A DNA stretch of 64,000 nucleotides from Paracoccaceae bacterium (GTDB lineage Bacteria; Pseudomonadota; Alphaproteobacteria; Rhodobacterales; Rhodobacteraceae): NCBI GenBank assembly GCA_020446815.1, contig JAGRDY010000029.1, positions 62,001 to 126,000 of the forward strand, given 5' to 3'. Under the pieces are notes generated by a model. The model had not been told where the DNA came from. It did no database searches and worked only from the letters and a program-made list of their open reading frames with translations. This document shows positions 1-64,000 of the stretch, piece by piece. The position numbers were made by a program, and so were the translations under genes. The stretch's first letter is position 1. Each line of letters begins with the position of its first letter.

Positions 1-1162
1 TCGACAGGGCCATCAGCATGAGGCCACGCAGGCGCGACTGGATGTTTTCCTCGGCAATGCCCGGTTGGGTGCCCGCGAACAGCGGCGCGAGCGCCTCGGT
101 GACCGCGGCGCGCGGCCCGGAGATCGGCACATTGTCAAGCTGGCAGCCAAGGGCGGCCGCGACCGATGCCGCATCTTCCAGCGAATGGGCCGACGTATAT
201 TCCGACGGCAGCATCACGCAGCGCACATTCGCCGGCCCGATCGCGTCGGCGGCAATCGCCGCCACGATGGCGCTGTCGATACCGCCCGAAAGCCCCAGCA
301 GGACCTTGGTGAATCTGGTCTTGTGCAGGTAATCGCGCAACGAGGTGACCATCGCCCGGTAATCCTGTTCCCATTCATCGGGGATCGGAACCAGTTCGGT
401 GCGCACCGCGCGCCAGCCTTTCGGGCGGCGTTCGAAATCCACATGGCGGATGTGTTCTTCGAAAACGGGCAGTTGCGCCGCGAGTTCCCCCCCTGGATTG
501 ATGACGAAACTGCCGCCGTCGAAAACCTGATCGTCCTGGCCGCCGACCATGTTGAGATAGACGAGCGGCAGCCCGGTTTCGATCACCCGCGCCACCATCA
601 GGGCGACCCTGCGGTCATACTTGTTCCGGTAATAGGGTGAACCGTTGGGTACGAGCAGTATTTCGGCGCCGGTTTCGGCCAGAGTTTCCGTCACGTCATC
701 GAACCAGGCGTCTTCGCAGATCGGGGTGCCGATGCGCACGGCGCCGACAGCATAGGGCCCGCTGACCGGGGCCGAGGCGTAAAGGCGTTCTTCATCAAAA
801 ACGGTATCATTGGGCAAATGATGCTTCAGAACCCTTGCGGCAACCTTGCCGTCCTTGAGCACCCAATAGGCATTGTAAAGCCCGCTGTCATCGCGAAACG
901 GGCCGCCGACCCCCAACGCGGGCCCATCGGCGCAGTCCCTGGCCAAAGCTTCGATTGCCGCCATTGCCGCGGTCACGAAGGCCGGTTTCAGTACCAGATC
1001 CTGGGTCTGATACCCGGTGATGAACATTTCGGTCAGGGCCACCATGTCGGCCCGCGCCTGGCGGCCGTCCTGCCACGCCGCCCGCGCCTTGGCGACATTG
1101 GACGCAAGCGCCCCGACGGTGGGATTCATCTGCGCCAGGGTAAGGCGAAATTTGTCGGCCAT
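1..1162 (-). CDS. nadE: Glutamine-dependent NAD+ synthetase, 3' end cut by the window
   Basis: Makes NAD+ from deamido-NAD+, ATP and glutamine, the last step of NAD biosynthesis in the cytoplasm. The N-terminal half is a nitrilase-type glutaminase domain. It shows the triad glutamate in ALTEMF (E45), a lysine in the LKHHLPND segment and the nucleophile cysteine in PICEDAW. The C-terminal synthetase domain starts near residue 270 and carries the ATP pyrophosphatase loop LSGGIDSA. The ATG at 1162 opens the frame and gives the expected N-terminus MADKFRLTLAQ. About 387 codons are visible. Family members run to about 550 residues, so roughly the last 160 residues lie outside the window. It is divergent from the MORN gene. 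The family call is secure. Confidence 0.95.
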   Translation of the reverse strand, partial: MADKFRLTLAQMNPTVGALASNVAKARAAWQDGRQARADMVALTEMFITGYQTQDLVLKPAFVTAAMAAIEALARDCADGPALGVGGPFRDDSGLYNAYWVLKDGKVAARVLKHHLPNDTVFDEERLYASAPVSGPYAVGAVRIGTPICEDAWFDDVTETLAETGAEILLVPNGSPYYRNKYDRRVALMVARVIETGLPLVYLNMVGGQDDQVFDGGSFVINPGGELAAQLPVFEEHIRHVDFERRPKGWRAVRTELVPIPDEWEQDYRAMVTSLRDYLHKTRFTKVLLGLSGGIDSAIVAAIAADAIGPANVRCVMLPSEYTSAHSLEDAASVAAALGCQLDNVPISGPRAAVTEALAPLFAGTQPGIAEENIQSRLRGLMLMALS

Positions 1163-1399
1163 GGATTTTCCTGTCTTGCCCGCCTTTCTCTTATCAGACC
1201 TGAGAGCGATGAAAAGCCATCGCCCCGCAATCCCGCAACACCCGATCAAGATGGCGGCCGATGGCTTGTCATGGCGCGCCTCTGCAACTAGGCTTTCATG
1301 TGGTAAATGTACCCGGTGTTGAAAATGTATCCGTCGAATCGGGCCAACGCCCTGATGACGAATTGCACAACCATTGCAACGCAGAGGCTTGGATAAAGA

Positions 1400-2833
1400 A
1401 TGAACCTTTTTGGTGGATTGGGGATTCGGGCTTCGCTGGCTCTGACCGTGTTTCTTGCGGCCGGTGTCGCGCTTGGTCAGGAGATCATCAGCAAGGAATA
1501 TGACGACGGCGGTATCTACGAAGGCACTTTCAAGGACGGGTTGCAACATGGCACCGGCACCTACCGGCTGCCGAACGGGTACGAATATACCGGCGATTGG
1601 GTCGAGGGCGAGATCCTCGGTCAGGGCGTGGCCCGTTACCCGAACGGATCGGTCTATGAAGGCCAGTTCGTCAAGGGCAAGCCGCAGGGCCACGGCAAGA
1701 TCACCTTTGCCGACGGCGGCCAGTACGAGGGCAACTGGGTCGACGGCGAAATCGAGGGCGAAGGGGTCGCCCATTACGCCAACGGCGTTGTCTATACCGG
1801 CAGTTTCAGCAAGGCCCTGCATAACGGCAAAGGCAAGATCGAAAACCCCAACGGATACACATATGACGGCGATTGGGTGAACAACGTCAAGGAAGGCAAG
1901 GGCCGGATCACATACCCGGATGGCGCGGTCTATGAAGGCGACATGCTCAACGGCCAGCGGGCCGGCCAGGGCAAGCTGACACTGCCGGACGGGCTGGTCT
2001 ATGAGGGGGGCTGGAAAGCGGGCCAGATGAATGGCGCGGGCAAGCTTACCCAGGCGAATGGCGACATCTTCGAAGGAAATCTTGTCGACGGAAAGCGTCA
2101 GGGCGAAGGCAAGGTCACCTATGCAGACGGCGATGTCTATACCGGTTCTTTCGTCGACGACAAGCGCCAGGGGCACGGGATTTTTCAGGGCGCGGACGGC
2201 TACATCTACGATGGGGAATGGGCCGAAGGGCGGATCGAGGGCGAAGGCAAGGCGACCTATCCCGATGGTTCGGTCTATGAAGGCCAGTTTGCCAATGATC
2301 TTGCCAATGGCACCGGCAAGATCACCTACGCGGACGGATCGACCTACGAGGGAACCTGGAAAGACGGCGTGATCGAAGGCGAAGGCACAGCGACCTACGC
2401 GAACGGCCCGGTCTATGTCGGCGCGTTCAAGGATGGCAGGAACCATGGCCAGGGCAAAATGACCTACCCGGATGGCTATTCCTATGACGGCCAATGGGTG
2501 GATGGCCAGCGCGAAGGGAAAGGTGTGGCCACCTATGCGGATGGCAATGTCTATACCGGTGAATTCGTTGCCGGGCAGCGTGAAGGCCAGGGCGAAATGA
2601 TCACGCCGGACGGTTTTCGCTATGTCGGCACCTGGAAAGCCGGCGAAATGGACGGCCAGGGCATTGCGACCTATGCGAACGGCGATGTGTATGAAGGCAA
2701 CTTCAGCGCGGGCAAACGGCAAGGCCAGGGCACGATGCGCTATGCCACGGGCGAAACGGCCGTCGGTGGCTGGACCGACGGCACGCTGACAACACCTGAG
2801 ACAACTTCCGCCACAACTGACACCGGCAACTGA
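1400..2833 (+). CDS. Secreted or periplasmic MORN-repeat protein
   Basis: A 477-residue protein. It starts with a signal peptide (positive N-terminus, hydrophobic core at about residues 11-25, probable cleavage after VALG). Residues 38-451 are 18 consecutive 23-residue MORN units of the form YEGxWxxGxxxGxGxxxYxxG, followed by a nineteenth decayed unit and a Thr-rich tail. No other domain is visible. MORN repeats form elongated beta-hairpin solenoids. In bacteria they are often envelope-located, but their partner is usually unknown. The gene stands alone between nadE (divergent) and the leuA leader, with an AGAGG-like ribosome site about 12 bases upstream. Function cannot be named; a structural or binding role in the envelope is an inference. 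Confidence 0.88.
   Translation: MNLFGGLGIRASLALTVFLAAGVALGQEIISKEYDDGGIYEGTFKDGLQHGTGTYRLPNGYEYTGDWVEGEILGQGVARYPNGSVYEGQFVKGKPQGHGKITFADGGQYEGNWVDGEIEGEGVAHYANGVVYTGSFSKALHNGKGKIENPNGYTYDGDWVNNVKEGKGRITYPDGAVYEGDMLNGQRAGQGKLTLPDGLVYEGGWKAGQMNGAGKLTQANGDIFEGNLVDGKRQGEGKVTYADGDVYTGSFVDDKRQGHGIFQGADGYIYDGEWAEGRIEGEGKATYPDGSVYEGQFANDLANGTGKITYADGSTYEGTWKDGVIEGEGTATYANGPVYVGAFKDGRNHGQGKMTYPDGYSYDGQWVDGQREGKGVATYADGNVYTGEFVAGQREGQGEMITPDGFRYVGTWKAGEMDGQGIATYANGDVYEGNFSAGKRQGQGTMRYATGETAVGGWTDGTLTTPETTSATTDTGN
1511..2752 (+). repeat. Tandem 69-bp coding repeat (18 MORN units)
   Basis: Eighteen in-frame units of exactly 69 bp, each encoding 23 residues with no insertion or deletion between units. 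DNA identity between units is partial: Gly, Asn/Asp-Gly and Tyr codons are conserved while other positions drift. The array is therefore old at DNA level but constrained in length. Such arrays can expand or contract by recombination. Confidence 0.9.
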
Positions 2834-2957
2834 TTCGCCGGCGACGGGCGTTTCGCGAAGGCGCCGCCGGATTTGCGCGGGGCGGATTGATCGGCAACGC
2901 CCGCAACGCCCGCCGGTGCCCGTATCACTTTTCGCTTTTCCTTTCCGGCCGGGTGCG

Positions 2958-2963
2958 TATAGT
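2958..2963 (+). promoter_or_regulatory. Candidate -10 box of the leuA leader transcript
   Basis: TATAGT lies seven bases before the leader-peptide ATG at 2971. If it is the -10 element, transcription would start at or next to that A, making the leader mRNA leaderless. No convincing -35 hexamer is visible about 17 bp upstream (only a T-rich CTTTTC-like stretch), so the call rests on the -10 and its spacing. Confidence 0.4.
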
Positions 2964-2970
2964 CGCGGCC

Positions 2971-3057
2971 ATGAAACCGAGCTTGCATAACCAGCCATGC
3001 ACGGGTGCCCGGGGTGCCCTCATGCTCCGCGATCTACTGCTCCTTAGCCTCCTCTGA
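2971..3057 (+). CDS. leuL: Leucine-rich leader peptide of leuA attenuator
   Basis: A 28-codon reading frame ending 76 bases before leuA. Eight of its last twelve codons are leucine (ctc, ctc, cta, ctg, ctc, ctt, ctc, ctc), including the less common cta and ctt, and the stop follows directly. This is the classic signature of a ribosome-mediated attenuation leader: when leucyl-tRNA is scarce the ribosome stalls in the run and changes folding of the downstream RNA. No Shine-Dalgarno sequence precedes the ATG. Leucine-rich leaders upstream of leuA are known in alphaproteobacteria. The symbol leuL is given by function. Confidence 0.8.
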   Translation: MKPSLHNQPCTGARGALMLRDLLLLSLL

Positions 3058-3100
3058 GCGTGCTCTCCTGGGCGCGACCGCTCGGAGGTGATCAGCGCCC
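3048..3100 (+). promoter_or_regulatory. leuA attenuator: mutually exclusive hairpins
   Basis: The last Leu codons and stop of the leader (3048-3060, CCTCCTCTGAGCG) can pair with 3079-3088 (CGCTCGGAGG) apart from a three-base bulge. A competing stem joins 3070-3075 (GGGCGC) to 3095-3100 (GCGCCC), enclosing the same 3' arm. A ribosome stalled on the Leu codons would block the first stem and favour the second. Neither stem has a following U-run, so control could act through Rho or translation of leuA rather than a standard intrinsic terminator. The pairing is seen in the sequence; the mechanism is inferred. Confidence 0.6.
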
Positions 3101-3133
3101 GTCAGATGCTAGGGAAACAGGAAAGCCAGAAAG

Positions 3134-4699
3134 ATGACAGATAAACCCGAACAGGACCGCGTGGTGATCTTCGACACGACGCTGCGCGACGGCGAACAAT
3201 CGCCGGGCGCCACCATGACCCATACCGAAAAGCTGGAAATCGCCGATCTGCTCGATGAAATGGGCGTCGATATCATCGAAGCAGGGTTTCCCATCGCCTC
3301 GGAAGGTGATTTCGAAGCGGTGTCGGCGATTTCGAAACAGGCGAAAAACGCCGTGATCTGCGGGCTGGCGCGGGCCAATTTCAAGGATATCGACCGCTGC
3401 TGGGAAGCGGTCAAACACGCGCGCCGTCCGCGCATTCATACCTTCATCGGCACCTCGCCGCTGCACCGGGCGATCCCGAACCTCGACAAGGATCAGATGG
3501 CCGAGAAAATCCACGACACGGTGACCCATGCCCGCAACCTGTGCGACAACGTGCAATGGTCGCCGATGGATGCGACACGGACAGAGCACGACTATCTGTG
3601 CCGCGTGGTCGAAATCGCCATCAAGGCCGGGGCCACCACAATCAACATCCCCGATACGGTGGGCTATACCGCGCCGCGCGAAAGCGCCGATCTGATCCGG
3701 ATGCTGCGCGAAAAGGTGCCCGGCGCCGACGGTATCGTCTTTGCCACGCATTGCCACAATGACCTTGGCATGGCGACGGCCAATGCCCTGGCGGCGGTCG
3801 AGGCCGGCGCACGGCAGATCGAATGCACGATCAACGGTCTGGGCGAGCGTGCGGGAAATACCGCGCTGGAAGAAGTGGTGATGGCACTGAAAGTGCGCAA
3901 TGACATCATGCCCTACCGGACCGGCATCGACACCACCAAGATCATGAACATTTCGCACCGCGTCGCCGCCGTGTCAGGCTTTGCCGTTCAGTTCAACAAG
4001 GCGATTGTTGGCAAGAACGCATTCGCCCACGAATCCGGCATCCACCAGGACGGCATGCTGAAAAACGCCGAAACGTTCGAGATAATGCGCCCCGAGGATA
4101 TCGGCCTGGCCGCCACCAACCTGGTGATGGGCAAGCATTCGGGTCGGGCCGCGCTGCGCTCCAAGCTGAAGGATCTGGGCCACGATCTGGCCGACAACCA
4201 GCTCAACGATGTCTTTGTGCGCTTCAAGGCGTTGGCCGACCGCAAGAAGGAAATCTATGACGAAGACCTGCTGGCGTTGATGCGCGACACCAATGCCAAT
4301 GCCGGTGGCGGCCATCTTCAGGTCAGGTACCTGCGCGTCGTCTGCGGCACCGAGGCGCCGCAATCGGCGGAACTGACACTGACCGTCGATGGCACCGATC
4401 ACGAGGTTGCGGCCACAGGCGATGGCCCGGTTGACGCCACGTTCAACGCGATCAAGAAACTCTTCCCGCACAACGCCCGGCTGGCGCTCTATCAGGTTCA
4501 TGCCGTGACCGAGGGAACCGACGCACAGGCCACGGTTTCGGTGCGCCTCGAGGAAGACGGCAAGATCGTCACCGGACAGTCTTCCGATACCGATACGGTC
4601 GTCGCCAGCGCCAAGGCCTATGTCAACGCGCTCAACAATCTTGTGGTGCGGCGCGAAAAGACCAAGCCGAAGGAAGATGAGCTGAAGTCGGTTTCTTGA
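3134..4699 (+). CDS. leuA: 2-isopropylmalate synthase
   Basis: Condenses acetyl-CoA with 2-oxoisovalerate, the first committed step of leucine synthesis. At 521 residues it matches the bacterial LeuA1 type. The DRE-TIM barrel opens with FDTTLRDGEQSPG (residues 13-25) and has the metal-binding HCHNDLGMA motif near residue 210. The GxGERAGN segment follows, and HESGIHQDG lies near residue 300. A C-terminal regulatory domain (about 390-510) normally senses leucine by feedback. The ATG at 3134 follows an AGGAAAG ribosome site. The leucine-rich leader just upstream indicates attenuation control in addition to feedback inhibition. Monocistronic as far as can be seen. Confidence 0.96.
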   Translation: MTDKPEQDRVVIFDTTLRDGEQSPGATMTHTEKLEIADLLDEMGVDIIEAGFPIASEGDFEAVSAISKQAKNAVICGLARANFKDIDRCWEAVKHARRPRIHTFIGTSPLHRAIPNLDKDQMAEKIHDTVTHARNLCDNVQWSPMDATRTEHDYLCRVVEIAIKAGATTINIPDTVGYTAPRESADLIRMLREKVPGADGIVFATHCHNDLGMATANALAAVEAGARQIECTINGLGERAGNTALEEVVMALKVRNDIMPYRTGIDTTKIMNISHRVAAVSGFAVQFNKAIVGKNAFAHESGIHQDGMLKNAETFEIMRPEDIGLAATNLVMGKHSGRAALRSKLKDLGHDLADNQLNDVFVRFKALADRKKEIYDEDLLALMRDTNANAGGGHLQVRYLRVVCGTEAPQSAELTLTVDGTDHEVAATGDGPVDATFNAIKKLFPHNARLALYQVHAVTEGTDAQATVSVRLEEDGKIVTGQSSDTDTVVASAKAYVNALNNLVVRREKTKPKEDELKSVS

Positions 4700-4736
4700 A
4701 GATTTCCGGCATGGGCCTACACGCCGATGCCGCAAA

Positions 4737-4758
4737 CCGCCGAAATTCCGAACGGCGG
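4737..4758 (+). terminator. Possible hairpin downstream of leuA
   Basis: A six-base-pair stem CCGCCG/CGGCGG with a ten-base loop lies about 40 bases after the leuA stop. It lacks a following T-run, so termination here would be weak or Rho-dependent. Confidence 0.3.
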
Positions 4759-4866
4759 AAAGCCGCAAATCCATGGGCCAAGGCCCCTTTCGCCGTCGCC
4801 TGCCTGGGCTTATAAGAGCGTCGGCCTGCGCCGATGCGAGTCGCGGGCTGTTTTTTTGTTGGCTGA

Positions 4867-5916
<1,050 letters not shown>

Positions 5917-5948
5917 GCCGATGGCCCAGCGCCCAAAGCGAGGCCACC

Positions 5949-6857
5949 GTGGCACGAGACCGCATTGCCGATCACGATTTTCAAGGACCAGTGCGCCGGA
6001 TTCTGATTGCGGTGCTTGTGGTGTCGCTGACGGCGATCTTCTTGATCTGGCGCATCGACAGCCCGCGCGTGGAGCGGATGCGCTCCGCCTTCATCGACAA
6101 GGTGGTGCCCAATTTCGACTGGGCACTGGTGCCGGTGACCAAGCTTGTCGGCATGGCCGAGGGCTTTCAATCCTACGCGCGCATTGTCGAACAGAACCAG
6201 GAACTCAGGCGCGAATTGCAGAAGATGAAAGCGTGGAAAGAGGCCGCCGTGCAGCTGGAACAGCAAAATGCCAAACTGCTGGCGCAAAACCAGGTGCGCC
6301 TCGACCCCAAGCTGACAACGGTTTCAGGCGTTGTTCTGGCTGATAGCGGCTCGCCTTTCAGACAATCGGTATTGCTCAATGTCGGCTCCCGCGACGGGAT
6401 CATCGACGGCTGGGCCACTATGGACGGGCTGGGGCTGGTGGGGCGGATTTCCGGCGTCGGGAATTCGACCGCGCGGGTCATCCTGCTTACCGATGCATCC
6501 AGTCGCATTCCGGTGACGATCCAGCCTTCCGGGCAAAAGGCGATGCTGGTCGGAGACAATACGGCAACGCCGCCGATTGAATTCGTGGAAACGCCCGAAC
6601 AAGTCAGACCCGGAGACCGGGTCGTATCATCGGGCGACGGCGGGCTGTTTCCCGCCGGTCTTTTGGTGGGTGAGGTCGAAAAGGCGAACGGGCGCCTGCG
6701 CGTGCGCCTTTCGGCCGACTACCAGCGGCTCAATTACCTTCGGGTCCTGCGAAGCCATCCCGCCGAGAAGATATCGGAGGCCGGCAATCTGGTCGTACCC
6801 CCCCGCCCTGCCGAAAAACCCGCGCCGGAACCGGGGATCGGCGGCAGCGATGGTTGA
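5949..6857 (+). CDS. mreC: Rod shape-determining protein MreC
   Basis: Inner-membrane scaffold of the elongasome that links MreB/MreD to PBP2. The 302-residue protein has one transmembrane helix at about residues 17-35 and a coiled coil at about 75-115. The periplasmic beta-barrel domain ends near residue 275, followed by a Pro-rich tail. The start is GTG at 5949, with AGCGAGG a few bases upstream. Its end overlaps mreD by 8 bases, which points to translational coupling. Confidence 0.95.
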   Translation: MARDRIADHDFQGPVRRILIAVLVVSLTAIFLIWRIDSPRVERMRSAFIDKVVPNFDWALVPVTKLVGMAEGFQSYARIVEQNQELRRELQKMKAWKEAAVQLEQQNAKLLAQNQVRLDPKLTTVSGVVLADSGSPFRQSVLLNVGSRDGIIDGWATMDGLGLVGRISGVGNSTARVILLTDASSRIPVTIQPSGQKAMLVGDNTATPPIEFVETPEQVRPGDRVVSSGDGGLFPAGLLVGEVEKANGRLRVRLSADYQRLNYLRVLRSHPAEKISEAGNLVVPPRPAEKPAPEPGIGGSDG

Positions 6858-7389
6858 TCCGATTTTCACCTCCCGCTTCGCCCACAGATCCCTGTTTGTG
6901 GGCCTCGCCATGCTCATTCTCTTTGTCCGGCTGCTACCCCTGACGGCGGTTCCGGGGCGTTGGCCGGGCCCGGATGTCTTGTTGTGCCTGACCTTGGTCT
7001 GGGTTCAGCGGCGTCCGGAATATGTACCGGTGCTGATCGTGGCGCCGGTATTTCTGATCGATGATCTGCTGACAATGCGGCCGCCGGGGCTTTGGGCGCT
7101 CCTGGTGCTGACGGGCACGGAATTTCTCCGTTCGCGCGAATCAGATTTTCGTGATTTGCCTTTCATGTTGGAATGGGCTGTTACCAGTGGTGTCATTCTG
7201 GCTATTGCCGTTATCAACCGATTGGTCCTGGCCATTCTTGTCGTGCCGCAAACCGGGTTCGGGCTGACACTGTTGCAGGCGCTGTCGACGATTGCCGCCT
7301 ATCCGGTCATGGTTCTGGTTTCGCACTTCGCCTTTGGCCTGCGCAAGGCGGCGACGGGCGAAGTCGACGCATTGGGGCACCGGCGATGA
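6850..7389 (+). CDS. mreD: Rod shape-determining membrane protein MreD
   Basis: A 179-residue polytopic membrane protein with about five hydrophobic helices, the usual size and profile of MreD. It sits between mreC and the PBP2 gene. The ATG at 6850 lies inside the end of mreC, and the stop overlaps the next start as ATGA (7386-7389). MreD sequences diverge strongly, so context supports the call as much as sequence does. Confidence 0.9.
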   Translation: MVDPIFTSRFAHRSLFVGLAMLILFVRLLPLTAVPGRWPGPDVLLCLTLVWVQRRPEYVPVLIVAPVFLIDDLLTMRPPGLWALLVLTGTEFLRSRESDFRDLPFMLEWAVTSGVILAIAVINRLVLAILVVPQTGFGLTLLQALSTIAAYPVMVLVSHFAFGLRKAATGEVDALGHRR

Positions 7390-9329
7390 GAAGAACAACG
7401 CGCGATGCGATCGACAGTTATCGCGGGATCAGCCGCAGAGGCATGCTCCTGGGCTCCATGCAGGCGATTTTCGTCGGCACATTGGCTTTCAGGATGCGTT
7501 ACCTGCAGGTTGATCAGGCAGATCAATTCCGGCTTCTTGCCGAGGAAAACAGCATCAAGGTCCGCCTGTTGCCGCCGGCGCGTGGCTTGATTTTCGATCG
7601 CAACGGGACACTGGTTGCCGGCAACGAACAGAACTACCGCATCACGATCACCCGTGAGGATGCCGGCGACACCGACGACGTTTTGGGCCGCCTTGCGCGA
7701 TTGCTGCCGCTGACGGATGCGGAAATCGAAGACACCCGCAAGGAAGTCGCGCGCCGCAGCCCGACATTGCCGATAACCGTCGCCGACCGGCTTAGCTGGA
7801 CGGATTTCAGCAGTGTCGCGGTCAATGCGCCCGCCTTGCCGGGCGTGTCGACCGAAGTGGGTCTGTCGCGCGTCTATCCGCTTGGCCCCGACTTTGCCCA
7901 TGTTCTGGGCTATGTCGGGCCGGTGAGCGATTATGACCTGTCGAAACTGTCCGACCCGGATCCCCTGTTGCAGATCCCGCGATTCCAGATTGGCAAGCTG
8001 GGCGTCGAAGCACGGCTGGAGAAGGAATTGCGCGGCAAGGCCGGGACACGCCGGATCGAAGTCAATGCGACCGGAAGGATCATGCGGGAACTGAACCGCA
8101 AGGAAGGCGATCCCGGCGAGAATGTCCAGATAACCATCGACCAGAAATTGCAGAACTATGTGCTGGCCCGGCTTGGCGAGGATAGCGCGGCGGCCATGGT
8201 GCTGGATGTCCAGACCGGCGATATCCTCGCCGCGGTCTCGGCACCCAGTTTTGATCCGAACCTTTTCGTGCGCGGCATTTCCGGCCCGGACTATCGGGCG
8301 CTGACCGAGAACGATCACCGGCCGCTTGCCGACAAATCGGTCCAGGGTGCCTATCCGCCCGGATCCACATTCAAAATGGTGACAGCGCTGGCGGCGATGG
8401 GGTCGGGCGCCATTTCGGAGGATGAAACGGTTTATTGCCGGGGCTATACCGAGCTTGGCAACCGCCGGTTTCATTGCTGGAAAAGGGGCGGCCATGGTCA
8501 TGTGAATCTGGTCGAGAGCCTTGAGCAATCCTGCGATGTCTTTTTCTACGAAGTCGCCCAGCGCACCGGGATCGAAAACATCTCGGCCATGGCGCGGCGG
8601 CTGGGGATCGGCGAAAAGTTCGATCTGCCGATGTCGGCAATTTCAGAAGGCCTGGCGCCCGACAAGGCGTGGAAACTGGGAAGATACGGAAAGTCCTGGC
8701 TGATCGGCGACACACTCAATGCCGGGATCGGCCAGGGATATGTGCTGGCTTCGCCGCTGCAACTCGCCGTGATGAGCGCGCGGATCAGTACCGGCAGGGC
8801 GGTCATGCCGCGCTTGATCCGTGCAATCGGCGGCACTGAGCTTTCGCCATTCGATGCGCCCGCGCTGGGGTTGAACGAAAACCATTTGCGGGCCGTCCGC
8901 AAGGGCATGTTCCAGGTATCCAACAGCCGGCGCGGCACCGCTTATGGCTCGCGCATTGTCGACGACACGATGAGAATGGCCGGCAAGACCGGCACCAGCC
9001 AGGTCAGAAACATCACCGCCGCCGAACGCGCGCGCGGCGTCACCTCGAACAGTGATCTGCCATGGGAACGGCGCGACCACGCGCTTTTCATCAGCTTCGC
9101 ACCTTTCGACGATCCCAGGATCGCAGTGTCGGTCGTCGTCGAACATGGCGGCGGCGGATCGACGACAGCCGCCCCGATTGCCCGCGACATAGTGTTGCAG
9201 GCACTGAACGATGGCTTCCCGCCCTTGACAGCCTACCCCAAGAGCCAGCGCAACCGGATCGAGGCCGAGCGCGACGCATTGCCATTGCGCGATCCGCAAG
9301 GCCCCTCGGGCGGGTATTCGCGCGCATGA
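7386..9329 (+). CDS. mrdA: Penicillin-binding protein 2, elongasome transpeptidase
   Basis: Class B PBP that cross-links peptidoglycan during cell elongation together with RodA. From the ATG at 7386 it has 647 residues: a short cytoplasmic stretch, a membrane anchor at about 20-40, the PBP dimerisation domain and the transpeptidase domain. Active-site motifs are complete: STFK with nucleophile S327, SCD near residue 385 and KTGTS near residue 535. A much longer upstream frame exists but runs inside mreD. The ATGA overlap with mreD supports the start chosen, and another ATGA overlap joins it to rodA. Confidence 0.96.
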   Translation: MRRTTRDAIDSYRGISRRGMLLGSMQAIFVGTLAFRMRYLQVDQADQFRLLAEENSIKVRLLPPARGLIFDRNGTLVAGNEQNYRITITREDAGDTDDVLGRLARLLPLTDAEIEDTRKEVARRSPTLPITVADRLSWTDFSSVAVNAPALPGVSTEVGLSRVYPLGPDFAHVLGYVGPVSDYDLSKLSDPDPLLQIPRFQIGKLGVEARLEKELRGKAGTRRIEVNATGRIMRELNRKEGDPGENVQITIDQKLQNYVLARLGEDSAAAMVLDVQTGDILAAVSAPSFDPNLFVRGISGPDYRALTENDHRPLADKSVQGAYPPGSTFKMVTALAAMGSGAISEDETVYCRGYTELGNRRFHCWKRGGHGHVNLVESLEQSCDVFFYEVAQRTGIENISAMARRLGIGEKFDLPMSAISEGLAPDKAWKLGRYGKSWLIGDTLNAGIGQGYVLASPLQLAVMSARISTGRAVMPRLIRAIGGTELSPFDAPALGLNENHLRAVRKGMFQVSNSRRGTAYGSRIVDDTMRMAGKTGTSQVRNITAAERARGVTSNSDLPWERRDHALFISFAPFDDPRIAVSVVVEHGGGGSTTAAPIARDIVLQALNDGFPPLTAYPKSQRNRIEAERDALPLRDPQGPSGGYSRA

Positions 9330-10468
9330 GCTATCTTGAGTATAACGTCAAGACCGTACCTGTCGGCCTTCGCAAGATATTATACGTCAACTGGCCGCTG
9401 GTGGTCCTGCTCACGGCCGTCGCTTCGATCGGCTTTCTGATGCTCTATTCGGTTGCCGGGGGGCGGCTCGAAATCTGGGCCGAACCGCAAATGAAACGGT
9501 TCGCCATCGGCATGACCGGAATGCTGGTGATCGGCCTTGTACCGATATGGTTCTGGCGCAACGTGTCCGCTGTCGCCTATATCGTCGCGCTCTTGTTGTT
9601 GGTGGCGGTGGATCTGTTCGGCTCTGTCGGGATGGGTGCACAGCGCTGGATCGAATTTGGCGCGGGCTTGCGCCTGCAACCGTCGGAATTGATGAAAGTC
9701 GCATTGGTGATGCTGCTGGCCGCCTATTACGATTGGCTCGACATCCAGAAGACATCGCATCCGCTCTGGGTCTTGATCGCGGTCGCCATCATCCTGATGC
9801 CGACATTTCTGGTGCTCAAGCAGCCCGACCTTGGAACAGCGATCCTGCTGGTGGCGGGCGGCGCCATCGTGATGTTCGTCGCAGGTGTCAGCCTGTGGTA
9901 TTTCGGAACCGTGATCGCGCTGGTGGTGGCACTGGTCTTTGCCGTGTTCGAAAGCCGCGGCACAACCTGGCAGCTCATCAAGGACTATCAATTCAGGCGG
10001 ATCGATACGTTCCTCGATCCGGGCAGCGATCCGCTCGGGGCCGGCTATAACATCACCCAGGCGCAGATCGCGCTTGGGTCGGGGGGCTGGGCCGGCAAGG
10101 GTTTCATGCAAGGTACGCAATCACGGTTGAATTTCCTGCCCGAAAAACACACCGATTTCATTTTCACCACTTTGGCCGAGGAATTCGGGTTTGTTGGCAC
10201 GCTATCGCTTCTGTCGCTTTATGTACTGATCGTCGGATTCTGTATCGGCTCGGCCATGTCGAACAGGGACAGGTATTCATCCCTGCTGACCTATGGCGTG
10301 GCAGGGACATTTTTTCTGTTCTTCACCGTCAATATGGCGATGGTGACGGGGCTGATGCCGGTTGTGGGGGTTCCCTTGCCGCTCGTCTCTTACGGCGGGA
10401 CGGCCATGATCATTCTGCTTGGGGCCTTCGGGCTCGTGCAAAGCGCCCATATTCACCGACCGAGGTAG
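9326..10468 (+). CDS. rodA: Peptidoglycan glycosyltransferase RodA (SEDS family)
   Basis: Polymerises lipid II into glycan strands in partnership with PBP2. It has 380 residues with about ten transmembrane helices. The conserved SEDS signature near the C-terminal half reads SGGWAGKGFMQGTQS followed by LPEKHTDFIF, which includes the aspartate required for activity in characterised RodA proteins. The PLPLVSYGGTAM motif is also present near the C-terminus. It starts at 9326 by ATGA overlap with mrdA and closes the shape operon. Confidence 0.96.
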   Translation: MSYLEYNVKTVPVGLRKILYVNWPLVVLLTAVASIGFLMLYSVAGGRLEIWAEPQMKRFAIGMTGMLVIGLVPIWFWRNVSAVAYIVALLLLVAVDLFGSVGMGAQRWIEFGAGLRLQPSELMKVALVMLLAAYYDWLDIQKTSHPLWVLIAVAIILMPTFLVLKQPDLGTAILLVAGGAIVMFVAGVSLWYFGTVIALVVALVFAVFESRGTTWQLIKDYQFRRIDTFLDPGSDPLGAGYNITQAQIALGSGGWAGKGFMQGTQSRLNFLPEKHTDFIFTTLAEEFGFVGTLSLLSLYVLIVGFCIGSAMSNRDRYSSLLTYGVAGTFFLFFTVNMAMVTGLMPVVGVPLPLVSYGGTAMIILLGAFGLVQSAHIHRPR

Positions 10469-10471
10469 ACG

Positions 10472-11410
10472 ATGCCCATAAATGTGTTCTTTGCTGCCGG
10501 TGCCGAAAGCTGGCCCGACTACCAGGTGCCACTGAGCAACGCCTTCGCCGAGGCCGGGCTGGATGCGACCCTGTCGGACAGCGCGCCCGACCCGGCGTCG
10601 GTGGACTATCTGATCTTTTCACCCACTCGCGGCACGTTCGATTTTTCACCGTATCGGAACTGCAAGGCGGTGCTAAGCCTTTGGGCGGGGGTCGAACGCA
10701 TTGTCACCAATCCGACCCTGACCCAGCCGCTTTGCCGGATGGTCGACCGCGAATTGACCGAAGGCATGGTCGAATATGTGGTGGGCCATGTATTGCGCCA
10801 TCACCTGGGTATGGACACCCATATTCGCGGGCAGGACGGCGTCTGGCGTCATGCGGCCCTGCCGCCGATCGCTCGGCAGCGCCGGGTGGTCATTCTGGGG
10901 ATGGGGGCCTTGGGTTCCGCCGCGGGTCAGGCGTTGGCGGCATTGAATTTTCCGGTAACCGGGTGGAGCCGTACGCAAAAAACCATCCCCGGCATAACAT
11001 GCCTTTGGGGTGAAGATGGCCTGCGGGCGGCATTGGGCCGCGCCGACATCCTTGTCACGCTCTTGCCGAGCACACCCGAGACCGAAAGCCTGCTGAACGG
11101 GGCGCGTCTCGGCCTGATGCCCAGGGGTTCGGTGATCATCAACCCCGGCCGGGGGCCATTGATCGACGATGACGCTCTTCTGGCGGCCCTGGATTCAGGG
11201 CAAATCGGCCACGCCACGCTCGATGTGTTCCGCATCGAACCGCTGCCCCCCGAACATCCCTATTGGGGCCACCCCAATGTCACGGTGACACCGCATATCG
11301 CCGCCGATACGCGGGCAGGCAGCGCCGCCAAGGTCGTCGCCGAAAACATCCGCCGCAGCGAGGCCGGCGAACCATTACTGTATCTGGTCGACCGGGCGCG
11401 CGGTTACTAG
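10472..11410 (+). CDS. ghrA: Glyoxylate/hydroxypyruvate reductase, D-2-hydroxyacid dehydrogenase family
   Basis: A 312-residue NAD(P)H-dependent dehydrogenase most like GhrA, which reduces glyoxylate and hydroxypyruvate. The Rossmann glycine motif is LGMGALGSAAG near residue 137. The family's catalytic Arg (NPGRGPLID), Glu (FRIEPLP) and His (VTPHIAADT) are all present. It begins 3 bases after the rodA stop, so it is probably co-transcribed, although no functional link to cell shape is evident. Substrate choice within the family cannot be read from sequence. Confidence 0.85.
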   Translation: MPINVFFAAGAESWPDYQVPLSNAFAEAGLDATLSDSAPDPASVDYLIFSPTRGTFDFSPYRNCKAVLSLWAGVERIVTNPTLTQPLCRMVDRELTEGMVEYVVGHVLRHHLGMDTHIRGQDGVWRHAALPPIARQRRVVILGMGALGSAAGQALAALNFPVTGWSRTQKTIPGITCLWGEDGLRAALGRADILVTLLPSTPETESLLNGARLGLMPRGSVIINPGRGPLIDDDALLAALDSGQIGHATLDVFRIEPLPPEHPYWGHPNVTVTPHIAADTRAGSAAKVVAENIRRSEAGEPLLYLVDRARGY

Positions 11411-11424
11411 AGCGTGACGCGAAA

Positions 11425-11456
11425 TTCCTGGTCCATCAACAATGGCGTTCCAGGAA
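11425..11456. terminator. Possible bidirectional hairpin between convergent genes
   Basis: TTCCTGG and CCAGGAA form a 7-bp stem around an 18-base loop in the short gap between the converging hydroxyacid dehydrogenase and SseB genes. There is no T-run, so strength is doubtful. Confidence 0.3.
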
Positions 11457-11493
11457 ATCCCTGAATCGCCATGAGGTGCGGATCGGGCCGGCC

Positions 11494-12288
11494 CTACCGG
11501 AGTTTCGGCGGCCTTGCCGGATCCATTCCGGGGGCGGTGGCGGTGCGGGCGGGCTGCGGAGCGGGTTTGCCTTCCGGTATGTCGATACCGTGCGCCAAGC
11601 GGCGCAGATCGGCGGGAACATGAACATCAGCTGCCAGAAAGGTCACATCCAGCTCTCCCGCTTCAAGGCCCGAAAAGACCAGGGTTTCGGAAACCGCCTT
11701 GGCGATCGCCGGCTGATTTCGGGCATCTGCCCCCTCAACGGCCAGCAGATGGCCTTGCTGCCCCCCCTCATATGTCACCCGAGCCAGAAAGGCCCGCCGC
11801 GCCAGACCCGGCAACTGTTCCAGCCGCTGCGCCAGCGCCTCTGCCAGCCTTGCGGGCAACCCGTCCGGGGTATCGAATGCCACGGGGCGTGCTTTTGTCA
11901 GATGTGGTCTTGCCGCCAAGGTGTCGGCAAGCCACCCCAGTGCCTCGGGCGGCATCAGAAACGCCGAAGGCGCCACCCCGAGATTCACCCCGATGCCGAT
12001 GCCCTGACCCGCCAGGGCCCCCGCGATCACCCGCCCGGGCAAGGCGGCAAACGGGGCAGGGTTGTCACAGAATTCCGCCAGCCGCTCTTCCAGATCGAAA
12101 GTCATGACGAAACGACCCTCTTCAAGGTCGAATATCTCCGGTGTGATATCGTCGCCAAGGGCTTCGGATTTCAACAGCAGGAAAAGCTCGGTATCTGCGA
12201 TGGCATGATAAAACGCCAACCGGGCCGTATCGTCTTCCGGGGCCGTTTCCATCGCGCCATGGGCGCGGTCCAGTGCGGTTTCAACCAT
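11494..12288 (-). CDS. SseB family protein
   Basis: A 264-residue soluble protein with the N-terminal SseB domain (about residues 20-125, including the FYHAIADTELFLLL and RFVMTFDLEERLAEF segments) and the SseB C-terminal domain (about 135-235). A Pro/Ala-rich tail follows. The biochemical role of this family outside type III secretion in Salmonella is unknown. The gene overlaps the end of the upstream glycosylase homologue by 8 bases and is the last gene of a long minus-strand run that starts with the antiporter operon. Confidence 0.8.
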   Translation of the reverse strand: MVETALDRAHGAMETAPEDDTARLAFYHAIADTELFLLLKSEALGDDITPEIFDLEEGRFVMTFDLEERLAEFCDNPAPFAALPGRVIAGALAGQGIGIGVNLGVAPSAFLMPPEALGWLADTLAARPHLTKARPVAFDTPDGLPARLAEALAQRLEQLPGLARRAFLARVTYEGGQQGHLLAVEGADARNQPAIAKAVSETLVFSGLEAGELDVTFLAADVHVPADLRRLAHGIDIPEGKPAPQPARTATAPGMDPARPPKLR

Positions 12289-12889
12289 GGTCCATCGCTT
12301 TTCGCACCTGCGCCCGCGCCACGGGCAAAAGATCGGTTTCGAACCACGGGTTGCGCCTTAGCCAGCCCGAGTTGCGCCAGGACGGATGGGGCAGACAAAA
12401 GGTGCCTGGTGCATGGTCGCGCCAACGGGCGACCGTTGCCGCCACACCGCCCTTGACCGCCTCGCGGCCCAGATGCCATTGCTGGGCATAGCCGCCGACA
12501 AGAAAAATGACCCGAAGCTCGGGCAGGCTGTCGAGCACCCGTCGCCGCCAGTGTTGCGCACACCGGCGCGGCGGCGGCAGGTCGGAACCCTTGGCGTCAT
12601 AGCCCGGAAAACAAAACGCCATCGGTACGATCGCCAGCCTGTCGCGATCATAGAATTCCGCCTCGTCCAGCCCCAGCCATTCGCGCAAACGATCGCCCGA
12701 TGGATCGGTAAAGGGCCTGCCCGAAGCATGAACCCGCGCGCCCGGAGCCTGACCGGCGATCAGAACACGCGCAGCAGGGCGAAACCACATGACCGGGCGT
12801 GGTTCATGGCCCGTGGCCGTCGCCGCGAATTGCGCCGCGCAGAGGCGGCAGGCCCTGATTTCGTCGGCAAGCTGCTGCGCCATGGCCAT
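12281..12889 (-). CDS. Uracil-DNA glycosylase superfamily protein, Fe-S type
   Basis: A 202-residue member of the UDG superfamily (COG1573-like), which removes uracil or related lesions from DNA. The glycosylase signature reads GQAPGARVHASGRPF near residue 46 and a second motif, CLPHPSWRN, lies near residue 160. Cysteines 14, 17, 93 and 110 match the spacing of the four Fe-S ligands of family 4 UDGs closely. The first motif has His-Ala-Ser-Gly where family 4 usually has Glu-Asp-x-x-Gly, so lesion specificity is uncertain. A longer frame exists, but the ATG at 12889 overlaps the upstream stop as TGATG and is preferred. Confidence 0.82.
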   Translation of the reverse strand: MAMAQQLADEIRACRLCAAQFAATATGHEPRPVMWFRPAARVLIAGQAPGARVHASGRPFTDPSGDRLREWLGLDEAEFYDRDRLAIVPMAFCFPGYDAKGSDLPPPRRCAQHWRRRVLDSLPELRVIFLVGGYAQQWHLGREAVKGGVAATVARWRDHAPGTFCLPHPSWRNSGWLRRNPWFETDLLPVARAQVRKAMDHG

Positions 12890-14598
12890 CAGCCATGACT
12901 GGCGAAATTCAGGATCAGCGTCACCCCCAGCAATATCGCGATCCAGAGCACCATCACCCCGGTGGGCCACGTCTGGGCAAAGCGCCCTTCTGGCCCTGTG
13001 GAGCGATAAAGCCCCGATATCATTCGGCTAATCGTGCCGATGCCGAACTGTTCCCACCTTGCCCAAAGGCGCGACGTCTGCATGGCAACAACGGCGATCA
13101 CATCAGGAAGAAAGCGCCGGTAGGTCCAGTCGAAATCGAGATCGATCCCGCGGATTTCGGGCGGATGGATACCGTTGCGCATCAAGACGCCAAAGGCCAG
13201 CAGGGCAAAACACAATAGCTGAAGCTGACCGACCACATGGCTTGTCGTATAGGGTACGAAATCGACCGCGTAGGGCAGCAGGGCATAGAGCGGATCGGGG
13301 TAGACCCCGATAAAGATGCTGAGAAATGCTGCCAGCCCCATCGCGAGCAGCATATGGGCTGGTGCTTCTTTCGGGCGCTTGCCGCTGTCATGTGCAAAGA
13401 AAGTGAAGAACGGGATCTTGATCCCTGAATGCGACAGGACACCCGCCGAGGCAAAGACCAGCGCAGCCCAGATGATCGGGTAATGCTGCGCCGCCGTCTG
13501 ATCGATGATGAGCGATTTGGTGACAAACCCCGAGAAAAGCGGAAAAGCCGAGATCGCCGCGGCACCGACCAGGCAAAGCACTGTCGTCAGTGGCATCGTC
13601 CGGTAAAGGCCACCGAGTTCGGAAGCCTTTGAGGTTCCGGTGCGGAACATTGCCGCGCCCACCGTCATGAACAGCAAGCCCTTGAAAAGAACATGCGCGA
13701 CGGCGTGCGACACGGCGCCATTCAGCGCCATGTCGGTGCCGACGCCGATACCCACCACCATGAACCCGAGCTGGTTGTTGGTGCTGTAGGCCAGAACCCG
13801 ACGCAAATCGTTTTCAATTTCTGCAAAGAAAATCGGAAACAGCGTCATCACCGCTCCGATATAGATCAGGATTTCGGTGCCCGCGAAACCTCGTGCCAGG
13901 GCGTAAATCGCCAGCTTGGTTGTGAACGACTGGAGAATGACCGTGCCGGTGATCGTCGCGGCGGGGTAGGTATCCTGAACCCAGTTGTGGAGAAGCGGAA
14001 AGGCGCATTTGACCCCGAATGACAGGAATATCAGCCAGGTTCCCGGCGATCCGAGCGTCATCCGGTCAAACGCGATTGTCCCGGTCTCGCGGTAAAACAG
14101 CACCGCCCCCACAAGCAGCGCCACCCCCGAACCGATCTGAATCGTCAGGTACCGCATGCCGGTGTAATAGGCGCCTTCGGTCCTGCGCGCCCAGACCAGA
14201 AAGACCGACGCGATCGCCGTGCCTTCCCAATAGAAAAACAGCGTCAGAAGGTCACCGGCAAAAACCGCGCCGATTGCCGCGCCGGCGTAAAGCAGGGCCG
14301 CGATCTGCTGCACGGTATCGCGCACATGCCAGGCATAGAGATTGCCGATAAAGGCAGCGAGACAGAAGATCAGCCCGAAGACGCGCGACAGTTTGTCGAC
14401 CCGCATCAATTCGAGCGTAAAGCCGAAAAACTGAACCTGACCGGCCGCACCTGGCGCCAAGGACCAGACCTGCCACCCGGCCAGGGCGGGCAATACCAAC
14501 AGCCATGTCGCGCGCGCTTTTCCATGCGGCAGCAACAGCAGGATCGGCGCCGCCGCGAAAAAAACAAAAGCCGTTGGAATCAGATCAAGTGCCATCAT
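12889..14598 (-). CDS. Third MrpD/NuoM-type antiporter subunit
   Basis: A 569-residue polytopic membrane protein with about 14 helices, of the proton-conducting family shared by MrpA/D, MbhH and NuoL/M/N. Channel residues are conserved: Glu in FFYWEGTAIAS, Lys in FGVKCAFPLLHNW and Lys in the FTTKLAIYA helix. It differs from the other two D-type subunits here in the HNWVQDTYPAATITG loop and has a longer hydrophilic C-terminal region ending in another helix. The ATG at 14598 (or 14595) overlaps the upstream gene by 14 bases. Its exact place in the complex is inferred. Confidence 0.85.
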   Translation of the reverse strand: MMALDLIPTAFVFFAAAPILLLLPHGKARATWLLVLPALAGWQVWSLAPGAAGQVQFFGFTLELMRVDKLSRVFGLIFCLAAFIGNLYAWHVRDTVQQIAALLYAGAAIGAVFAGDLLTLFFYWEGTAIASVFLVWARRTEGAYYTGMRYLTIQIGSGVALLVGAVLFYRETGTIAFDRMTLGSPGTWLIFLSFGVKCAFPLLHNWVQDTYPAATITGTVILQSFTTKLAIYALARGFAGTEILIYIGAVMTLFPIFFAEIENDLRRVLAYSTNNQLGFMVVGIGVGTDMALNGAVSHAVAHVLFKGLLFMTVGAAMFRTGTSKASELGGLYRTMPLTTVLCLVGAAAISAFPLFSGFVTKSLIIDQTAAQHYPIIWAALVFASAGVLSHSGIKIPFFTFFAHDSGKRPKEAPAHMLLAMGLAAFLSIFIGVYPDPLYALLPYAVDFVPYTTSHVVGQLQLLCFALLAFGVLMRNGIHPPEIRGIDLDFDWTYRRFLPDVIAVVAMQTSRLWARWEQFGIGTISRMISGLYRSTGPEGRFAQTWPTGVMVLWIAILLGVTLILNFASHG

Positions 14599-15010
14599 GC
14601 GTGACCTTTCCCAATTGGTCAGCGGGGTACTCTTCCCGATCGACTGCCTTGTTGCCGTAGTAATCTTCCGGCCGCAAAACGAAAATGCGCAGGGTCTTGG
14701 CGGCAAGGATGATGATGGTGAACATCACGAAACCATAGATGCCGTAAAACCCGGGAAAATGCTCCACGTCGAAATGGCCATGTTTTTCATAGAGAAAATC
14801 AGCCACGAAAAGCATCCCGCACACCACGGCCAGCGCCCAGAATATCTTGCCCGCATTGCCCGGCTTGTCGACCCAGCTCATCATCCGGCCAAGCGCGGGC
14901 AGTTTTTCGTTGCGTTGCACGCGCCGATGCGCAGCCTTGTTTTTCGTCTTGTCCAAAGCGGATTTGCCTGCCGCTTTTCCGGAAGTTCTCTTGCTGGTTT
15001 TCCTGGCCAT
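14585..15010 (-). CDS. Small basic two-helix membrane protein inside the antiporter operon
   Basis: 141 residues with no family I recognise. Residues 1-38 are very rich in Lys/Arg (KTSKRTSGKAAGKSALDKTK and onward) and are probably cytoplasmic. Two hydrophobic helices follow at about 57-72 and 88-108, separated by a His/Phe/Glu-rich loop (EKHGHFDVEHFPG). The tail is charged, with LRPEDYYGNKAVDREEYP. It starts 10 bases after the second D subunit and overlaps the third by 14 bases, so co-translation with both is likely. An accessory subunit linking the third D subunit to the complex is an inference. Confidence 0.75.
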   Translation of the reverse strand: MARKTSKRTSGKAAGKSALDKTKNKAAHRRVQRNEKLPALGRMMSWVDKPGNAGKIFWALAVVCGMLFVADFLYEKHGHFDVEHFPGFYGIYGFVMFTIIILAAKTLRIFVLRPEDYYGNKAVDREEYPADQLGKVTHDGT

Positions 15011-15020
15011 CCGAAGCTCC

Positions 15021-16487
15021 CTAACGCGGCGCGACTATGGGCGACAAGAATGTCTGAATATCGCCCGCGAAGAAGAATAGCACGATACAACCGACGGCCG
15101 TCAGGGCGGGCGGCAGCCAGACCATCCACGGCGCTTCGTTCATTTTTGCGTCGGCGGGGATGTCCTGGCCTTTCAGGAAGTATCCACGACCCACCACCGG
15201 CAACAGATAGGCCACGTTCAGCAGCGAACTAAGCCCCAGAACCACCATCATCAGCCATTGGCCGGTATCCGCCGCGGCCATGATCAAGAGCCATTTGCTC
15301 CATGATCCGCCCAGTGGCGGCAGGCCGATGATCGACAATGCGCCGATGAAAAAGGCCCCGAAGGTGATCGGCATGATGCGGCCAAGGCCGGTCATCTGGC
15401 TGATGTCGGTCTTGTGGGTGGCCACATAGATCGACCCCGCGCACATGAACAGCGTGATCTTGCCCATTGCGTGCATGGCGATGTGCATCCCGCCGCCCAG
15501 CACCCCCATCGAGGTGGCCAAGGCCATGCCCAATGTGATGTAGCTAAGCTGGCTGACGGTGGAATAAGCCAGCCGCGCCTTGAGATTATCCTTGGTCATC
15601 GCCACGACCGAGGCGGCGACGATCGAAAAAGCTGCCAGCCACATCAGCCAGACAGAGGCGCCGGTTGCGGCCAGAAAGTCGATGCCAAAGATGTAGATGC
15701 CGACCTTCAGCATGGTGAAGACGCCCGCCTTGACCACCGCCACCGCGTGCAGCAATGCCGACACCGGCGTCGGCGCCACCATCGCCGCGGGGAGCCAGCG
15801 GTGAAACGGCATCAGTGCCGCCTTGCCGATCCCGAATGCGTAAAGCGCCAGCAACACCGCCACCATCGACCCGGCAATCTTGCCGTCGAGTATGCCGCCA
15901 CGGGTGAAATCGAGCGTCCCGGCGATCGCATAGGTCCAGATGATGGCGATCAGCTGCAACCCGATCGAGGTGCCGATCAGAACGCCGAGATAGGTGCGCG
16001 CCCCGCGGATCGCCTCGGGCGTTCCCTTGTGGGCGACCAGCGGATAGGTCGACAGGGTCAGCACCTCATAGAACAGGAAAAGCGTGAACATGTTGGCGGC
16101 AAGGGCGATGCCCATGACCGAGGCGATGGCCAGCGAGAAACACGAAAAAAACCGGGCGTGATGGTCTTCCTTGTTGCCGCGCATGTAGCCGACGCCATAA
16201 ATATGGGTCAGTATCCAAAGGCCCGAGGCGACGATCGCGAACAAAAGACCCAGTGGCTCGACCTGGAAGGCCAGATCGAGTCCTGGCAAAATTTCAAACA
16301 GAACCAGGGTTTCGCTGGTGCCGTTGCCCACATTGGCCAGTATCTGCAAGACACTCAGGAAAGTTGCCACGGCGCCGGCCAGTGTAACGGCGTCGCGCAG
16401 GTTCGCCTGATCGCGCAGCACGATGTTGGAAACGGCCGCGAGTGTCGGCAGGGCCAGGGTCAGCAGAATGGCGGTGTGTGTCTCCAT
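15021..16487 (-). CDS. Second MrpD/NuoL-type antiporter subunit
   Basis: A 488-residue polytopic protein with about 14 helices. Proton-pathway residues are present: Glu in LFLFYEVLTLS, Lys in GIGKAALMPFHRWLP, Lys in VVKAGVFTM and Lys in GGSWSKWLL. The MVAPTPVSALLHAV loop is closer to NuoL/MrpA than to classical MrpD. It could therefore stand in for the N-terminal part of MrpA, which is otherwise missing from this operon. It lies 11 bases after the first D subunit. Confidence 0.88.
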   Translation of the reverse strand: METHTAILLTLALPTLAAVSNIVLRDQANLRDAVTLAGAVATFLSVLQILANVGNGTSETLVLFEILPGLDLAFQVEPLGLLFAIVASGLWILTHIYGVGYMRGNKEDHHARFFSCFSLAIASVMGIALAANMFTLFLFYEVLTLSTYPLVAHKGTPEAIRGARTYLGVLIGTSIGLQLIAIIWTYAIAGTLDFTRGGILDGKIAGSMVAVLLALYAFGIGKAALMPFHRWLPAAMVAPTPVSALLHAVAVVKAGVFTMLKVGIYIFGIDFLAATGASVWLMWLAAFSIVAASVVAMTKDNLKARLAYSTVSQLSYITLGMALATSMGVLGGGMHIAMHAMGKITLFMCAGSIYVATHKTDISQMTGLGRIMPITFGAFFIGALSIIGLPPLGGSWSKWLLIMAAADTGQWLMMVVLGLSSLLNVAYLLPVVGRGYFLKGQDIPADAKMNEAPWMVWLPPALTAVGCIVLFFFAGDIQTFLSPIVAPR

Positions 16488-16498
16488 CTACCAGCCCC

Positions 16499-18031
16499 TC
16501 AATGCGACAACATGCCGGACGATCCCGCCAGCAGGCCCTGCGCCGCCGCCTGGGCTGCGCCGAGCGTGATGTCGGTTGCCAATCCGAAATAGATGCAGGC
16601 CAGCGCCATGATCCACATCGGGATCAGCATTGTCGCCGGTGCTTCGCCCGCCGGGATGTCCTTGGCCGGCGCTTGCAGATAAAGCGCTTCGATGATCTGC
16701 CAGACATAGATCACCGCCAGCAGCGATGAAACGACGATCAGCACGGCCACCGGCCACCAGCCCTTTTCCAATGCGCCTTGCACCAGATACCACTTGCTGA
16801 CAAATCCCGCCGTGCCGGGTACACCGATCAGGCTCAGCCCACCGATCACAATCGCGCCAGATGTCCAGGGCATCGTCTTGCCCATGCCCTGAACCCGGTC
16901 GAAAAACGACCCTCCGGTTCGAAAAACCAGTGCCCCCACGCCCATGAAAAGCGCAGCCTTGGTTATGCCGTGGTTGAACAGATGCACGATGGCCGCCGTC
17001 AGACCGGTTTGCGACAGCATACCGATACCCAGCAGCATGTATCCGATCTGGGCAATGCTCGAATAAGCCAGCAGGCGCTTGAGGTCGGTCTGAAAGATGG
17101 CAATGACCGAGGCGGCGAACATCGCCATCACGGCCAGTGGCATGATCAGGAATTCCAGCGTGTTGCCTTCGAACAGGAACGCGGGTTGGAAAACCGAAAA
17201 CATGAAACGCATCAGCACATAGATCGCCACCTTGGTGGCCGTCGCCGCCAGAAACGACGTCACCGCCGACGGGGCATAGGTATAGGCGTTTGGCAGCCAC
17301 AGATGCAGCGGGTAAAGCGCCGCCTTCAACCCCATGCCGACAACGATGAAACCAAAGGCCGCGATCACCGTCCGGTTGGCCCCTTGACTGGCGATGCGCG
17401 CTGCCAGATCGGCCATGTTGAGCGTCCCGGTCGCCATGTAAAGCATACCCAGCCCGATCACAAAGAACGTGGCGCCGATGGTGCCCATGATCAGATAATC
17501 ATAGGCCGCCGTCAGTGCCCGTTTGTCGCGATGCGATCCCTGGGCGACCAGCACATAGGTCGACAGGGAGGAAATCTCCAGAAAAACGAAGACGTTGAAG
17601 GCGTCGCCCGTGACCACGACGCCCAAAAGCCCGGTCAGACACAGCATGTAACAGGCGTAAAACAGGGCATGATGCCGCAGCGGGATTTCCGACGCCACGC
17701 TTTGGCGGGCATAGGGCAGAACGATGGTGCTGATCCCGCTGACCAGCAGCAGAACGAAGGCATTGGTCGCGTCAACCCGGTATTCGATACCCAGAGGCGG
17801 TGCCCAGCCGCCGATGTGATAGTATATGACGCCACCGCCGATGACCTGCCCCAGCATCAGCCCGGCGATCACAAAGGCCGCGGCACTGGTGACGAAGGCC
17901 ACAAGCCATGCCAGGCCCCTGTGCCCCACAAAGACGATCAGCGGGGCGGCCAGAAAGGGCACCAAGACCTGCAATACAGGCAACTGTTCGGCCAGCGACA
18001 TCGCTGTGTGATGGGCTGCTTCTGTCGCCAT
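16499..18031 (-). CDS. mnhD: Monovalent cation/H+ antiporter subunit D
   Basis: A 510-residue proton-conducting subunit, about 14 helices, closest of the three to classical MrpD/MnhD. Key residues are Glu in VFVFLEISSLS, Lys in GMGLKAALYPLHLWLP and Lys in TATKVAIYVLMRF. The NAYTYAPSAVTSFLAAT loop is typical of MrpD. The start at 18031 overlaps the mnhC stop by one base (TAATG), consistent with coupled translation of C and D, which contact each other in known Mrp complexes. Confidence 0.93.
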   Translation of the reverse strand: MATEAAHHTAMSLAEQLPVLQVLVPFLAAPLIVFVGHRGLAWLVAFVTSAAAFVIAGLMLGQVIGGGVIYYHIGGWAPPLGIEYRVDATNAFVLLLVSGISTIVLPYARQSVASEIPLRHHALFYACYMLCLTGLLGVVVTGDAFNVFVFLEISSLSTYVLVAQGSHRDKRALTAAYDYLIMGTIGATFFVIGLGMLYMATGTLNMADLAARIASQGANRTVIAAFGFIVVGMGLKAALYPLHLWLPNAYTYAPSAVTSFLAATATKVAIYVLMRFMFSVFQPAFLFEGNTLEFLIMPLAVMAMFAASVIAIFQTDLKRLLAYSSIAQIGYMLLGIGMLSQTGLTAAIVHLFNHGITKAALFMGVGALVFRTGGSFFDRVQGMGKTMPWTSGAIVIGGLSLIGVPGTAGFVSKWYLVQGALEKGWWPVAVLIVVSSLLAVIYVWQIIEALYLQAPAKDIPAGEAPATMLIPMWIMALACIYFGLATDITLGAAQAAAQGLLAGSSGMLSH

Positions 18032-18468
18032 TATGTCCGGCCACCCATGGCTTCGCCATGCGCCTTGTCATCTTCTGCGGCCAGAATTCTTTCCGCGACA
18101 AGAATATCGTCCTCTTCGATGGTGCCGAATTCTTCCCGAATGCGGATGATCAGCGACAAGCCCAATGCGGTCGTGGCAATTCCGACGACAATCGCCGTCA
18201 GGATCAGAACATGCGGCAGCGGGTTGGAATAGATCACCGCCGGGTCAATCTCCATGTCGACAGGGAAAATCGGTGCTGTGCCGCCATCGACCCTGCCCAT
18301 GGAGATATAGAGCATGAAAACAGAGGTCTGAAACATGTTCAGCCCGACGATCTTCTTGACCAGATTGCCGCGTGCGACAACGACATATAGCCCGGTCATC
18401 ATCAACACCGAAAACAGCCAGTAATTCGCATGGCCGACGACGAATTCGAAGGTCGCGCTATCACCCAT
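18031..18468 (-). CDS. mnhC: Antiporter subunit C (NuoK-like)
   Basis: Small NuoK-family membrane protein of 145 residues with three helices, as expected for MrpC/MnhC. The helix with GIATTALGLSLIIRIREEFG matches the family. The C-terminal cytoplasmic tail is longer than the basic NuoK fold. Two ATGs are possible. The one at 18468 overlaps the mnhB stop as TGATG and has GAGGA six bases upstream; the alternative at 18474 lies too close to that ribosome site. Confidence 0.93.
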   Translation of the reverse strand: MGDSATFEFVVGHANYWLFSVLMMTGLYVVVARGNLVKKIVGLNMFQTSVFMLYISMGRVDGGTAPIFPVDMEIDPAVIYSNPLPHVLILTAIVVGIATTALGLSLIIRIREEFGTIEEDDILVAERILAAEDDKAHGEAMGGRT

Positions 18469-18908
18469 CACCATTCCTCGTCGCTAAGGCGCGCGGGACG
18501 CGCGGCAAAAGCGTAATAGATCGCCACCATGACACCTGTCACCGTCACCCCGACGCCAAACTCAACCGCCAGAATCCCGTAGTGCTGGCCATGTGACGGA
18601 TGATGCGGCGCGAATGCGCCGTAATCGAGAAACCCGTATCCCAGAAACAGGCTGACCACACCGGTGCCCGCGTAAATCAGCACACCCAGCGCGACCATCT
18701 TGTGGACCACCCAGGGCGGAAATACCGCCTGAACCTTACGCAGGCCGAAAACGATGCCATAAAGGATGAACGCCACTGCCATGATCACGCCCGCCTGAAA
18801 CCCGCCCCCGGGCGAAAAGTCGCCATGGAACTGAACATAAAAGGCAAAGAGGATAATGCAGCCGACCAGCAGTTTGGTGACAACGCGCAAGATTAGGTGA
18901 TGGCGCAT
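18468..18908 (-). CDS. mnhB: Antiporter subunit B
   Basis: A 146-residue MnhB/MbhF-type membrane protein with four helices and the family's FHGDFSPGGGFQAGV motif near residue 27. In Mrp and Mbh complexes this subunit packs against the MrpA C-terminal region and subunit C. The start overlaps the preceding stop as TGATG, and the stop overlaps mnhC in the same way. Confidence 0.94.
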   Translation of the reverse strand: MRHHLILRVVTKLLVGCIILFAFYVQFHGDFSPGGGFQAGVIMAVAFILYGIVFGLRKVQAVFPPWVVHKMVALGVLIYAGTGVVSLFLGYGFLDYGAFAPHHPSHGQHYGILAVEFGVGVTVTGVMVAIYYAFAARPARLSDEEW

Positions 18909-19526
18909 CAGTAGACCCCGCCCTCTTCTTCGGCGCCTTGCGCATCGGCATCCGCATCGTCGTCATCGTCATCGTCGTCCTCGCGGCGGCGCCGCAATCC
19001 GCTCATCAACAGCAAGACGCCGATACCGGCGGTAAAGACCACGGCCGTTTCACCCATGGTGTCATACCCCCTGTAACTGGCCAAAATGGCCGTCACGACG
19101 TTCGGAACGTCGATTTCTTCGGGCGTGCGCTTCAGGTAATCCGGGGCGACATGGGTCATCGCGGGCGCGTCCGCAGACCCGAAATTGGGCATATCCAGCG
19201 TCCCGTAGATCAGCACGGCGCCGGTCACGAAAACCACGAACAGTGGCAATAAGGGCGAATGCGATGCAGGCTTTTCAACGCGCGATGTCAGCGCCAGGGT
19301 TCCCAGCACCAGAACCGTCGAAATCCCCGCGCCCACGGCCGCCTCGGTAAAGGCCACATCGACAGCGTCCATCGCCACGAACAGCAAGGCGGACAGCAGG
19401 CTGAATACCCCCGACAGCATCGCCACCGCAAACAGATTGCGCAGACGCACAATGGCAAGTGCCGTGACCACCAGCATGGTGAAAAGCGCTATGTCGATGA
19501 AGGTTTCTATGGGGTGCCTGCCATCA
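18908..19526 (-). CDS. MbhD/MbhE-type subunit (MrpA C-terminal region as a separate gene), start disturbed
   Basis: Encodes the MbhD domain (DUF4040; LFVAMDAVDVAFTEAAVGAG) and an MbhE-like region with VVTAILASYRGYDTMGETAVV, normally the C-terminal part of MrpA. The acidic tail has a run of eight Asp. The conserved reading frame begins about 19514, but no ATG, GTG or TTG lies there. An ATG at 19524 overlapping the mnhG stop (TGATG) enters a different frame and stops after five codons. One extra C in the CCCC run at 19511-19514 would join it, giving MAGTPIETFIDIAL. The first in-frame ATG downstream (19477) would remove much of helix 1. Start and length are therefore uncertain. Confidence 0.75.
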
Positions 19527-19892
19527 GATCGGAGTTGTTTCAGCGGCCGGATCCGGCAGCGGTTCCGGTTCGGTCCCGGTAAGCCCCTTGCCCTCGGGCG
19601 GGCGCAGCCCGGATACGAGGGCCGCGTTTGCGACAGCATGCGTCGACGTCGGTCCGGTAATGAACAGCACCACCCCGATAACGATCAGCTTGACCGTGAT
19701 CAGGCTCCAGCCCGCGAATACGCACATACCGGCAAGCAGCAAAATCATGCCTGCAGAATCGCTGACCGAGGCGGCATGAAGCCGCGACCAGAAATCGGGG
19801 AAGCGTACTATCCCAATGGCTCCGATCACCGTGAAGAATGCACCCGACACGATCAGAACCCAGACAATTCCCGCAATCAACATCTCTGCCAT
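19524..19892 (-). CDS. mnhG: Antiporter subunit G
   Basis: 122-residue MnhG/MbhC protein with three hydrophobic helices. The family pattern GAIGIVRFPDFWSRLHAAS is seen near residue 24, followed by DSAGMILLLAG. It has a longer Pro/Glu-rich tail than the core family. The ATG lies 2 bases after the mnhF stop. Confidence 0.93.
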   Translation of the reverse strand: MAEMLIAGIVWVLIVSGAFFTVIGAIGIVRFPDFWSRLHAASVSDSAGMILLLAGMCVFAGWSLITVKLIVIGVVLFITGPTSTHAVANAALVSGLRPPEGKGLTGTEPEPLPDPAAETTPI

Positions 19893-19894
19893 GC

Positions 19895-20188
19895 TCAGGT
19901 TTCCCCTTCGTCCTCGGCCGATGCGTGCAAGACATCGCCAATCGCCCTGTAACGAAAGAACTTGAGAATGGCGATCGTGCCGACAAAGTTGATCAAGGCG
20001 TAAAGCAGGGCAATATCCAGAAATTCCGGGCGGCCGGACAAAAACCCCATGATGCCAATCAGCAAGACGGTATGCGTGCCGAACGCATTGACCGCCAGCA
20101 CCCGGTCATAAAGCGTCGGCCCCGCATAGAGCCGGTACAAGACCAAAAGCATGGCGGCGAAAACCGCAATGGTGGCGAGAACGAACAT
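19895..20188 (-). CDS. mnhF: Antiporter subunit F
   Basis: 97-residue MnhF/MbhB protein with three helices and the family motif LYRLYAGPTLYDRVLAVNAFG. The ATG at 20188 overlaps the mnhE stop as TGATG. A GTG one codon earlier (20191) is possible but less likely. Confidence 0.92.
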   Translation of the reverse strand: MFVLATIAVFAAMLLVLYRLYAGPTLYDRVLAVNAFGTHTVLLIGIMGFLSGRPEFLDIALLYALINFVGTIAILKFFRYRAIGDVLHASAEDEGET

Positions 20189-20688
20189 CACGCGGACCCG
20201 CCCCGTTCGATCGCCGCGACACGACGGTTCATGTCGGCCAGCGCCGCCCGGTCATCGGTCGAATAGGCCACGGCATGCACGAGAAATCCGTCGCTTTCCG
20301 TTTCCACCGTGATCGTGCCGGGCGTCAAGGTGATGGAATTGGCGAAAACCACCTGCGCCAGATCGGTTTTTTGCGAATGAGGGACCGCGAAAAGATGCTG
20401 CCGTATCGGCATCCTTGGCGCGAGTATGACTTTGGTGACGTTCCAGTTCGCCTTGGCGATCTCGGCCATCAGCCAGAAAAAATACTTGATGCTCGCCACG
20501 GCGTCCAACTGCTGATCGACGCGATCCTCGTCCACACCATCCATTCGGCGCACGACAAGCAGGGCAACCAGAACCGATGCCGCGCCAAAGCCGATGATCA
20601 TCGGCTTGTAGATGCCCGACAGCAAGAGCCAGAGCGCAATCAGAAAGACAAATGCCCCAATGGTTCGCAATATCCCCCCCCATGACAA
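20188..20688 (-). CDS. mnhE: Antiporter subunit E, first gene of the operon
   Basis: 166-residue MnhE/MbhA protein: N-terminal helices (about residues 10-45) followed by a soluble domain with FANSITLTPGTITVE, the family signature. No in-frame ATG exists at the 5' end. The frame can start at TTG 20688 or TTG 20670. An ATG sits at 20683 but is out of frame by one base because of a run of eight G (C at 20674-20681 on the plus strand); seven would put it in frame as ATG-GGG-GGG-ATA. The start is therefore provisional. Confidence 0.88.
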   Translation of the reverse strand: MSWGGILRTIGAFVFLIALWLLLSGIYKPMIIGFGAASVLVALLVVRRMDGVDEDRVDQQLDAVASIKYFFWLMAEIAKANWNVTKVILAPRMPIRQHLFAVPHSQKTDLAQVVFANSITLTPGTITVETESDGFLVHAVAYSTDDRAALADMNRRVAAIERGGSA

Positions 20689-21023
20689 CGGCCGGTGCGT
20701 TTTCGGCTGCCTTTTCCGGCCCCCGTCCGATTCACACTCGTACTAAAGTTTGGCGCCGTTGGTTGCAACCGGCGCGGCGGCTTTTTGGCTCGGTTTGTGG
20801 TATACCACATACAGAAAGCTCTGCGCAACACGAATCCACTTTCAGAAACGATGGCGCATTCGGCACCCGCGCAAAGCCCCGAAATGCGCTCTGCAATCGC
20901 TTCGGCATTGTATTTGTTGCCCTGCATCCGTCATAATGCGGCCCAATAGTTCGCGTAACACCCAAATTAACAAAAAAGGCTTAGTCGTCGAACAGCCAGG
21001 CAGAGCAGTACCAGGGCCATCAG
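20689..21023. promoter_or_regulatory. Divergent control region between the antiporter operon and kpsT
   Basis: 335 bases without a credible gene between two divergent transcription units. It contains a perfect 12-bp palindrome GTGGTATACCAC (20797-20808) and a perfect 10-bp palindrome GGTTGCAACC (20761-20770), both nearer the antiporter operon. The region is richer in A/T than its flanks, as expected of promoters. I could not pick -35/-10 pairs with confidence on either strand. Confidence 0.5.
20797..20808. promoter_or_regulatory. Perfect 12-bp palindrome, GntR-type operator candidate
   Basis: GTGGTATACCAC contains TGGTATACCA, which fits the TGGTnnnACCA-like half-sites bound by FadR-subfamily GntR regulators. 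It lies about 110 bases upstream of the mnhE start. No GntR gene is in the window, so the binding protein is unknown. Confidence 0.4.
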
Positions 21024-21677
21024 ATGCTCGAATTCGAAAATGTGAGCAAATCATTCTGGACCGGAAAACAGCGCAAGGTGATCCTAGAGCGTGCATCCTT
21101 TCGCGTGGAATTGGGAAGTTCGCTGGGAATTCTGGCGGCCAATGGCACCGGCAAGACCACCATCATCAACATGATGGCAGGGCTTGAAAAACCTGACGAA
21201 GGCACGATCCGCAAGAGCTGCCGCGTGTCGTTTCCATTGGGGTTCATGGGCGGCGTGATCGGCAAACATACGGCGCGCGAAAACGCGCGCTTCATCGCAC
21301 GCCTTTACGGGCTCGACCCGGACTACGTCGAAGCGTTCAGCCGTTGGCTGTGCGGGATCGAAGAATATTACGACATGCCGATCGGAACTTTCAGCAGCGG
21401 GATGCGCGCGCGCTTCACGTTTTCACTGCTTCTCGCTCTGGAATTCGACATCTACCTTATTGACGAGGGAATGCCCAGTTCCACGGATACCGAATTCAAC
21501 AAGAAGGCCGGCACTATCCTGCGCGACAGACTGCGTGACTCCACGGTCGTGATCGTGTCGCATTCCCCTGCCACGCTGGAAAAATTCTGCCGTTCGGCCG
21601 CCGTTCTTCGCGACGGGCAACTTCATATGTTCAATTCCCTGGAAGAAGCGAAACAGCTTTATGATTACTCCGCCTAA
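21024..21677 (+). CDS. kpsT: Capsular polysaccharide ABC transporter, ATP-binding subunit
   Basis: 217-residue KpsT-family ATPase that powers export of Kdo-linked (group 2) capsule through the inner membrane. The Walker A motif is AANGTGKTT (A38-T46), with Ala in the usual first Gly position, which is tolerated. The signature loop is FSSGMRARF and Walker B is IYLIDEGMPSS. The 3' end overlaps kpsE by 17 bases. No permease gene (kpsM) is adjacent, which is unusual because kpsM and kpsT are normally paired. Confidence 0.9.
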   Translation: MLEFENVSKSFWTGKQRKVILERASFRVELGSSLGILAANGTGKTTIINMMAGLEKPDEGTIRKSCRVSFPLGFMGGVIGKHTARENARFIARLYGLDPDYVEAFSRWLCGIEEYYDMPIGTFSSGMRARFTFSLLLALEFDIYLIDEGMPSSTDTEFNKKAGTILRDRLRDSTVVIVSHSPATLEKFCRSAAVLRDGQLHMFNSLEEAKQLYDYSA

Positions 21678-23283
21678 GGCCAGCAAATTCAACATTCGTC
21701 GGTCGCGCAGGGCCACCGGCGCACAGGACGGTCAGGCCGCCGGTACCGGCGCGGCCGCCCCGGACATGCCGTTTTCGCCCGCCGATGACGGGTTCGGTGA
21801 CGCGCCCTATCCCACCGCGGATCAGGATATGTTGAAGGAGCCCGACAAACAGGTCTCTGTGGGCGAAGAAATTGCCGCCATCCAGGCCGAGGGGTTGAGC
21901 GGCAGGCAGTTACGCCTGGCGCGGCGCATCGCCCAAAAGAACGGAATCGAGGCTTCTTCCGATTACGAAGCCGTGCGGTTGTTGCGGCGCAAGGGGATAG
22001 ACCCCTTCCAGCGCTCCAATGTGTTGCAGCTCATCAATCCCGGCAAGAAGGACGACGAAACGGAGGCAGGGCGCATCCAGCTTCCGCAAACCGTCGTGCC
22101 TTCGACGAATCTGCCGTCCACGCAGGTTTCCAGCGAGGCCAGCCGTGCCTCTGAAATCATGCGCATGCAGCGCGACATCATGCGCCGGCGTCGCCGCAAC
22201 TTCATGCTCTTGCTGGCGCGCCTCACCGTTTTCGTGACCTTGCCCGCCCTGATGGCAGGCTGGTACTTCTACAAGATGGCGACACCGCTCTATGCCACGC
22301 ACAGCGAATTCGTGATCCAGCAGGCCGAGGCGCAGGGCGGCCTGGCCGGCATGTTCCAGGGCACCCAGTTTGCCACCTCACAGGATTCCATCACCGTCCA
22401 GAGCTATTTGCAGTCACGCGATGCGATGCTGCGGCTCGACAGGGAACTGGGCTACAAGAAGCATTTCAGCCAGGCTTTCATCGATCCCCTGCAAAGGCTC
22501 GAACCCGGCGCGACAAACGAAGCCGCCTACAAACTTTACGAACGCAACGTCAAGATCGGCTATGACCCGACCGAAGGGATCATCAAGATGGAGGTGATCG
22601 CAGCCGATCCCGTCTCCAGTCAGAAATTCTCTGAAGCGTTGATCGGCTATGCCGAAGAACAGGTAGACCAATTGACCCACAGGCTGCGCGAAGATCAGAT
22701 GAGCGGCGCGCGGGCCAGCTATGAGGATGCCGAAAGAAAGATGCAGGCGGCCCAGCAAAGGGTCCTTGAACTGCAAGAAGAACTTGGCGTCATGGACCCG
22801 ACCAGCGAAACCAATGTGGTGATGAGTCAGGTTGCGACATTTGAAGGCCAGTTGTATCAAAAGAACCTGCAATTGCAGGGGTTACTGGATAACGCCCGGC
22901 CCAATCAGGCGCGGGTTGATGGCGTGAAAAGCGATATCGCGCGTCTCGAATCGCTGATTGCATCTTTGCGTGCGCAACTGACGCAAGGTACATCGGAATC
23001 GGCGTCCCTGGCCCGGGTATCAGGTGAAATGCGTGTCGCCGCCGCCGATCTGGAAACCCGTCAGCTGATGCTCAGCCAATCCATGCAGCAGCTGGAAACC
23101 GCCAGGATCGAAGCCAACCGCCAGGTCCGCTATCTGTCCATGGGTGTTGCGCCAACCGCGCCAGACGAGCCGACCTATCCGCGCGCCTTCGAAAATACCA
23201 TCTTGGCCTTTTTGATTTTCGGTGGCATCTACCTGATGCTGTCGCTGACGGCCTCCATTTTGCGCGAACAGGTCACTTCCTGA
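21661..23283 (+). CDS. kpsE: Capsule export inner-membrane co-polymerase (KpsE/BexC/CtrB family)
   Basis: 540 residues. A long hydrophilic N-terminus (about 1-178, Pro/Ala-rich then strongly basic with RRRRR) precedes transmembrane helix 1 (about 181-205). A periplasmic domain with a long coiled coil follows (about 330-490), then a second helix near 511-534. This matches the KpsE/CtrB family, which links the ABC transporter to the outer-membrane exporter. The roughly 180-residue N-terminal extension is longer than in E. coli KpsE (about 380 residues in total). It overlaps kpsT and is followed 9 bases later by kdsA. Confidence 0.87.
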   Translation: MITPPKASKFNIRRSRRATGAQDGQAAGTGAAAPDMPFSPADDGFGDAPYPTADQDMLKEPDKQVSVGEEIAAIQAEGLSGRQLRLARRIAQKNGIEASSDYEAVRLLRRKGIDPFQRSNVLQLINPGKKDDETEAGRIQLPQTVVPSTNLPSTQVSSEASRASEIMRMQRDIMRRRRRNFMLLLARLTVFVTLPALMAGWYFYKMATPLYATHSEFVIQQAEAQGGLAGMFQGTQFATSQDSITVQSYLQSRDAMLRLDRELGYKKHFSQAFIDPLQRLEPGATNEAAYKLYERNVKIGYDPTEGIIKMEVIAADPVSSQKFSEALIGYAEEQVDQLTHRLREDQMSGARASYEDAERKMQAAQQRVLELQEELGVMDPTSETNVVMSQVATFEGQLYQKNLQLQGLLDNARPNQARVDGVKSDIARLESLIASLRAQLTQGTSESASLARVSGEMRVAAADLETRQLMLSQSMQQLETARIEANRQVRYLSMGVAPTAPDEPTYPRAFENTILAFLIFGGIYLMLSLTASILREQVTS

Positions 23284-23292
23284 GGATCCGGC

Positions 23293-24135
23293 ATGACCGA
23301 CATGAAAGACGTGGCGATCGGCGCGCTGAGCGTCGGCAACGACCGGCGCCTGACCGTCATTGCCGGCCCCTGCCAGCTTGAAAGCGCCGATCATGCCCAG
23401 ATGATCGCGGGCCGGATGGCCGAAATCTGTGCCGCCTCGGGGGCCCAGTACATCTTCAAGGCAAGTTACGACAAGGCCAATCGAACATCGCTTTCGGGCA
23501 AACGCGGGCCTGGTATCGACGCGGGGCTGAAGATCCTCGCGGATCTCGGCAAGGCGCTTGGCGTACCCGTCCTGACCGACGTTCACGATGCCGAACAGGC
23601 CCGCGCTGCGGGCGCGGTGGTCGATGTGATCCAGATACCGGCCTTCCTGTGCCGCCAGACCGACCTGCTGCTTGCCGCCGGGCAGACCGGCTGCGTGGTG
23701 AATATCAAAAAGGGGCAGTTTCTGGCCCCCTGGGATATGGCCAATGTCGCCGAAAAGGTCGCCAGCACCGGCAATCAACAGATAATTCTGACAGAGCGCG
23801 GCGTTTCCTTCGGCTACAATACCCTTGTCGCGGATATGCGGTCGCTGCCCACGATGGCAAGAACCGGCTTTCCGGTGATCATGGACGCGACGCATTCGGT
23901 GGCCCAGCCGGGCGGGCTTGGCGCCTCGTCCGGCGGCCAGCGCGAATTCGCACCGGTCATGGCCCGTGCGGCTGTCAGCCTTGGCATTGCAGGGGTTTTC
24001 ATGGAAACCCACGAAACACCGGACAAGGCGCCCTCGGATGGCCCGAACATGATTTGCCTCGACGAGATGCCCAGACTCGTCGAAACTCTGATGGCGCTTG
24101 ACCGGATCGCCAAGGCAGATCCCGTCAGGGTGTGA
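23293..24135 (+). CDS. kdsA: 3-deoxy-8-phosphooctulonate synthase
   Basis: Makes Kdo-8-phosphate from arabinose-5-phosphate and phosphoenolpyruvate. Kdo is needed for lipopolysaccharide inner core and for the lipid linker of group 2 capsules. 280 residues. Diagnostic segments include IAGPCQLES (residue 19 on), FKASYDKANRTS, VNIKKGQFLAPWDM, ERGVSFGYNTLV and DATHSVAQPGG. The position right after kpsE suggests it serves the capsule as well as LPS. Confidence 0.95.
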   Translation: MTDMKDVAIGALSVGNDRRLTVIAGPCQLESADHAQMIAGRMAEICAASGAQYIFKASYDKANRTSLSGKRGPGIDAGLKILADLGKALGVPVLTDVHDAEQARAAGAVVDVIQIPAFLCRQTDLLLAAGQTGCVVNIKKGQFLAPWDMANVAEKVASTGNQQIILTERGVSFGYNTLVADMRSLPTMARTGFPVIMDATHSVAQPGGLGASSGGQREFAPVMARAAVSLGIAGVFMETHETPDKAPSDGPNMICLDEMPRLVETLMALDRIAKADPVRV

Positions 24136-24283
24136 TTGCGCCGGCCCAGATCAGCCAAATGGCGGCGAAGTCCCATCCCGCCGGGCGCCTTTTTCCGATT
24201 CACGGACAGGATTGCGGAAAGTCGTTTGTTTTCGTTACACAAGATGCGTATGTGAATGCGGCACCTTGTCCAAGGCGAAGAAG

Positions 24284-24931
24284 ATGAACCACGCGAAACC
24301 ATTGCCCACCTATCTCGTAAATCGCTATCATGGCTGGAAGGCGACGACCTGGGCGGAAAACCACGTCTGGTATCGCCGCCTGGCCGAAGACGGCCAGCGC
24401 CCGCGGGCGATGGTGATTTCCTGCTGCGACAGCCGAGTGCATGTCACCTCCATTTTCGGGGCCGATCAGGGCGAATTCTTCATCCACCGCAATATCGCCA
24501 ACCTGGTGCCGACATATGTATCGGATGGCGAGCACCACGGAACATCGGCGGCGGTCGAGTTTGCGGTCTCCGCGCTCAAGGTCGCGCATATCATTGTGGT
24601 TGGCCATTCCAGTTGCGGGGGGGTGAAGGGTTGCGACGACATGTGTTCGGGGAACGCGCCCGAACTTGAGGAAACCACCAGCTTTGTCGGCCGCTGGATG
24701 GATATCCTGCGCCCCGGCTACGAACGGGTACGCGAGCTTCCCGACGGCGAAAGGCTGACCGCTCTGGAAAAAGAGGCGGTCCTGATCAGTCTCGAAAACC
24801 TGATGAGCTTTCCCTTCGTCAAGGAGGCGGTCGAGTCCGACAACCTGACGCTGCACGGTCTGTGGACCGACATCGGCGAAGGTGGCCTGCACGAATTCGA
24901 CGCCGGCACCGGAAAATTCGTGCCCCTTTGA
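24284..24931 (+). CDS. Beta-class carbonic anhydrase
   Basis: Interconverts CO2 and bicarbonate. From the ATG at 24284 it has 215 residues, the usual size. The three protein zinc ligands are Cys47 (CCDSR), His108 and Cys111 (HSSCG), and the Asp49-Arg51 dyad is present. Longer in-frame extensions upstream are not conserved-looking. Role is general carbon and pH homeostasis. Proximity to the cation/proton antiporter operon may be coincidence, since kps and kdsA lie between. Confidence 0.94.
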   Translation: MNHAKPLPTYLVNRYHGWKATTWAENHVWYRRLAEDGQRPRAMVISCCDSRVHVTSIFGADQGEFFIHRNIANLVPTYVSDGEHHGTSAAVEFAVSALKVAHIIVVGHSSCGGVKGCDDMCSGNAPELEETTSFVGRWMDILRPGYERVRELPDGERLTALEKEAVLISLENLMSFPFVKEAVESDNLTLHGLWTDIGEGGLHEFDAGTGKFVPL

Positions 24932-24981
24932 TTTTGCAGATATGCGATGCGTCTTTGGTTACGGACCCGGCTTTTGCGCCC

Positions 24982-25000
24982 ATCCGCCAGAGAGGCGGAT
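24982..25000 (+). terminator. Possible terminator after the carbonic anhydrase gene
   Basis: ATCCGCC-agaga-GGCGGAT forms a perfect 7-bp stem with a 5-base loop 50 bases after the stop. Only a weak T-containing tail follows. Confidence 0.4.
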
Positions 25001-25038
25001 CGCTGTCTTGTGATGCGCACGAAAATGACAGTCCATGC

Positions 25039-25044
25039 TATAAT
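25039..25044 (+). promoter_or_regulatory. Consensus -10 box before the small TPR gene
   Basis: A perfect TATAAT 28 bases before the ATG at 25073, with AAGGGAG as the ribosome site between them. A good -35 at normal spacing is not visible, so an activator or extended -10 may be needed. Confidence 0.4.
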
Positions 25045-25072
25045 CTTTCGAGGTTTCTAAGGGAGATTTGCT

Positions 25073-25549
25073 ATGACTGTTTTTTCCACCCGAAAAATGG
25101 TTGCAACAGCCCTTATGGCCGCCTTGATGGCAAGTCCGGCGCTGCCGGTTCTGGCGGCAGGATCGGGGGGCAGCAATAGTTCGACGAACACGTCGCAGCC
25201 AAGCTATCAGCAGGCCAAGGCAGCCGTGGACGCGGGGAACTACGCAAACGCGATTGAATCGTTGACCGAGATTGTAAAGATTGACCCAAATAACGCCGAT
25301 GCGTGGAATTTGCTGGGCTATTCAAACCGCAAGTTGAAGAAATATGAAGACGCGGCCAGATTTTATCAGACCGCATTGAAAATTGATCCAAAGCATCGCG
25401 GCGCGCTGGAATATCAAGGCGAATTGTTCGTCGAAACTGGCGCTTTCGGCAAGGCAAGGGAAAACCTCGCAAGACTGAAGACTATTTGCGGCAATTGTGA
25501 GCAGTATGGCGACCTGAAAAAAGTACTCACGGCGGCCGGACAAGTGTGA
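25073..25549 (+). CDS. Small exported TPR protein
   Basis: 158 residues. It has a signal peptide (about 1-28, cleavage near VLAAG), a Ser/Gly/Asn-rich spacer, and at least three tetratricopeptide units (about 42-140) containing YANAIESLTEIVKIDPNN and YEDAARFYQTALKIDP. Two cysteines spaced CxxC (ICGNCE, near residue 141) could form a disulfide. TPRs mediate protein contacts in the periplasm; no partner is indicated. It appears to have its own promoter. The AGGGAG ribosome site is strong. Confidence 0.85.
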   Translation: MTVFSTRKMVATALMAALMASPALPVLAAGSGGSNSSTNTSQPSYQQAKAAVDAGNYANAIESLTEIVKIDPNNADAWNLLGYSNRKLKKYEDAARFYQTALKIDPKHRGALEYQGELFVETGAFGKARENLARLKTICGNCEQYGDLKKVLTAAGQV

Positions 25550-26159
25550 GTCCGGTACTATTTCCCTTTGATGATGGTTGCGCGGTTTTCGTGAACAAAA
25601 TGTTCGGCGATTGAAGGCCAGGCGCCCTGCGAATGGTTGTTTCGTCCGACCTGCGCCGATCATCCGCCCCATCAGCCGTCAGGCCACATCTCGGCGTGAT
25701 ATGACTCTGCTTGACATGGGGTGGTTTCAGGGCTTTCGGATCGGCACGCGCTCGGCAGTAGCGCAGCCTTGGCGTTCTGCCTTCTCAATGAGACCTGACG
25801 CAGTGGCAATACCGTGTCGCGCACGTTTCCCCCTGACTGGTTCATCCACTCAACCACAAACACGACCGTTCCCGGCGCGCGCGGCGCGCTGCCAGACCTG
25901 ATGGCAAGATTTCCACACCTGCCCGCCCAAATATGACCAATCATTCCTTGGGGTGACGGCCAAGTTTTTTTAAGCTCCGGAACGCGCTTTGATGAATTTC
26001 CGTATGGAACCCCGTGAGCCGCGAAAATACAGTGGCGCAAAACGATACCGAATTTTTCGCTCGACGACCTTTGGCACCGGCAGGAAGTGGCGACCTGTCC
26101 AAGCCATCTCTGCAATCAATAGCGTTTGATCAGACGCAAACCGAAACGAGGATCTTCTC
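25550..26159. other. 610-base intergenic stretch without a recognisable gene
   Basis: Short frames exist on both strands but none has a ribosome site, plausible composition or recognisable motif. Base composition is closer to balanced than the flanks in places, with a run of seven T near 25966, which could reflect a decayed insertion. Only the last 20 bases hold a visible signal: GAGGAT before the next ATG. Confidence 0.6.
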
Positions 26160-28577
26160 ATGCGGACCCATGCCCAGGCTGTCGTCATCGGTGGTGGCGT
26201 AATCGGCTGTTCCATTCTTTACCACCTGGCGAGACTTGGCTGGACGGATACCGTGCTTCTGGAGCGTTCCGAGTTGACTTCGGGATCAACCTGGCACGCG
26301 GCGGCAAATATCCACGGGCTGCATGACAGCACCAATATCAGCCGTCTTCAGCACTATACCATGGGCCTTTACAAGGAACTGGAGTCGGAAACCGGGCAAA
26401 GCTGCGGTGTATTCCAGCCCGGCAGTCTTTATCTGGCGCAAAGCGAAAACCGCGAACACCAGCTGCGCCTGCAAGAAGCCAAGGCCCGGCGCTACGGCAT
26501 GAATTTTTACGAAGTCAGCCGGGACGAGGCCGAGCGGCTGCATCCGTTGGTCAATTTCGATGGCATCCGCTGCATCATGTATGAGCCCGAAGGCGGCAAT
26601 GTCGATCCCTCGGGTGTGACCAATGCCTATGCCGTGGGCGCCCGCCAGCACGGGGCCGAAATTCACCGCTTCACGCCGGTTACCGGAACCGAGAGCCAGC
26701 CTGACGGCAGTTGGATCGTGCGCACCGGCAAGGGTGATATCCATACACCCTGGGTGGTGAACGCGGCCGGGCTCTGGGGCCGGGAAGTGGCGGCGATGGC
26801 GGGGCTGACCTTGCCGCTGCTGCCGACCGAACACCAGTATTTCGTGACCGAAACCATTGCCGAAATCGCCGCGCTGGAGCGGCGGCTGCCCTCGGTCGCC
26901 GACCGCGACGGCGAATATTACCTGCGTCAGGAAGGCAAGGGGCTGCTTGTCGGGGCCTATGAGAAATCCATGAAATTCTGGGCCGAGGACGGTACGCCCG
27001 CGAATTTCGGGCACGAGCTTTTCGCCGACGATCTGGAGAGGATCGAAGAAAACATGCTGCGCGCCATCGACCGGGTCCCGGCTGTCGGCCAGGCCGGAAT
27101 CAAGCGGGTGATCAATGGCCCGATGATCTGGTCGCCGGATGCCTCCGTCCTGTTTGGCCCGGTGCCGGAACTGACCGGCTATTTCTGCTGCAACGGCATC
27201 ATCCCCGGTTTCAGCCAGAGCGGCGGCATGGGCAAACTGGCCGCCGAATGGATGGTCGAGGGCGAACCCTCGCTCGATATGTTCGCCTGGGACCTGGCCC
27301 GTTTCGGGCATTGGGCGAACAAGGCTTTCACCAGGGCGCGCGTTCAGGACCAATATACCCACCGCTTCAAGATTCACTTTCCCAACGAAGAACGCGCCGC
27401 GGGCCGCCCGGTGCGCACCCGGCCTGCCCATGACATGCAAGGCAGGTTGGGGGCGGTCTTCGGCCTGAACTACGGTTGGGAACACCCCTTGTGGTTCGCA
27501 GCACAAGGCGAGCCGACAAGTGAAACCATCGGATTTACCCGCCAGAACTGGTGGGCGCCCGTGGGGCGAGAAGCACGGATGCTGCGCGATGCCGCCGGGG
27601 TCATAGATATTTCGAACTTCGCCAAATACGCCGTGAAAGGCCCCGGCGCGCAGACCTGGCTGGAAGCCCTTTTCGCCAACAGGATGCCATCGCAAACCGG
27701 CCGGTCCTGCCTGACCCCGCTGATCGGCAAACGCGGCGGCATTGCCGGCGATTTCACCGTCACGAAGCTCGACGAAGCCGATTATCTGATCGTCGGGTCG
27801 GGCATGGCCGAGCGCTTTCATCAGCGGATTTTCCGCGCCCTGCCCCTGCCCGGCGGCACCACGTTCACCAGCATGACCGAGGCTTTGTGCGGCTTCAACG
27901 TCGCAGGCCCAAAGGCGCGCGACATATTGCAACCGCTGACCAATACCTCGCTTGCCAATGCCGATTTTCCCTTCATGCGTTCGCGGCGCATCCGGCTGGG
28001 CGGGATCGAGGTCATCGCCATCCGGGTCTCTTTCACCGGCGATCTGGGCTGGGAACTGCACTGCGCCACCTCCGATCAGCCGGCGCTTTATGCGGCACTA
28101 CTGGAGGCGGCAGGGCAGGTCGGCGGCGGACCCGTCGGCAGCCGTGCGCTGGGCTCGTTGCGGATCGAAAAGGGCTATGGAAGCTGGGGCCGCGAATACA
28201 GCCCCGAATACTGGCCCCACGAAGTGGGGCTGGACCGTTTGATCAAGGACGACAAGGAGTTTCACAACAAGGACGCCTGGCTTGCCGTCAAGGACAAACC
28301 GGCCCGCGAAAAGCTTGTCGCGCTCGAAATTGATGCCGATAAAGCTGACGCGACCGGCGGTGAACCGATTTTCCTGCCTGACGGAACGCCTGTCGGCCAG
28401 ATCACTTCCGGGGCTTTCGGATATTCGGTGGGCAGGTCGCTGGCGCTTGGCTATGTGAAGGCACCACTTGCGCGTGCCGGCGCCGCGTTGAACGTCGCCA
28501 TCCTCGGCCTTGACCACAGCGCCCGCCTGCTGGCCGAACCGCCGTTCGACCCTTCCGGCGCAAGGCTGCGCAGTTGA
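26160..28577 (+). CDS. FAD-dependent oxidoreductase of the dimethylglycine/sarcosine dehydrogenase type (DAO-GcvT fusion)
   Basis: 805 residues. The N-terminal DAO domain has the FAD motif VVIGGGVIGCSI (8-19) and STWHAA (43-48); His46 matches the histidine that binds FAD covalently in dimethylglycine dehydrogenase. The C-terminal half (about 440-795) is a folate-binding GcvT domain, with KGYGSWGREYSPEYWPHE near residue 670. Such enzymes demethylate N-methyl amino acids and pass the one-carbon unit to tetrahydrofolate. The exact substrate (dimethylglycine, sarcosine or a related amine) cannot be fixed. The next gene follows by 30 bases. Confidence 0.85.
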   Translation: MRTHAQAVVIGGGVIGCSILYHLARLGWTDTVLLERSELTSGSTWHAAANIHGLHDSTNISRLQHYTMGLYKELESETGQSCGVFQPGSLYLAQSENREHQLRLQEAKARRYGMNFYEVSRDEAERLHPLVNFDGIRCIMYEPEGGNVDPSGVTNAYAVGARQHGAEIHRFTPVTGTESQPDGSWIVRTGKGDIHTPWVVNAAGLWGREVAAMAGLTLPLLPTEHQYFVTETIAEIAALERRLPSVADRDGEYYLRQEGKGLLVGAYEKSMKFWAEDGTPANFGHELFADDLERIEENMLRAIDRVPAVGQAGIKRVINGPMIWSPDASVLFGPVPELTGYFCCNGIIPGFSQSGGMGKLAAEWMVEGEPSLDMFAWDLARFGHWANKAFTRARVQDQYTHRFKIHFPNEERAAGRPVRTRPAHDMQGRLGAVFGLNYGWEHPLWFAAQGEPTSETIGFTRQNWWAPVGREARMLRDAAGVIDISNFAKYAVKGPGAQTWLEALFANRMPSQTGRSCLTPLIGKRGGIAGDFTVTKLDEADYLIVGSGMAERFHQRIFRALPLPGGTTFTSMTEALCGFNVAGPKARDILQPLTNTSLANADFPFMRSRRIRLGGIEVIAIRVSFTGDLGWELHCATSDQPALYAALLEAAGQVGGGPVGSRALGSLRIEKGYGSWGREYSPEYWPHEVGLDRLIKDDKEFHNKDAWLAVKDKPAREKLVALEIDADKADATGGEPIFLPDGTPVGQITSGAFGYSVGRSLALGYVKAPLARAGAALNVAILGLDHSARLLAEPPFDPSGARLRS

Positions 28578-28607
28578 TTTCAGGAATAACTGAAAACGGA
28601 CCGAACC

Positions 28608-29864
28608 ATGATCACCGAAAAACCTGGCCTGATGGATGAAATCCGCAGCCGCTTTGCCCATGTCGATAGCTGCCCTTTTGACGGGCCACGGGTATTTTTC
28701 GAAAACGCGGGCGGGGCGCTCACGCTCAAATCGGTCATTGACACTTCGGCGGCTCATGCGGGTTTTCCGGACAATCAGGGGCGCGACAATCCCGCCTCCA
28801 GGGCGCTGATGGCAATGATCGCCAAGGGCAAAGCCGATGCACGGCTGCTGTTCAACGCAGCTGACGGGCAGATTTTCGTCGGCGAAAGCGGTACCGAGGT
28901 TTTGTTCCGGCTGATCCGCACGGCGGCACTTGGGTCAGCCGGGGGAGGCGTCATGCTGGGCAGCACGCTGGAGCACCCGGCCTCACGCTCGGCCATGGCA
29001 CGTTGGGCCGAAGTGACGGGCCGGCCGCATGTGCTTGTTGCCCATGACAATGCGACAGGCACCGTCGATCTTGCTGACTATCAGCACCACCTGACCCCGG
29101 ATGTGCGCGTCGCCACGATTGTCCAGACATCACCCGTCACCGGCATCGCCGTCGATGTGGCCGCCGTTGCCCGTGCGATCCGTGACGCGGCGCCCGATTG
29201 CTTCATCATCGTCGACGGTATCCAACATGCCAGCCACGGTGCCATCGACATCGCGTCCTACGGCGCCGACGGCTATGCCGTATCACCCTACAAGGTGTTT
29301 TCCCGCCACGGCTACGGGATCGGCTGGGCATCCGACCGGTTGACCGCCTGCCCCAAAGAAGGTGTCATCGGTGCGGCCCCCACCAATTGGGAACTTGGCA
29401 CCCGTGACAGCGGCAGCTACGCGACATTTTCCGATGTGGTCGGCTATTTCGACTGGCTGGGCAGTCAATTCATCAAGGACACCGCCCCACGCGCCCGGAT
29501 CGAGGCAGCGGCGGCAGCCATCCACGCCCATGAACAAGGCCTGACCGACGCCATGATGCACGGAACGGGCAATCTGAACGGGCTCGCCCAAATCGGTGGG
29601 GTCTCGATCATCGGCGGCGCCGACAATCCGGGGCGCGAGGGTGTGGTGTCACTGACCCTTGCAGGCATGGATTCGGGCGATCTGGTGACCCATCTCGGCA
29701 AACACGGTATCCGCACACATATTCGCAACGACGATCACTATTGCGGCAATATCCTCAGGCCGCTGGGCCTGAAATCATGTGTGCGCGTCTCGATCAGCCA
29801 TTACAATACCGAACAGGAGGTAGCACAATTTCTGTCAGCGATGCATGCGGCGGCGGCTCGATAA
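28608..29864 (+). CDS. Class V aminotransferase / cysteine desulfurase-like PLP enzyme
   Basis: 418-residue fold-type I PLP enzyme. The Schiff-base lysine is K229 in SPYKVFSRHG and the cofactor Asp-x-x-His motif is DGIQHASHG near residue 204. The sequence resembles the cysteine desulfurase-like branch of the class V aminotransferases, but the usual active-site Cys loop of NifS/SufS is not evident. Desulfurase activity is therefore not supported. Co-location with the DAO-GcvT gene, 30 bases upstream, suggests a role in breakdown of an N-methylated or amino compound. This is inference. Confidence 0.75.
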   Translation: MITEKPGLMDEIRSRFAHVDSCPFDGPRVFFENAGGALTLKSVIDTSAAHAGFPDNQGRDNPASRALMAMIAKGKADARLLFNAADGQIFVGESGTEVLFRLIRTAALGSAGGGVMLGSTLEHPASRSAMARWAEVTGRPHVLVAHDNATGTVDLADYQHHLTPDVRVATIVQTSPVTGIAVDVAAVARAIRDAAPDCFIIVDGIQHASHGAIDIASYGADGYAVSPYKVFSRHGYGIGWASDRLTACPKEGVIGAAPTNWELGTRDSGSYATFSDVVGYFDWLGSQFIKDTAPRARIEAAAAAIHAHEQGLTDAMMHGTGNLNGLAQIGGVSIIGGADNPGREGVVSLTLAGMDSGDLVTHLGKHGIRTHIRNDDHYCGNILRPLGLKSCVRVSISHYNTEQEVAQFLSAMHAAAAR

Positions 29865-29887
29865 CGTTTCAACATGAAGTTGAAACG
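29865..29887 (+). terminator. Hairpin directly after the aminotransferase stop
   Basis: CGTTTCAAC-atgaa-GTTGAAACG is a perfect 9-bp stem with a 5-base loop beginning at the base after the stop codon. No T-run follows, so it may act as an mRNA 3'-end stabiliser or a Rho-dependent site. Confidence 0.45.
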
Positions 29888-30023
29888 CCCCATGCAAGGA
29901 CCGCGATAATCTGCCCGTTGCACTTTGGGCGGTCTTCCCTTAGGAAATGCTGCAGAGCAGCGTGGGGCTTTGCGTCATCCGGGTCTCCGCGCCGATGAAT
30001 TCGCGCCACAAAGAGGACCCACC

Positions 30024-31199
30024 ATGACCAATGTTGTTATCGTTTCGGCGGCCCGCACGGCCGTAGGCAGCTTCAACGGTGCTTTCGCCAACACCCCTGC
30101 CCACGATCTTGGGGCAACCGTGCTGGAGGCCGTCGTGGCCCGCGCCGGCGTCGACAAATCCGAAGTTTCCGAAACCATCCTGGGCCAGGTTCTGACCGCC
30201 GGCCAAGGCCAGAACCCAGCGCGGCAGGCGCATATCAAGGCGGGCTTTCCACAGGAAAGTTCGGCCTGGTCGATCAATCAGGTCTGTGGATCGGGCCTGC
30301 GCACGGTTGCTCTCGCGGCGCAGCATATCCAGCTTGGCGATGCCGCGATCGTCGCTGCGGGCGGTCAGGAAAGCATGTCGCTCAGCCCCCATGTAGCGCA
30401 TCTGCGCGCCGGTCAGAAAATGGGCGATCTCAAGTTCATCGACTCGATGATCAAGGACGGTCTGTGGGATGCCTTCAACGGCTATCACATGGGCACCACC
30501 GCCGAAAACGTCGCCGGAAAGTGGCAGATCAGCCGCGAAATGCAGGATGAATTCGCCGTCGCAAGCCAGAACAAGGCCGAAGCCGCTCAAAAAGCCGGCA
30601 AATTCGCCGATGAAATTACCCCTTTCACCGTCAAGACCCGCAAGGGCGACATTACCGTGGATCAGGATGAATACATTCGTCAGGGTGCCACTCTTGAATC
30701 GATGGCCAAACTGCGGCCAGCCTTTTCCAAGGACGGCACTGTCACGGCGGGCAATGCCTCGGGCATCAATGACGGCGCGGCGGCGGTGTTGCTCATGTCG
30801 GCCGACGAGGCGGCCAAGCGTGGGCTGAAACCGCTGGCGCGGATCGCCTCTTATGCGACCGCCGGGCTCGATCCGTCGATCATGGGTGTCGGCCCGATCT
30901 ATGCCAGCCGCAAGGCGTTGGAAAAAGCCGGCTGGAAAGCTGCCGATCTCGACCTGATCGAGGCGAACGAGGCTTTCGCAGCCCAGGCTTGTGCCGTCAA
31001 CAAGGACATGGGCTGGGATCCGGCCAAGGTCAACGTCAACGGCGGCGCGATTGCCATTGGCCACCCCATCGGCGCATCGGGTTGCCGCATTCTCAACACG
31101 CTTCTGTTCGAAATGCAGCGCTCGGGCGCCAGCAAGGGCCTTGCCACCCTGTGCATCGGCGGCGGAATGGGTGTTGCCATGTGCCTCGAACGCGCCTGA
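30024..31199 (+). CDS. phaA: Acetyl-CoA acetyltransferase (beta-ketothiolase)
   Basis: Condenses two acetyl-CoA to acetoacetyl-CoA, the first step of polyhydroxybutyrate synthesis, and is also usable in the reverse direction. From ATG 30024 it has 391 residues, the family norm. Catalytic Cys88 (NQVCGSG), His347 (GHPIGASG) and Cys377 (LCIGGGMG) are all present. Followed by phaB, the usual partner. The phaC synthase and granule genes are not in the window. Confidence 0.95.
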
Positions 31200-31224
31200 C
31201 GCCCGGATTTTTCAATGAACCAGC

Positions 31225-31259
31225 AAAACACGGGCGCAATAATGTTGCGCCCGTGTTTT
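31225..31259. terminator. Strong intrinsic terminator between phaA and phaB
   Basis: A perfect 15-bp inverted repeat, AAAACACGGGCGCAA / TTGCGCCCGTGTTTT, around the loop TAATG, ending in four T. It can work in either direction. It lies 25 bases after phaA and should limit read-through into phaB. Confidence 0.9.
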
Positions 31260-31314
31260 CATTTCGGTAACAGTATTTCAAGCGCGCCATTAAAGCCATT
31301 CAATAGGAGAAAGC

Positions 31315-32037
31315 ATGTCCAGAGTAGCCCTTGTCACCGGTGGAACACGCGGCATCGGTGCTGCGATTTCCAAGTCGCTCAAATCCGCAGGACACAAGGT
31401 TGCCGCCAACTATGCCGGCAACGACGAGGCCGCCGCCGCCTTCACCAGGCAAACCGGCATCCCGACCTTCAAATGGAATGTTGCCGACTATGAGGCCAGC
31501 AAGGCCGGCATCGCCAAGGTCGAGGCCGATCTTGGCCCGGTCGACATCGTGATCGCCAATGCCGGCATCACCCGCGACGCACCCTTTCACAAGATGTCTC
31601 CCGAACAGTGGCACCAGGTCATCGACACGAACCTGACCGGCGTTTTCAACACGGTTCATCCGATCTGGCCAGGCATGCGTGAACGCAAATTCGGCCGCGT
31701 CGTCGTCATTTCCTCGATCAATGGCCAAAAGGGCCAGTTCGCCCAGGTGAACTATGCCGCGACCAAGGCTGGCGATCTCGGTATCATACGGTCACTGGCA
31801 CAAGAAGGTGCACGGGCAGGCATCACCGCCAATGCCGTCTGCCCCGGCTATATCGCCACCGAAATGGTCATGGCCGTGCCCGAGAAGGTCCGCGAAAGCA
31901 TCATCGCCCAGATCCCCGCCGGCCGCCTCGGCGAACCCGAGGAAATTGCCCGTTGCGTGTCTTTCCTTGTTTCGGACGATGCCGGCTTTATCAACGGCTC
32001 GACAATCTCGGCCAACGGCGCACAGTTTTTCAGCTAA
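31315..32037 (+). CDS. phaB: Acetoacetyl-CoA reductase
   Basis: NADPH-dependent reductase giving (R)-3-hydroxybutyryl-CoA for polyhydroxybutyrate. A 240-residue short-chain dehydrogenase. The cofactor motif is TGGTRGIG (8-15), with NAG at 82-84 and the catalytic triad Ser134-Tyr147-Lys151. The ribosome site TAGGAGA is close to consensus. The terminator upstream and a 55-base gap suggest a separate promoter or partial read-through from phaA. Confidence 0.95.
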   Translation: MSRVALVTGGTRGIGAAISKSLKSAGHKVAANYAGNDEAAAAFTRQTGIPTFKWNVADYEASKAGIAKVEADLGPVDIVIANAGITRDAPFHKMSPEQWHQVIDTNLTGVFNTVHPIWPGMRERKFGRVVVISSINGQKGQFAQVNYAATKAGDLGIIRSLAQEGARAGITANAVCPGYIATEMVMAVPEKVRESIIAQIPAGRLGEPEEIARCVSFLVSDDAGFINGSTISANGAQFFS

Positions 32038-32404
32038 GGGGATTTCGGGAAACTTCTGATCCGTCAAGTATTGCCAAAACCCGGAAAGCGCCGAACGCGC
32101 GGCAGGGTTTTGGCGTAACGCCATCAGGCGGATTGCCTTCAACCTGGATCAGGGCGCGAACAATTCCTGACCGAGTTTTCGCGACGCCGGGTTAGCAAGC
32201 GTTGACCGAACGCACCCACCCGGCAAAAAACCGGCCCCTTACTGCAGCGACCGGTCTTTCGTGCGGAAATAGCGTAAAAACTTGACCTTGACTCGCTTGT
32301 TCGCTGTCTCTCCCATCGGTCGAAAGCGAAAAACCATTCCAGATAGTTCAATATGACGTCGAAACGGCTTACTTCAGAGCGTATCGGCGTCTGCGCCGAA
32401 AACC
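32038..32404. other. Gap between convergent genes, with hairpins
   Basis: No gene is seen in these 367 bases. A 10-bp perfect stem, GCCAAAACCC (32073-32082) with GGGTTTTGGC (32105-32114), follows phaB and may terminate it. A 6-bp stem TCGGCG-tctg-CGCCGA at 32384-32399 lies just after the stop of the minus-strand gene. Confidence 0.55.
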
Positions 32405-32572
32405 TCAGCTATCGCTCAGCCGGGCAATCTCTTCCTTGATACGCAATTTCTGTTTTTTCATGCGGGCGATCACCAGATCGTCGGTGCCGGGGCTGCGCTG
32501 CGCCTCCTCAACTGCTTCTGAAAGATGTTGGTGCTTTTTGCGAAGTTCCTGCAGGTGCGAACCCATCGACAT
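32405..32572 (-). CDS. YdcH/DUF465 family small coiled-coil protein
   Basis: 55 residues, helical and highly charged, ending LKIKEEIARL-like (KKQKLRIKEEIARLSDS). The family is widespread in proteobacteria with no established biochemical role. The start at 32572 is chosen because GAGGAGA precedes it at proper spacing; the longer upstream frame lacks a ribosome site and conserved sequence. Confidence 0.82.
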   Translation of the reverse strand: MSMGSHLQELRKKHQHLSEAVEEAQRSPGTDDLVIARMKKQKLRIKEEIARLSDS

Positions 32573-32697
32573 CAGTGTCTCCTCTTCAGTGAACCATACG
32601 CCAATTCGATCACAAATCCCGAGTCGTGTCACGCAGAACCGTGAGCGGCATTTCCGGGAATTCAATACAATGGGCTACATGTCGATGGAGCATCCGG

Positions 32698-33462
32698 TCA
32701 GAATGTGATCGCGGCCCCATCGCGCAAAATCGCGCGGGCAAGAACCGACAGATCATCGCCGTCGTGGATGTGTCGCGGCCCATCATGCAGAACCAGCGGG
32801 GCGGCCAGCGCGAATGGCGCCTTGCCATCCTTGCGCGCCCGCACGATCACCCGGCCCGCCGGCCGCCCAAGGCGCGGTGAAATCGGCAGGATACAGATGT
32901 TGCCAACGCCTTGGGCCAAACCTTTCAGAAGCTCGGGCAGCCTGTCCGCAGCCTGGATCATGGTCAACCAGCCGCCCGGCCGAAGCCGCCGCAACCCTGT
33001 GGCGATCCAGTCGGCCAGAGGCGTGCCTTCGCGTTGGGAGAATTCGCGGCCCGCGTCACCGGCTGCGGTGCCGGTACCTCCGGCAAGGTAGGGCGGATTG
33101 GCAATCACATGGTCGAATTGCATTGCGCGCACCCCTGCGGGCGGAAGGGAAACATCTCCGGTATGCACATCGAACGCCAGGCCGTTTCGGGCGGCATTTT
33201 GCCGCGCCAGCGCCGCGTACCCCGGCTGTAGCTCCACCCCTGAGACACGCACCCCCAGCACCCGCGACGCCAGACACAGGCTGGCCACGCCCGCGCCGCA
33301 TCCCAGTTCCAGAACATTCTCGCCCGGCCTTGCATCAACCGCAGCAGCCAGGAGAACCGGGTCCATCGACGCGCGATACCCGTCTCGGGGCTGAAGGAAT
33401 TTCAGCCGCCCGTTCAGAAAACCGTCCTCCGTCAACTCTTCCGGCAGAAACTCATCCACCAT
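32698..33462 (-). CDS. SAM-dependent N6-adenine methyltransferase, TrmN6/YfiC-like
   Basis: 254-residue class I methyltransferase. The SAM-binding motif is LELGCGAGVASL near residue 51 and the adenine-N6 catalytic motif NPPY lies near residue 123. The N-terminal QPRDGYRASMDPVLLAAA segment is typical of the family that modifies A37 of tRNA1(Val). The tRNA target is inferred from the family. It overlaps the preceding DUF2007 gene by 11 bases. Confidence 0.87.
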   Translation of the reverse strand: MVDEFLPEELTEDGFLNGRLKFLQPRDGYRASMDPVLLAAAVDARPGENVLELGCGAGVASLCLASRVLGVRVSGVELQPGYAALARQNAARNGLAFDVHTGDVSLPPAGVRAMQFDHVIANPPYLAGGTGTAAGDAGREFSQREGTPLADWIATGLRRLRPGGWLTMIQAADRLPELLKGLAQGVGNICILPISPRLGRPAGRVIVRARKDGKAPFALAAPLVLHDGPRHIHDGDDLSVLARAILRDGAAITF

Positions 33463-33670
33463 CGGTGTCGATCCCGTTATCTTTCAAGACCGCCCGAGCC
33501 ATGAACAGATCGGCATCGCGCACCATCATTCGGCGCGGCAATATGCCTATGGAACCTTCAAGCACGCTCATATGGACGTCCATCTGAAAGGCCGCTATAC
33601 CCTCTGCGTCAAGAAGGGCTGTCGCGAATGCGATTACGGTGGGGTCTGTGGTGCGCAGAAGCTCTTTCAT
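33452..33670 (-). CDS. DUF2007 family protein
   Basis: 72-residue small protein with a ferredoxin-like alpha/beta pattern: MKELLRTTDPTVIAFATALL, then an extended segment ending DADLFMARAVLKD. The family is described as a putative signal-transducing protein, without proven function. A TTG two codons earlier is possible. Divergent from the polyprenyl synthase gene. Confidence 0.82.
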   Translation of the reverse strand: MKELLRTTDPTVIAFATALLDAEGIAAFQMDVHMSVLEGSIGILPRRMMVRDADLFMARAVLKDNGIDTDGG

Positions 33671-33723
33671 AATCAAGACTTAAAGGCATCCCGCCAGGTT
33701 TGTCGAGTAAGCATGGAACGATA

Positions 33724-34725
33724 ATGAGTTTGGACGAGAGCGCGCAAAAACCGCATGACCGCCTGAGCGCCCACCTTGCCGGCGATCTGGAGCGCGTGAA
33801 CGCATTGATCCGCGCGCGCATGGCCTCAGAGCACGCACCCCGCATCCCCGAAGTGACAGCCCATCTGGTCGAGGCCGGCGGCAAACGCCTGCGCCCCATG
33901 CTGACGCTCGCGGCGGCCCGCCTGTGCGGCTATGCCGGCGACCATCACATCCACCTCGCGGCGACCGTGGAATTCATTCACACCGCCACACTGCTGCATG
34001 ACGACGTGGTCGATGAAAGCACAAGGCGGCGCGGGCGGACGACAGCAAATCTGCTTTGGGACAACAAATCATCGGTATTGGTGGGCGACTATCTTTTTTC
34101 GCGGTCGTTCCAGTTGATGGTCCAGACAGGATCGCTGAGAGTTCTCGATATCCTGGCCAATGCGTCGGCAACCATTGCCGAAGGCGAGGTTCTGCAACTG
34201 ACCACAGCCCAGGATCTGCGCACCGACGAAGCCGTTTACCTGAATGTGATCCGTGGCAAGACAGCGGCCCTGTTCTCGGCCGCGACCGAAGTGGGCGCCG
34301 TGATTGCCGGCGCACCCGAACACCAGGTCAGCGCATTGCGCACCTATGGCGATGCCTTGGGCATCGCCTTTCAGATCGTTGACGATCTTCTGGACTATGG
34401 CGGCAGTTCGACAACCATCGGCAAGAACATCGGCGACGACTTTCGCGAACGCAAGGTGACATTGCCGGTGATCAGGGCCGTGGCCCGGGCCACGCCGCAG
34501 GAACGGGAATTCTGGTGCCGGGTGATCGAAAAAGGTGATCAGCGGGACGGAGATCTGGACAGGGCCCTGGCGATCATGGCCGCGCATGACACGATGAAAG
34601 CAATCCGCAAGGAGGCGCTCGATTGGGCCGCGAAAGCCCGGGACGCACTTTCCGCCCTGCCCGGGCATGTGTTGCGCGACACGCTGACCGATCTGGCCGA
34701 TTTCGTGGTATCGCGGGTGAGCTGA
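33724..34725 (+). CDS. ispB: Long-chain polyprenyl diphosphate synthase (ubiquinone side chain)
   Basis: 333-residue trans-prenyltransferase that extends farnesyl diphosphate to the ubiquinone tail; in this group of bacteria that is usually decaprenyl. Both Asp-rich motifs are present: D93-D94-V-V-D97 and D220-D221-L-L-D224. GGKRLRPML near residue 51 binds the isopentenyl substrate. A TTG eight codons upstream is possible; the ATG at 33724 is preferred. Chain length cannot be read off reliably. Confidence 0.92.
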   Translation: MSLDESAQKPHDRLSAHLAGDLERVNALIRARMASEHAPRIPEVTAHLVEAGGKRLRPMLTLAAARLCGYAGDHHIHLAATVEFIHTATLLHDDVVDESTRRRGRTTANLLWDNKSSVLVGDYLFSRSFQLMVQTGSLRVLDILANASATIAEGEVLQLTTAQDLRTDEAVYLNVIRGKTAALFSAATEVGAVIAGAPEHQVSALRTYGDALGIAFQIVDDLLDYGGSSTTIGKNIGDDFRERKVTLPVIRAVARATPQEREFWCRVIEKGDQRDGDLDRALAIMAAHDTMKAIRKEALDWAAKARDALSALPGHVLRDTLTDLADFVVSRVS

Positions 34726-34830
34726 GCGTTTCGGGCGCTACCTGATCGATCACGCATCGCCAAAAGCCGGCACGCGCGGAACCCGAATTGCCTTCGCCCC
34801 GGTTCAGATCGAGGACACCCCGCCCTTCGC

Positions 34831-35673
34831 TCAACCCGTACCAAGCGTTCCGTTCCGGCACCACCATTCGGGATGCTTTGCCTGCAAGTGATCGCGCGCC
34901 ACTTTCGCACGGCCCCGATCCGGCGGGAAAAGCCCGAAACAGGTAGCCCCCGAACCCGACATTCCGGCAAACAGGCAGCCAGTGTCGCGGATCGCAGCCA
35001 ATATTGACGCGATTTCTGGCACCAGTCTGGTCGCGGGTTCCAGAAGGTCGTTGCGCATGTCGCAAAGCCACTCACAAAACGCCGCTGGATCGGCCCACCG
35101 GGGAAGCTGCCGGTGCATCGGCGCATTGCTGCGTGACGTCAGTGCGGCAAAGACGTCTGGCGTGGCCAGGCCGATACGCGGGTTGACCAGAACAATGTCC
35201 AATGCGGGCAAGGGCGGGACATCCGCTATCATGTCACCGATACCCGACAGCCGGAGCGGCCGGCCCGTCATGCAGGCCGGCACATCCGCGCCAAGACGCA
35301 TCGTCGCGGCGGGTTCGGGAACCCGGCGGTCATATGCCGTTGCCAGCGCCTTGAGGGTTGCCGCCGCATCCGCCGAGCCACCGCCAATGCCGGAAGCCAC
35401 CGGAAGGTTCTTGACCAGCGTGATCGTGGCCGTGCAGCCCGGATCGAAGAGACGCGCCGCCTGCAACACGAGATTGTCGGCATTGGCTTTCAGCCCACCC
35501 GCCTCGGGCCCGGCTATCTCAAGTGAAAGCTGGTCGGAACGCGCCACCGTCACCCGATCGCCGATGCTGGCAAAAGCCACCAGACTGTCGATCAGATGGT
35601 ACCCATCGGCGCGCCTGCCCGTGACATGCAGTGCCAGATTTATCTTTGCCGGTGCAAAGACCTCAATTGCCAT
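34831..35673 (-). CDS. ispE: 4-diphosphocytidyl-2-C-methyl-D-erythritol kinase
   Basis: GHMP kinase of the MEP isoprenoid pathway, supplying precursors to the polyprenyl synthase encoded opposite. 280 residues. The N-terminal APAKINLALHVTGRRADGYH signature and the ATP-binding PVASGIGGGSADAAA motif near residue 92 are clear, as is MSGSGATCFGLF near residue 238. The start overlaps the stop of the TPR gene by 11 bases. Confidence 0.95.
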   Translation of the reverse strand: MAIEVFAPAKINLALHVTGRRADGYHLIDSLVAFASIGDRVTVARSDQLSLEIAGPEAGGLKANADNLVLQAARLFDPGCTATITLVKNLPVASGIGGGSADAAATLKALATAYDRRVPEPAATMRLGADVPACMTGRPLRLSGIGDMIADVPPLPALDIVLVNPRIGLATPDVFAALTSRSNAPMHRQLPRWADPAAFCEWLCDMRNDLLEPATRLVPEIASILAAIRDTGCLFAGMSGSGATCFGLFPPDRGRAKVARDHLQAKHPEWWCRNGTLGTG

Positions 35674-37372
35674 TCTTGGTCAGGGCCAGGGGCTTGGCCC
35701 CTTCCTCGCTCAACACCGCATCGAGCCCGACTTCCAGCTTGCGGCGGATTCGCTGGGCTTCTTCTTCGGTTTCGGGTTTGAACGACAGGGCGCGGCGCCA
35801 CTGAAACTCCGCCTCACGTTTGCGCCCCACTGCCCAGTAGACATCGCCGAGGTGATCGTTGACCACCGGGTCCAGTGGCATCAGCTCGACCGCCTTTTCC
35901 ATCTGAACGACCGAGTCGTCGTACCGCCCAAGACGGTAAAGCCCCCAACCCAGGCTATCGACGATGGCCCCGCTGTTCGGCTGGACCGCGACCGCGCGTT
36001 CGATCATCGCCAGCGCCTCGTCAAGATTGATGTTCTTCTCGAGATAGGAATAGCCCAGATAATTGAGCACCTGCGGCTGATCGGGGCGCAGGACGAGCGC
36101 TTCGCGAAAATCCGCCTCGGCTGCCGGCCAGTTCTTTTCGCGCTCATTGGCAATGCCGCGTGTGTAATACACGGCCCATTGATTGCTCTCGGGTTCGGTA
36201 AATAGCGCGATCGCCTTGTCATAGGCCGCAACCGCCTCGCCAAAACGTTCCTGACGGCGAAACACGTCGCCGAGTGTTGTCCAGACATCAACGCGATCGG
36301 GGGCGCGCTTGGCCAGTTTTTTCAGGGTGTCGATGGCGTCGTCCACCCGGCCTGCGGCAAGCAGCGTATCGGAACGCGCCAGTTCCGCATTCACATAGGC
36401 CGGATCGTCCGGCGAGATTTGATCAAGCGTCCGCACCGCAAGGTCGTGCTGGCCCTGTGCCTCGAGGATCGCCGCACAAAGCAACAGCGTATCGGCCTGA
36501 TCCGGGCGCAGGTACTGCGACATCCGCGCATAAGCCAGGGTGTTGAGATCGTTTCCCTCGCCGCTCAATGCGCTGGAGACCGTGAAAAACACCTCGGCCA
36601 TCCCGTCCCTGACGCTGGTTATGGCGGTGAAGGGCAAGACCTTGCCCGCAGCAAGATCGGCACGCATCTGCGCGAAAAGGGGATCGGTATTGGTGTTGAC
36701 CGTCTTGTCGATCAGCTCGATGGCGGCGTCGTTCCTTTCCAGTTGGCTCAGGATCTGCGCATGGGCGATAATGCCCCGCCTGGTCGCCCGCAATGGCCCG
36801 TCCGCCTCGCCCGACAGGATCCGGTCGGCGCCTTCGAAATCACCGACCGAGGCCAGCGCCAGCGCCTTGTGATAAAGCCCGAAGGCCTTCAGCCCGGCTT
36901 GCGCACTGACAGCGTCGAAGGCCTCTGACGCTTCCGACATCTGACCGAGGCCGAGCATTGCCCAGGCGCGATAGAGTTCATCGACCAGCGGCCCGGCCGT
37001 GCGGCCCGTGTCCAACGCGGCGAGCGCCGCCGCATAATCGCCCTTTTTCGCGAGATCGCTCAGAACCACCAGATCGGCGATCTGGCTTTTGTCCCCCAGC
37101 TTGTCGAGCGCATTGGCAATGGTGACGGCCTTGTCGACCGCGCCAAGTCCGATCTGGGAAATGATGGCGTCTTCCAGAATGGCATGGTTGGTCGGATCGG
37201 CAATCAGCGCGCGGCTGAAATAATCCGCCGCCGCGGCGTAATCGGCCTGCTGGCTGGCCAGCCGCCCGGCAAGATAAGGCCCTGCCAACCCGTCCAGGGC
37301 GGTGGCCGGGCAGGCCGAAACCAGGCCAACCCCGAAAGCAAAGATCAGAGGCAAAGTGCGAAGCTGGCTCAC
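35663..37372 (-). CDS. Exported tetratricopeptide-repeat protein
   Basis: 569 residues. It has a signal peptide (about 1-25, GVGLVSACPATA) and many TPR units across the whole length, clearest from residue 330 on, with AVAAYDKAIALF and AEADFREALVLRPDQPQVLNYLGYSYLE-type helices. The Cys in LVSAC could be a lipobox, though the position is not ideal. The GTG at 37372 is chosen because AAGGA precedes it and the signal peptide starts there; the upstream ATG frame has no ribosome site. Probably a periplasmic or outer-membrane assembly factor. Shares an operon with ispE. Confidence 0.85.
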   Translation of the reverse strand: MSQLRTLPLIFAFGVGLVSACPATALDGLAGPYLAGRLASQQADYAAAADYFSRALIADPTNHAILEDAIISQIGLGAVDKAVTIANALDKLGDKSQIADLVVLSDLAKKGDYAAALAALDTGRTAGPLVDELYRAWAMLGLGQMSEASEAFDAVSAQAGLKAFGLYHKALALASVGDFEGADRILSGEADGPLRATRRGIIAHAQILSQLERNDAAIELIDKTVNTNTDPLFAQMRADLAAGKVLPFTAITSVRDGMAEVFFTVSSALSGEGNDLNTLAYARMSQYLRPDQADTLLLCAAILEAQGQHDLAVRTLDQISPDDPAYVNAELARSDTLLAAGRVDDAIDTLKKLAKRAPDRVDVWTTLGDVFRRQERFGEAVAAYDKAIALFTEPESNQWAVYYTRGIANEREKNWPAAEADFREALVLRPDQPQVLNYLGYSYLEKNINLDEALAMIERAVAVQPNSGAIVDSLGWGLYRLGRYDDSVVQMEKAVELMPLDPVVNDHLGDVYWAVGRKREAEFQWRRALSFKPETEEEAQRIRRKLEVGLDAVLSEEGAKPLALTKNGN

Positions 37373-37479
37373 AAGTTTATCCTTCCGGCAATCGTTGCCC
37401 GAACCTAATGCGGCCTTTCGGCCAACGCAATGCAGCGCAACCCGCCGCAAGGCCTGCCAGGACCGTCATGCCGCAAATG

Positions 37480-39129
37480 TTACATATTCGGATAGTTCGG
37501 CCCGTCACCCCCCTGCGGCGTCGTCCAGTTGATGTTCTGGCTCGGATCCTTGATGTCGCAGGTCTTGCAGTGCACGCAATTCTGGAAATTGATCTGGAAA
37601 CGCGGGCCGTTTTCCCCCTGCAACACCTCATAGACACCTGCCGGGCAATAACGCTGCGCCGGTTCGTCGTATTTCGGCAGGTTGACGGCGATGGGCACCG
37701 TGGCGTCCTTGAGATGCAGGTGGCAGGGCTGGCTTTCCTCGTGGTTCGTGGCCGAAAAGCTGACATTGGTCAGCCGGTCAAAGGACAAGACCCCATCGGG
37801 CCTCGGATAATCAATCCTGGGGAAATCCGCCGCCAGCCCGGTTGCCGCGGCATCGGTTTTTCCATGTTTCAGCGTCCCGAAAAACGACAGCCCGAAAAGA
37901 TTGTTGGTCCACATATCCAACCCGCCCAGAAAGAGCGACGGGTACATGCCCCAGCGCGACCAGATCGGTTTGACGTTGCGTACCTTCTTCAAATCCTTCG
38001 CGATCGGACCAGACCGCAGATCAGCCTCATAAGCGGCAAGTTCGTCGCTGCTGCGCCCGTCCTGAATTGCCGCATATGCCGCTTCGGCCGCCGCCTTGCC
38101 CGACAGCATCGCATTGTGGTTTCCCTTGATTCGCGGCACATTCACCAGCCCCGCCGAACAGCCCAGAAGCGCCACGCCAGGCGCCACCACCTTGGGGACC
38201 GACTGCCAGCCGCCCTCTGAAATCGCCCGCGCACCGTAAGCCACCCGCTTGCCGCCCTCGAGCAGTTTGGCGACCATCGGGTGATGCTTGAAGCGCTGGA
38301 ACTCCATATAGGGGTAAAGATGCGGGTTCTTGTAGTTGAGATGCACCACGAAACCGACATAGACCTGATTGTTCTCAAGATGATAGATGAACGATCCGCC
38401 GCCCGCGTTCTTGCCCAGCGGCCAGCCCATCGTGTGGGTCACCGTGCCCTCGCGGTGCTTGGCGGGGTCAATTTCCCATATTTCCTTCATGCCAAGGCCG
38501 AACTTCTGCGGATCATGGCCTTCCGACAGGTTGTATTTGGCCATCACTTCCTTGGCCAGCGATCCGCGCACGCCTTCCGACAGAAAGACATATTTGCCCA
38601 GCAACTCCATGCCCGGCTCATACCCGTCGCCTATCGAGCCGTCCGGGTTCTTGCCGAATTCTCCCGCGACAACGCCCCTGACCTCGCCCGCCTCGCCGTA
38701 GACCAGTTGCGACGCGGCCATGCCGGGAAAAATCTCCACCCCCAGTGCCTCGGCCTGTTCGGCCATCCAGCGGCAGACATTGGCCATCGAGACGATGTAT
38801 TTGCCGTGGTTCGACATCAAGGGCGGCATCGGCCAGTTGGGGATGCGGATATGGCCCGACGGCCCAAGAATGTAGAAGTTGTCCTTTTTCACCTCGGTCC
38901 TGACCGGCGCGCCCATGTTGCGCCAGTCGGGCATCAACGCATCAAGCCCGCAAGGGTCAAGGACCGCGCCCGACAGGATATGCGCACCGACCTCGGAGCC
39001 TTTTTCCAGAACGACGACATTCAGGTCGGCATCCAGTTGCTTGAGCCGGATCGCAGCCGACAGGCCGGCCGGGCCCGCACCGACGATGACCACATCGTAT
39101 TCCATCGATTCCCGTGCCACCTCGGCCAT
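37480..39129 (-). CDS. Electron transfer flavoprotein-ubiquinone oxidoreductase
   Basis: Passes electrons from ETF (fed by acyl-CoA and N-methyl amino acid dehydrogenases) to ubiquinone at the inner membrane. 549 residues from the ATG at 39129. The FAD motif is VVIVGAGPAGLSAA near residue 12, the ubiquinone-binding region lies in the middle, and the C-terminal 4Fe-4S ferredoxin domain carries CPAGVYE and CVHCKTCDI. It can accept electrons from the acyl-CoA dehydrogenase and DAO-GcvT type enzymes seen elsewhere in the window. Confidence 0.95.
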   Translation of the reverse strand: MAEVARESMEYDVVIVGAGPAGLSAAIRLKQLDADLNVVVLEKGSEVGAHILSGAVLDPCGLDALMPDWRNMGAPVRTEVKKDNFYILGPSGHIRIPNWPMPPLMSNHGKYIVSMANVCRWMAEQAEALGVEIFPGMAASQLVYGEAGEVRGVVAGEFGKNPDGSIGDGYEPGMELLGKYVFLSEGVRGSLAKEVMAKYNLSEGHDPQKFGLGMKEIWEIDPAKHREGTVTHTMGWPLGKNAGGGSFIYHLENNQVYVGFVVHLNYKNPHLYPYMEFQRFKHHPMVAKLLEGGKRVAYGARAISEGGWQSVPKVVAPGVALLGCSAGLVNVPRIKGNHNAMLSGKAAAEAAYAAIQDGRSSDELAAYEADLRSGPIAKDLKKVRNVKPIWSRWGMYPSLFLGGLDMWTNNLFGLSFFGTLKHGKTDAAATGLAADFPRIDYPRPDGVLSFDRLTNVSFSATNHEESQPCHLHLKDATVPIAVNLPKYDEPAQRYCPAGVYEVLQGENGPRFQINFQNCVHCKTCDIKDPSQNINWTTPQGGDGPNYPNM

Positions 39130-39329
39130 GATCGCTCCCCTTTTGGCGTATCTTTCGTTGCGCAAGATCGTTAGCTTACCCGACCGCCTCAGGCAATCGC
39201 AACGCGGCAGGTTATTGCACTCAGGCGACACTTCGGCCCGCTTGATCGCCGGAAACCCTCCCGATTCAGGTTCACGAACCCGCCCTTGACGTTTTTCCGC
39301 GCGCGGTCCGCCATCGCTGCTTGCGCCTA

Positions 39330-39358
39330 TTGACTTTCCCGCCCTATGACGGGTTAAC
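39330..39358 (+). promoter_or_regulatory. Candidate promoter of greA
   Basis: TTGACT (39330-39335), a 17-base spacer and GTTAAC (39353-39358) lie about 58 bases before the greA ATG. The -35 fits the alphaproteobacterial TTGAC core; the -10 is weaker. Confidence 0.35.
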
Positions 39359-39415
39359 AGCAAGCTGTTGCCTCTTAACCCGGCCGTTTCATTTCAGGGC
39401 ACACGACAGGCGGAC

Positions 39416-39886
39416 ATGGAAAAGATACCGATGACCCGCGCGGGACATGCCGCGCTCGATGAAGAGTTGAAGCAATTGAAGTCGGTGGAACGCCCCGCCG
39501 TCATCAAGGCTATTGCCGAGGCGCGCGAACATGGCGATCTGTCCGAAAACGCCGAATACCATGCCGCGCGAGAAAAGCAGAGCTTCATCGAAGGGCGCGT
39601 CAAGGAACTGGAGGCGGTCCTGTCCCGCGCCGAGATCATCGATACCTCGCGCCTGTCGGGGGCGGTGAAATTCGGCGCCACCGTAAAGATGGTTGACGAA
39701 GATACGGACGAGGAAAAGACCTATCAGATCGTCGGTGAACACGAGGCCGATATCGAACGCGGGCTTTTGAACATCCGCTCGCCGCTGGCTCGTGCGCTGA
39801 TCGGCAAGGAAGAAGGCGACAGCATCGAGGTACGCACCCCGGGCGGCGAAAAGAACTATGAAATCCTGAGCATCCGCTACCTCTGA
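39416..39886 (+). CDS. greA: Transcription elongation factor GreA
   Basis: Rescues backtracked RNA polymerase by stimulating transcript cleavage. 156 residues, the family length. N-terminal coiled coil (about 10-75) with the acidic tip segment [17 protein letters not shown], then the C-terminal FKBP-like domain ending [18 protein letters not shown]. The start is set at the ATG giving [11 protein letters not shown], as in homologues. Confidence 0.96.
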
Positions 39887-39908
39887 CGCCAGTGCCCCGG
39901 GGACGAAC

Positions 39909-40946
39909 ATGCCAGACCAGAGATCAGAACCCGGAACCGAAAAGATCGCCGATTTCGGCATCTATTCGCGCCTCGACGACCGCCCGCGGCTGGCGGCAGC
40001 CGAAATCGTGGCACTTGTCGTATCGGCTATCTGGCTTGTGATGATCGGCGGATTTCTCGCCTTTGCCGACACCTCGGGCGACGGCGCCGGAATGCCCGGC
40101 AAAATCATGGTCCTGGTGGCCATTGTCGTGCCCGTGGCGTTGATTTGGGTGGCCGCACTGACGGCACGGACAGCCCGGACAATGCGCTCCGAGACACGTC
40201 GCCTGCAAGCCGCTCTCGAGGCGATGCGCCACGCCTATATCACACAGGCGCAGGCCGGCGTCGTGAGGAATTCGGTGGAAAGCAAGCTGGATGAGATCGC
40301 CGCATCGGCCAAACTTGCGGAATCCGCCATCGTCACCTTTACATCGCGCCGCGACGCCGGCGCGACGCAACCCTCCGCCGACCGCAAGGCGGCACTTGCC
40401 GCACCCAGGGCGGACGGGGCCGCCGAAGAACAGCCCGCCCTCGCGTTGGGCACCCCGGCCGAAACGCTGTCCGAGCCGATTTCCGTCAGCGATTTCATCA
40501 AGGCTGTGAACTTTCCCGACAATGCCTCGGACAAGGAGGGATTCCGCGCCCTGCGCCGCGCGCTCGATGACCGATCGGTGGCCAGGCTCATACACGCATC
40601 GCAAGACACGCTGACCCTGCTCAGCCAGGACGGCATCTATATGGACGACCTGAAACCCGACCGCGCCAGACCCGAGTTATGGCGCCGGTTCGCGCAAGGC
40701 GAGCGCGGCCGCACCATTGCGGGCCTTGGCGGCGTGCGCGACCGGTCAAGCCTGGCGTTGACCGCCGGCCGCATGCGCAAGGATGCGATTTTCCGCGACA
40801 CCGCGCATCATTTCCTGCGCCAGTTCGACAAGACATTTGCCGAGTTCGAAAAGAACGCTACCGATAGCGAAATCGCTGATCTCGCCGAAACCCGTACCGC
40901 CCGCGCCTTCATGCTGCTGGGGCGCGTGACCGGCATTTTTGACTGA
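39909..40946 (+). CDS. Conserved hypothetical two-helix membrane protein
   Basis: 345 residues, no domain recognised. Two transmembrane helices at about 32-53 and 66-85, a charged helical or coiled-coil stretch (about 88-130), a disordered Ala/Pro-rich segment (about 140-185) and a helical C-terminal domain (about 190-345) with FRALRRALDDRSVARLIHAS. The last part is probably cytoplasmic. It begins 22 bases after greA and may be co-transcribed. Function unknown. Confidence 0.75.
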   Translation: MPDQRSEPGTEKIADFGIYSRLDDRPRLAAAEIVALVVSAIWLVMIGGFLAFADTSGDGAGMPGKIMVLVAIVVPVALIWVAALTARTARTMRSETRRLQAALEAMRHAYITQAQAGVVRNSVESKLDEIAASAKLAESAIVTFTSRRDAGATQPSADRKAALAAPRADGAAEEQPALALGTPAETLSEPISVSDFIKAVNFPDNASDKEGFRALRRALDDRSVARLIHASQDTLTLLSQDGIYMDDLKPDRARPELWRRFAQGERGRTIAGLGGVRDRSSLALTAGRMRKDAIFRDTAHHFLRQFDKTFAEFEKNATDSEIADLAETRTARAFMLLGRVTGIFD

Positions 40947-40961
40947 AACAGCGGGGTCGGT

Positions 40962-41573
40962 TCACGGGTAAACGGGCGCGGCCCTCTGCACCAAGAGCAC
41001 CCCGGAATTGTTGTCCGGATCGCCGTCGACGTGAACCTTCTTCGTTACGCCCGGCAACTTGGCAAAGGCGTGCATGATCTTGTTGGGGAAAAACGTTTTG
41101 GGGATCGTCTCGAACCCCGGAATGCCGTGCAGGATATTGCTGACCGAATTGCCGCAAAACGCCTTGTTGACGGCGCCGTAGGCTTCGGCGCGCCGCAAGG
41201 CCATTTCGGCGATTTCGGCGCTGACGGGCAGGCGGTACTCGATCACGTCATAGGTTTCGCGTGCGTGATAGTCGATGTAGAATTTGCGCATCTGCTCGGT
41301 GATGCCGTAATGCAGGTCGTTGCGTTCTGGTACCGTCGGATGATGCCAGGTGCCCGCCGGGTCGAACATCACCCGCTGGCTGGCATCAATCATCAAACCG
41401 GAATGCGCGCCTTCGCCGCCGTTTTTGCGCACAACGGTAAAAAGCGTGATCGAGGGCGGCTCGCCCGACACAAATCGCGCCCTGGCGACCGCGTCATCAG
41501 GGGCCCAGACAGGTTCGGCCCCGCACGCCGCCAGCAACAGCGGCAGGCAAAGGCAGATCAGCAGGCGGCGCAT
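40962..41573 (-). CDS. Conserved lipoprotein of unknown function
   Basis: 203 residues with a lipoprotein signal peptide ending LLAAC (Cys17), so likely anchored to a membrane. The body has a Ser/His/Cys-containing region: GEGAHSGLMI near residue 53, WHHPTVPER near 75 and NKAFCGNSVSNIL near 138. The ordering of His, Asp and Cys residues recalls NlpC/P60-like or other papain-fold proteins, but I cannot assign it firmly. Confidence 0.78.
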   Translation of the reverse strand: MRRLLICLCLPLLLAACGAEPVWAPDDAVARARFVSGEPPSITLFTVVRKNGGEGAHSGLMIDASQRVMFDPAGTWHHPTVPERNDLHYGITEQMRKFYIDYHARETYDVIEYRLPVSAEIAEMALRRAEAYGAVNKAFCGNSVSNILHGIPGFETIPKTFFPNKIMHAFAKLPGVTKKVHVDGDPDNNSGVLLVQRAAPVYP

Positions 41574-41608
41574 GTACCGCGCCGCAGAGGCATCCAGGCA
41601 GAGCACTT

Positions 41609-41743
41609 TCAGGAGTTGGCCAGCGCCAGGAAAATCAGGATGGCGAATATGATCCCGACCCCCCAGGTCACCATGCGGACGAAACCGGCAAAGGTTTTTT
41701 CCTGGGTCTTGACGGACATGCTTCCATGCTTGTGCTCGGCCAT
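41609..41743 (-). CDS. aa3-type cytochrome c oxidase subunit IV
   Basis: A 44-residue protein read directly from the minus strand: MAEHKHGSMSVKTQEKTF, then a single transmembrane helix (about residues 21-42). This is the short single-helix subunit IV found in alphaproteobacterial aa3 oxidases such as that of Rhodobacter/Paracoccus. It is not required for catalysis in those systems. AGGAG lies a few bases before the start at 41743. The other oxidase subunits are not in this window. Confidence 0.85.
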   Translation of the reverse strand: MAEHKHGSMSVKTQEKTFAGFVRMVTWGVGIIFAILIFLALANS

Positions 41744-41830
41744 TGATCGCTCCTGAACTCGTTCCTGTCCGCATAACCGATTCACACGCGCCTGTCACCT
41801 ACCGGAACGCGGCAAATGCACCGAGGTACA

Positions 41831-42307
41831 TCAGTTGCGTTTCAGATCGGCCGCCAGGTGAAACCCGATACGGCGCGGTTCGGCCTCCTCCGTCGCCTTG
41901 GGCATCGCCCTCAGCATGACATTGAGCTGACTGACATGCTGGATAAGCTGGGTTCGTTTCTCGGTGTCGTCCGTGCCGTAAAAGGTGACGATATCGGGGT
42001 CAAAGAACCCCATCCCCTCGATTCGCATTATACCGGCATCGCCACCGGTAAAGCCCATCGCCACTTCGTGTTTGCTGTCAAGCTGTGATTCAAAATTCCG
42101 GATATATAGGATCAGCCTTTCATAGGCCCATTGCGCCGGGCTCTTGGTCTTGATGTCGTCGGCGGACATGCCCTCGGGCAAGGGTTCCAGTTCGGCGGTC
42201 TTCGGGGGGTTCTTGCCGGTGTGAACGACGCGGGCGCAGGGAATGGCTGTCGCTTCATGCGCTTCGGCCGAGGTCTGAATCTGGTCGGTTATCTGAGGCT
42301 TTGCCAT
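41831..42307 (-). CDS. Conserved hypothetical protein, probably DUF6173 family
   Basis: 158 residues, soluble. The core (about 55-150) has SPAQWAYERLILYIRNFE, FFDPDIVTFYGTD and TQLIQHVSQLNVMLRA, a combination I associate with DUF6173, with moderate certainty. No function known. The ATG at 42307 has GGAG at good spacing; a GTG two codons earlier is possible. It overlaps the end of the upstream hydrolase gene by 19 bases. Confidence 0.7.
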   Translation of the reverse strand: MAKPQITDQIQTSAEAHEATAIPCARVVHTGKNPPKTAELEPLPEGMSADDIKTKSPAQWAYERLILYIRNFESQLDSKHEVAMGFTGGDAGIMRIEGMGFFDPDIVTFYGTDDTEKRTQLIQHVSQLNVMLRAMPKATEEAEPRRIGFHLAADLKRN

Positions 42308-43344
42308 AGCCACGCTCCGTCTTGCCGCATTTCGCGCACCACCCGGCCCGCCTTGAGCAGATGATTAAGGTGTGCGACCGCTTCCACAAGGGCTAATCCG
42401 TATTCGCTCTCGGCAATGTGTCGTTTGAATAACGGCAAAAAGCACTCTGCTGCCGTGTGCGGCTCGCTCAGATGGGCCTCGAGCCGGGCCAGCGCCGCGA
42501 CATGGTTGTCGATCATCTGTTCAAGCCGCAAAGGCAGCCCGGAAAAGGGCAGCTTGTGCCCGGGCAGGACCAGTTGCCCATCATCGGCCAAGGGTTGAAA
42601 GGCCGCGCAGCTTTCCAGCCATTCGCCCAAAGGATCGGCATCCGGTTCGGTGGCGTAAACGCCAATATTGGCCGAGATCGAGGGCAAAAGCTGATCGCCG
42701 CCAATCACCAGATTATCGTCGAGGCTCCAGAATGTCGCATGTTCGGGCGCATGGCCGTGGCCGATACGCACACGCCAGTCGCGCCCCCCGATACGAAGGG
42801 TTGCGCCTTCGGCAATGCGCCTGTAGCCAAGCGGCAGCGGCGCCACGACATCGGCAAAATTGAAGGGTCGCTCGACCGCGCGCCTCGTCAGTTGCGCCGC
42901 ATCCATGCCCGCCGCCCGCCAGAAAGCCAGTGTTTCCGCCCCCGGCACCGCCTGTTCATCCAGCACCAGCATCCGCGCCAAAAGCCAGGAGGTGCGGGTG
43001 GTGACCAGTTCGGCGCCCATCGCCTGAAACCAGCCGGCCAGGCCGATATGGTCGGGGTGATAATGCGTGACGACAACCCGTCTGACCGGTTTGCCCGCCA
43101 GGGGCCCGGCCAGCACCGCCTGCCAGATCGCCCGCGTTGTGCGCCCGTCAAAACCGGTATCGATCACCGTCCAGCCATCGCCATCGTCGAGAGCATAGAC
43201 ATTGACATGATCCAGCGGCGTCGGCAGCGGCAGGCGCAGCCAGAGGATGCCAGGGGCAATTTCGGTCGCCTCACCCCTTTCGGGGGGCCTGTCGAAGGGA
43301 TAGCGGATGCCGTCCGCCTGCCCGCGTTGTGCCGGAATATCCAT
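42289..43344 (-). CDS. Metallo-beta-lactamase-fold hydrolase
   Basis: 351 residues. Metal-binding motif THYHPDH with His94, His96, Asp98 and His99, the preceding DTGFDG strand, and later GHGHAPEHATF and LPGHKLP histidines. A helical C-terminal extension (about 270-351) is typical of the group often linked to acyl or thioester chemistry. It starts at the acyl-CoA dehydrogenase stop (TGATG overlap), which suggests a thioesterase-like or detoxifying role in fatty-acid metabolism. Substrate unknown. Confidence 0.85.
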   Translation of the reverse strand: MDIPAQRGQADGIRYPFDRPPERGEATEIAPGILWLRLPLPTPLDHVNVYALDDGDGWTVIDTGFDGRTTRAIWQAVLAGPLAGKPVRRVVVTHYHPDHIGLAGWFQAMGAELVTTRTSWLLARMLVLDEQAVPGAETLAFWRAAGMDAAQLTRRAVERPFNFADVVAPLPLGYRRIAEGATLRIGGRDWRVRIGHGHAPEHATFWSLDDNLVIGGDQLLPSISANIGVYATEPDADPLGEWLESCAAFQPLADDGQLVLPGHKLPFSGLPLRLEQMIDNHVAALARLEAHLSEPHTAAECFLPLFKRHIAESEYGLALVEAVAHLNHLLKAGRVVREMRQDGAWLWQSLR

Positions 43345-45035
43345 CACGGCGCCAGATCGCCGGCCGACAACGCGAACAAACCGGCGGCACTTTCGCGCGC
43401 TTCGGCCAAAAGGCCGTGGCACTGCGGCAGCAACCGGCGGATATAGACGGCCGCCAGTGAGGTCCGCGCCCCTTCGCCGCCCTCGGCCAGTGCTGCGCGC
43501 AGATGAAAATACCCGCCAAGAACCCGCGCAAAGGCGCGTTGAAACGCCACGGCTCCGGCGAAGCGGTCGGGCATGTCCTGCCCGCCCAGAAATTCGACGG
43601 CCTCGCGCAGCTTTTCGGCGGCCGACCAGACGTGCTCGGCCAGATCGGGCAGCACGGCGCGCGCCGCCTCGGCAGTGGCCCCCACCTCTTCGAGCAGCCG
43701 GAACGCGGCCTCACCGCCATCGGCCATCTTCCGCCCGACAAGGTCCATCGCCTGAATACCGTTGGTTCCCTCGTAGATCGCCGTCACCCGCACATCGCGG
43801 AAAAACTGCGCCACCCCGGTTTCCTCGACATACCCCATGCCGCCGTGCACCTGCATCGCCATGTCCGCCACCGCGATGCCGGTTTGCGTGCCAAAGGATT
43901 TGGCGATGGGTGTCAGCAACGCGACACGCGCCTGCCAGTCCGCGGCGCCGGTGGCCCCGGCCATGTCTGCGGCGACCGCGCAAGCCAACGCTATACTGCG
44001 CGCGGCGAATACCTCGGCGCGCATCGTGGCCAGCATCCTCCGCACGTCGGCATGATCGATGATCGGCCCCATCTGCCTGCGTTCGGCCGCAAAATCGACC
44101 GCCGCCTGACAGGCCGCCTCGGCCACCCCGATGCCTTCCATCGCAACACCCAGCCGCGCATTGTTCATCATGGTGAACATGGCCGCCATGCCCTTGCCCG
44201 CGCCGCCGATCAGCCAGCCGGTCGCCCCTTCGAAGGACATCGCGCAGGTCGGCGAGCCATGCAGCCCCATCTTATGTTCGAGGCTGACGACCTTGATCCT
44301 GTTTGCCGCCCCCGGCGCGCCTTCGCTGTCGGGCAGATACTTGGGCACCAGAAACAGGCTGATCCCCCTGGTTCCCGCCGCTGCCCCCGGCAGACGGGCC
44401 AGCACCAGATGACAGATGTTTTCGGTGATGTCGCTGTCACCCCAGCTGATGAAAATCTTTTGGCCCGTCACCGAAAAGGTGCCGTCGCCATTGTCCTCGG
44501 CCCTGGTCACCAAGGCGCCCACATCGCTGCCGGCCTGCGGTTCGGTCAGGTTCATCGTGCCCGACCAGTCGCCGGAAATCAGCCTTGGCAGATAAAGCGC
44601 GCGGATATCATCGCTTGCGTGATGCGCCAGCGCCTCGATCTGGCCCTGCGTCAGCAGCGGGTTCAGCTGCAAGGCCAGACAGGCCCCCGACATCATCTCG
44701 TTGATCGCCATGTTGATCGTCTGCGGCAATCCCATGCCGCCATGTTCGGCTGGTGCCGCCACAGCGATCCAGCCGCCATCGGCGATGGCGCGGTAGGCCT
44801 CGGCAAAGCCCGGCGAGGCGCGCACCACACCGTTTTCCAGCCGTGCGGGATACAGATCGCCCGCGCGCCGGACCGGCGCCAGCACTTCGTCACAGAGCTT
44901 TGCAGCCTCGCTCAGCACCGCCCGGACAAGCTCGGGCGTCGCTTCGGCATACCGTTCGGTCGCCGCGACAGGCGCCAGCGGCACGACCTTTTCGAGAATG
45001 AAACCGATATCGCGGACCGGCGCGCGAAAGGGCAT
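43344..45035 (-). CDS. Acyl-CoA dehydrogenase with C-terminal extension (DmdC-like subfamily)
   Basis: 563-residue flavoenzyme of the large acyl-CoA dehydrogenase subfamily with an extra C-terminal domain. Key segments: MNLTEPQAGSDVGAL near residue 155, the FAD-binding MGYVEETGVAQFFRD near residue 410 and the catalytic-glutamate segment IYEGTNGIQ near residue 430. The family includes DmdC, which oxidises methylmercaptopropionyl-CoA in DMSP breakdown, but also long-chain enzymes. The true substrate is open. GGAG precedes the start at 45035. Electrons would go via ETF to the ETF-QO encoded nearby. Confidence 0.88.
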   Translation of the reverse strand: MPFRAPVRDIGFILEKVVPLAPVAATERYAEATPELVRAVLSEAAKLCDEVLAPVRRAGDLYPARLENGVVRASPGFAEAYRAIADGGWIAVAAPAEHGGMGLPQTINMAINEMMSGACLALQLNPLLTQGQIEALAHHASDDIRALYLPRLISGDWSGTMNLTEPQAGSDVGALVTRAEDNGDGTFSVTGQKIFISWGDSDITENICHLVLARLPGAAAGTRGISLFLVPKYLPDSEGAPGAANRIKVVSLEHKMGLHGSPTCAMSFEGATGWLIGGAGKGMAAMFTMMNNARLGVAMEGIGVAEAACQAAVDFAAERRQMGPIIDHADVRRMLATMRAEVFAARSIALACAVAADMAGATGAADWQARVALLTPIAKSFGTQTGIAVADMAMQVHGGMGYVEETGVAQFFRDVRVTAIYEGTNGIQAMDLVGRKMADGGEAAFRLLEEVGATAEAARAVLPDLAEHVWSAAEKLREAVEFLGGQDMPDRFAGAVAFQRAFARVLGGYFHLRAALAEGGEGARTSLAAVYIRRLLPQCHGLLAEARESAAGLFALSAGDLAP

Positions 45036-45171
45036 GGGGGTCTCCTTTGATGGGCATCTTGGCAACCGGTGCCAGGGCGCGTATGTCACTTTTCTCGGAA
45101 AGGCATGATCGGCCGCAATGGCCTTTGCCACAACAAGGACGCTACGTCACGACCCGCATCAGGGAGGGAAA

Positions 45172-46116
45172 TTGACCAAAACGCTCGCCCCCACACCCGA
45201 AGGGCTTGCCTCGGCCGCGCATCTCTTGTCGTCGGGCGAGCTTGTCGCCTTTCCGACCGAAACGGTTTACGGGCTGGGGGGCGATGCAAGATCCGACATC
45301 GCCGTGGCGCGGATATTCGACGCCAAGGGGCGGCCCCGGTTCAATCCCCTGATCGTGCACCTTCCCGATCTGGCGGCGGCGCGCGACATCGCCCTGTTCG
45401 ACGATCTGGCCGAACGGATGGCCGCGGCTTTCTGGCCCGGCCCGCTGACGCTTGTGTTGCCGCTTCGACCCTCTGCGCGCCTTTCGCCGCTTGTCACAGC
45501 CGATCTGCCCAGCGTCGCGCTCCGCGTACCGGAACATCCCACCGCGCAGGCACTTTTGCGGCACTTCGGCGGCCCGCTGGCCGCACCGTCGGCGAACCTT
45601 TCGGGCAAGGTCAGCCCCACCCGTGCCGAACATGTCATGGCGGGGCTGAACCGGCGCATCGCCGCCGTCATCGATGGCGGCACATGCGCTGTCGGCATCG
45701 AATCGACGATCCTCGGCCTGACCGAAGACCCGGTGCTGCTGCGCCCCGGCGGGATCCCGGCCGAAGCGCTGGAGGCCTGCCTTGGCTTCCCCCTGGCCGA
45801 TGCACCCAATTGCGAAAGACCCGCCGCCCCCGGCCAGCTTGCTTCGCATTACGCGCCGCGGGCCGCGGTGCGGCTGAACGCGGCGGCACCGGAACCGGGG
45901 GAATTCTGGCTCGGGTTCGGAGCTGGCGCACGCGATGCCGATCTGAACCTGTCACCGACCGGCGATCTGGTTGCCGCGGCGGCGAATCTGTTTCATTACC
46001 TGCGCCAGGCGGATGACCGTGCCACAGGCTGCATCGCCGTCTCGCCGATCCCGGAAAAGGGCCTGGGCCGGGCCATCAACGACCGGTTGCGGCGGGCCGC
46101 TGCCCCGAGATCGTAA
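45172..46116 (+). CDS. tsaC: L-threonylcarbamoyladenylate synthase, Sua5 type
   Basis: Makes threonylcarbamoyl-AMP for the universal tRNA t6A37 modification. 314 residues. N-terminal YrdC domain with PTETVYGLGG, AKGRPRFNPLIVH and SANLSGKVSPT; C-terminal Sua5 domain (about 220-314) beginning after APGQLASHYAPR, so it is the longer Sua5 form. TTG at 45172 is chosen because AGGGAGGG stands just before it. The upstream ATG at 45118 would add 18 non-conserved residues. Confidence 0.92.
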   Translation: MTKTLAPTPEGLASAAHLLSSGELVAFPTETVYGLGGDARSDIAVARIFDAKGRPRFNPLIVHLPDLAAARDIALFDDLAERMAAAFWPGPLTLVLPLRPSARLSPLVTADLPSVALRVPEHPTAQALLRHFGGPLAAPSANLSGKVSPTRAEHVMAGLNRRIAAVIDGGTCAVGIESTILGLTEDPVLLRPGGIPAEALEACLGFPLADAPNCERPAAPGQLASHYAPRAAVRLNAAAPEPGEFWLGFGAGARDADLNLSPTGDLVAAAANLFHYLRQADDRATGCIAVSPIPEKGLGRAINDRLRRAAAPRS

Positions 46117-46188
46117 ACTGCCGGTCCTCGATTCCCCGTCCGAAAGCCCTGCGGCGTAACCGGCGACGCCTTCGGGCAGGTTCTCTGG

Positions 46189-47211
46189 TCAGCCCTTCTT
46201 CAGGCAACGGGTGCCGAGCGTCTCGGCGATCTGCACCGCGTTCAGCGCCGCGCCCTTGCGCAGGTTGTCGGACACACACCAAAGGTTCAGGCCGTTGTCG
46301 ATGGTCGGGTCGCTGCGAATACGGCTGACATAGGTGGCGTATTCACCGACACATTCGACCGGCGTGATGTAACCGCCCGCCTCGCGCTTGTCGACAACCA
46401 TGACCCCCGGAGCCTCACGCAGGATGTCGCGGGCCTCTTCCTCGTCAAGGTGTTCCTCGAACTCGATATTGATCGCCTCGGAATGGCCGACAAAGACCGG
46501 CACGCGCACACAGGTCGCCGTGATCTTGATCGCCTTGTCGAGGATCTTTTTCGTTTCGGCGACCATCTTCCATTCTTCCTTGGTCTCGCCGCTGTCGAGG
46601 AAAACGTCGATATGCGGGATCACGTTGAAGGCGATCTGCTTGGTGAATTTTTTGGGCGCCACCTCCTGGCCCGGCACATAAAGGCCCTTGGTCTGGTCCC
46701 ACAACTCGTCGATCGCCTCTTTTCCGGCGCCCGACACGGATTGATAGGTGGAAACCACCACCCGCTTGATGCGCGCCCGGTCATGCAGCGGCTTGAGCGC
46801 CACGACCATTTGCGCGGTCGAACAGTTCGGGTTGGCGATGATCATCTTCTTTTGATAGCCGAGCACCGCATCCGCGTTCACTTCCGGAACCACCAGCGGC
46901 ACATCGCGATCATAGCGGTAAAGCGACGAATTATCGATGACCACGCATCCCGAAGCGGCGGCCTTGGGCGCATATTTTTTGGTCGCATCCGAGCCGACGG
47001 CGAAAAGCGCAATGTCCCAGCCGGCAAAATCGAAGGTATCGAGATCCTGGGTTTTCAGCGTCTTGTCGCCAAAGCTGACTTCGGTGCCCAGCGACTTGCG
47101 GCTGGCAAGGGCAGCGATCTCATCGACCGGGAAAGCCCGCTCGGCAAGGATGTTCAGCATTTCGCGGCCCACATTTCCGGTGGCACCGGCGACGACGACT
47201 CTGTAGCCCAT
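46189..47211 (-). CDS. asd: Aspartate-semialdehyde dehydrogenase
   Basis: Reduces aspartyl phosphate to the semialdehyde, feeding lysine/diaminopimelate, threonine and methionine synthesis. 340 residues. NADP motif VVAGATGNVGREM (residues 6-18), nucleophile Cys130 in NPNCSTAQ and the VSTYQSVSGAGKEA segment near 158. The only other gene here with a possible link is the aminotransferase at 58 kb. Confidence 0.96.
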   Translation of the reverse strand: MGYRVVVAGATGNVGREMLNILAERAFPVDEIAALASRKSLGTEVSFGDKTLKTQDLDTFDFAGWDIALFAVGSDATKKYAPKAAASGCVVIDNSSLYRYDRDVPLVVPEVNADAVLGYQKKMIIANPNCSTAQMVVALKPLHDRARIKRVVVSTYQSVSGAGKEAIDELWDQTKGLYVPGQEVAPKKFTKQIAFNVIPHIDVFLDSGETKEEWKMVAETKKILDKAIKITATCVRVPVFVGHSEAINIEFEEHLDEEEARDILREAPGVMVVDKREAGGYITPVECVGEYATYVSRIRSDPTIDNGLNLWCVSDNLRKGAALNAVQIAETLGTRCLKKG

Positions 47212-47317
47212 TTGTGTCTCCTAACGTCACGGACGCCTGCCTTTAGCCGATTGGCCGCGGCGGTGAAAGAGGTCTGGCTTGCCGCAAAGCAGAAAAACCG
47301 CCGGGCGCACAGCGGCA

Positions 47318-47938
47318 TCACGCCCCGGCCAGGCCGATGCGCGGATCCCGCCTGGCCAGGTCTTCGACAAAGGCCCGTTCGGCGGCGAAATCATGCGGCA
47401 CCTGGTCGGCGCGCCGCGAACCGGTCAAAGATTGCGAGACAAAGAAATCGAAACCGTGCAGCCTTAGGCGGGCAAGATCGGCGCGCGCCAGAAGGTCGAT
47501 CATCATCAGCCCGGTACTTGGCGGCGCACCAAGGCGGCTGCGCAATGCGCGCCAATCGGCAAGCGGGTGCAGGTAGAACCCGGGCCCTTGTACTATCCGC
47601 CACGGCAACCGTTTGCGCTTGTGCGACATCCACAAGACGCGATTGGGGTGCAGGCGGGCCAGATCGTCGCCAGAGATCGAGGTGGCCATTGCCAGCCAGT
47701 CGCAGCGTGTGCCGTGGGTACGCGACGCAGGCATGGGCGCGCGGTTGATGCGGATAACCACATCGGCGCTGTCGATGGCAAAACCCTCGTCGCGTTCGGC
47801 CAATGACCGGGCATTACCGACCAAGGTCACGGATTTGCCCCCGAGTGCCGCGAGAATCTCCGCTTGCGGCGCGGAAAGGGCCGCAAGCGGCGCGTCAAGC
47901 CTCAGCAGCCGGGCGATGTGAAAGCCAAGCCGGTTCAT
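47318..47938 (-). CDS. GT29 (sialyltransferase-like) glycosyltransferase
   Basis: 206 residues without signal peptide or membrane helix. Residues 37-68 (VTLVGNARSL ... IDSADVVIRINRAP) follow the sialyltransferase L motif. Residues 139-165 (PPSTGLMMIDLL ... LHGFDFF) follow the S motif. H182-x4-E187 matches the VS motif HX4E, which includes the proposed catalytic His. These are the CMP-sugar binding and catalytic signatures of CAZy family 29. Donor and acceptor are unknown; no sialic-acid synthesis genes are in the window. It overlaps the GT4 gene by ATGA, so the two are translationally coupled. Confidence 0.8.
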   Translation of the reverse strand: MNRLGFHIARLLRLDAPLAALSAPQAEILAALGGKSVTLVGNARSLAERDEGFAIDSADVVIRINRAPMPASRTHGTRCDWLAMATSISGDDLARLHPNRVLWMSHKRKRLPWRIVQGPGFYLHPLADWRALRSRLGAPPSTGLMMIDLLARADLARLRLHGFDFFVSQSLTGSRRADQVPHDFAAERAFVEDLARRDPRIGLAGA

Positions 47939-48987
47939 CGCTGCGATCCGGAAAGCAAACGGCGGTAGACGGCGACAATGGCATGGGCTTCGTCCTCGAT
48001 CCGGAACCGCGCCGCGATCCGCGCCAGTGCGGATGCCCTGCCTTTGCCGCGCCGCGCGGCGTCATCGAGCCAAGGGGCGACCGCGGCGGTCAGCGCCGGG
48101 ATATCGTCGGGGGGTACCAGGCTGCCCGTATCCTCGATCACGATCTCTTCGAACGCACCCACGCGGGTCGCCACCACCGGGACCGCGCAGGCCATCGCCT
48201 CGATCGGCGTCAACCCGAAACCTTCCCAGCGCTGCGGCGCGACATAGAGATCGAGCACCCGGTACCAGTCGGCGATCCGGTCAACCGGAACCTCGGGCAG
48301 AAAAAGCAGGCGCTCCGACAGACCGGCCTGCGCTGTACGATCCTTGAGGCCGGCCAGAAATGCCTCATGCCCATCGGTGGCGCGCCCCATGACCAGCGCG
48401 GTCACCCCGGGCCGGTCCGGCAACAGCGCCAGAGCGGCCTCGACGAAGGCATCGGTTCCCTTTTGCGCGCGGATCCGCCCATAACAGCCCATGATCACGC
48501 CTTTTTCCGGCAGGCCGAGAGAGCGCCGGAGCGCGGCGCGGTCGCGGGGGGGGCAAAACGCCTCGGTGTCGATCCCGTGAAGGATCACATCGGCCGGGCG
48601 CTCCAGATAGGCCGCGGTCTTTTGCGATGTGGCGATCACGCCATCCATCCGACCGATCAGCCATCTGGTATAGCGCGAATGCCGACGCTGGGACGCCGAC
48701 GTGAACAGCAGCTTCAACCGCCGCTGGAACAGGTGCTTCAGGATCAGCCCCAACAGCATCTCGGTATTGCGCCTTGCGTGCCAGACACGGACCCTGCTGC
48801 GCGACAGCACGAAACATCGCCACAGCGGCAGATGCGGCACATGCCCCGGCAACCCCGGCCCGGTGGCGGCGATGCCGATCATCCCCGCCTGGATCGGCAC
48901 GAGCCGGGCAATCGTTGCCGTCACGCCCGACAGCCGGCGTTTGAGGTTGGGCGCAATGACCTCGATTTCGGCGATGTCGGGCGGCAT
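47935..48987 (-). CDS. Glycosyltransferase family 4 type protein
   Basis: 350-residue GT-B glycosyltransferase. The C-terminal nucleotide-sugar domain shows GCYGRIRAQKGTDAFVEA near residue 175 and the E-x7-E region EGFGLTPIEAMACAVPVVAT near residue 268. The N-terminal acceptor domain contains TSASQRRHSRYTRWL and LHGIDTEAF. The start is at 48987 with GAAGGAGAG upstream. With the overlapping GT29 gene it probably decorates a cell-surface glycan such as LPS core or capsule; this is inference. Confidence 0.87.
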   Translation of the reverse strand: MPPDIAEIEVIAPNLKRRLSGVTATIARLVPIQAGMIGIAATGPGLPGHVPHLPLWRCFVLSRSRVRVWHARRNTEMLLGLILKHLFQRRLKLLFTSASQRRHSRYTRWLIGRMDGVIATSQKTAAYLERPADVILHGIDTEAFCPPRDRAALRRSLGLPEKGVIMGCYGRIRAQKGTDAFVEAALALLPDRPGVTALVMGRATDGHEAFLAGLKDRTAQAGLSERLLFLPEVPVDRIADWYRVLDLYVAPQRWEGFGLTPIEAMACAVPVVATRVGAFEEIVIEDTGSLVPPDDIPALTAAVAPWLDDAARRGKGRASALARIAARFRIEDEAHAIVAVYRRLLSGSQR

Positions 48988-49036
48988 CGGCTCTCCTTCA
49001 GGCACAAAACCGTCTAATCCATGCCCCGGTCCAAGG

Positions 49037-50221
49037 CTAGTCCGTCCGGTCCCGGCTGAACAGGTAGAACGCGAGCCCGACGAGAAGCGGCACGAGAAAA
49101 AACAGGAAAATGCCGACATAGGGCGTCTCGGGGTGCATCGCGCCTTCGGCCAGCCGGTCATGAACCTGTCCCGAGAAAAACTGCAACAGCCCGGCCCCGC
49201 CGATGGCGAACATGTTCAGAAGCGTCACCCCGCGCCCGACCATATGGGGTGGGAAAAATGCCCGCCCATGCGCCATGATTGCCGGAAAGGACGATCCGAA
49301 CAGCCCCAGCGCGACCAGAAAAGCCGTGGCCGTCATCAGGCCATTTGAGGGAAACCACGCCAACAGCCCCAGGCAGGCGGCGGCCATCAGATTGCCCGAA
49401 AAGACGGTCCATTTCCGGGTGCCGAAAATCCGGTCGAGCGGCCCATAGGCGAAATTGCCCGCCACCATCATCAACCCCATCAAAAGCGTCACGCGGCCGA
49501 TGCCCTCCGGCCCCGACCCGAAGACATCGGCAAGATAGGGCCCCGCCCACAGCCCCCGCACCGCCGCCAGCGGCGCATAGGCGGCCGCCATAAGCGGTAT
49601 GATCGCCCATACCCCCGGTATCCGCAAAAGATCGCCAAGCGTGCCCTTGGTACCGGTGGCCGGCGTCAGGCGCGGCGGATCGCGCAGGAAAACCGCCATC
49701 GCCACCGATACCGCCAGGGTCACCAGCGCCAGCCCGACCAGGGTCTGGCGCCAGCCGATCGCCTCGGCCAACAGCGCCAGCGGCGTCGTCCCCGCCAGAT
49801 TGCCCAGCGACCCGATGCCGATCATCGCCCCGGCCAGCGTGCCGAAGACGGCAGGGCGGTAGACGCGGGCAAAGATGTAGTAAGAGGCCATCAGCACCGG
49901 GGCACAGCCGATGCCGATAAGCGCCATGGCGACATGAACCGCCACCGGCCCCTGCGCTGCGGCAAAGATCAACGCGCCCCCTGCCCCGCCGCCGCCCAGC
50001 ACGACCGAAGCCGTCCAGCGCGGCCCGATCCGGTCAAGCGCCATTCCCACCGGCATTTGCATCATCGCGAAGGTCAGAAACAGAAGCCCCGAGGATATCG
50101 CCAGATCGCCCGCCGTGGCGCCGATATCCGCCTTCAGGACCGGCGAAAGCACCGCCAGAAAGGCCCGGTAGAACTGGCTGAGCACATAGCCCGCCACCAA
50201 GAACGCCAAACCTGCCCGCAT
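49037..50221 (-). CDS. MFS transporter
   Basis: 394 residues with twelve predicted helices, a major facilitator. The N-terminal half contains SQFYRAFLAVLSPVLKADIGAT-like loop residues, with RIGPRWTA as the A-motif-like segment between helices 2 and 3. Substrate cannot be inferred. It ends 50 bases before the GT4 gene start, so the three may form one unit, although the spacing allows a separate promoter. Confidence 0.85.
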   Translation of the reverse strand: MRAGLAFLVAGYVLSQFYRAFLAVLSPVLKADIGATAGDLAISSGLLFLTFAMMQMPVGMALDRIGPRWTASVVLGGGGAGGALIFAAAQGPVAVHVAMALIGIGCAPVLMASYYIFARVYRPAVFGTLAGAMIGIGSLGNLAGTTPLALLAEAIGWRQTLVGLALVTLAVSVAMAVFLRDPPRLTPATGTKGTLGDLLRIPGVWAIIPLMAAAYAPLAAVRGLWAGPYLADVFGSGPEGIGRVTLLMGLMMVAGNFAYGPLDRIFGTRKWTVFSGNLMAAACLGLLAWFPSNGLMTATAFLVALGLFGSSFPAIMAHGRAFFPPHMVGRGVTLLNMFAIGGAGLLQFFSGQVHDRLAEGAMHPETPYVGIFLFFLVPLLVGLAFYLFSRDRTD

Positions 50222-50635
50222 GTTTTCCCCAAGACCCGTTCCGCGCGACAGACTGCAACCCGTGTCACGAAGTTACAAGCCGGGAATCGGGCCGGGCGCC
50301 CGGTGGCCCCGACGCGACGCCAAAAACCGGCCAGGGCGCGGCAGGTTTGCCCAAGCGCACCCGAGCGAAATCAATACGGCACAGCGCAGACCCATGATAA
50401 TTCTTCTTTACCAATACTTTACCGGAAAATTGACTCTAGGGATATTTTTCGGAAAGCCGCAAAGATGCCGTATTCATACCCCAACTCGGCCCGAATGCAG
50501 GGCGAAAAAGCAAGTGTAGCTGCTTAAGGCTTCCCTCGGCGCCGCGTTCAACAGCCCCCACCCATTGCGCGACGCCGAGGTCTTTCCTTTCCCCCCCGGA
50601 TCATTCTATGAATCACTGCGAAAGCAGAGGTTCCC
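50222..50635. other. Divergent intergenic region with a large hairpin
   Basis: 414 bases between divergent genes. An AT-rich core (50390-50460) probably holds promoters. A 20-codon frame (50465-50527, MPYSYPNSARMQGEKASVAA) follows a GGAAAG sequence but is unrecognised. A hairpin joins CCTCGGCGCCGCG (50534-50546) to CGCGACGCCGAGG (50568-50580) with one mismatch, followed by TCTTTCCTTT. This resembles an intrinsic terminator for a short transcript upstream of the gamma-glutamyltransferase gene. Confidence 0.5.
50534..50590 (+). terminator. Terminator-like hairpin upstream of the gamma-glutamyltransferase gene
   Basis: 12 of 13 positions pair between 50534-50546 and 50568-50580 around a 21-base loop, with a T-rich tail. 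It could end a small RNA or leader transcript starting in the AT-rich segment just upstream. Confidence 0.45.
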
Positions 50636-52216
50636 ATGCGTGATTTCCATCTTCCGGGCCGATCGACGGTTCTGGCCGCCAACGGCATGTGCGCCACATC
50701 GCATCCGCTGGCGGCGAAGGTCGCCATCGACACCCTGGAATCGGGGGGCAATGCGGCCGATGCGGCGATCGCGGCCGCCGTCATGCTCGGTCTGGCCGAA
50801 CCGCAGATGGCCGGTATCGGCGGCGATTGCTTTGTGTTGCTCAAGCCGCCCGGCGAAGAACGTATCATCGCGCTGAACGGGTCAGGCCAGGCCCCTGACG
50901 CCCTGACCGCCGACAGGCTGCGCGCCAAAGGGCTGGCGGCGATCCCGCTCGACAGCGCCGATGCCGTGACGATACCGGGTGCGGTGGATGCCTTTTGCCG
51001 CCTGTCCGATGACTGGGGCAGGTTGGGGCTGGACCGCCTGCTCGCCCCCGCGATTCGCTATGCCGACGAAGGTATCGCCGTGGCCCCGAGGGTCGCCTTC
51101 GACTGGCAAAGGGACGCGGCGCGGCTGACCGGTGACGGGCGGCGGTTCTATCTTGGCCAAGGCAAGCCGCTGACCACCGGGCAAACCTTCCGCGCCCCGG
51201 GTCAGGCCGAAGTTCTGCGCCGCATTGCCCGTATCGGCCGTGACGGGTTTTATCAGGGCGAAGTGGCTGACGACATGGTTGCCTCGCTGAACGCCCGGGG
51301 CGGTGTCCATAGCGCAGCCGATTTCGCCGGAATGCGCAGTTTCTACGACGACCCGATCGCGGCTGCGACCCAGGGGCATGAGCTGGTCGAACATCCGCCC
51401 AATGGCCAGGGGGCCACGGCAATCCTGCTGCTCAATATCCTGTCGCATTTCGATCTGGCGGCGCTCGATCCCCTTGGGGCGGACCGCCTCCACCTTGAGG
51501 CAGAGGCAGTGAAACTGGCCTATGACGCCCGCGACCGATGCATCGCCGACCCGCGCCACACCGCGCGGCTGGCCCATATGCTGGCCCCTGAAACCGCCGC
51601 GACACTTGCCGCCCGCATCGACATCCGGCAGGCCATGACCCTGCCGCCAAGGCCCGATCAGGCCGTCCATCGCGACACCGTCTATCTGACCGTCGTCGAC
51701 CGCGATCGCATGGCGGTATCGCTTATCTACTCGGTTTTCTGGGGGTTCGGCGTCGGCTGGGCGTCATCGAAATTCGGCATCCTATTTCAGAACCGCGGGG
51801 CGGGCTTCACGCTCGAACCAGGCCATCCCAACGAAGCCGGGCCCGGCAAGAGACCGATGCACACGATCATCCCGGCCATGCTGCGCAAGAACGATCGCCT
51901 GATCATGCCCTTTGGGGTCATGGGCGGTGACTATCAGCCCGCCGGCCATGCCGCCCTGCTCACCAATTACGCAACCTATGGCATGGATATCCAGACCGCC
52001 ATCGACGCGCCGCGATCCTTCTTTGACGCAGGCGAATTGCAGGTTGAACGGGGCATTGCACCATCCGTCCGCGCCGATCTGGAGGCCAGAGGCCACGCCG
52101 TCAAGCTGCGCGACAAGCCGCTTGGCGGCGCGCAGGCGATTTTCATCGACGCCCGGAACGGGGTGCTGCACGGCGCCTCCGACCCGCGCAAGGATGGCTG
52201 CGCGCTTGGCTACTGA
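50636..52216 (+). CDS. Gamma-glutamyltransferase family protein
   Basis: 526-residue N-terminal-nucleophile hydrolase that self-cleaves and acts on gamma-glutamyl compounds such as glutathione. The likely nucleophile is Thr348 in RDTVYLTVVD, where cleavage would produce large and small subunits. ESGGNAADAAIAAAVMLG near residue 38 and MGGDYQPAGHAALLTN near residue 425 match the family. No signal peptide is evident, unlike periplasmic GGT, so a cytoplasmic role is likely. The ordinary GGT loop near SLIYSVFWGFG departs from the E. coli sequence, so substrate may differ. Confidence 0.87.
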   Translation: MRDFHLPGRSTVLAANGMCATSHPLAAKVAIDTLESGGNAADAAIAAAVMLGLAEPQMAGIGGDCFVLLKPPGEERIIALNGSGQAPDALTADRLRAKGLAAIPLDSADAVTIPGAVDAFCRLSDDWGRLGLDRLLAPAIRYADEGIAVAPRVAFDWQRDAARLTGDGRRFYLGQGKPLTTGQTFRAPGQAEVLRRIARIGRDGFYQGEVADDMVASLNARGGVHSAADFAGMRSFYDDPIAAATQGHELVEHPPNGQGATAILLLNILSHFDLAALDPLGADRLHLEAEAVKLAYDARDRCIADPRHTARLAHMLAPETAATLAARIDIRQAMTLPPRPDQAVHRDTVYLTVVDRDRMAVSLIYSVFWGFGVGWASSKFGILFQNRGAGFTLEPGHPNEAGPGKRPMHTIIPAMLRKNDRLIMPFGVMGGDYQPAGHAALLTNYATYGMDIQTAIDAPRSFFDAGELQVERGIAPSVRADLEARGHAVKLRDKPLGGAQAIFIDARNGVLHGASDPRKDGCALGY

Positions 52217-52355
52217 GGGCGCCCGGATTCAGCAGTTCGATGGGTCGCGCCCGATCACGGATCCGACTTGCGGGTGTCCTTCCGGGCAATGAACTCTCGG
52301 GCGCGAGGCACCGGGGCGACAGGGGGGCGAACACCCCTGCGCACCGACGGGCGTG

Positions 52356-52682
52356 TCAGTTCATCTGGAACTGAAGCGGATAGTGCCCGTCCTCGAAATC
52401 GCCGAACAGATCGGGAAGATCGGGGTGATCGACCGGTTCACCCGAATAATCCGCGACCAGGTTCTGTTCCGAGACATAGGCGACGTAATAGCTTTCGTCA
52501 TTCTCGGCCAGAAGGTGGTAGAAGGGCTGTTCTTTCAGCGGGCGGCTGTCCTCGGGAATGGCGGCGTACCATTCGTCGGTATTGGCAAACATCGCGTCGA
52601 CATCGAACACGACACCGCGAAACGGGTGCTTGCGGTGGCGCACCACTTGACCCAGATAATATTTGGCGCGTGTTTTCAGCAT
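52356..52682 (-). CDS. hspQ: Heat shock protein HspQ
   Basis: 108-residue YccV/HspQ family protein, a hemimethylated-DNA-binding fold that in enterobacteria acts as a Lon specificity factor. Core LGQVVRHRKHPFRGVVFDVD near residue 10, then QPFYHLLAENDESYYVAYVSEQN. Two ATGs are adjacent; the second (52682) has GGGA at better spacing. Confidence 0.92.
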   Translation of the reverse strand: MLKTRAKYYLGQVVRHRKHPFRGVVFDVDAMFANTDEWYAAIPEDSRPLKEQPFYHLLAENDESYYVAYVSEQNLVADYSGEPVDHPDLPDLFGDFEDGHYPLQFQMN

Positions 52683-52928
52683 CATTTCCCAAGCCCTGAT
52701 CTGTTTAGTAAACCTTTCACCCCGGTACTGTCCATCATCCATCGGCGAATCGCTGGAAACAGTCTGTGAACCTCCGCCCGACAGTGGTGCAGTGTTGCCC
52801 CGCCGCCACCACTTTGCCAGGCAGGGGGGCACGGGCCGCCGCGCAGGATCGCCGCCTGTGCCGCTTTCTTGATTTCCTCTGCGGCAAAAACCGGGTAAAC
52901 AGGACAAAAAGAATGAATGCGAGGCAGT

Positions 52929-53510
52929 ATGAGCAGGTTTCTTCGCCTTGGCGTGTTGTTGTTGCTGGTCTCTTGCGGGGGCGGCTACAATACCGCGCCA
53001 CGCAATCTTGACGATGCCTGTTCGATCCTCGAGCAGCGCCCGACCTATCTGCGCGCCATGCAAAGGGCCGAGCGCAAATGGGGTGTACCCGTCCATGTGC
53101 AGATGGCGACGATCTATCAGGAATCCAGGTTCGTCGCCAACGCGCGCACCCCGCATCGCTACGCATTGGGCATCATCCCGATGGGCCGCCAGAGTTCCGC
53201 CTATGGCTACAGCCAGGCGATCGACGGCACCTGGGACGACTACCGCAAGGCCACGCGGCGGTTCGGGGCGCGGCGCAACAAGATCGAGGATGCCACCGAT
53301 TTCATGGGCTGGTACATGGATCAGAGCACACAGAAACTGGGCCTGTCGAAATGGGACGCCCGCAACCAGTATCTCGCCTATCATGACGGGCACAGCGGAT
53401 TTTCCCGCGGCAGCCACAAGCGCAAGGCCTGGCTGATGCGCGTTGCCGAGGAAATCGGCCAGAGGGCGGATCGCTATCAGATGCAACTGATCGCCTGCGG
53501 CAAGATCTGA
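52929..53510 (+). CDS. Lipoprotein lytic transglycosylase, SLT domain
   Basis: 193 residues. Lipoprotein signal peptide with lipobox LVSC (Cys16). The SLT domain (about 48-190) has the catalytic glutamate Glu65 in IYQESRF, the YGYSQAIDGTWDDY segment and NQYLAYHDGHSGF. It cleaves peptidoglycan glycan strands from the periplasmic face of a membrane. The ATG at 52929 follows GAGG; an ATG at 52917 would add four residues. Confidence 0.9.
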   Translation: MSRFLRLGVLLLLVSCGGGYNTAPRNLDDACSILEQRPTYLRAMQRAERKWGVPVHVQMATIYQESRFVANARTPHRYALGIIPMGRQSSAYGYSQAIDGTWDDYRKATRRFGARRNKIEDATDFMGWYMDQSTQKLGLSKWDARNQYLAYHDGHSGFSRGSHKRKAWLMRVAEEIGQRADRYQMQLIACGKI

Positions 53511-53538
53511 GTGGCGCCGCGCGCCATCCTGCTGCCGA

Positions 53539-54150
53539 TCAGTTCTTGTGTCCGGCGCGCCGGTTCACTTCATAAGGTATTGAAAAGAGAGAGCTTTTAA
53601 AACTCATCCCGGTTTCGAGCCGGTCGAGGATCACCCGCGTCTGGCCGCCTGCCTCATCGGTCACGATCCACTGGCGCAGCGCAACGGGGTTGTCGGAGAA
53701 GGCCAGTTGCAAGGTGCCGTATTCGGGATGTTCGGGATCCTGGGCCGCCACCACGGTCAGCGCCCCTTGCTCGTAATGGCCCACCACCATCTTCGCCTGC
53801 CCGAGGTCGATATGGCGCCCAAGGATCAGGTTCAGCGGCGTGCGCTTGAGCGGGTACTGTTCGGGGGGTTGGTTGGATTTGCTATCAAAAACAGCAACCT
53901 GGCCGCCGGAGGCGAGCACCAGTGTCGGTTCGGGCGCATCATATTCGAACCGCATCCGGCCGGGGCGGCGGATAAACACCCGGCCGGTGGATTCCGATCC
54001 GTCGCTGTTGATCTGGCGAAATCCGGCTTCGGCGGTGGTCAGGCCATTGATATAGGAGGATAATTCGGCCAGCGGAATTTCCCCGGCGGCGGCCGGGCCA
54101 ACCAGCAGGGCAAGGGTCAGGGCGAGGAGGCTGCGGAGCATCTGTGTCAT
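53539..54150 (-). CDS. lolA: Outer-membrane lipoprotein carrier LolA
   Basis: Periplasmic chaperone that carries lipoproteins from LolCDE to the outer membrane. 203 residues with a signal peptide (about 1-22, ALLVGPAAAG). LolA segments include RVFIRRPGRMRFEYDAPEP near residue 57, ILGRHIDL and the family-like end region SSLFSIPYEVNRR. The start at 54150 excludes an upstream frame made of the tandem repeat. Confidence 0.9.
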   Translation of the reverse strand: MTQMLRSLLALTLALLVGPAAAGEIPLAELSSYINGLTTAEAGFRQINSDGSESTGRVFIRRPGRMRFEYDAPEPTLVLASGGQVAVFDSKSNQPPEQYPLKRTPLNLILGRHIDLGQAKMVVGHYEQGALTVVAAQDPEHPEYGTLQLAFSDNPVALRQWIVTDEAGGQTRVILDRLETGMSFKSSLFSIPYEVNRRAGHKN

Positions 54151-54218
54151 GCGCACATATCTAGGGGCCCGGCGGCGGTTATGCCATAACCATCCGCGGT
54201 GATCGGCGCCCCGCCGCC

Positions 54219-54269
54219 GTCCCGCATCCGTCCCGCATCCGTCCCGCATCCGTCCCGCATCCGTCCCGA
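54219..54269. repeat. Tandem 11-bp repeat, 4.6 copies
   Basis: Unit GTCCCGCATCC repeated four times exactly (54219-54262) with a fifth partial copy to 54269, between the divergent lolA and BrnA-like genes. Its exactness suggests recent slippage. It may change spacing in the lolA promoter region. Confidence 0.95.
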
Positions 54270-54344
54270 CAGGGCGCGCGCCGGGCAAACGCCGCTTCAA
54301 CCTTTTGCGCCGACGCTCGGGGCGATCTGCATTCGGAGACCGAG

Positions 54345-54818
54345 ATGACCAGACTGACCCGCGCCGAGAAGGAGCGGCTTGCCGCCTATCACGACCTGGC
54401 CGAGACCATGCGCGGGCTGGAGGCGGACCTGCGCTGGGGGCTGAACGACAGCCTGCGCGTCCCCCAAGCCTGGCGGGCGATCGCCGAGGGGCCGGCGGTG
54501 CCCGCGAAGGTCAAGCTGACGCTGCGGCTGGATGAGGATATCGTCGGCTTTTTCCGCTCGATGGGGATGGGGCACCTTTCCCGGATGAACGCGGTGCTGC
54601 GCGCCTTCATGCTGGCCCGGCTGGCCGGTGTGGTGACGGGGCCCGAAGATGTGCGCTACGCGCCTGATGCCGAGGAAGAGATGCAGAAGCTCCGCCGCGA
54701 GATCCTCGACCACGCCATCGCCGAAACCGACGCAAGGGAGGCGCGGGAGAAGGCGGCGGACGAGAAGGAGAAGCTCGCCGGGTTCAGGCGGCTCAGGGAT
54801 ACGCGGTTGGGGAAGTGA
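54345..54818 (+). CDS. BrnA/DUF4415-like antitoxin-type protein without a toxin gene
   Basis: 157 residues. Residues about 58-95 (KLTLRLDEDIVGFFRSMGMG then SRMNAVLRAFM) match the ribbon-helix-helix DUF4415/BrnA fold, which binds DNA and toxin in brnTA modules. A coiled-coil, Glu/Lys-rich tail (about 110-155) is extra. No BrnT-type toxin gene lies beside it: lolA is upstream and repeats are downstream. It may be an orphan antitoxin or a stand-alone regulator. Confidence 0.65.
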   Translation: MTRLTRAEKERLAAYHDLAETMRGLEADLRWGLNDSLRVPQAWRAIAEGPAVPAKVKLTLRLDEDIVGFFRSMGMGHLSRMNAVLRAFMLARLAGVVTGPEDVRYAPDAEEEMQKLRREILDHAIAETDAREAREKAADEKEKLAGFRRLRDTRLGK

Positions 54819-54820
54819 GG

Positions 54821-55000
54821 CGAGGCCCCCGCTTGCGCGGGGGTGACACAGGGGGTCCCCGCTTGCGCGGCGTTGGTGCTGGGCGGCTGTCATGCCCGCG
54901 AATGCGGGTATCCTGCGGGAGCGAGGCCCCCGCTTGCGCGGGGGTGACAGGGGGCGGTTGCGCGGGGGTGACAGGGGGCGGTTGCGTGGGGTGACAGGGG
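54821..55000. repeat. Cluster of palindromic intergenic repeats
   Basis: At least two near-identical 28-base copies of CGAGGCCCCCGCTTGCGCGG...TGACA (54821-54848 and 54922-54949), partial copies at 54854-54870 and about 54953-54996, and an opposing element TGTCATGCCCGCGAATGCGG (54889-54908). Each core can form a GC-rich hairpin (CCCCCGC/GCGGGGG). Such elements are typical REP-like dispersed repeats of proteobacteria. It lies between the converging BrnA-like and ftsK genes. Confidence 0.85.
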
Positions 55001-55020
55001 GGGCGGGATGGGGCGGTGCG

Positions 55021-55075
55021 GGGGTTACTGCTTCGGCACCAAAATTTGGGGGTTACTGCTCTGGCACCAAAATTT
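55021..55075. repeat. Direct duplication of the ftsK 3' end
   Basis: The sequence GGGGTTACTGCT-(tc/ct)-GGCACCAAAATTT occurs twice in tandem, at about 55021-55046 and 55050-55075. The inner copy contains the ftsK stop and its last codons (ILVPEQ); the outer copy reads ILVPKQ-stop in the same sense. A 29-base tandem duplication has left a spare stop downstream. Confidence 0.9.
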
Positions 55076-58016
55076 CCCGCTTGCCGACGTGGTTGGCGGC
55101 GCTGACCAGGGCTGCGTCTTCCATTTGCTCCACCAGCCTTGCGGCCTTGTTGTAGCCGATGCCGAGCTTGCGCTGGATGTAGGACGTGCTGACCTTGCGG
55201 TCGCGCAGCACCACCTGCACGGCCTGATCGTAGAGCGCGTCTTCGCCGTCGGTATTGCCGCCCAATCCCAGCACAAGGTCGATGTCGGCCTCCTTGTCGT
55301 CGTCGGGGCCCTCGACCACGCCGGACATGTATTCGGGCGGGCCGAAGGATTTGAGGTGGCTGACGATTTCCTCGACCTCCTCATCCGACACGAAGGGCCC
55401 GTGGATACGGGTGATGCGCGAGCCGCCGGCCATGTAGAGCATGTCGCCCATGCCGAGAAGCTGTTCGGCGCCCATCTCGCCGAGAATCGTGCGGCTGTCG
55501 ATCTTCGAGGTGACCTGGAAGGAAATCCGCGTCGGGAAATTGGCCTTGATGGTGCCGGTGATGACATCGACGGAGGGGCGCTGGGTGGCCATGATCAGGT
55601 GGATGCCTGACGCGCGGGCCATCTGCGCGAGGCGCTGGATGCAGGCCTCGATCTCTTTGCCCGCGACCATCATCAGGTCGGCCATCTCGTCGACGATGAC
55701 GACGATGTAGGGCAGCGATTCGGGCTGGATTTCCTCGGTCTCGAAGACCGGATCGCCGGTTTCCTCGTCAAAGCCGGTTTGCACGGTGCGGCGGAACATC
55801 TCGCCCCTGGAAAGCGCCTCATGCACGCGGCCGTTGTAGCCTTCGATGTTGCGCACCCCCATCTTGGACATCTTGCGGTAGCGCTCCTCCATCTCGCCCA
55901 CCACCCATTTCAGCGCGACGACCGCCTTCTTGGGGTCGGTGACGACCGGCGAGAGCAGATGCGGAATGCCGTCGTAGACAGAAAGTTCGAGCATCTTGGG
56001 GTCGATCATGATCAACCGGCATTCGTCGGGCGAGAGCTTGTAGAGCAGCGACAGGATCATCGTGTTGATGGCCACCGACTTGCCCGAGCCGGTGGTGCCG
56101 GCGATCAGCAGGTGGGGCATCTTGGCGAGGTTGGCGACGACCGGTTCGCCGGCGATGTCCTTGCCGAGCGCGAGCGGCAGTTTCTGGTTGCTGTCGCCGT
56201 AGTCGCGCGCCGAGAGGATTTCGCGCAACACCACCTTTTCGCGGAAGGAGTTGGGCAGTTCGATGCCGATCACCGTGCGGCCGGGCACGGTGGAGACACG
56301 CGCCGAGAGCGCCGACATCGAGCGCGCGATGTCGTCGGCAAGTCCGATGACGCGGCTGGCCTTGAGACCGGGGGCGGGTTCAAGTTCGTACATCGTCACC
56401 ACCGGGCCGGGGCGCACCGAGGTGATTTCGCCCTTCACGCCGTAATCGTCGAGCACCGATTCGAGCATCCGGGCGTTTTCCTCCAGCGCCTCGTCTGAAA
56501 GCTGCTGGCGCTGCACGGTCGCGGGGCTGGTCAGAAGCGACAGCGGCGGCGTTTCGTAACCGGCGGCGGAATCGTCGAACCTGAGCCGCGGCTGGGCTTC
56601 GGCGATGGCCTGGCGCGAGGGCGCGGGGCGGCGCTGATTGTGCTGGATCAGCGCCTTGCCCGCGGCCGGGGCCGGGCCGGCCTGGCTGAGGCCGAGCGGG
56701 GTGGCATCGTCGCCACAGTCGCCACCGTCGCCACCGTCGCCGTCAGCGCCGAGATCGGCGAAGGCGTTGCGCACGAAATCCGCGTCGCGATCGGGGTCGC
56801 GGACAGTGCCGGTGCCCGGCGCGGGCGTCGCGGCGCTCAGCACCGGTTCGGCGGGCGCGCGGGTTGCGGCGGCAGCGAGACCGAAGGCGGCGCGCAGCCC
56901 GCGCCGGGCGGACGTGACGGGCGGTTCGGCGCGCGCGGCGGGATCGTGATCGCCGCGCAGCCCGCGGGCTTTCATCACATCGGCGATGCGGGCGCGGATG
57001 TGATCTTCGCTCGGGGCGGTCCTGGCCCAGGCGCCCGGCGCCAGCGGGCGTTCGACCAGTTCGGGTTCGGGGGCCGCCGCGACCGGTTCGGCGCCGCGGC
57101 GCCGCAGGCCCGGCACCCGCGACAGCAGCCCGGCCTTTTCGCGCGGGGCGGGTGCGGGCGCCGGCCGGGCGTCGCCGACGCCGCCGCCGGCAAGGCGCGG
57201 TTCGGCGCGCAAGACCCGCGCGGGGGCGAATTTCGGGGCCGACATCATCAGTTCGGAACGTTCGGCCAGCGCCCAGGCGGCCTCTTCCTCGGCCCGTTCG
57301 GCGGCGGCTTCGCGGCGCGCGCGGGCGCGTTCGAGCATGGCCCGGGCGATGTGCAGCGCGCCGCGCGCGCCTGCGCCCAGCAGCCGCAGCAACCCGTCAT
57401 AGGCGACAATCAGCCCGACCAGAAGGAAACGGCCGAGGCCGCGCAATTCACGCCCGTCGAAGCCCAGCACGAACAGCGTCATGGCGAGCGCGCCGATGCC
57501 GACGAGCACCGACATCACCTTGAGCCCGAAGGCGGCGCTGACCGGGGCGACGCCAAGGATCGCCCCCAGAACGGTGTCGCCGAAGAGGCCGCCAAGGCCG
57601 AAGCTGTGCGCCCAGCCCGCCCCGGCGGCGTGGGTCGAGGCGTAGACCGCCAGAAGGGCTATGGCGATGGGCGAAAAGATCGCCCGGCCGAGCGCCCTGT
57701 CTTCGCCGACATGGCGCATGAAACGCAGCCCCCAGACCGCCAGAAGCAGGCCGATGCCCCAGCTCGCATAGCCCGCGATGACGAAGAGCGGCGAGGCAAT
57801 GGCCGCGCCGTAGCGGCCCAGCAGGTTGCGCGCCGGTTCATCGGTGGCGGCCAGCCAGCTTGGATCGTCGGGTGAATAGCTGGCCAGCATCAGCGCGGTG
57901 AGCGCCGCCAGCATCAGCAGCGCCGCGCCCAGGAGTTCCTTGCCGCGCCGTTCGATGGCGGCCTGGGTATTGCGGTCCAGGAGCGGATCGCGCTGTCTTG
58001 CCTGATAGGAAGCCAT
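55053..58016 (-). CDS. ftsK: DNA translocase FtsK
   Basis: Septal ATPase that pumps chromosome ends into daughter cells and activates XerCD at dif. 987 residues from ATG 58016. Four N-terminal helices (about 30-190) are followed by a long Ala/Arg/Pro-rich linker (about 225-485). The motor domain carries Walker [14 protein letters not shown] near residue 640 and Walker [14 protein letters not shown] near residue 775. The C-terminal gamma winged helix (about 925-980, [19 protein letters not shown]) reads KOPS DNA. The 3' end is duplicated downstream. Confidence 0.96.
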
Positions 58017-58030
58017 ATGTGCCTTTGTCC

Positions 58031-59209
58031 TCAAACGTAGAGGCAGTCACGGAGCAGGGTCAGCCCGCGCTGCGTTTCTTCTTTCGGGGCGACCAGCGCC
58101 ACGCGGATATAGCCCTGGCCGGGATTGCCGCCGCCGGCGTCGCGGCCGAGATAGGCGCCGGGCAGGACCCGCACGCCGGTTTCGCGCCAGAGTTTCAGCG
58201 CCGCCCTTTCGCCGTCGTCGACCGGCAGCCAGAGAAAGAACCCGGCCTCGGGCGGCCGATAGCCCTGCACACCCTTGAAGATCCGGTCGGCGGCCTTGAA
58301 TTTTTCGACATAGAGCGCGCGGCTGGCCTCGACATGGGATTCATCCGACCAGGCCCGTTCAGAGACATGCTGAACCGGCAGCGGCACCGGCGCGCCGCCA
58401 TAGCTGCGCAATTGCCGGAACCGCGCGATCGCGCGCGGCCCGCCGGCCACGAAGCCCGAGCGCAGGCCGGGCAGGCTGGAACGTTTGGAAAGCGAATGAA
58501 AGACCGCGACCCGTTCGGGATCGGCGCCGATGTCAGCGGCGACCTGCAAGGCGCCGGCGGGCGCGGCGTCACGCCAGATTTCCGAATAGCATTCATCGGC
58601 GAGCAGGATGAAATCGTGCTTTTCGGCCAGATGCAGCAGGTCGGCCAGATAGTCGCGCGACGCCACCGCCCCTTGCGGATTGGCGGGCGAACAGAGATAG
58701 ACGAGCGCGGTGCGGTCAAGAATGTCGGCGGGCAGCGACGCATAGTCGGGCAAAAACCCGGTGGCGGCGGTGGCGGGCGCATAAACGGGTTGCGCCCCGA
58801 CGCCGAGGGCGGCGGCGGCATAGACCTGATAGAACGGGTTGGGCATGGCCACGACGGGCTGCCGGCCGTTCTTGATTTCGGGGCAAAGCGCCATGCAGGC
58901 ATCGAACAACCCTTCGCGGGTGCCGTTCAGCACCATGATCCGTTCGGGCCCGACACGGGCCCCGAAACGCAGCATCAGCCAGCCGGAGATCGCGGCGAGC
59001 AGGCCGGGGGCGCCTTCGTTGGGGGGGTATTTGCCGAAATCCTCCAGATACGCGGCAAGAATCGGGCCGACGAAATCCGGCAGAGGGTGGCGGGGCTCGC
59101 CGATCGACATGGCGATCGGTTCGCCGCCCGGCCGATGGCTGTCGAGCAGGTTGCGCAGGCGCGGAAACGCATATTCTGGCAGGTTCGAAAACCGCTCTGG
59201 TAAGTTCAT
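58031..59209 (-). CDS. dapC: Class I/II aminotransferase, succinyldiaminopimelate aminotransferase-like
   Basis: 392-residue fold-type I PLP enzyme. PLP lysine in [17 protein letters not shown] near residue 238, NPQGA near residue 176, and the phosphate-binding [10 protein letters not shown] near residue 95. The sequence type is the DapC-like group of alpha- and betaproteobacteria (N-succinyl-diaminopimelate aminotransferase of the lysine/peptidoglycan pathway), but related enzymes act on other amino acids, so the symbol is tentative. Spacing to ftsK is 14 bases, so the pair is probably co-transcribed. Confidence 0.8.
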
Positions 59210-59335
59210 GGCTGCCTCAATCGCCGGGGTCGTTTTCGCCCCGTTTGCAGGCAGACTAGCCAATGGCGGCGGGCGGGTCCAGAAAAAGCGATGCTTTCCG
59301 GGCGCTTGCGCCGCAAGATTGTTGTATTTCGGTCC

Positions 59336-60664
59336 TTATGCCAGCGCCGATTCGGCGGCGGCGCCAATGCGGAGCAGCCGTTCTTCGGTATGTGGGGCGG
59401 ACATCAGCATCAGACCACAAGATGGGGTGCCGGTGGGCAGGGTCAGCGCACAGAGCCCCAGCAGGTTGCCGATCCGTGTGTTGCGCAGCGACAGAAGGTT
59501 TTCGGCGGCGAAATAGCCGGGATCCGACAGCAGGCGCGCGGCATCGGGCGGCAGGATCGGCGAGGCGGGCAGCAGCACCGCGTCATATCCCGCGCTGTGA
59601 TCGGCCCAGAGGGCGCGAATCCGGTCGAGCCGCTGCCAGGCGGCGACGTAATCGGGCCCGGAGTTGTTGGCGCCCGAGCGGAAGCGGTCGCGCACCGGGG
59701 CGAACATCACGTCGGGGTTGGCCTCGATCGTGTCGGCCCAGGTGGCATAGGCTTCGGTGGTGAACAGGATGCCCGAAAGCGCCACCGCCTCGGCCAGTTC
59801 GGGGAAGGCGGCATGGCTGATTCGCGCCCCGGCGGCGGACAGGCGCGCAACGGCGGCGTCGAAACCGGCGCGCGGTTCGGCGCGGCAATCGTCGAAGGCA
59901 ATCGTATCGAGCACCATGAACCGCGCCCCGCCGAGCGTGGCGCCGCCAAGGTCGGCCGCCTGCCCGCCCGCCAGCGCCGCCAGCAGCAGGGCGGCATCCT
60001 CGACGGTTCGCGTCAAGGGCCCGACGGTATCGAAGCGCGCGCAAAGCGGGACCACACCGGCGAGCGACAGCCGGCCCGGGGTGGTCTTGAGCCCGACGAG
60101 ATCGTTCCAGGCGGCGGGGATGCGCACCGAGCCGCCGGTATCGGAGCCGATCGCCGCGGCGGCCAGGCCGAAGGCGACCGAGGTGGCGGCGCCGGAAGAC
60201 GAGCCGCCGGGCACCCATGCGGCGTCGTTCACGTTGGGCGGGGTGGCGGTGGCCGGGTTCAGGCCCAGCCCGGAAAAGGCCAGTTCGGTCATATGGGTCT
60301 TGCCCAGGCAGACCAGCCCCTGCGCGGTGGCGTTGCGCAGCACTGCGGCATCGGCACCGGGGGTGCGGCCCCTGAGCAGCGCGGTGCCGGCTTCGGTGGC
60401 CACGCCGGCCGTGTCGAACAGATCCTTCCACGAGATCGGCACCCCGTCGAGCGGGCCGCGGCGCATCCCCGATTTCGCCCGCCCGGCGGCGGCCTTCGCC
60501 TCGGCGCGGGCGCGCGATCCGGTCAGCCGGGCATAGATGCGCGCGCCATGTTGATGCGCCGCGATCGCGGCGAGATAGGTTTCGGTCAGTTCCGTCGGGT
60601 CGATGTCGCCCCGTCCGATGGCGCGCCCCAGATCGGCGGCGCCCTGTCTTGTCCAGTCCGTCAT
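59336..60664 (-). CDS. Amidase signature family hydrolase
   Basis: 442 residues. The Ser-cisSer-Lys triad is visible: Lys80 (ISWKDLFDTAG), cis-Ser in GGSSSGAA (155-157) and nucleophile Ser179 in GSDTGGSVRIPAA. The family hydrolyses amides, including acetamide, indoleacetamide, aryl amides and Gln-tRNA. This one is not GatA in length or C-terminus, and its substrate is unknown. The start at 60664 lies just after an 18-base duplication. Confidence 0.88.
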   Translation of the reverse strand: MTDWTRQGAADLGRAIGRGDIDPTELTETYLAAIAAHQHGARIYARLTGSRARAEAKAAAGRAKSGMRRGPLDGVPISWKDLFDTAGVATEAGTALLRGRTPGADAAVLRNATAQGLVCLGKTHMTELAFSGLGLNPATATPPNVNDAAWVPGGSSSGAATSVAFGLAAAAIGSDTGGSVRIPAAWNDLVGLKTTPGRLSLAGVVPLCARFDTVGPLTRTVEDAALLLAALAGGQAADLGGATLGGARFMVLDTIAFDDCRAEPRAGFDAAVARLSAAGARISHAAFPELAEAVALSGILFTTEAYATWADTIEANPDVMFAPVRDRFRSGANNSGPDYVAAWQRLDRIRALWADHSAGYDAVLLPASPILPPDAARLLSDPGYFAAENLLSLRNTRIGNLLGLCALTLPTGTPSCGLMLMSAPHTEERLLRIGAAAESALA

Positions 60665-60678
60665 GCTTGTCCAGTCCG
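60643..60678. repeat. 18-base tandem duplication at the amidase start
   Basis: GTCCAGTCCGTCATGCTT then GTCCAGTCCGTGATGATC: two 18-base copies sharing the first 11 bases and ATG, so the codons for TDWT occur twice around the initiation codon. Only the downstream copy is preceded by a true ATG in the minus-strand frame; the other has ATC. Confidence 0.8.
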
Positions 60679-60764
60679 TGATGATCGCCCCCGGCAAGTG
60701 CCGGCGACGGTAGCGGCATTGCAAGGCATGGACAAGCGGGCGCAAAAGCGAAATAGGTGCAGGC

Positions 60765-61991
60765 ATGAAACACGATAGCGATGTGATCGTCACCGGCGGC
60801 GGGCTGAACGGGCCGGCGCTGGCGCTGGCACTGGCGGGGGCCGGGCTGACGGTGACGGTGATCGACGGGCAGCCGCCGCGGGCGCGCGCCGAGGCGGCGT
60901 TCGACGGGCGCGCCTATGCGCTGGCGATCGGCTCGAAGCGGCTGTTGTCGGCGATCGGTGTCTGGGACCGGGTGGCGCGGCAGGTGCAGCCGATCGTCGA
61001 GATCAAGGCCAGCGACGGGCGCCCCGGCGAGGGGTCGGGCCCCGGTTTTCTGCATTTCGATTCGGCCGAGATCGAGGAAGGCCCGATGGGGTTCATGCTG
61101 GAAGACCGGCATTTGTACGCGGCGCTTCTGGGGGCGATGCAGGCGGAGCCGCGAATCACGCTGATTTCCGCCACGAACGTGGTGGCGCAGGCGCCGTCGG
61201 CGGCAGGCATCGGCGTGACCCTGGCGGACGGGCGGCAGGTCGCGGGGCGGGTTCTGGCGGGCTGTGACGGGCGCAGATCGGGCAGCGCCGAACGCGCCGG
61301 CATCGGCCGCACCGGCTGGGACTACGGGCAGACGGCGCTGGTCTGTGCGGTCGCGCACGCGCGGCCGCATCGCGGCACCGCCTATCAGTTCTTCATGCCC
61401 TCGGGGCCCCTGGCGATCCTGCCGCTGCAAGGCGACCGCGCGTCGATCGTCTGGAGCGAAACCACCGGGAGCGCGCGCGCGATCGCGGCACTGGATGACG
61501 CCGCGTTCCTGGCGCTGCTGGCCCCCCGGTTCGGCGATTTTCTTGGCGACATCAGGCTGGAAGGCGCGCGATTCAGCTATCCGCTGAACCTGACGCTGGC
61601 CCAAAGCTATGTCGCGCCGCGCCTGGCGCTGGTCGGCGACGCGGCGCATGGGGTACATCCGATCGCCGGGCAGGGACTGAACATGGGGCTGCGCGACGTC
61701 GGAGCGTTGGCCGAAGTGCTGGTGAGCGCATCGCGGCGCGGCGAGGATATCGGGGCGGCGGATGTTCTGGCCCGCTATCAGGGCTGGCGGCGCTTTGACG
61801 CCACCGCGCTGGCGCTGGGGATGGATGCCGTCAACCGGCTGTTTTCCAATGACAACCCCGCATTGCGCGCGGGGCGCGATCTGGGGCTGGGGCTGGTCAA
61901 CGCGCTGCCGGGGCTGCGGCGCGCCTTCATCCGTCAGGCGGCGGGCCTGTCGGGGGACATGCCGAAGCTGCTGGCCGGGCGGCGGCTGTAG
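60765..61991 (+). CDS. UbiH-family FAD-dependent hydroxylase (ubiquinone biosynthesis)
   Basis: 408-residue flavoprotein monooxygenase. N-terminal FAD motif VTGGGLNGPALALALAGAG (residues 9-27), the DG segment LAGCDGRRSGSAERAGI near residue 163 and the second FAD motif GDAAHGVHPIAGQGLNMG near residue 289. This is the UbiH/UbiF/UbiL/UbiM family that hydroxylates the ubiquinone ring. Which ring position cannot be stated. It diverges from the amidase gene. Confidence 0.88.
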   Translation: MKHDSDVIVTGGGLNGPALALALAGAGLTVTVIDGQPPRARAEAAFDGRAYALAIGSKRLLSAIGVWDRVARQVQPIVEIKASDGRPGEGSGPGFLHFDSAEIEEGPMGFMLEDRHLYAALLGAMQAEPRITLISATNVVAQAPSAAGIGVTLADGRQVAGRVLAGCDGRRSGSAERAGIGRTGWDYGQTALVCAVAHARPHRGTAYQFFMPSGPLAILPLQGDRASIVWSETTGSARAIAALDDAAFLALLAPRFGDFLGDIRLEGARFSYPLNLTLAQSYVAPRLALVGDAAHGVHPIAGQGLNMGLRDVGALAEVLVSASRRGEDIGAADVLARYQGWRRFDATALALGMDAVNRLFSNDNPALRAGRDLGLGLVNALPGLRRAFIRQAAGLSGDMPKLLAGRRL

Positions 61992-62064
61992 CGGCCAGCC
62001 GGGGCGCCGCCCGGCGCCGACGGCGTGGCAGCGTTCCGGCGATTCAGGATTTGCCCGAAGCGCG

Positions 62065-62976
62065 TCATGCCCCGGCCCCGCTGGCCGCCTCTTCCAGCAG
62101 CCAGTCGCAAAACACCCGGACCTTGGCGCGGCGCAGATGCCGGTGCGGGCAGACCAGCCAATAGGCCAGATCGGTGGCCAGCGCGAGATCGAAGGGCCGC
62201 ACCAGGCGGCCCGCCTGCAAATCGCGCGCCACCGCCGAATGGCTGATCAGGGCGACGCCATCGCCGTTGATCGCCGCCTCGATAGCCATGGTTTCGACGG
62301 TAAAACGCGGCCCGTGCTTGAAATTCACGCCGTCGATTCCCGCCGCCCTGATCCACATCGGCCAGTCCGGCGAGCCGACCGTCATATCGCCCCAGTCGAC
62401 ATGGACAAGCCGGTGATGGCAAAGATCCTCGGGGCGGCGCAGCGGATGCGCGCCGCGCAAAAGCGCGGGGCTGCATACCGGGCTGACCTCTTCGCCGAAG
62501 ACCCGCGCCGTGTAGAGCCCCGGATACTCGCCCAGGCCCAGACGGATGCTGAGATCGATGCCGTCGCGATCGAAATCGCGCAGTTCCAGCGAGGCGTCGA
62601 GGCGCACGTCGATGTCGGGATAGCGGCGGGAAAACGCGGGCAGGCGCTGCAACAGCCATTTGGTCGCGAAGGTCGGCACGCTGCTGAGCGTCAGAAGACC
62701 GGTTTCCTCGTCCACCGCCAGCTTTTCGACCGCTTCGGCAAGCCGGTCGAAACCCTCGCTGACCAGCGGCAGCACGCTTCTGGCCTCGGCGGTGAGCGCG
62801 ACGGCGCGGGTCTTGCGGTAAAAGAGCGCGACGCCGAGGAAGACCTCCAGCTGCTTGATCTGCTGGCTGACGGCGGCCGGGGTCACGCAAAGTTCGTCAG
62901 CGGCTTTAGAAAAACTCAACCAACGGGCGGCGGATTCGAAGGCTTGCAACGATTTGAGCGGCGGCAGACGGCGCAT
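62065..62976 (-). CDS. LysR-type regulator, GcvA-like
   Basis: 303 residues. N-terminal winged helix-turn-helix (about 6-65, FSKAADELCVTPAAVSQQIKQLE) and a type 2 periplasmic-binding effector domain (about 95-295). The RRLPPLKSLQAFESAARWLS start and LFYRKTRAVALTAEA resemble GcvA, the glycine-cleavage activator group, although many paralogues have other targets. It is divergent from the 39-residue protein at 63118, which is its likely first target by position. Confidence 0.88.
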   Translation of the reverse strand: MRRLPPLKSLQAFESAARWLSFSKAADELCVTPAAVSQQIKQLEVFLGVALFYRKTRAVALTAEARSVLPLVSEGFDRLAEAVEKLAVDEETGLLTLSSVPTFATKWLLQRLPAFSRRYPDIDVRLDASLELRDFDRDGIDLSIRLGLGEYPGLYTARVFGEEVSPVCSPALLRGAHPLRRPEDLCHHRLVHVDWGDMTVGSPDWPMWIRAAGIDGVNFKHGPRFTVETMAIEAAINGDGVALISHSAVARDLQAGRLVRPFDLALATDLAYWLVCPHRHLRRAKVRVFCDWLLEEAASGAGA

Positions 62977-63117
62977 TCCGGCTCCTGGCACATCAACAGT
63001 TAAATATTTCTAATCCATGAGAATAGAAATCATCGTTTGTCGGCAATGTCCAGCACCGGTTACAAGGGCGCTGAACCTCAACCCCCGTGACCCAAGACCG
63101 AAGGCGGAGATATTTCA

Positions 63118-63237
63118 ATGATCAACCAGTTCCCCACCCCGTCGCGCGACCTTTCGCTGATGATTTCCGAAGCCGTCTACCGCGCGGTCCTCGGCGTAAC
63201 GCACCTGATCGAGAAGCTGCGAAAGCCGCGCCGCTGA
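63118..63237 (+). CDS. 39-residue small protein, divergent from the LysR gene
   Basis: MINQFPTPSRDLSLMISEAV then YRAVLGVTHLIEKLRKPRR, a predicted amphipathic helix with a strongly basic end. AAGGCGGAG stands about 9 bases before the ATG, a good ribosome site. No family is recognised. The composition and position (about 140 bases from a divergent LysR start) support a real, possibly regulated small gene. Confidence 0.6.
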   Translation: MINQFPTPSRDLSLMISEAVYRAVLGVTHLIEKLRKPRR

Positions 63238-63258
63238 TGCGCTGCGCGGCGCGCGGGT

Positions 63259-63438
63259 TCAGATTTCGCGCGCCTCGTCGGCCAGCATCACCGGGATGCC
63301 GTCGCGGATCGGAAAGGCGAGCCGCGCGGATCGGGAGATCAGTTCGCCGGTTTCTGAATCATAGGTCAGCGGCAGATGCGTCAGCGGGCAGACCAGCGCC
63401 TCGAGCATCCGGCGGTCGGGTTTGATGGGGTCGCTCAT
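63259..63438 (-). CDS. Trm112 family protein
   Basis: 59 residues read from the minus strand: [20 protein letters not shown]..., with the family pattern [30 protein letters not shown]. Trm112 proteins are small zinc-ribbon-like partners of methyltransferases in eukaryotes; the bacterial ones (YcaR type) are less known. The usual Cys pair is reduced to a single Cys (Cys17), so zinc binding is doubtful. It starts 10 bases after the Lon-domain gene stop. Confidence 0.85.
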
Positions 63439-63448
63439 GGCGCGCCTT

Positions 63449-64000
63449 TCATTGCATCGGATCCTCGCCGCCCGAATGCAGCGCGAATTCCATCAGGGTG
63501 ATCAGTGTTTCGCGGCGGGTTTGCAGGCTCGGCGCTTCGAGCAGCGCCTGTCTGTCTTCGGCCGCGAAGGGGCACAGCATCGACAGCGAATTGATCAGGA
63601 GCTCATCATCCGCGCCTTGCAGGCTTTCCCAGTCGGTGGCGAGGTTGCGGCTTGAAAAATAGCGCTGCAAGAGCGCCATGAATTCTTTGCGGTGAAAGCC
63701 CGCATCCTTTTCCGGCTGCCCCCGGTCGCGTCCGAAACCGTCCCAGCTTACCTCGCCGGAGACATAGGGGGCAAAGCCCGCCACCGCCTCTTTCAGGCGG
63801 AACCGCGAGATGCCGGTGAGCGTGATCCGGTAGCGCCCGTCATCGGTTTCGGAAAACGCCGTGACCCGGCCGGCGCAACCGATGGAGGAGAGTTCTTCCC
63901 TGCCTTCGGGCACCGGGCGCGGCTGGATCATGCCGATCAGCCGGTGCGATGTTTTCAGGCAATCGTCGAGCAGCGCCAGATAGCGCGGTTCGAAAATCTG
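63449..64000 (-). CDS. Lon N-terminal (substrate-binding) domain protein, 5' end cut by the window
   Basis: The frame is open to the window edge; 183 residues are visible. It contains the LAN/PUA-like domain of Lon without ATPase or protease: [40 protein letters not shown] and [11 protein letters not shown]. Stand-alone proteins of this kind are about 210-220 residues, so some 30 N-terminal residues are missing. Function is not established. In an operon with the Trm112-like gene. Confidence 0.9.

Follow-up and report, generated by a model that had tools for sequence, protein, structure and literature searches.

What is encoded by an Mrp-type operon that carries three antiporter-like subunits beside the small ion-exchange subunits? 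Three antiporter-like subunits form a row in complex I, where they are coupled to a redox arm, and the passage of energy along this row is disputed. A complex with three such subunits and a strap, yet no redox arm, would enable the row to be studied alone. Here we analyzed such an operon in the window, a stretch of 64,000 nucleotides from a Paracoccaceae bacterium.

Gene content and conserved order

Pfam and NCBIfam profiles combined with open reading frames revealed ten genes on the minus strand at 12889..20688, in the order E-F-G-MbhD/E-B-C-D1-D2-U-D3 (table). The earlier note on this DNA had described a Mbh/Mbs-like order E-F-G-MbhD/E-B-C-D, with the MrpA C-terminal domains forming a gene of their own, and the domain matches bear out both points. 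The MbhD/E product also matches 6cfw_D, 6cfw_E and the C-terminal part of MrpA. It has no clear ATG, GTG or TTG start after G, and its open frame reaches back to the ATG at 19639. The most likely start of D3 is the ATG at 14598, giving 569 residues; the listed 605-residue frame from 14706 begins at an upstream TTG. The remaining intergenic spacing ranges from a 14-base overlap to an 11-base gap.

Features of the operon, all within the window
Feature	Position	Strand	Evidence
E, MrpE/MbhA (MNHE), 166 aa, TTG start	20188..20688	-	PF01899 E 1.2e-30
F, MrpF/MbhB, 98 aa, Asn where MrpF has Asp35	19895..20191	-	PF04066 E 2.4e-19; alignment to solved MrpF chains
G, MrpG/MbhC, 122 aa	19524..19892	-	PF03334 E 9.5e-25
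MbhD/E, start codon uncertain	18908..19639	-	PF13244 E 2.3e-16, PF20501 E 1.9e-7
B, MrpB/MbhF, 146 aa	18468..18908	-	PF04039 E 1.8e-28; NF009162 180.8 bits (cut-off 120)
C, MrpC/MbhG (NuoK-like), 147 aa	18031..18474	-	PF00420 E 1.4e-20; best solved relative 6u8y_G
D1, MrpD/MbsH/NuoN-type antiporter-like subunit, 510 aa	16499..18031	-	PF00361 E 8.4e-67; 6u8y_H best; tree
D2, NuoL/MrpA-N-type antiporter-like subunit, 488 aa, without C-terminal extension	15021..16487	-	PF00361 and PF00662; tree
U, 141 aa, two predicted membrane helices	14585..15010	-	alignments, hydropathy, model
D3, antiporter-like subunit of its own class, 569 aa	12889..14598	-	NF009310 686.8 bits (cut-off 564); 6u8y_X best in profile search

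UDG- and SseB-type genes flank one side of the operon, and genes for an ABC transporter and DAHP synthase flank the opposite side. In agreement with the earlier note, profiling of these flanking genes found no redox gene adjoining the operon in the window. Between 11400 and 21100, a single promoter-like site precedes E on the minus strand, at 20907-20934; it is weak, the shuffled mean being 3.3. The same region has 19 terminator-like sites where shuffled sequences average 11.2 (sd 3.7), and 13 of these 19 candidates are minus-strand sites that fall in coding sequence of the cluster. There are no tRNAs in the window and no RNA families in 9000-26000.

The full ten-gene order recurs in 122 of 144 fetched loci, as scored by domain midpoints; one further locus has the same order with U not scored, and 15 others are broken off by contig ends. 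The arrangement is thus no one-off but recurs in diverse bacteria, and chance is excluded because the order is conserved across loci. These 144 loci are not all independent, L042 and L125, whose contigs both measure 2,837,007 bases, being probably the same genome, and the 80 named loci are the top-ranking ones among more than 586, which biases them towards close relatives. In the Shewanella locus L187, DE and B are fused, giving nine genes. Within the window's own family, U occurs in 2 of the 22 same-family genomes listed, its own included, and the cluster seems rare there; 357 further negatives are not sorted by kinship. Mutual exclusion with canonical Mrp was considered but is not shown: among 190 sampled genomes of the class, the D3 family is present in 46 and TIGR00940 MrpA in 26, with both in 4 where 6.3 were expected (hypergeometric 0.19, two-sided Fisher 0.33).

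Three classes of antiporter-like subunit and protein U

The earlier note had also proposed three D-type channels with intact Glu and Lys. We located these residues, Glu in TM5 and Lys in TM7, TM8 and TM12 as in group 3 Mrp, at E152, K236, K267 and K413 of D1, at E141, K222, K253 and K398 of D2, and at E125, K197, K228 and K361 of D3. They are kept in D1-D3 of the relatives, except that the TM7 Lys of D3 is Asn in 17 of 140 rows; the residue counts here and those for MrpE, MrpG, MbhD and MbhE below omit the window, L035, L078 and L104.

Phylogenetic analysis, with the labels NuoM/NuoN, MrpA/MrpD and 'green' assigned before tree building, grouped D2 with MrpA, NuoL and HyfD (support 99/94) and D3 with the D3 of green complex I (100/100). 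D1 groups with MrpD/NuoN at 91/92, below the program's mark of 95, the NuoN rows being long. The three D proteins belong to three different classes. PF00361 has six matches in the window's own genome: D1, D2, D3 and a further cluster of three on contig C10, whose members branch with NuoL, NuoM and NuoN. Full-length MrpA (TIGR00940) has no match in this genome at E 1e-150 or 1e-120. The claim that full-length MrpA is missing therefore stands for the gene but not for its N-terminal part: as an MrpA/NuoL-type protein, D2 is related by homology to the MrpA N-terminal half, so such a relative is present.

Alignments revealed that U is conserved between D2 and D3 and carries a C-terminal motif, R-x-E-D-Y-Y. 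It matches neither Pfam nor NCBIfam at E 0.01, and no solved protein by sequence at E up to 1. Its model, of moderate quality (pLDDT 72), matches no solved fold at E 0.001 or better. A relationship of U to a solved protein was thus rejected on both sequence and fold.

Strap helix, ion path and a putative three-channel complex

In the AlphaFold2 model of D3 (pLDDT 89.4), a lateral amphipathic helix at residues 488-534 precedes the last membrane helix at 546-568; the helix ends are less sure, with blocks 481-490 and 531-550 at pLDDT 58-68. This helix measures 21-22 residues in 31 of 31 MrpA (two pumps), 48-53 in 33 of 33 NuoL (three pumps) and 68 in all five D3 of green complex I (four pumps). 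Among 140 Mrp-type D3 rows, three truncated ones were set apart; 128 of the 137 kept, which include the window, have 49 residues, and the other nine span 38-55. The strap of D3 is thus of three-pump length, which favors, without proving, one three-channel complex. The ruler is inexact, given that the step from two to three pumps adds 27-32 residues and that from three to four adds 19; moreover, the available text of PMC9040806 describes long NuoL insertions in complex I forms with no extra pump named. In the two-pump MbsH' (6u8y_X, assumed to be MbsH'), the helix starts after residue 566 of 618, so that helix and last TM take up at most 52 residues, versus 82 in D3. In fold comparison, the D3 model is nearest to MrpA and NuoL, with 6u8y_X ninth.

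After exclusion of loci cut by contig ends, complex I operons and loci lacking D3, 122 of 125 loci show D2-U-D3 linked to E-D1, and one more carries D2 and D3 without a score for U. This linkage and the three-pump strap argue against two separate products sharing a transcript, a Mrp complex E-F-G-DE-B-C-D1 and a proton-conducting D2-U-D3 unit. Such a division would agree with the mrpEFGBB'CD operon of Pyrococcus furiosus, which stands without further D genes in the available account (PMC8415708), and with the occurrence of D2-U-D3 inside complex I operons and, without the remaining genes nearby, in L097 and L143; on balance we consider it unlikely. Based on sequence, the operon probably encodes one group 3 Mrp-type exchanger complex with three antiporter-like subunits and no electron-transfer arm. 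For the single three-channel complex proposed earlier, the support is circumstantial, consisting of the linkage of D2-U-D3 to E-D1 and the length of the D3 helix.

We infer a putative model for this complex. D1 would lie beside the small ion module E-F-G-DE-B-C, followed by D2 and then D3. D2-U-D3 would represent a portable cassette, standing here in place of the MrpA N-terminal half and in green complex I in place of NuoL. D3 would close the row, its long amphipathic helix returning along D2 to D1 as a strap, and U would be a small subunit of two helices attached to D2 and D3. The proton motive force would drive protons via the three channels, and linked charge changes would move a cation the opposite way through the small-subunit module. 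The complex would thereby serve pH and Na+ (or K+) homeostasis.

The proposed Na+ path differs from that of canonical Mrp. The window and 123 of 124 relatives have Asn at position 35 of MrpF, where 12 of 12 canonical Mrp have Asp or Glu and five of five solved chains have Asp; position 53 of MrpC is Phe or Tyr in 120 of 127 relatives versus Asn in 12 of 12 canonical Mrp. The cluster thus has neither MrpF Asp35 nor the polar MrpC cavity residues. Other residues are kept, namely MrpE Thr/Pro (123/123), MrpG Pro (119/124), and MbhD Glu and MbhE Asp/Glu (124/125 each). Because the path is altered, Na+ exchange of the known style is less likely; the Mrp-type identity is unaffected. The available text of PMC7419157 terms MrpF Asp35 'invariably conserved' and notes that replacing it with Glu or Asn had mild effects in B. 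subtilis, and one path residue of Anoxybacillus MrpF is missing from Dietzia Mrp (PMC8415708, available sections); the path therefore appears to tolerate change.

This tolerance (PMC7419157, PMC8415708) is in line with an ordinary CPA3 Na+/H+ antiporter in function, in which the third channel and U would have no functional consequence. Most small-subunit residues required in Bacillus Mrp are kept, and NCBIfam names the D3 family 'Na(+)/H(+) antiporter subunit D'. Given the fixed Asn in MrpF, the changed MrpC cavity and a strap length seen in three-pump but not two-pump complexes, we find this possible but doubtful. Docking onto an unlinked redox module, for example one encoded by the nuo genes of the same cell, would instead turn the complex into a pump driven by redox reactions, not a secondary antiporter. 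The cassette is common to complex I operons, the Gemmatimonadota contig L178 carries the entire cluster flanked by nuoM and nuoN, and the available text of PMC2824531 terms the Shewanella 'pump B' NADH-dependent. However, L178 encodes NuoL, NuoM and NuoN of its own next to the cluster, the window operon has no adjoining redox gene, and its module has E-F-G like Mrp, making such docking very improbable.

Several observations count against the preferred reading of one Mrp-type exchanger complex: D2-U-D3 standing alone in L097 and L143, the altered Na+ path and the inexact ruler, and also the Asn for Lys in TM7 of D3, the D3 fold nearest to MrpA/NuoL and the surplus of terminator-like sites.

For the preferred single three-channel complex, a wider reading is tentative: the relatives may form a widespread, unpurified class of three-channel Mrp, with a cassette mobile between antiporters and respiratory complexes, U as a core subunit in both, and an altered site (MrpF Asn35, MrpC Phe/Tyr53) conferring a different ion or H+ to cation ratio. 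If so, the complex would amount to the full pumping row of complex I minus the redox arm, capped at one end by an Mrp ion module, and its third channel would enable cells to move cations up a steeper gradient while spending more protons. Two-pump Mrp, the three-channel complex and four-pump green complex I, with its shared cassette, would form a comparison series and a direct test of whether channel number sets the H+ to cation ratio. U would then be added as a subunit to models of green complex I.

Comparison with known systems

According to the available text of PMC8415708, group 3 Mrp is a recognized class without mrpA, possessing only the mrpD type, sometimes in several copies; PMC5703873 defines it by irregular gene order instead. 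The window operon has E, F, G, B and C, an MbhD/E domain and at least one MrpD, and its genome has no mrpA gene, with the caveat that D2 is related to MrpA-N/NuoL. Group 1/2 Mrp (Bacillus, Anoxybacillus; 7qru, 6z16) has homologues of the small subunits, MrpD and both MrpA parts. Unlike the window, it has one long MrpA, of which the window's own genome has no full-length copy, two pumps, Asp at MrpF 35 and, in the MrpA relatives measured, a strap of 21-22 residues versus 49 in D3.

The stand-alone mrpEFGBB'CD operon without redox genes studied in P. furiosus shares with the window the order of the first seven genes, an MbhD/E-like fused subunit and the absence of mrpA; it differs in having a single antiporter-like subunit and no D2-U-D3 (PMC8415708, available sections). 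In MBS of the same species (6u8y), MbsH is nearest to D1, and chain X, assumed to be MbsH', is nearest to the D3 profile. In both MBS and the window, the last D subunit carries a C-terminal strap helix, but MBS has two pumps, a redox arm and a shorter strap, and the available text of PMC7684303 names no D2 or U. The redox subunits J-N of MBH/MBS are absent from the window operon.

A pair of MrpD-like subunits takes the place of NuoL both in green complex I of rhizobia and in Complex_I_3 of 'Ca. Manganitrophaceae' (PMC9040806, available text). Complex I operons at L195, L189/L190 and L104 have D2-U-D3 followed by NuoM-NuoN. In the operons found here that agree with the published green type, with NuoH, I, J and A-G recognized from sequence starts and order, the NuoL replacements are D2 and D3, with U between. 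The window operon has the cassette without the NADH arm, whereas green complex I has an NADH arm, NuoM, NuoN and a D3 strap of 68 residues versus 49.

The available sections of PMC9426454, PMC12361115, PMC7415380, PMC5419562 and PMC8115632 hold no description of the cluster, and the literature found holds no report of transport by a three-channel Mrp complex. 'Na+-pump B' of marine Shewanella (PMC2824531) is probably the same cluster, and the group 3 Mrp of 'Ca. Nitrospira alkalitolerans', with two NuoM/NuoL-like genes behind mrpD (PMC7784846), probably has the same arrangement; both were likened from genome annotation alone, as given in the available texts. The earlier note's suggestion of a possibly undescribed machine is thus not supported as to its kind, given the recognized group 3 Mrp and the known P. 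furiosus, Shewanella and Nitrospira clusters. In summary, the cluster is of group 3 Mrp type with an additional D2-U-D3 cassette, and represents a little-studied variant among known Mrp antiporters.

Gene order, neighbours and distribution

The cluster encodes MrpE, MrpF, MrpG, a fused MbhD/MbhE, MrpB, MrpC and three antiporter-like subunits (D1, D2 and D3); between the D2 and D3 genes lies that of U, a protein of 141 residues. We consider it rather likely that the products form one three-channel group 3 Mrp-type cation/proton exchanger complex without a redox arm. Leaving aside the uncertain MbhD/E start, neighbouring genes overlap by up to 14 bases or lie at most 11 bases apart. No ordinary start codon lies close to the mrpG end for the MbhD/E gene, and the in-frame ATG at 19639 gives a 116-base overlap with mrpG. 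By consensus scanning, a single promoter-like site was identified, ahead of the MrpE gene, along with 19 terminator-like sites, more than the shuffled mean of 11.2; of these, 13 lie within cluster genes on the minus strand. The scan neither proves nor disproves a single transcript. Upstream, an ABC transporter gene and a DAHP synthase gene are divergent from the cluster, and none of the flanking genes examined in the window is a redox subunit gene adjoining it. The window genome has six PF00361 proteins, D1–D3 and a trio in one cluster on contig C10 that groups with NuoL, NuoM and NuoN in the tree.

Coordinates of the cluster, its neighbours and relative loci
Feature	Sequence	Position	Strand
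Ten-gene cluster, MrpE to D3	window	20688 down to 12889	minus
MrpF gene	window	19895-20191	
MbhD/E gene	window	18908-19639	
Uracil-DNA-glycosylase-type gene, downstream of D3	window	12281-12898	
SseB-type gene, downstream of D3	window	11494-12288	
Gene for 477-residue protein with 16 MORN repeat matches	window	1400-2833	
Complete ten-gene cluster	L178 (Gemmatimonadota contig)	267-13261	
D2-U-D3 cassette	L097	7251-10813	
D2-U-D3 cassette	L143	8133-11623	

The uracil-DNA-glycosylase-type and SseB-type genes also stand beside D3 in relative loci L102, L113, L122, L124 and L162, and the SseB-type gene alone in L121; neither was found at the remaining loci, the fetched flanks being short for some.

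D3 passes the NCBIfam model NF009310 (686.8 bits; cut-off 564), which 46 of 190 genomes from the window genome's class match at E 1e-80 or better, 41 of these exceeding the family cut-off. The U profile matched 21 of 398 phylum genomes at E 1e-4. The full gene order is kept in 122 of 144 loci and in one more where U went unscored, the rest being 15 loci cut at a contig end, three complex I operons, two with the D2-U-D3 cassette alone and one piece without D3. Alignments of U keep a motif around H-x-H ... P-G-F-Y-x-x-Y-G-F ... R-x-E-D-Y-Y; because both this motif and its place among the 144 loci are kept, U is no stray reading frame. Among the best 80 matches listed, carriers are mostly alphaproteobacteria; there are also beta- and gammaproteobacteria, Shewanella among them, and one contig each under the labels Myxococcales, Gemmatimonadota and Planctomycetaceae. 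Judged by the record titles of these 80, uncounted, several carriers have marine names, e.g. Planktomarina, Shewanella and Salinisphaera, which fits a role in Na+ or pH homeostasis; others come from groundwater or Lake Baikal, or are named Accumulibacter, and the role would therefore reach beyond salty water. Within the window genome's family, G022 and G154 carry canonical MrpA and have no NF009310 match, the opposite of the window genome. Across the 190 class genomes, exclusion between NF009310 and canonical MrpA was not significant.

Subunit classes and the strap helix

The nearest solved structures by sequence are MbsH for D1 (6u8y_H, 225.7 bits), NuoL/NdhF and MrpA for D2, and 6u8y_X, which we take to be MbsH', for the D3 profile (192 bits). 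A fold comparison puts the D3 model closest to chains of MrpA and NuoL and ranks 6u8y_X ninth. D1, D2 and D3 each form one clean clade in a tree of 88 sequences. D1 groups with MrpD and NuoN (support 91/92, short of the 95 set by the program, the NuoN rows being long branches). D2 and its counterpart in green complex I, a form reported to have two MrpD-like subunits instead of NuoL (PMC9040806), group with MrpA, NuoL and HyfD (99/94), and D3 with green complex I D3 forms a separate deep branch (100/100). The TM7 channel lysine of D3 is Asn in 17 of 140 rows and Lys in the window. The earlier note's statement that no full-length MrpA is present can stand, and a plain absence of MrpA must be qualified, because D2 is a relative of its N-terminal half and the MbhD/E gene corresponds to its C-terminal part.

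A lateral amphipathic helix straps the antiporter-like row in this superfamily, and is reported to be short in MBH with one such subunit, longer in MBS with two and longest in complex I with three (PMC7684303). We measured this strap from the Asp/Glu anchor at the helix start to the Gly anchor preceding the last membrane helix. It spans 21–22 residues in MrpA (two pumps; 31/31), 48–53 in NuoL (three pumps; 33/33) and 68 in green complex I D3 (four pumps; 5/5); in D3 of Mrp-type clusters it spans 49 residues in 128 of 137 untruncated rows (full range 38–55). An AlphaFold2 model of D3 (pLDDT 89.4) places the helix at residues 488–534, its ends being less sure, and the last membrane helix at 546–568. 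Together the two take 82 residues in D3 versus at most 52 in MbsH' (past F566 of 618; PMC7684303). The D3 helix length fits a three-subunit row as circumstantial evidence, not proof, the anchors sitting in related, non-orthologous proteins and the steps being unequal (27–32, then 19 residues). Long NuoL insertions are described in two complex I forms, for which the available part of that account names no extra pump (PMC9040806). Because the ruler has such reported exceptions, confidence in one three-channel complex is slightly reduced.

The cation module and a putative exchange model

Residues that Mrp of Bacillus or Anoxybacillus reportedly requires (PMC5703873, PMC7419157) served as reference, and alignments revealed that most are kept in relatives of the cluster: MrpE Thr/Pro (123/123), MrpF Asp29 (123/124), MrpG Pro (119/124), MbhD Glu and MbhE Arg/Asp/Glu (each 124/125), MrpB Pro (124/127) and MrpC Thr (127/127). 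At MrpF position 35, 123 of 124 relatives have Asn, versus Asp or Glu in 12/12 canonical clusters, and Asp in 5/5 solved chains. MrpC position 53 is aromatic in 120 of 127 versus Asn in 12/12 canonical clusters, and His or Asn in five solved chains; Phe48-Gln49 of MrpC is invariant in relatives. Mutating MrpF Asp35 to Leu abolished function in Anoxybacillus, and the effects of Glu or Asn at this position in B. subtilis itself were mild (PMC7419157); one MrpF path residue is reported missing from Dietzia Mrp (PMC8415708). Given that most needed residues are kept, yet MrpF 35 and the MrpC cavity have changed, and that the path tolerates change, there is probably a cation route, its entry and coupling site being altered. 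From the alignments, Asn at MrpF 35 is a possible signature of different ion specificity.

The transport roles of the operon are offered as proposals only. Most likely, the exchanger would be driven by the proton motive force through three coupled proton channels. As structures of complex I and Mrp suggest, charge changes would be relayed through the central polar axis, starting at D3 and reaching the cation site by way of D2 and D1. With a third channel, more protons would move per cation, or a cation could be moved against a steeper gradient.

Comparison with known systems

The D2-U-D3 cassette precedes NuoM and NuoN in genomes of two families; with genes read by eye, NuoA-B-C-D-E-F-G come after NuoN in L195, and NuoH-I-J lie ahead of D2 in L193. 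These loci match green complex I, whose account, in its available part, does not mention U (PMC9040806). In L178, the complete cluster sits between nuoM and nuoN; genes downstream read as ATP synthase genes. The cassette occurs without E-D1 nearby in L097 and L143, and the opposite-strand genes surrounding it in L097 are apparently for flagella and chemotaxis.

Among the open-licence papers listed, none dealt with a purified three-D Mrp, with U or with the family's helix length. 'Na+-pump B' of marine Shewanella, reported under nine accession numbers in a row and with three 'NADH dehydrogenases' that come closest to Parvibaculum (PMC2824531), is probably the same operon as the window cluster; an MbhD/E-MrpB fusion leaves nine genes in Shewanella sp. 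KT0246 (L187), and Parvibaculum contigs L130 and L152 carry the cluster. By definition, group 3 Mrp clusters have mrpD copies and no mrpA, and in P. furiosus mrpEFGBB'CD occurs on its own (PMC8415708). Two mrpD genes are present in a group 3 cluster of a cyanobacterium (PMC5703873), and 'Ca. Nitrospira alkalitolerans' has NuoM- and NuoL-like genes after its group 3 Mrp (PMC7784846). The Mrp class itself is already known, and the three-D arrangement with U is a variant of group 3 Mrp.
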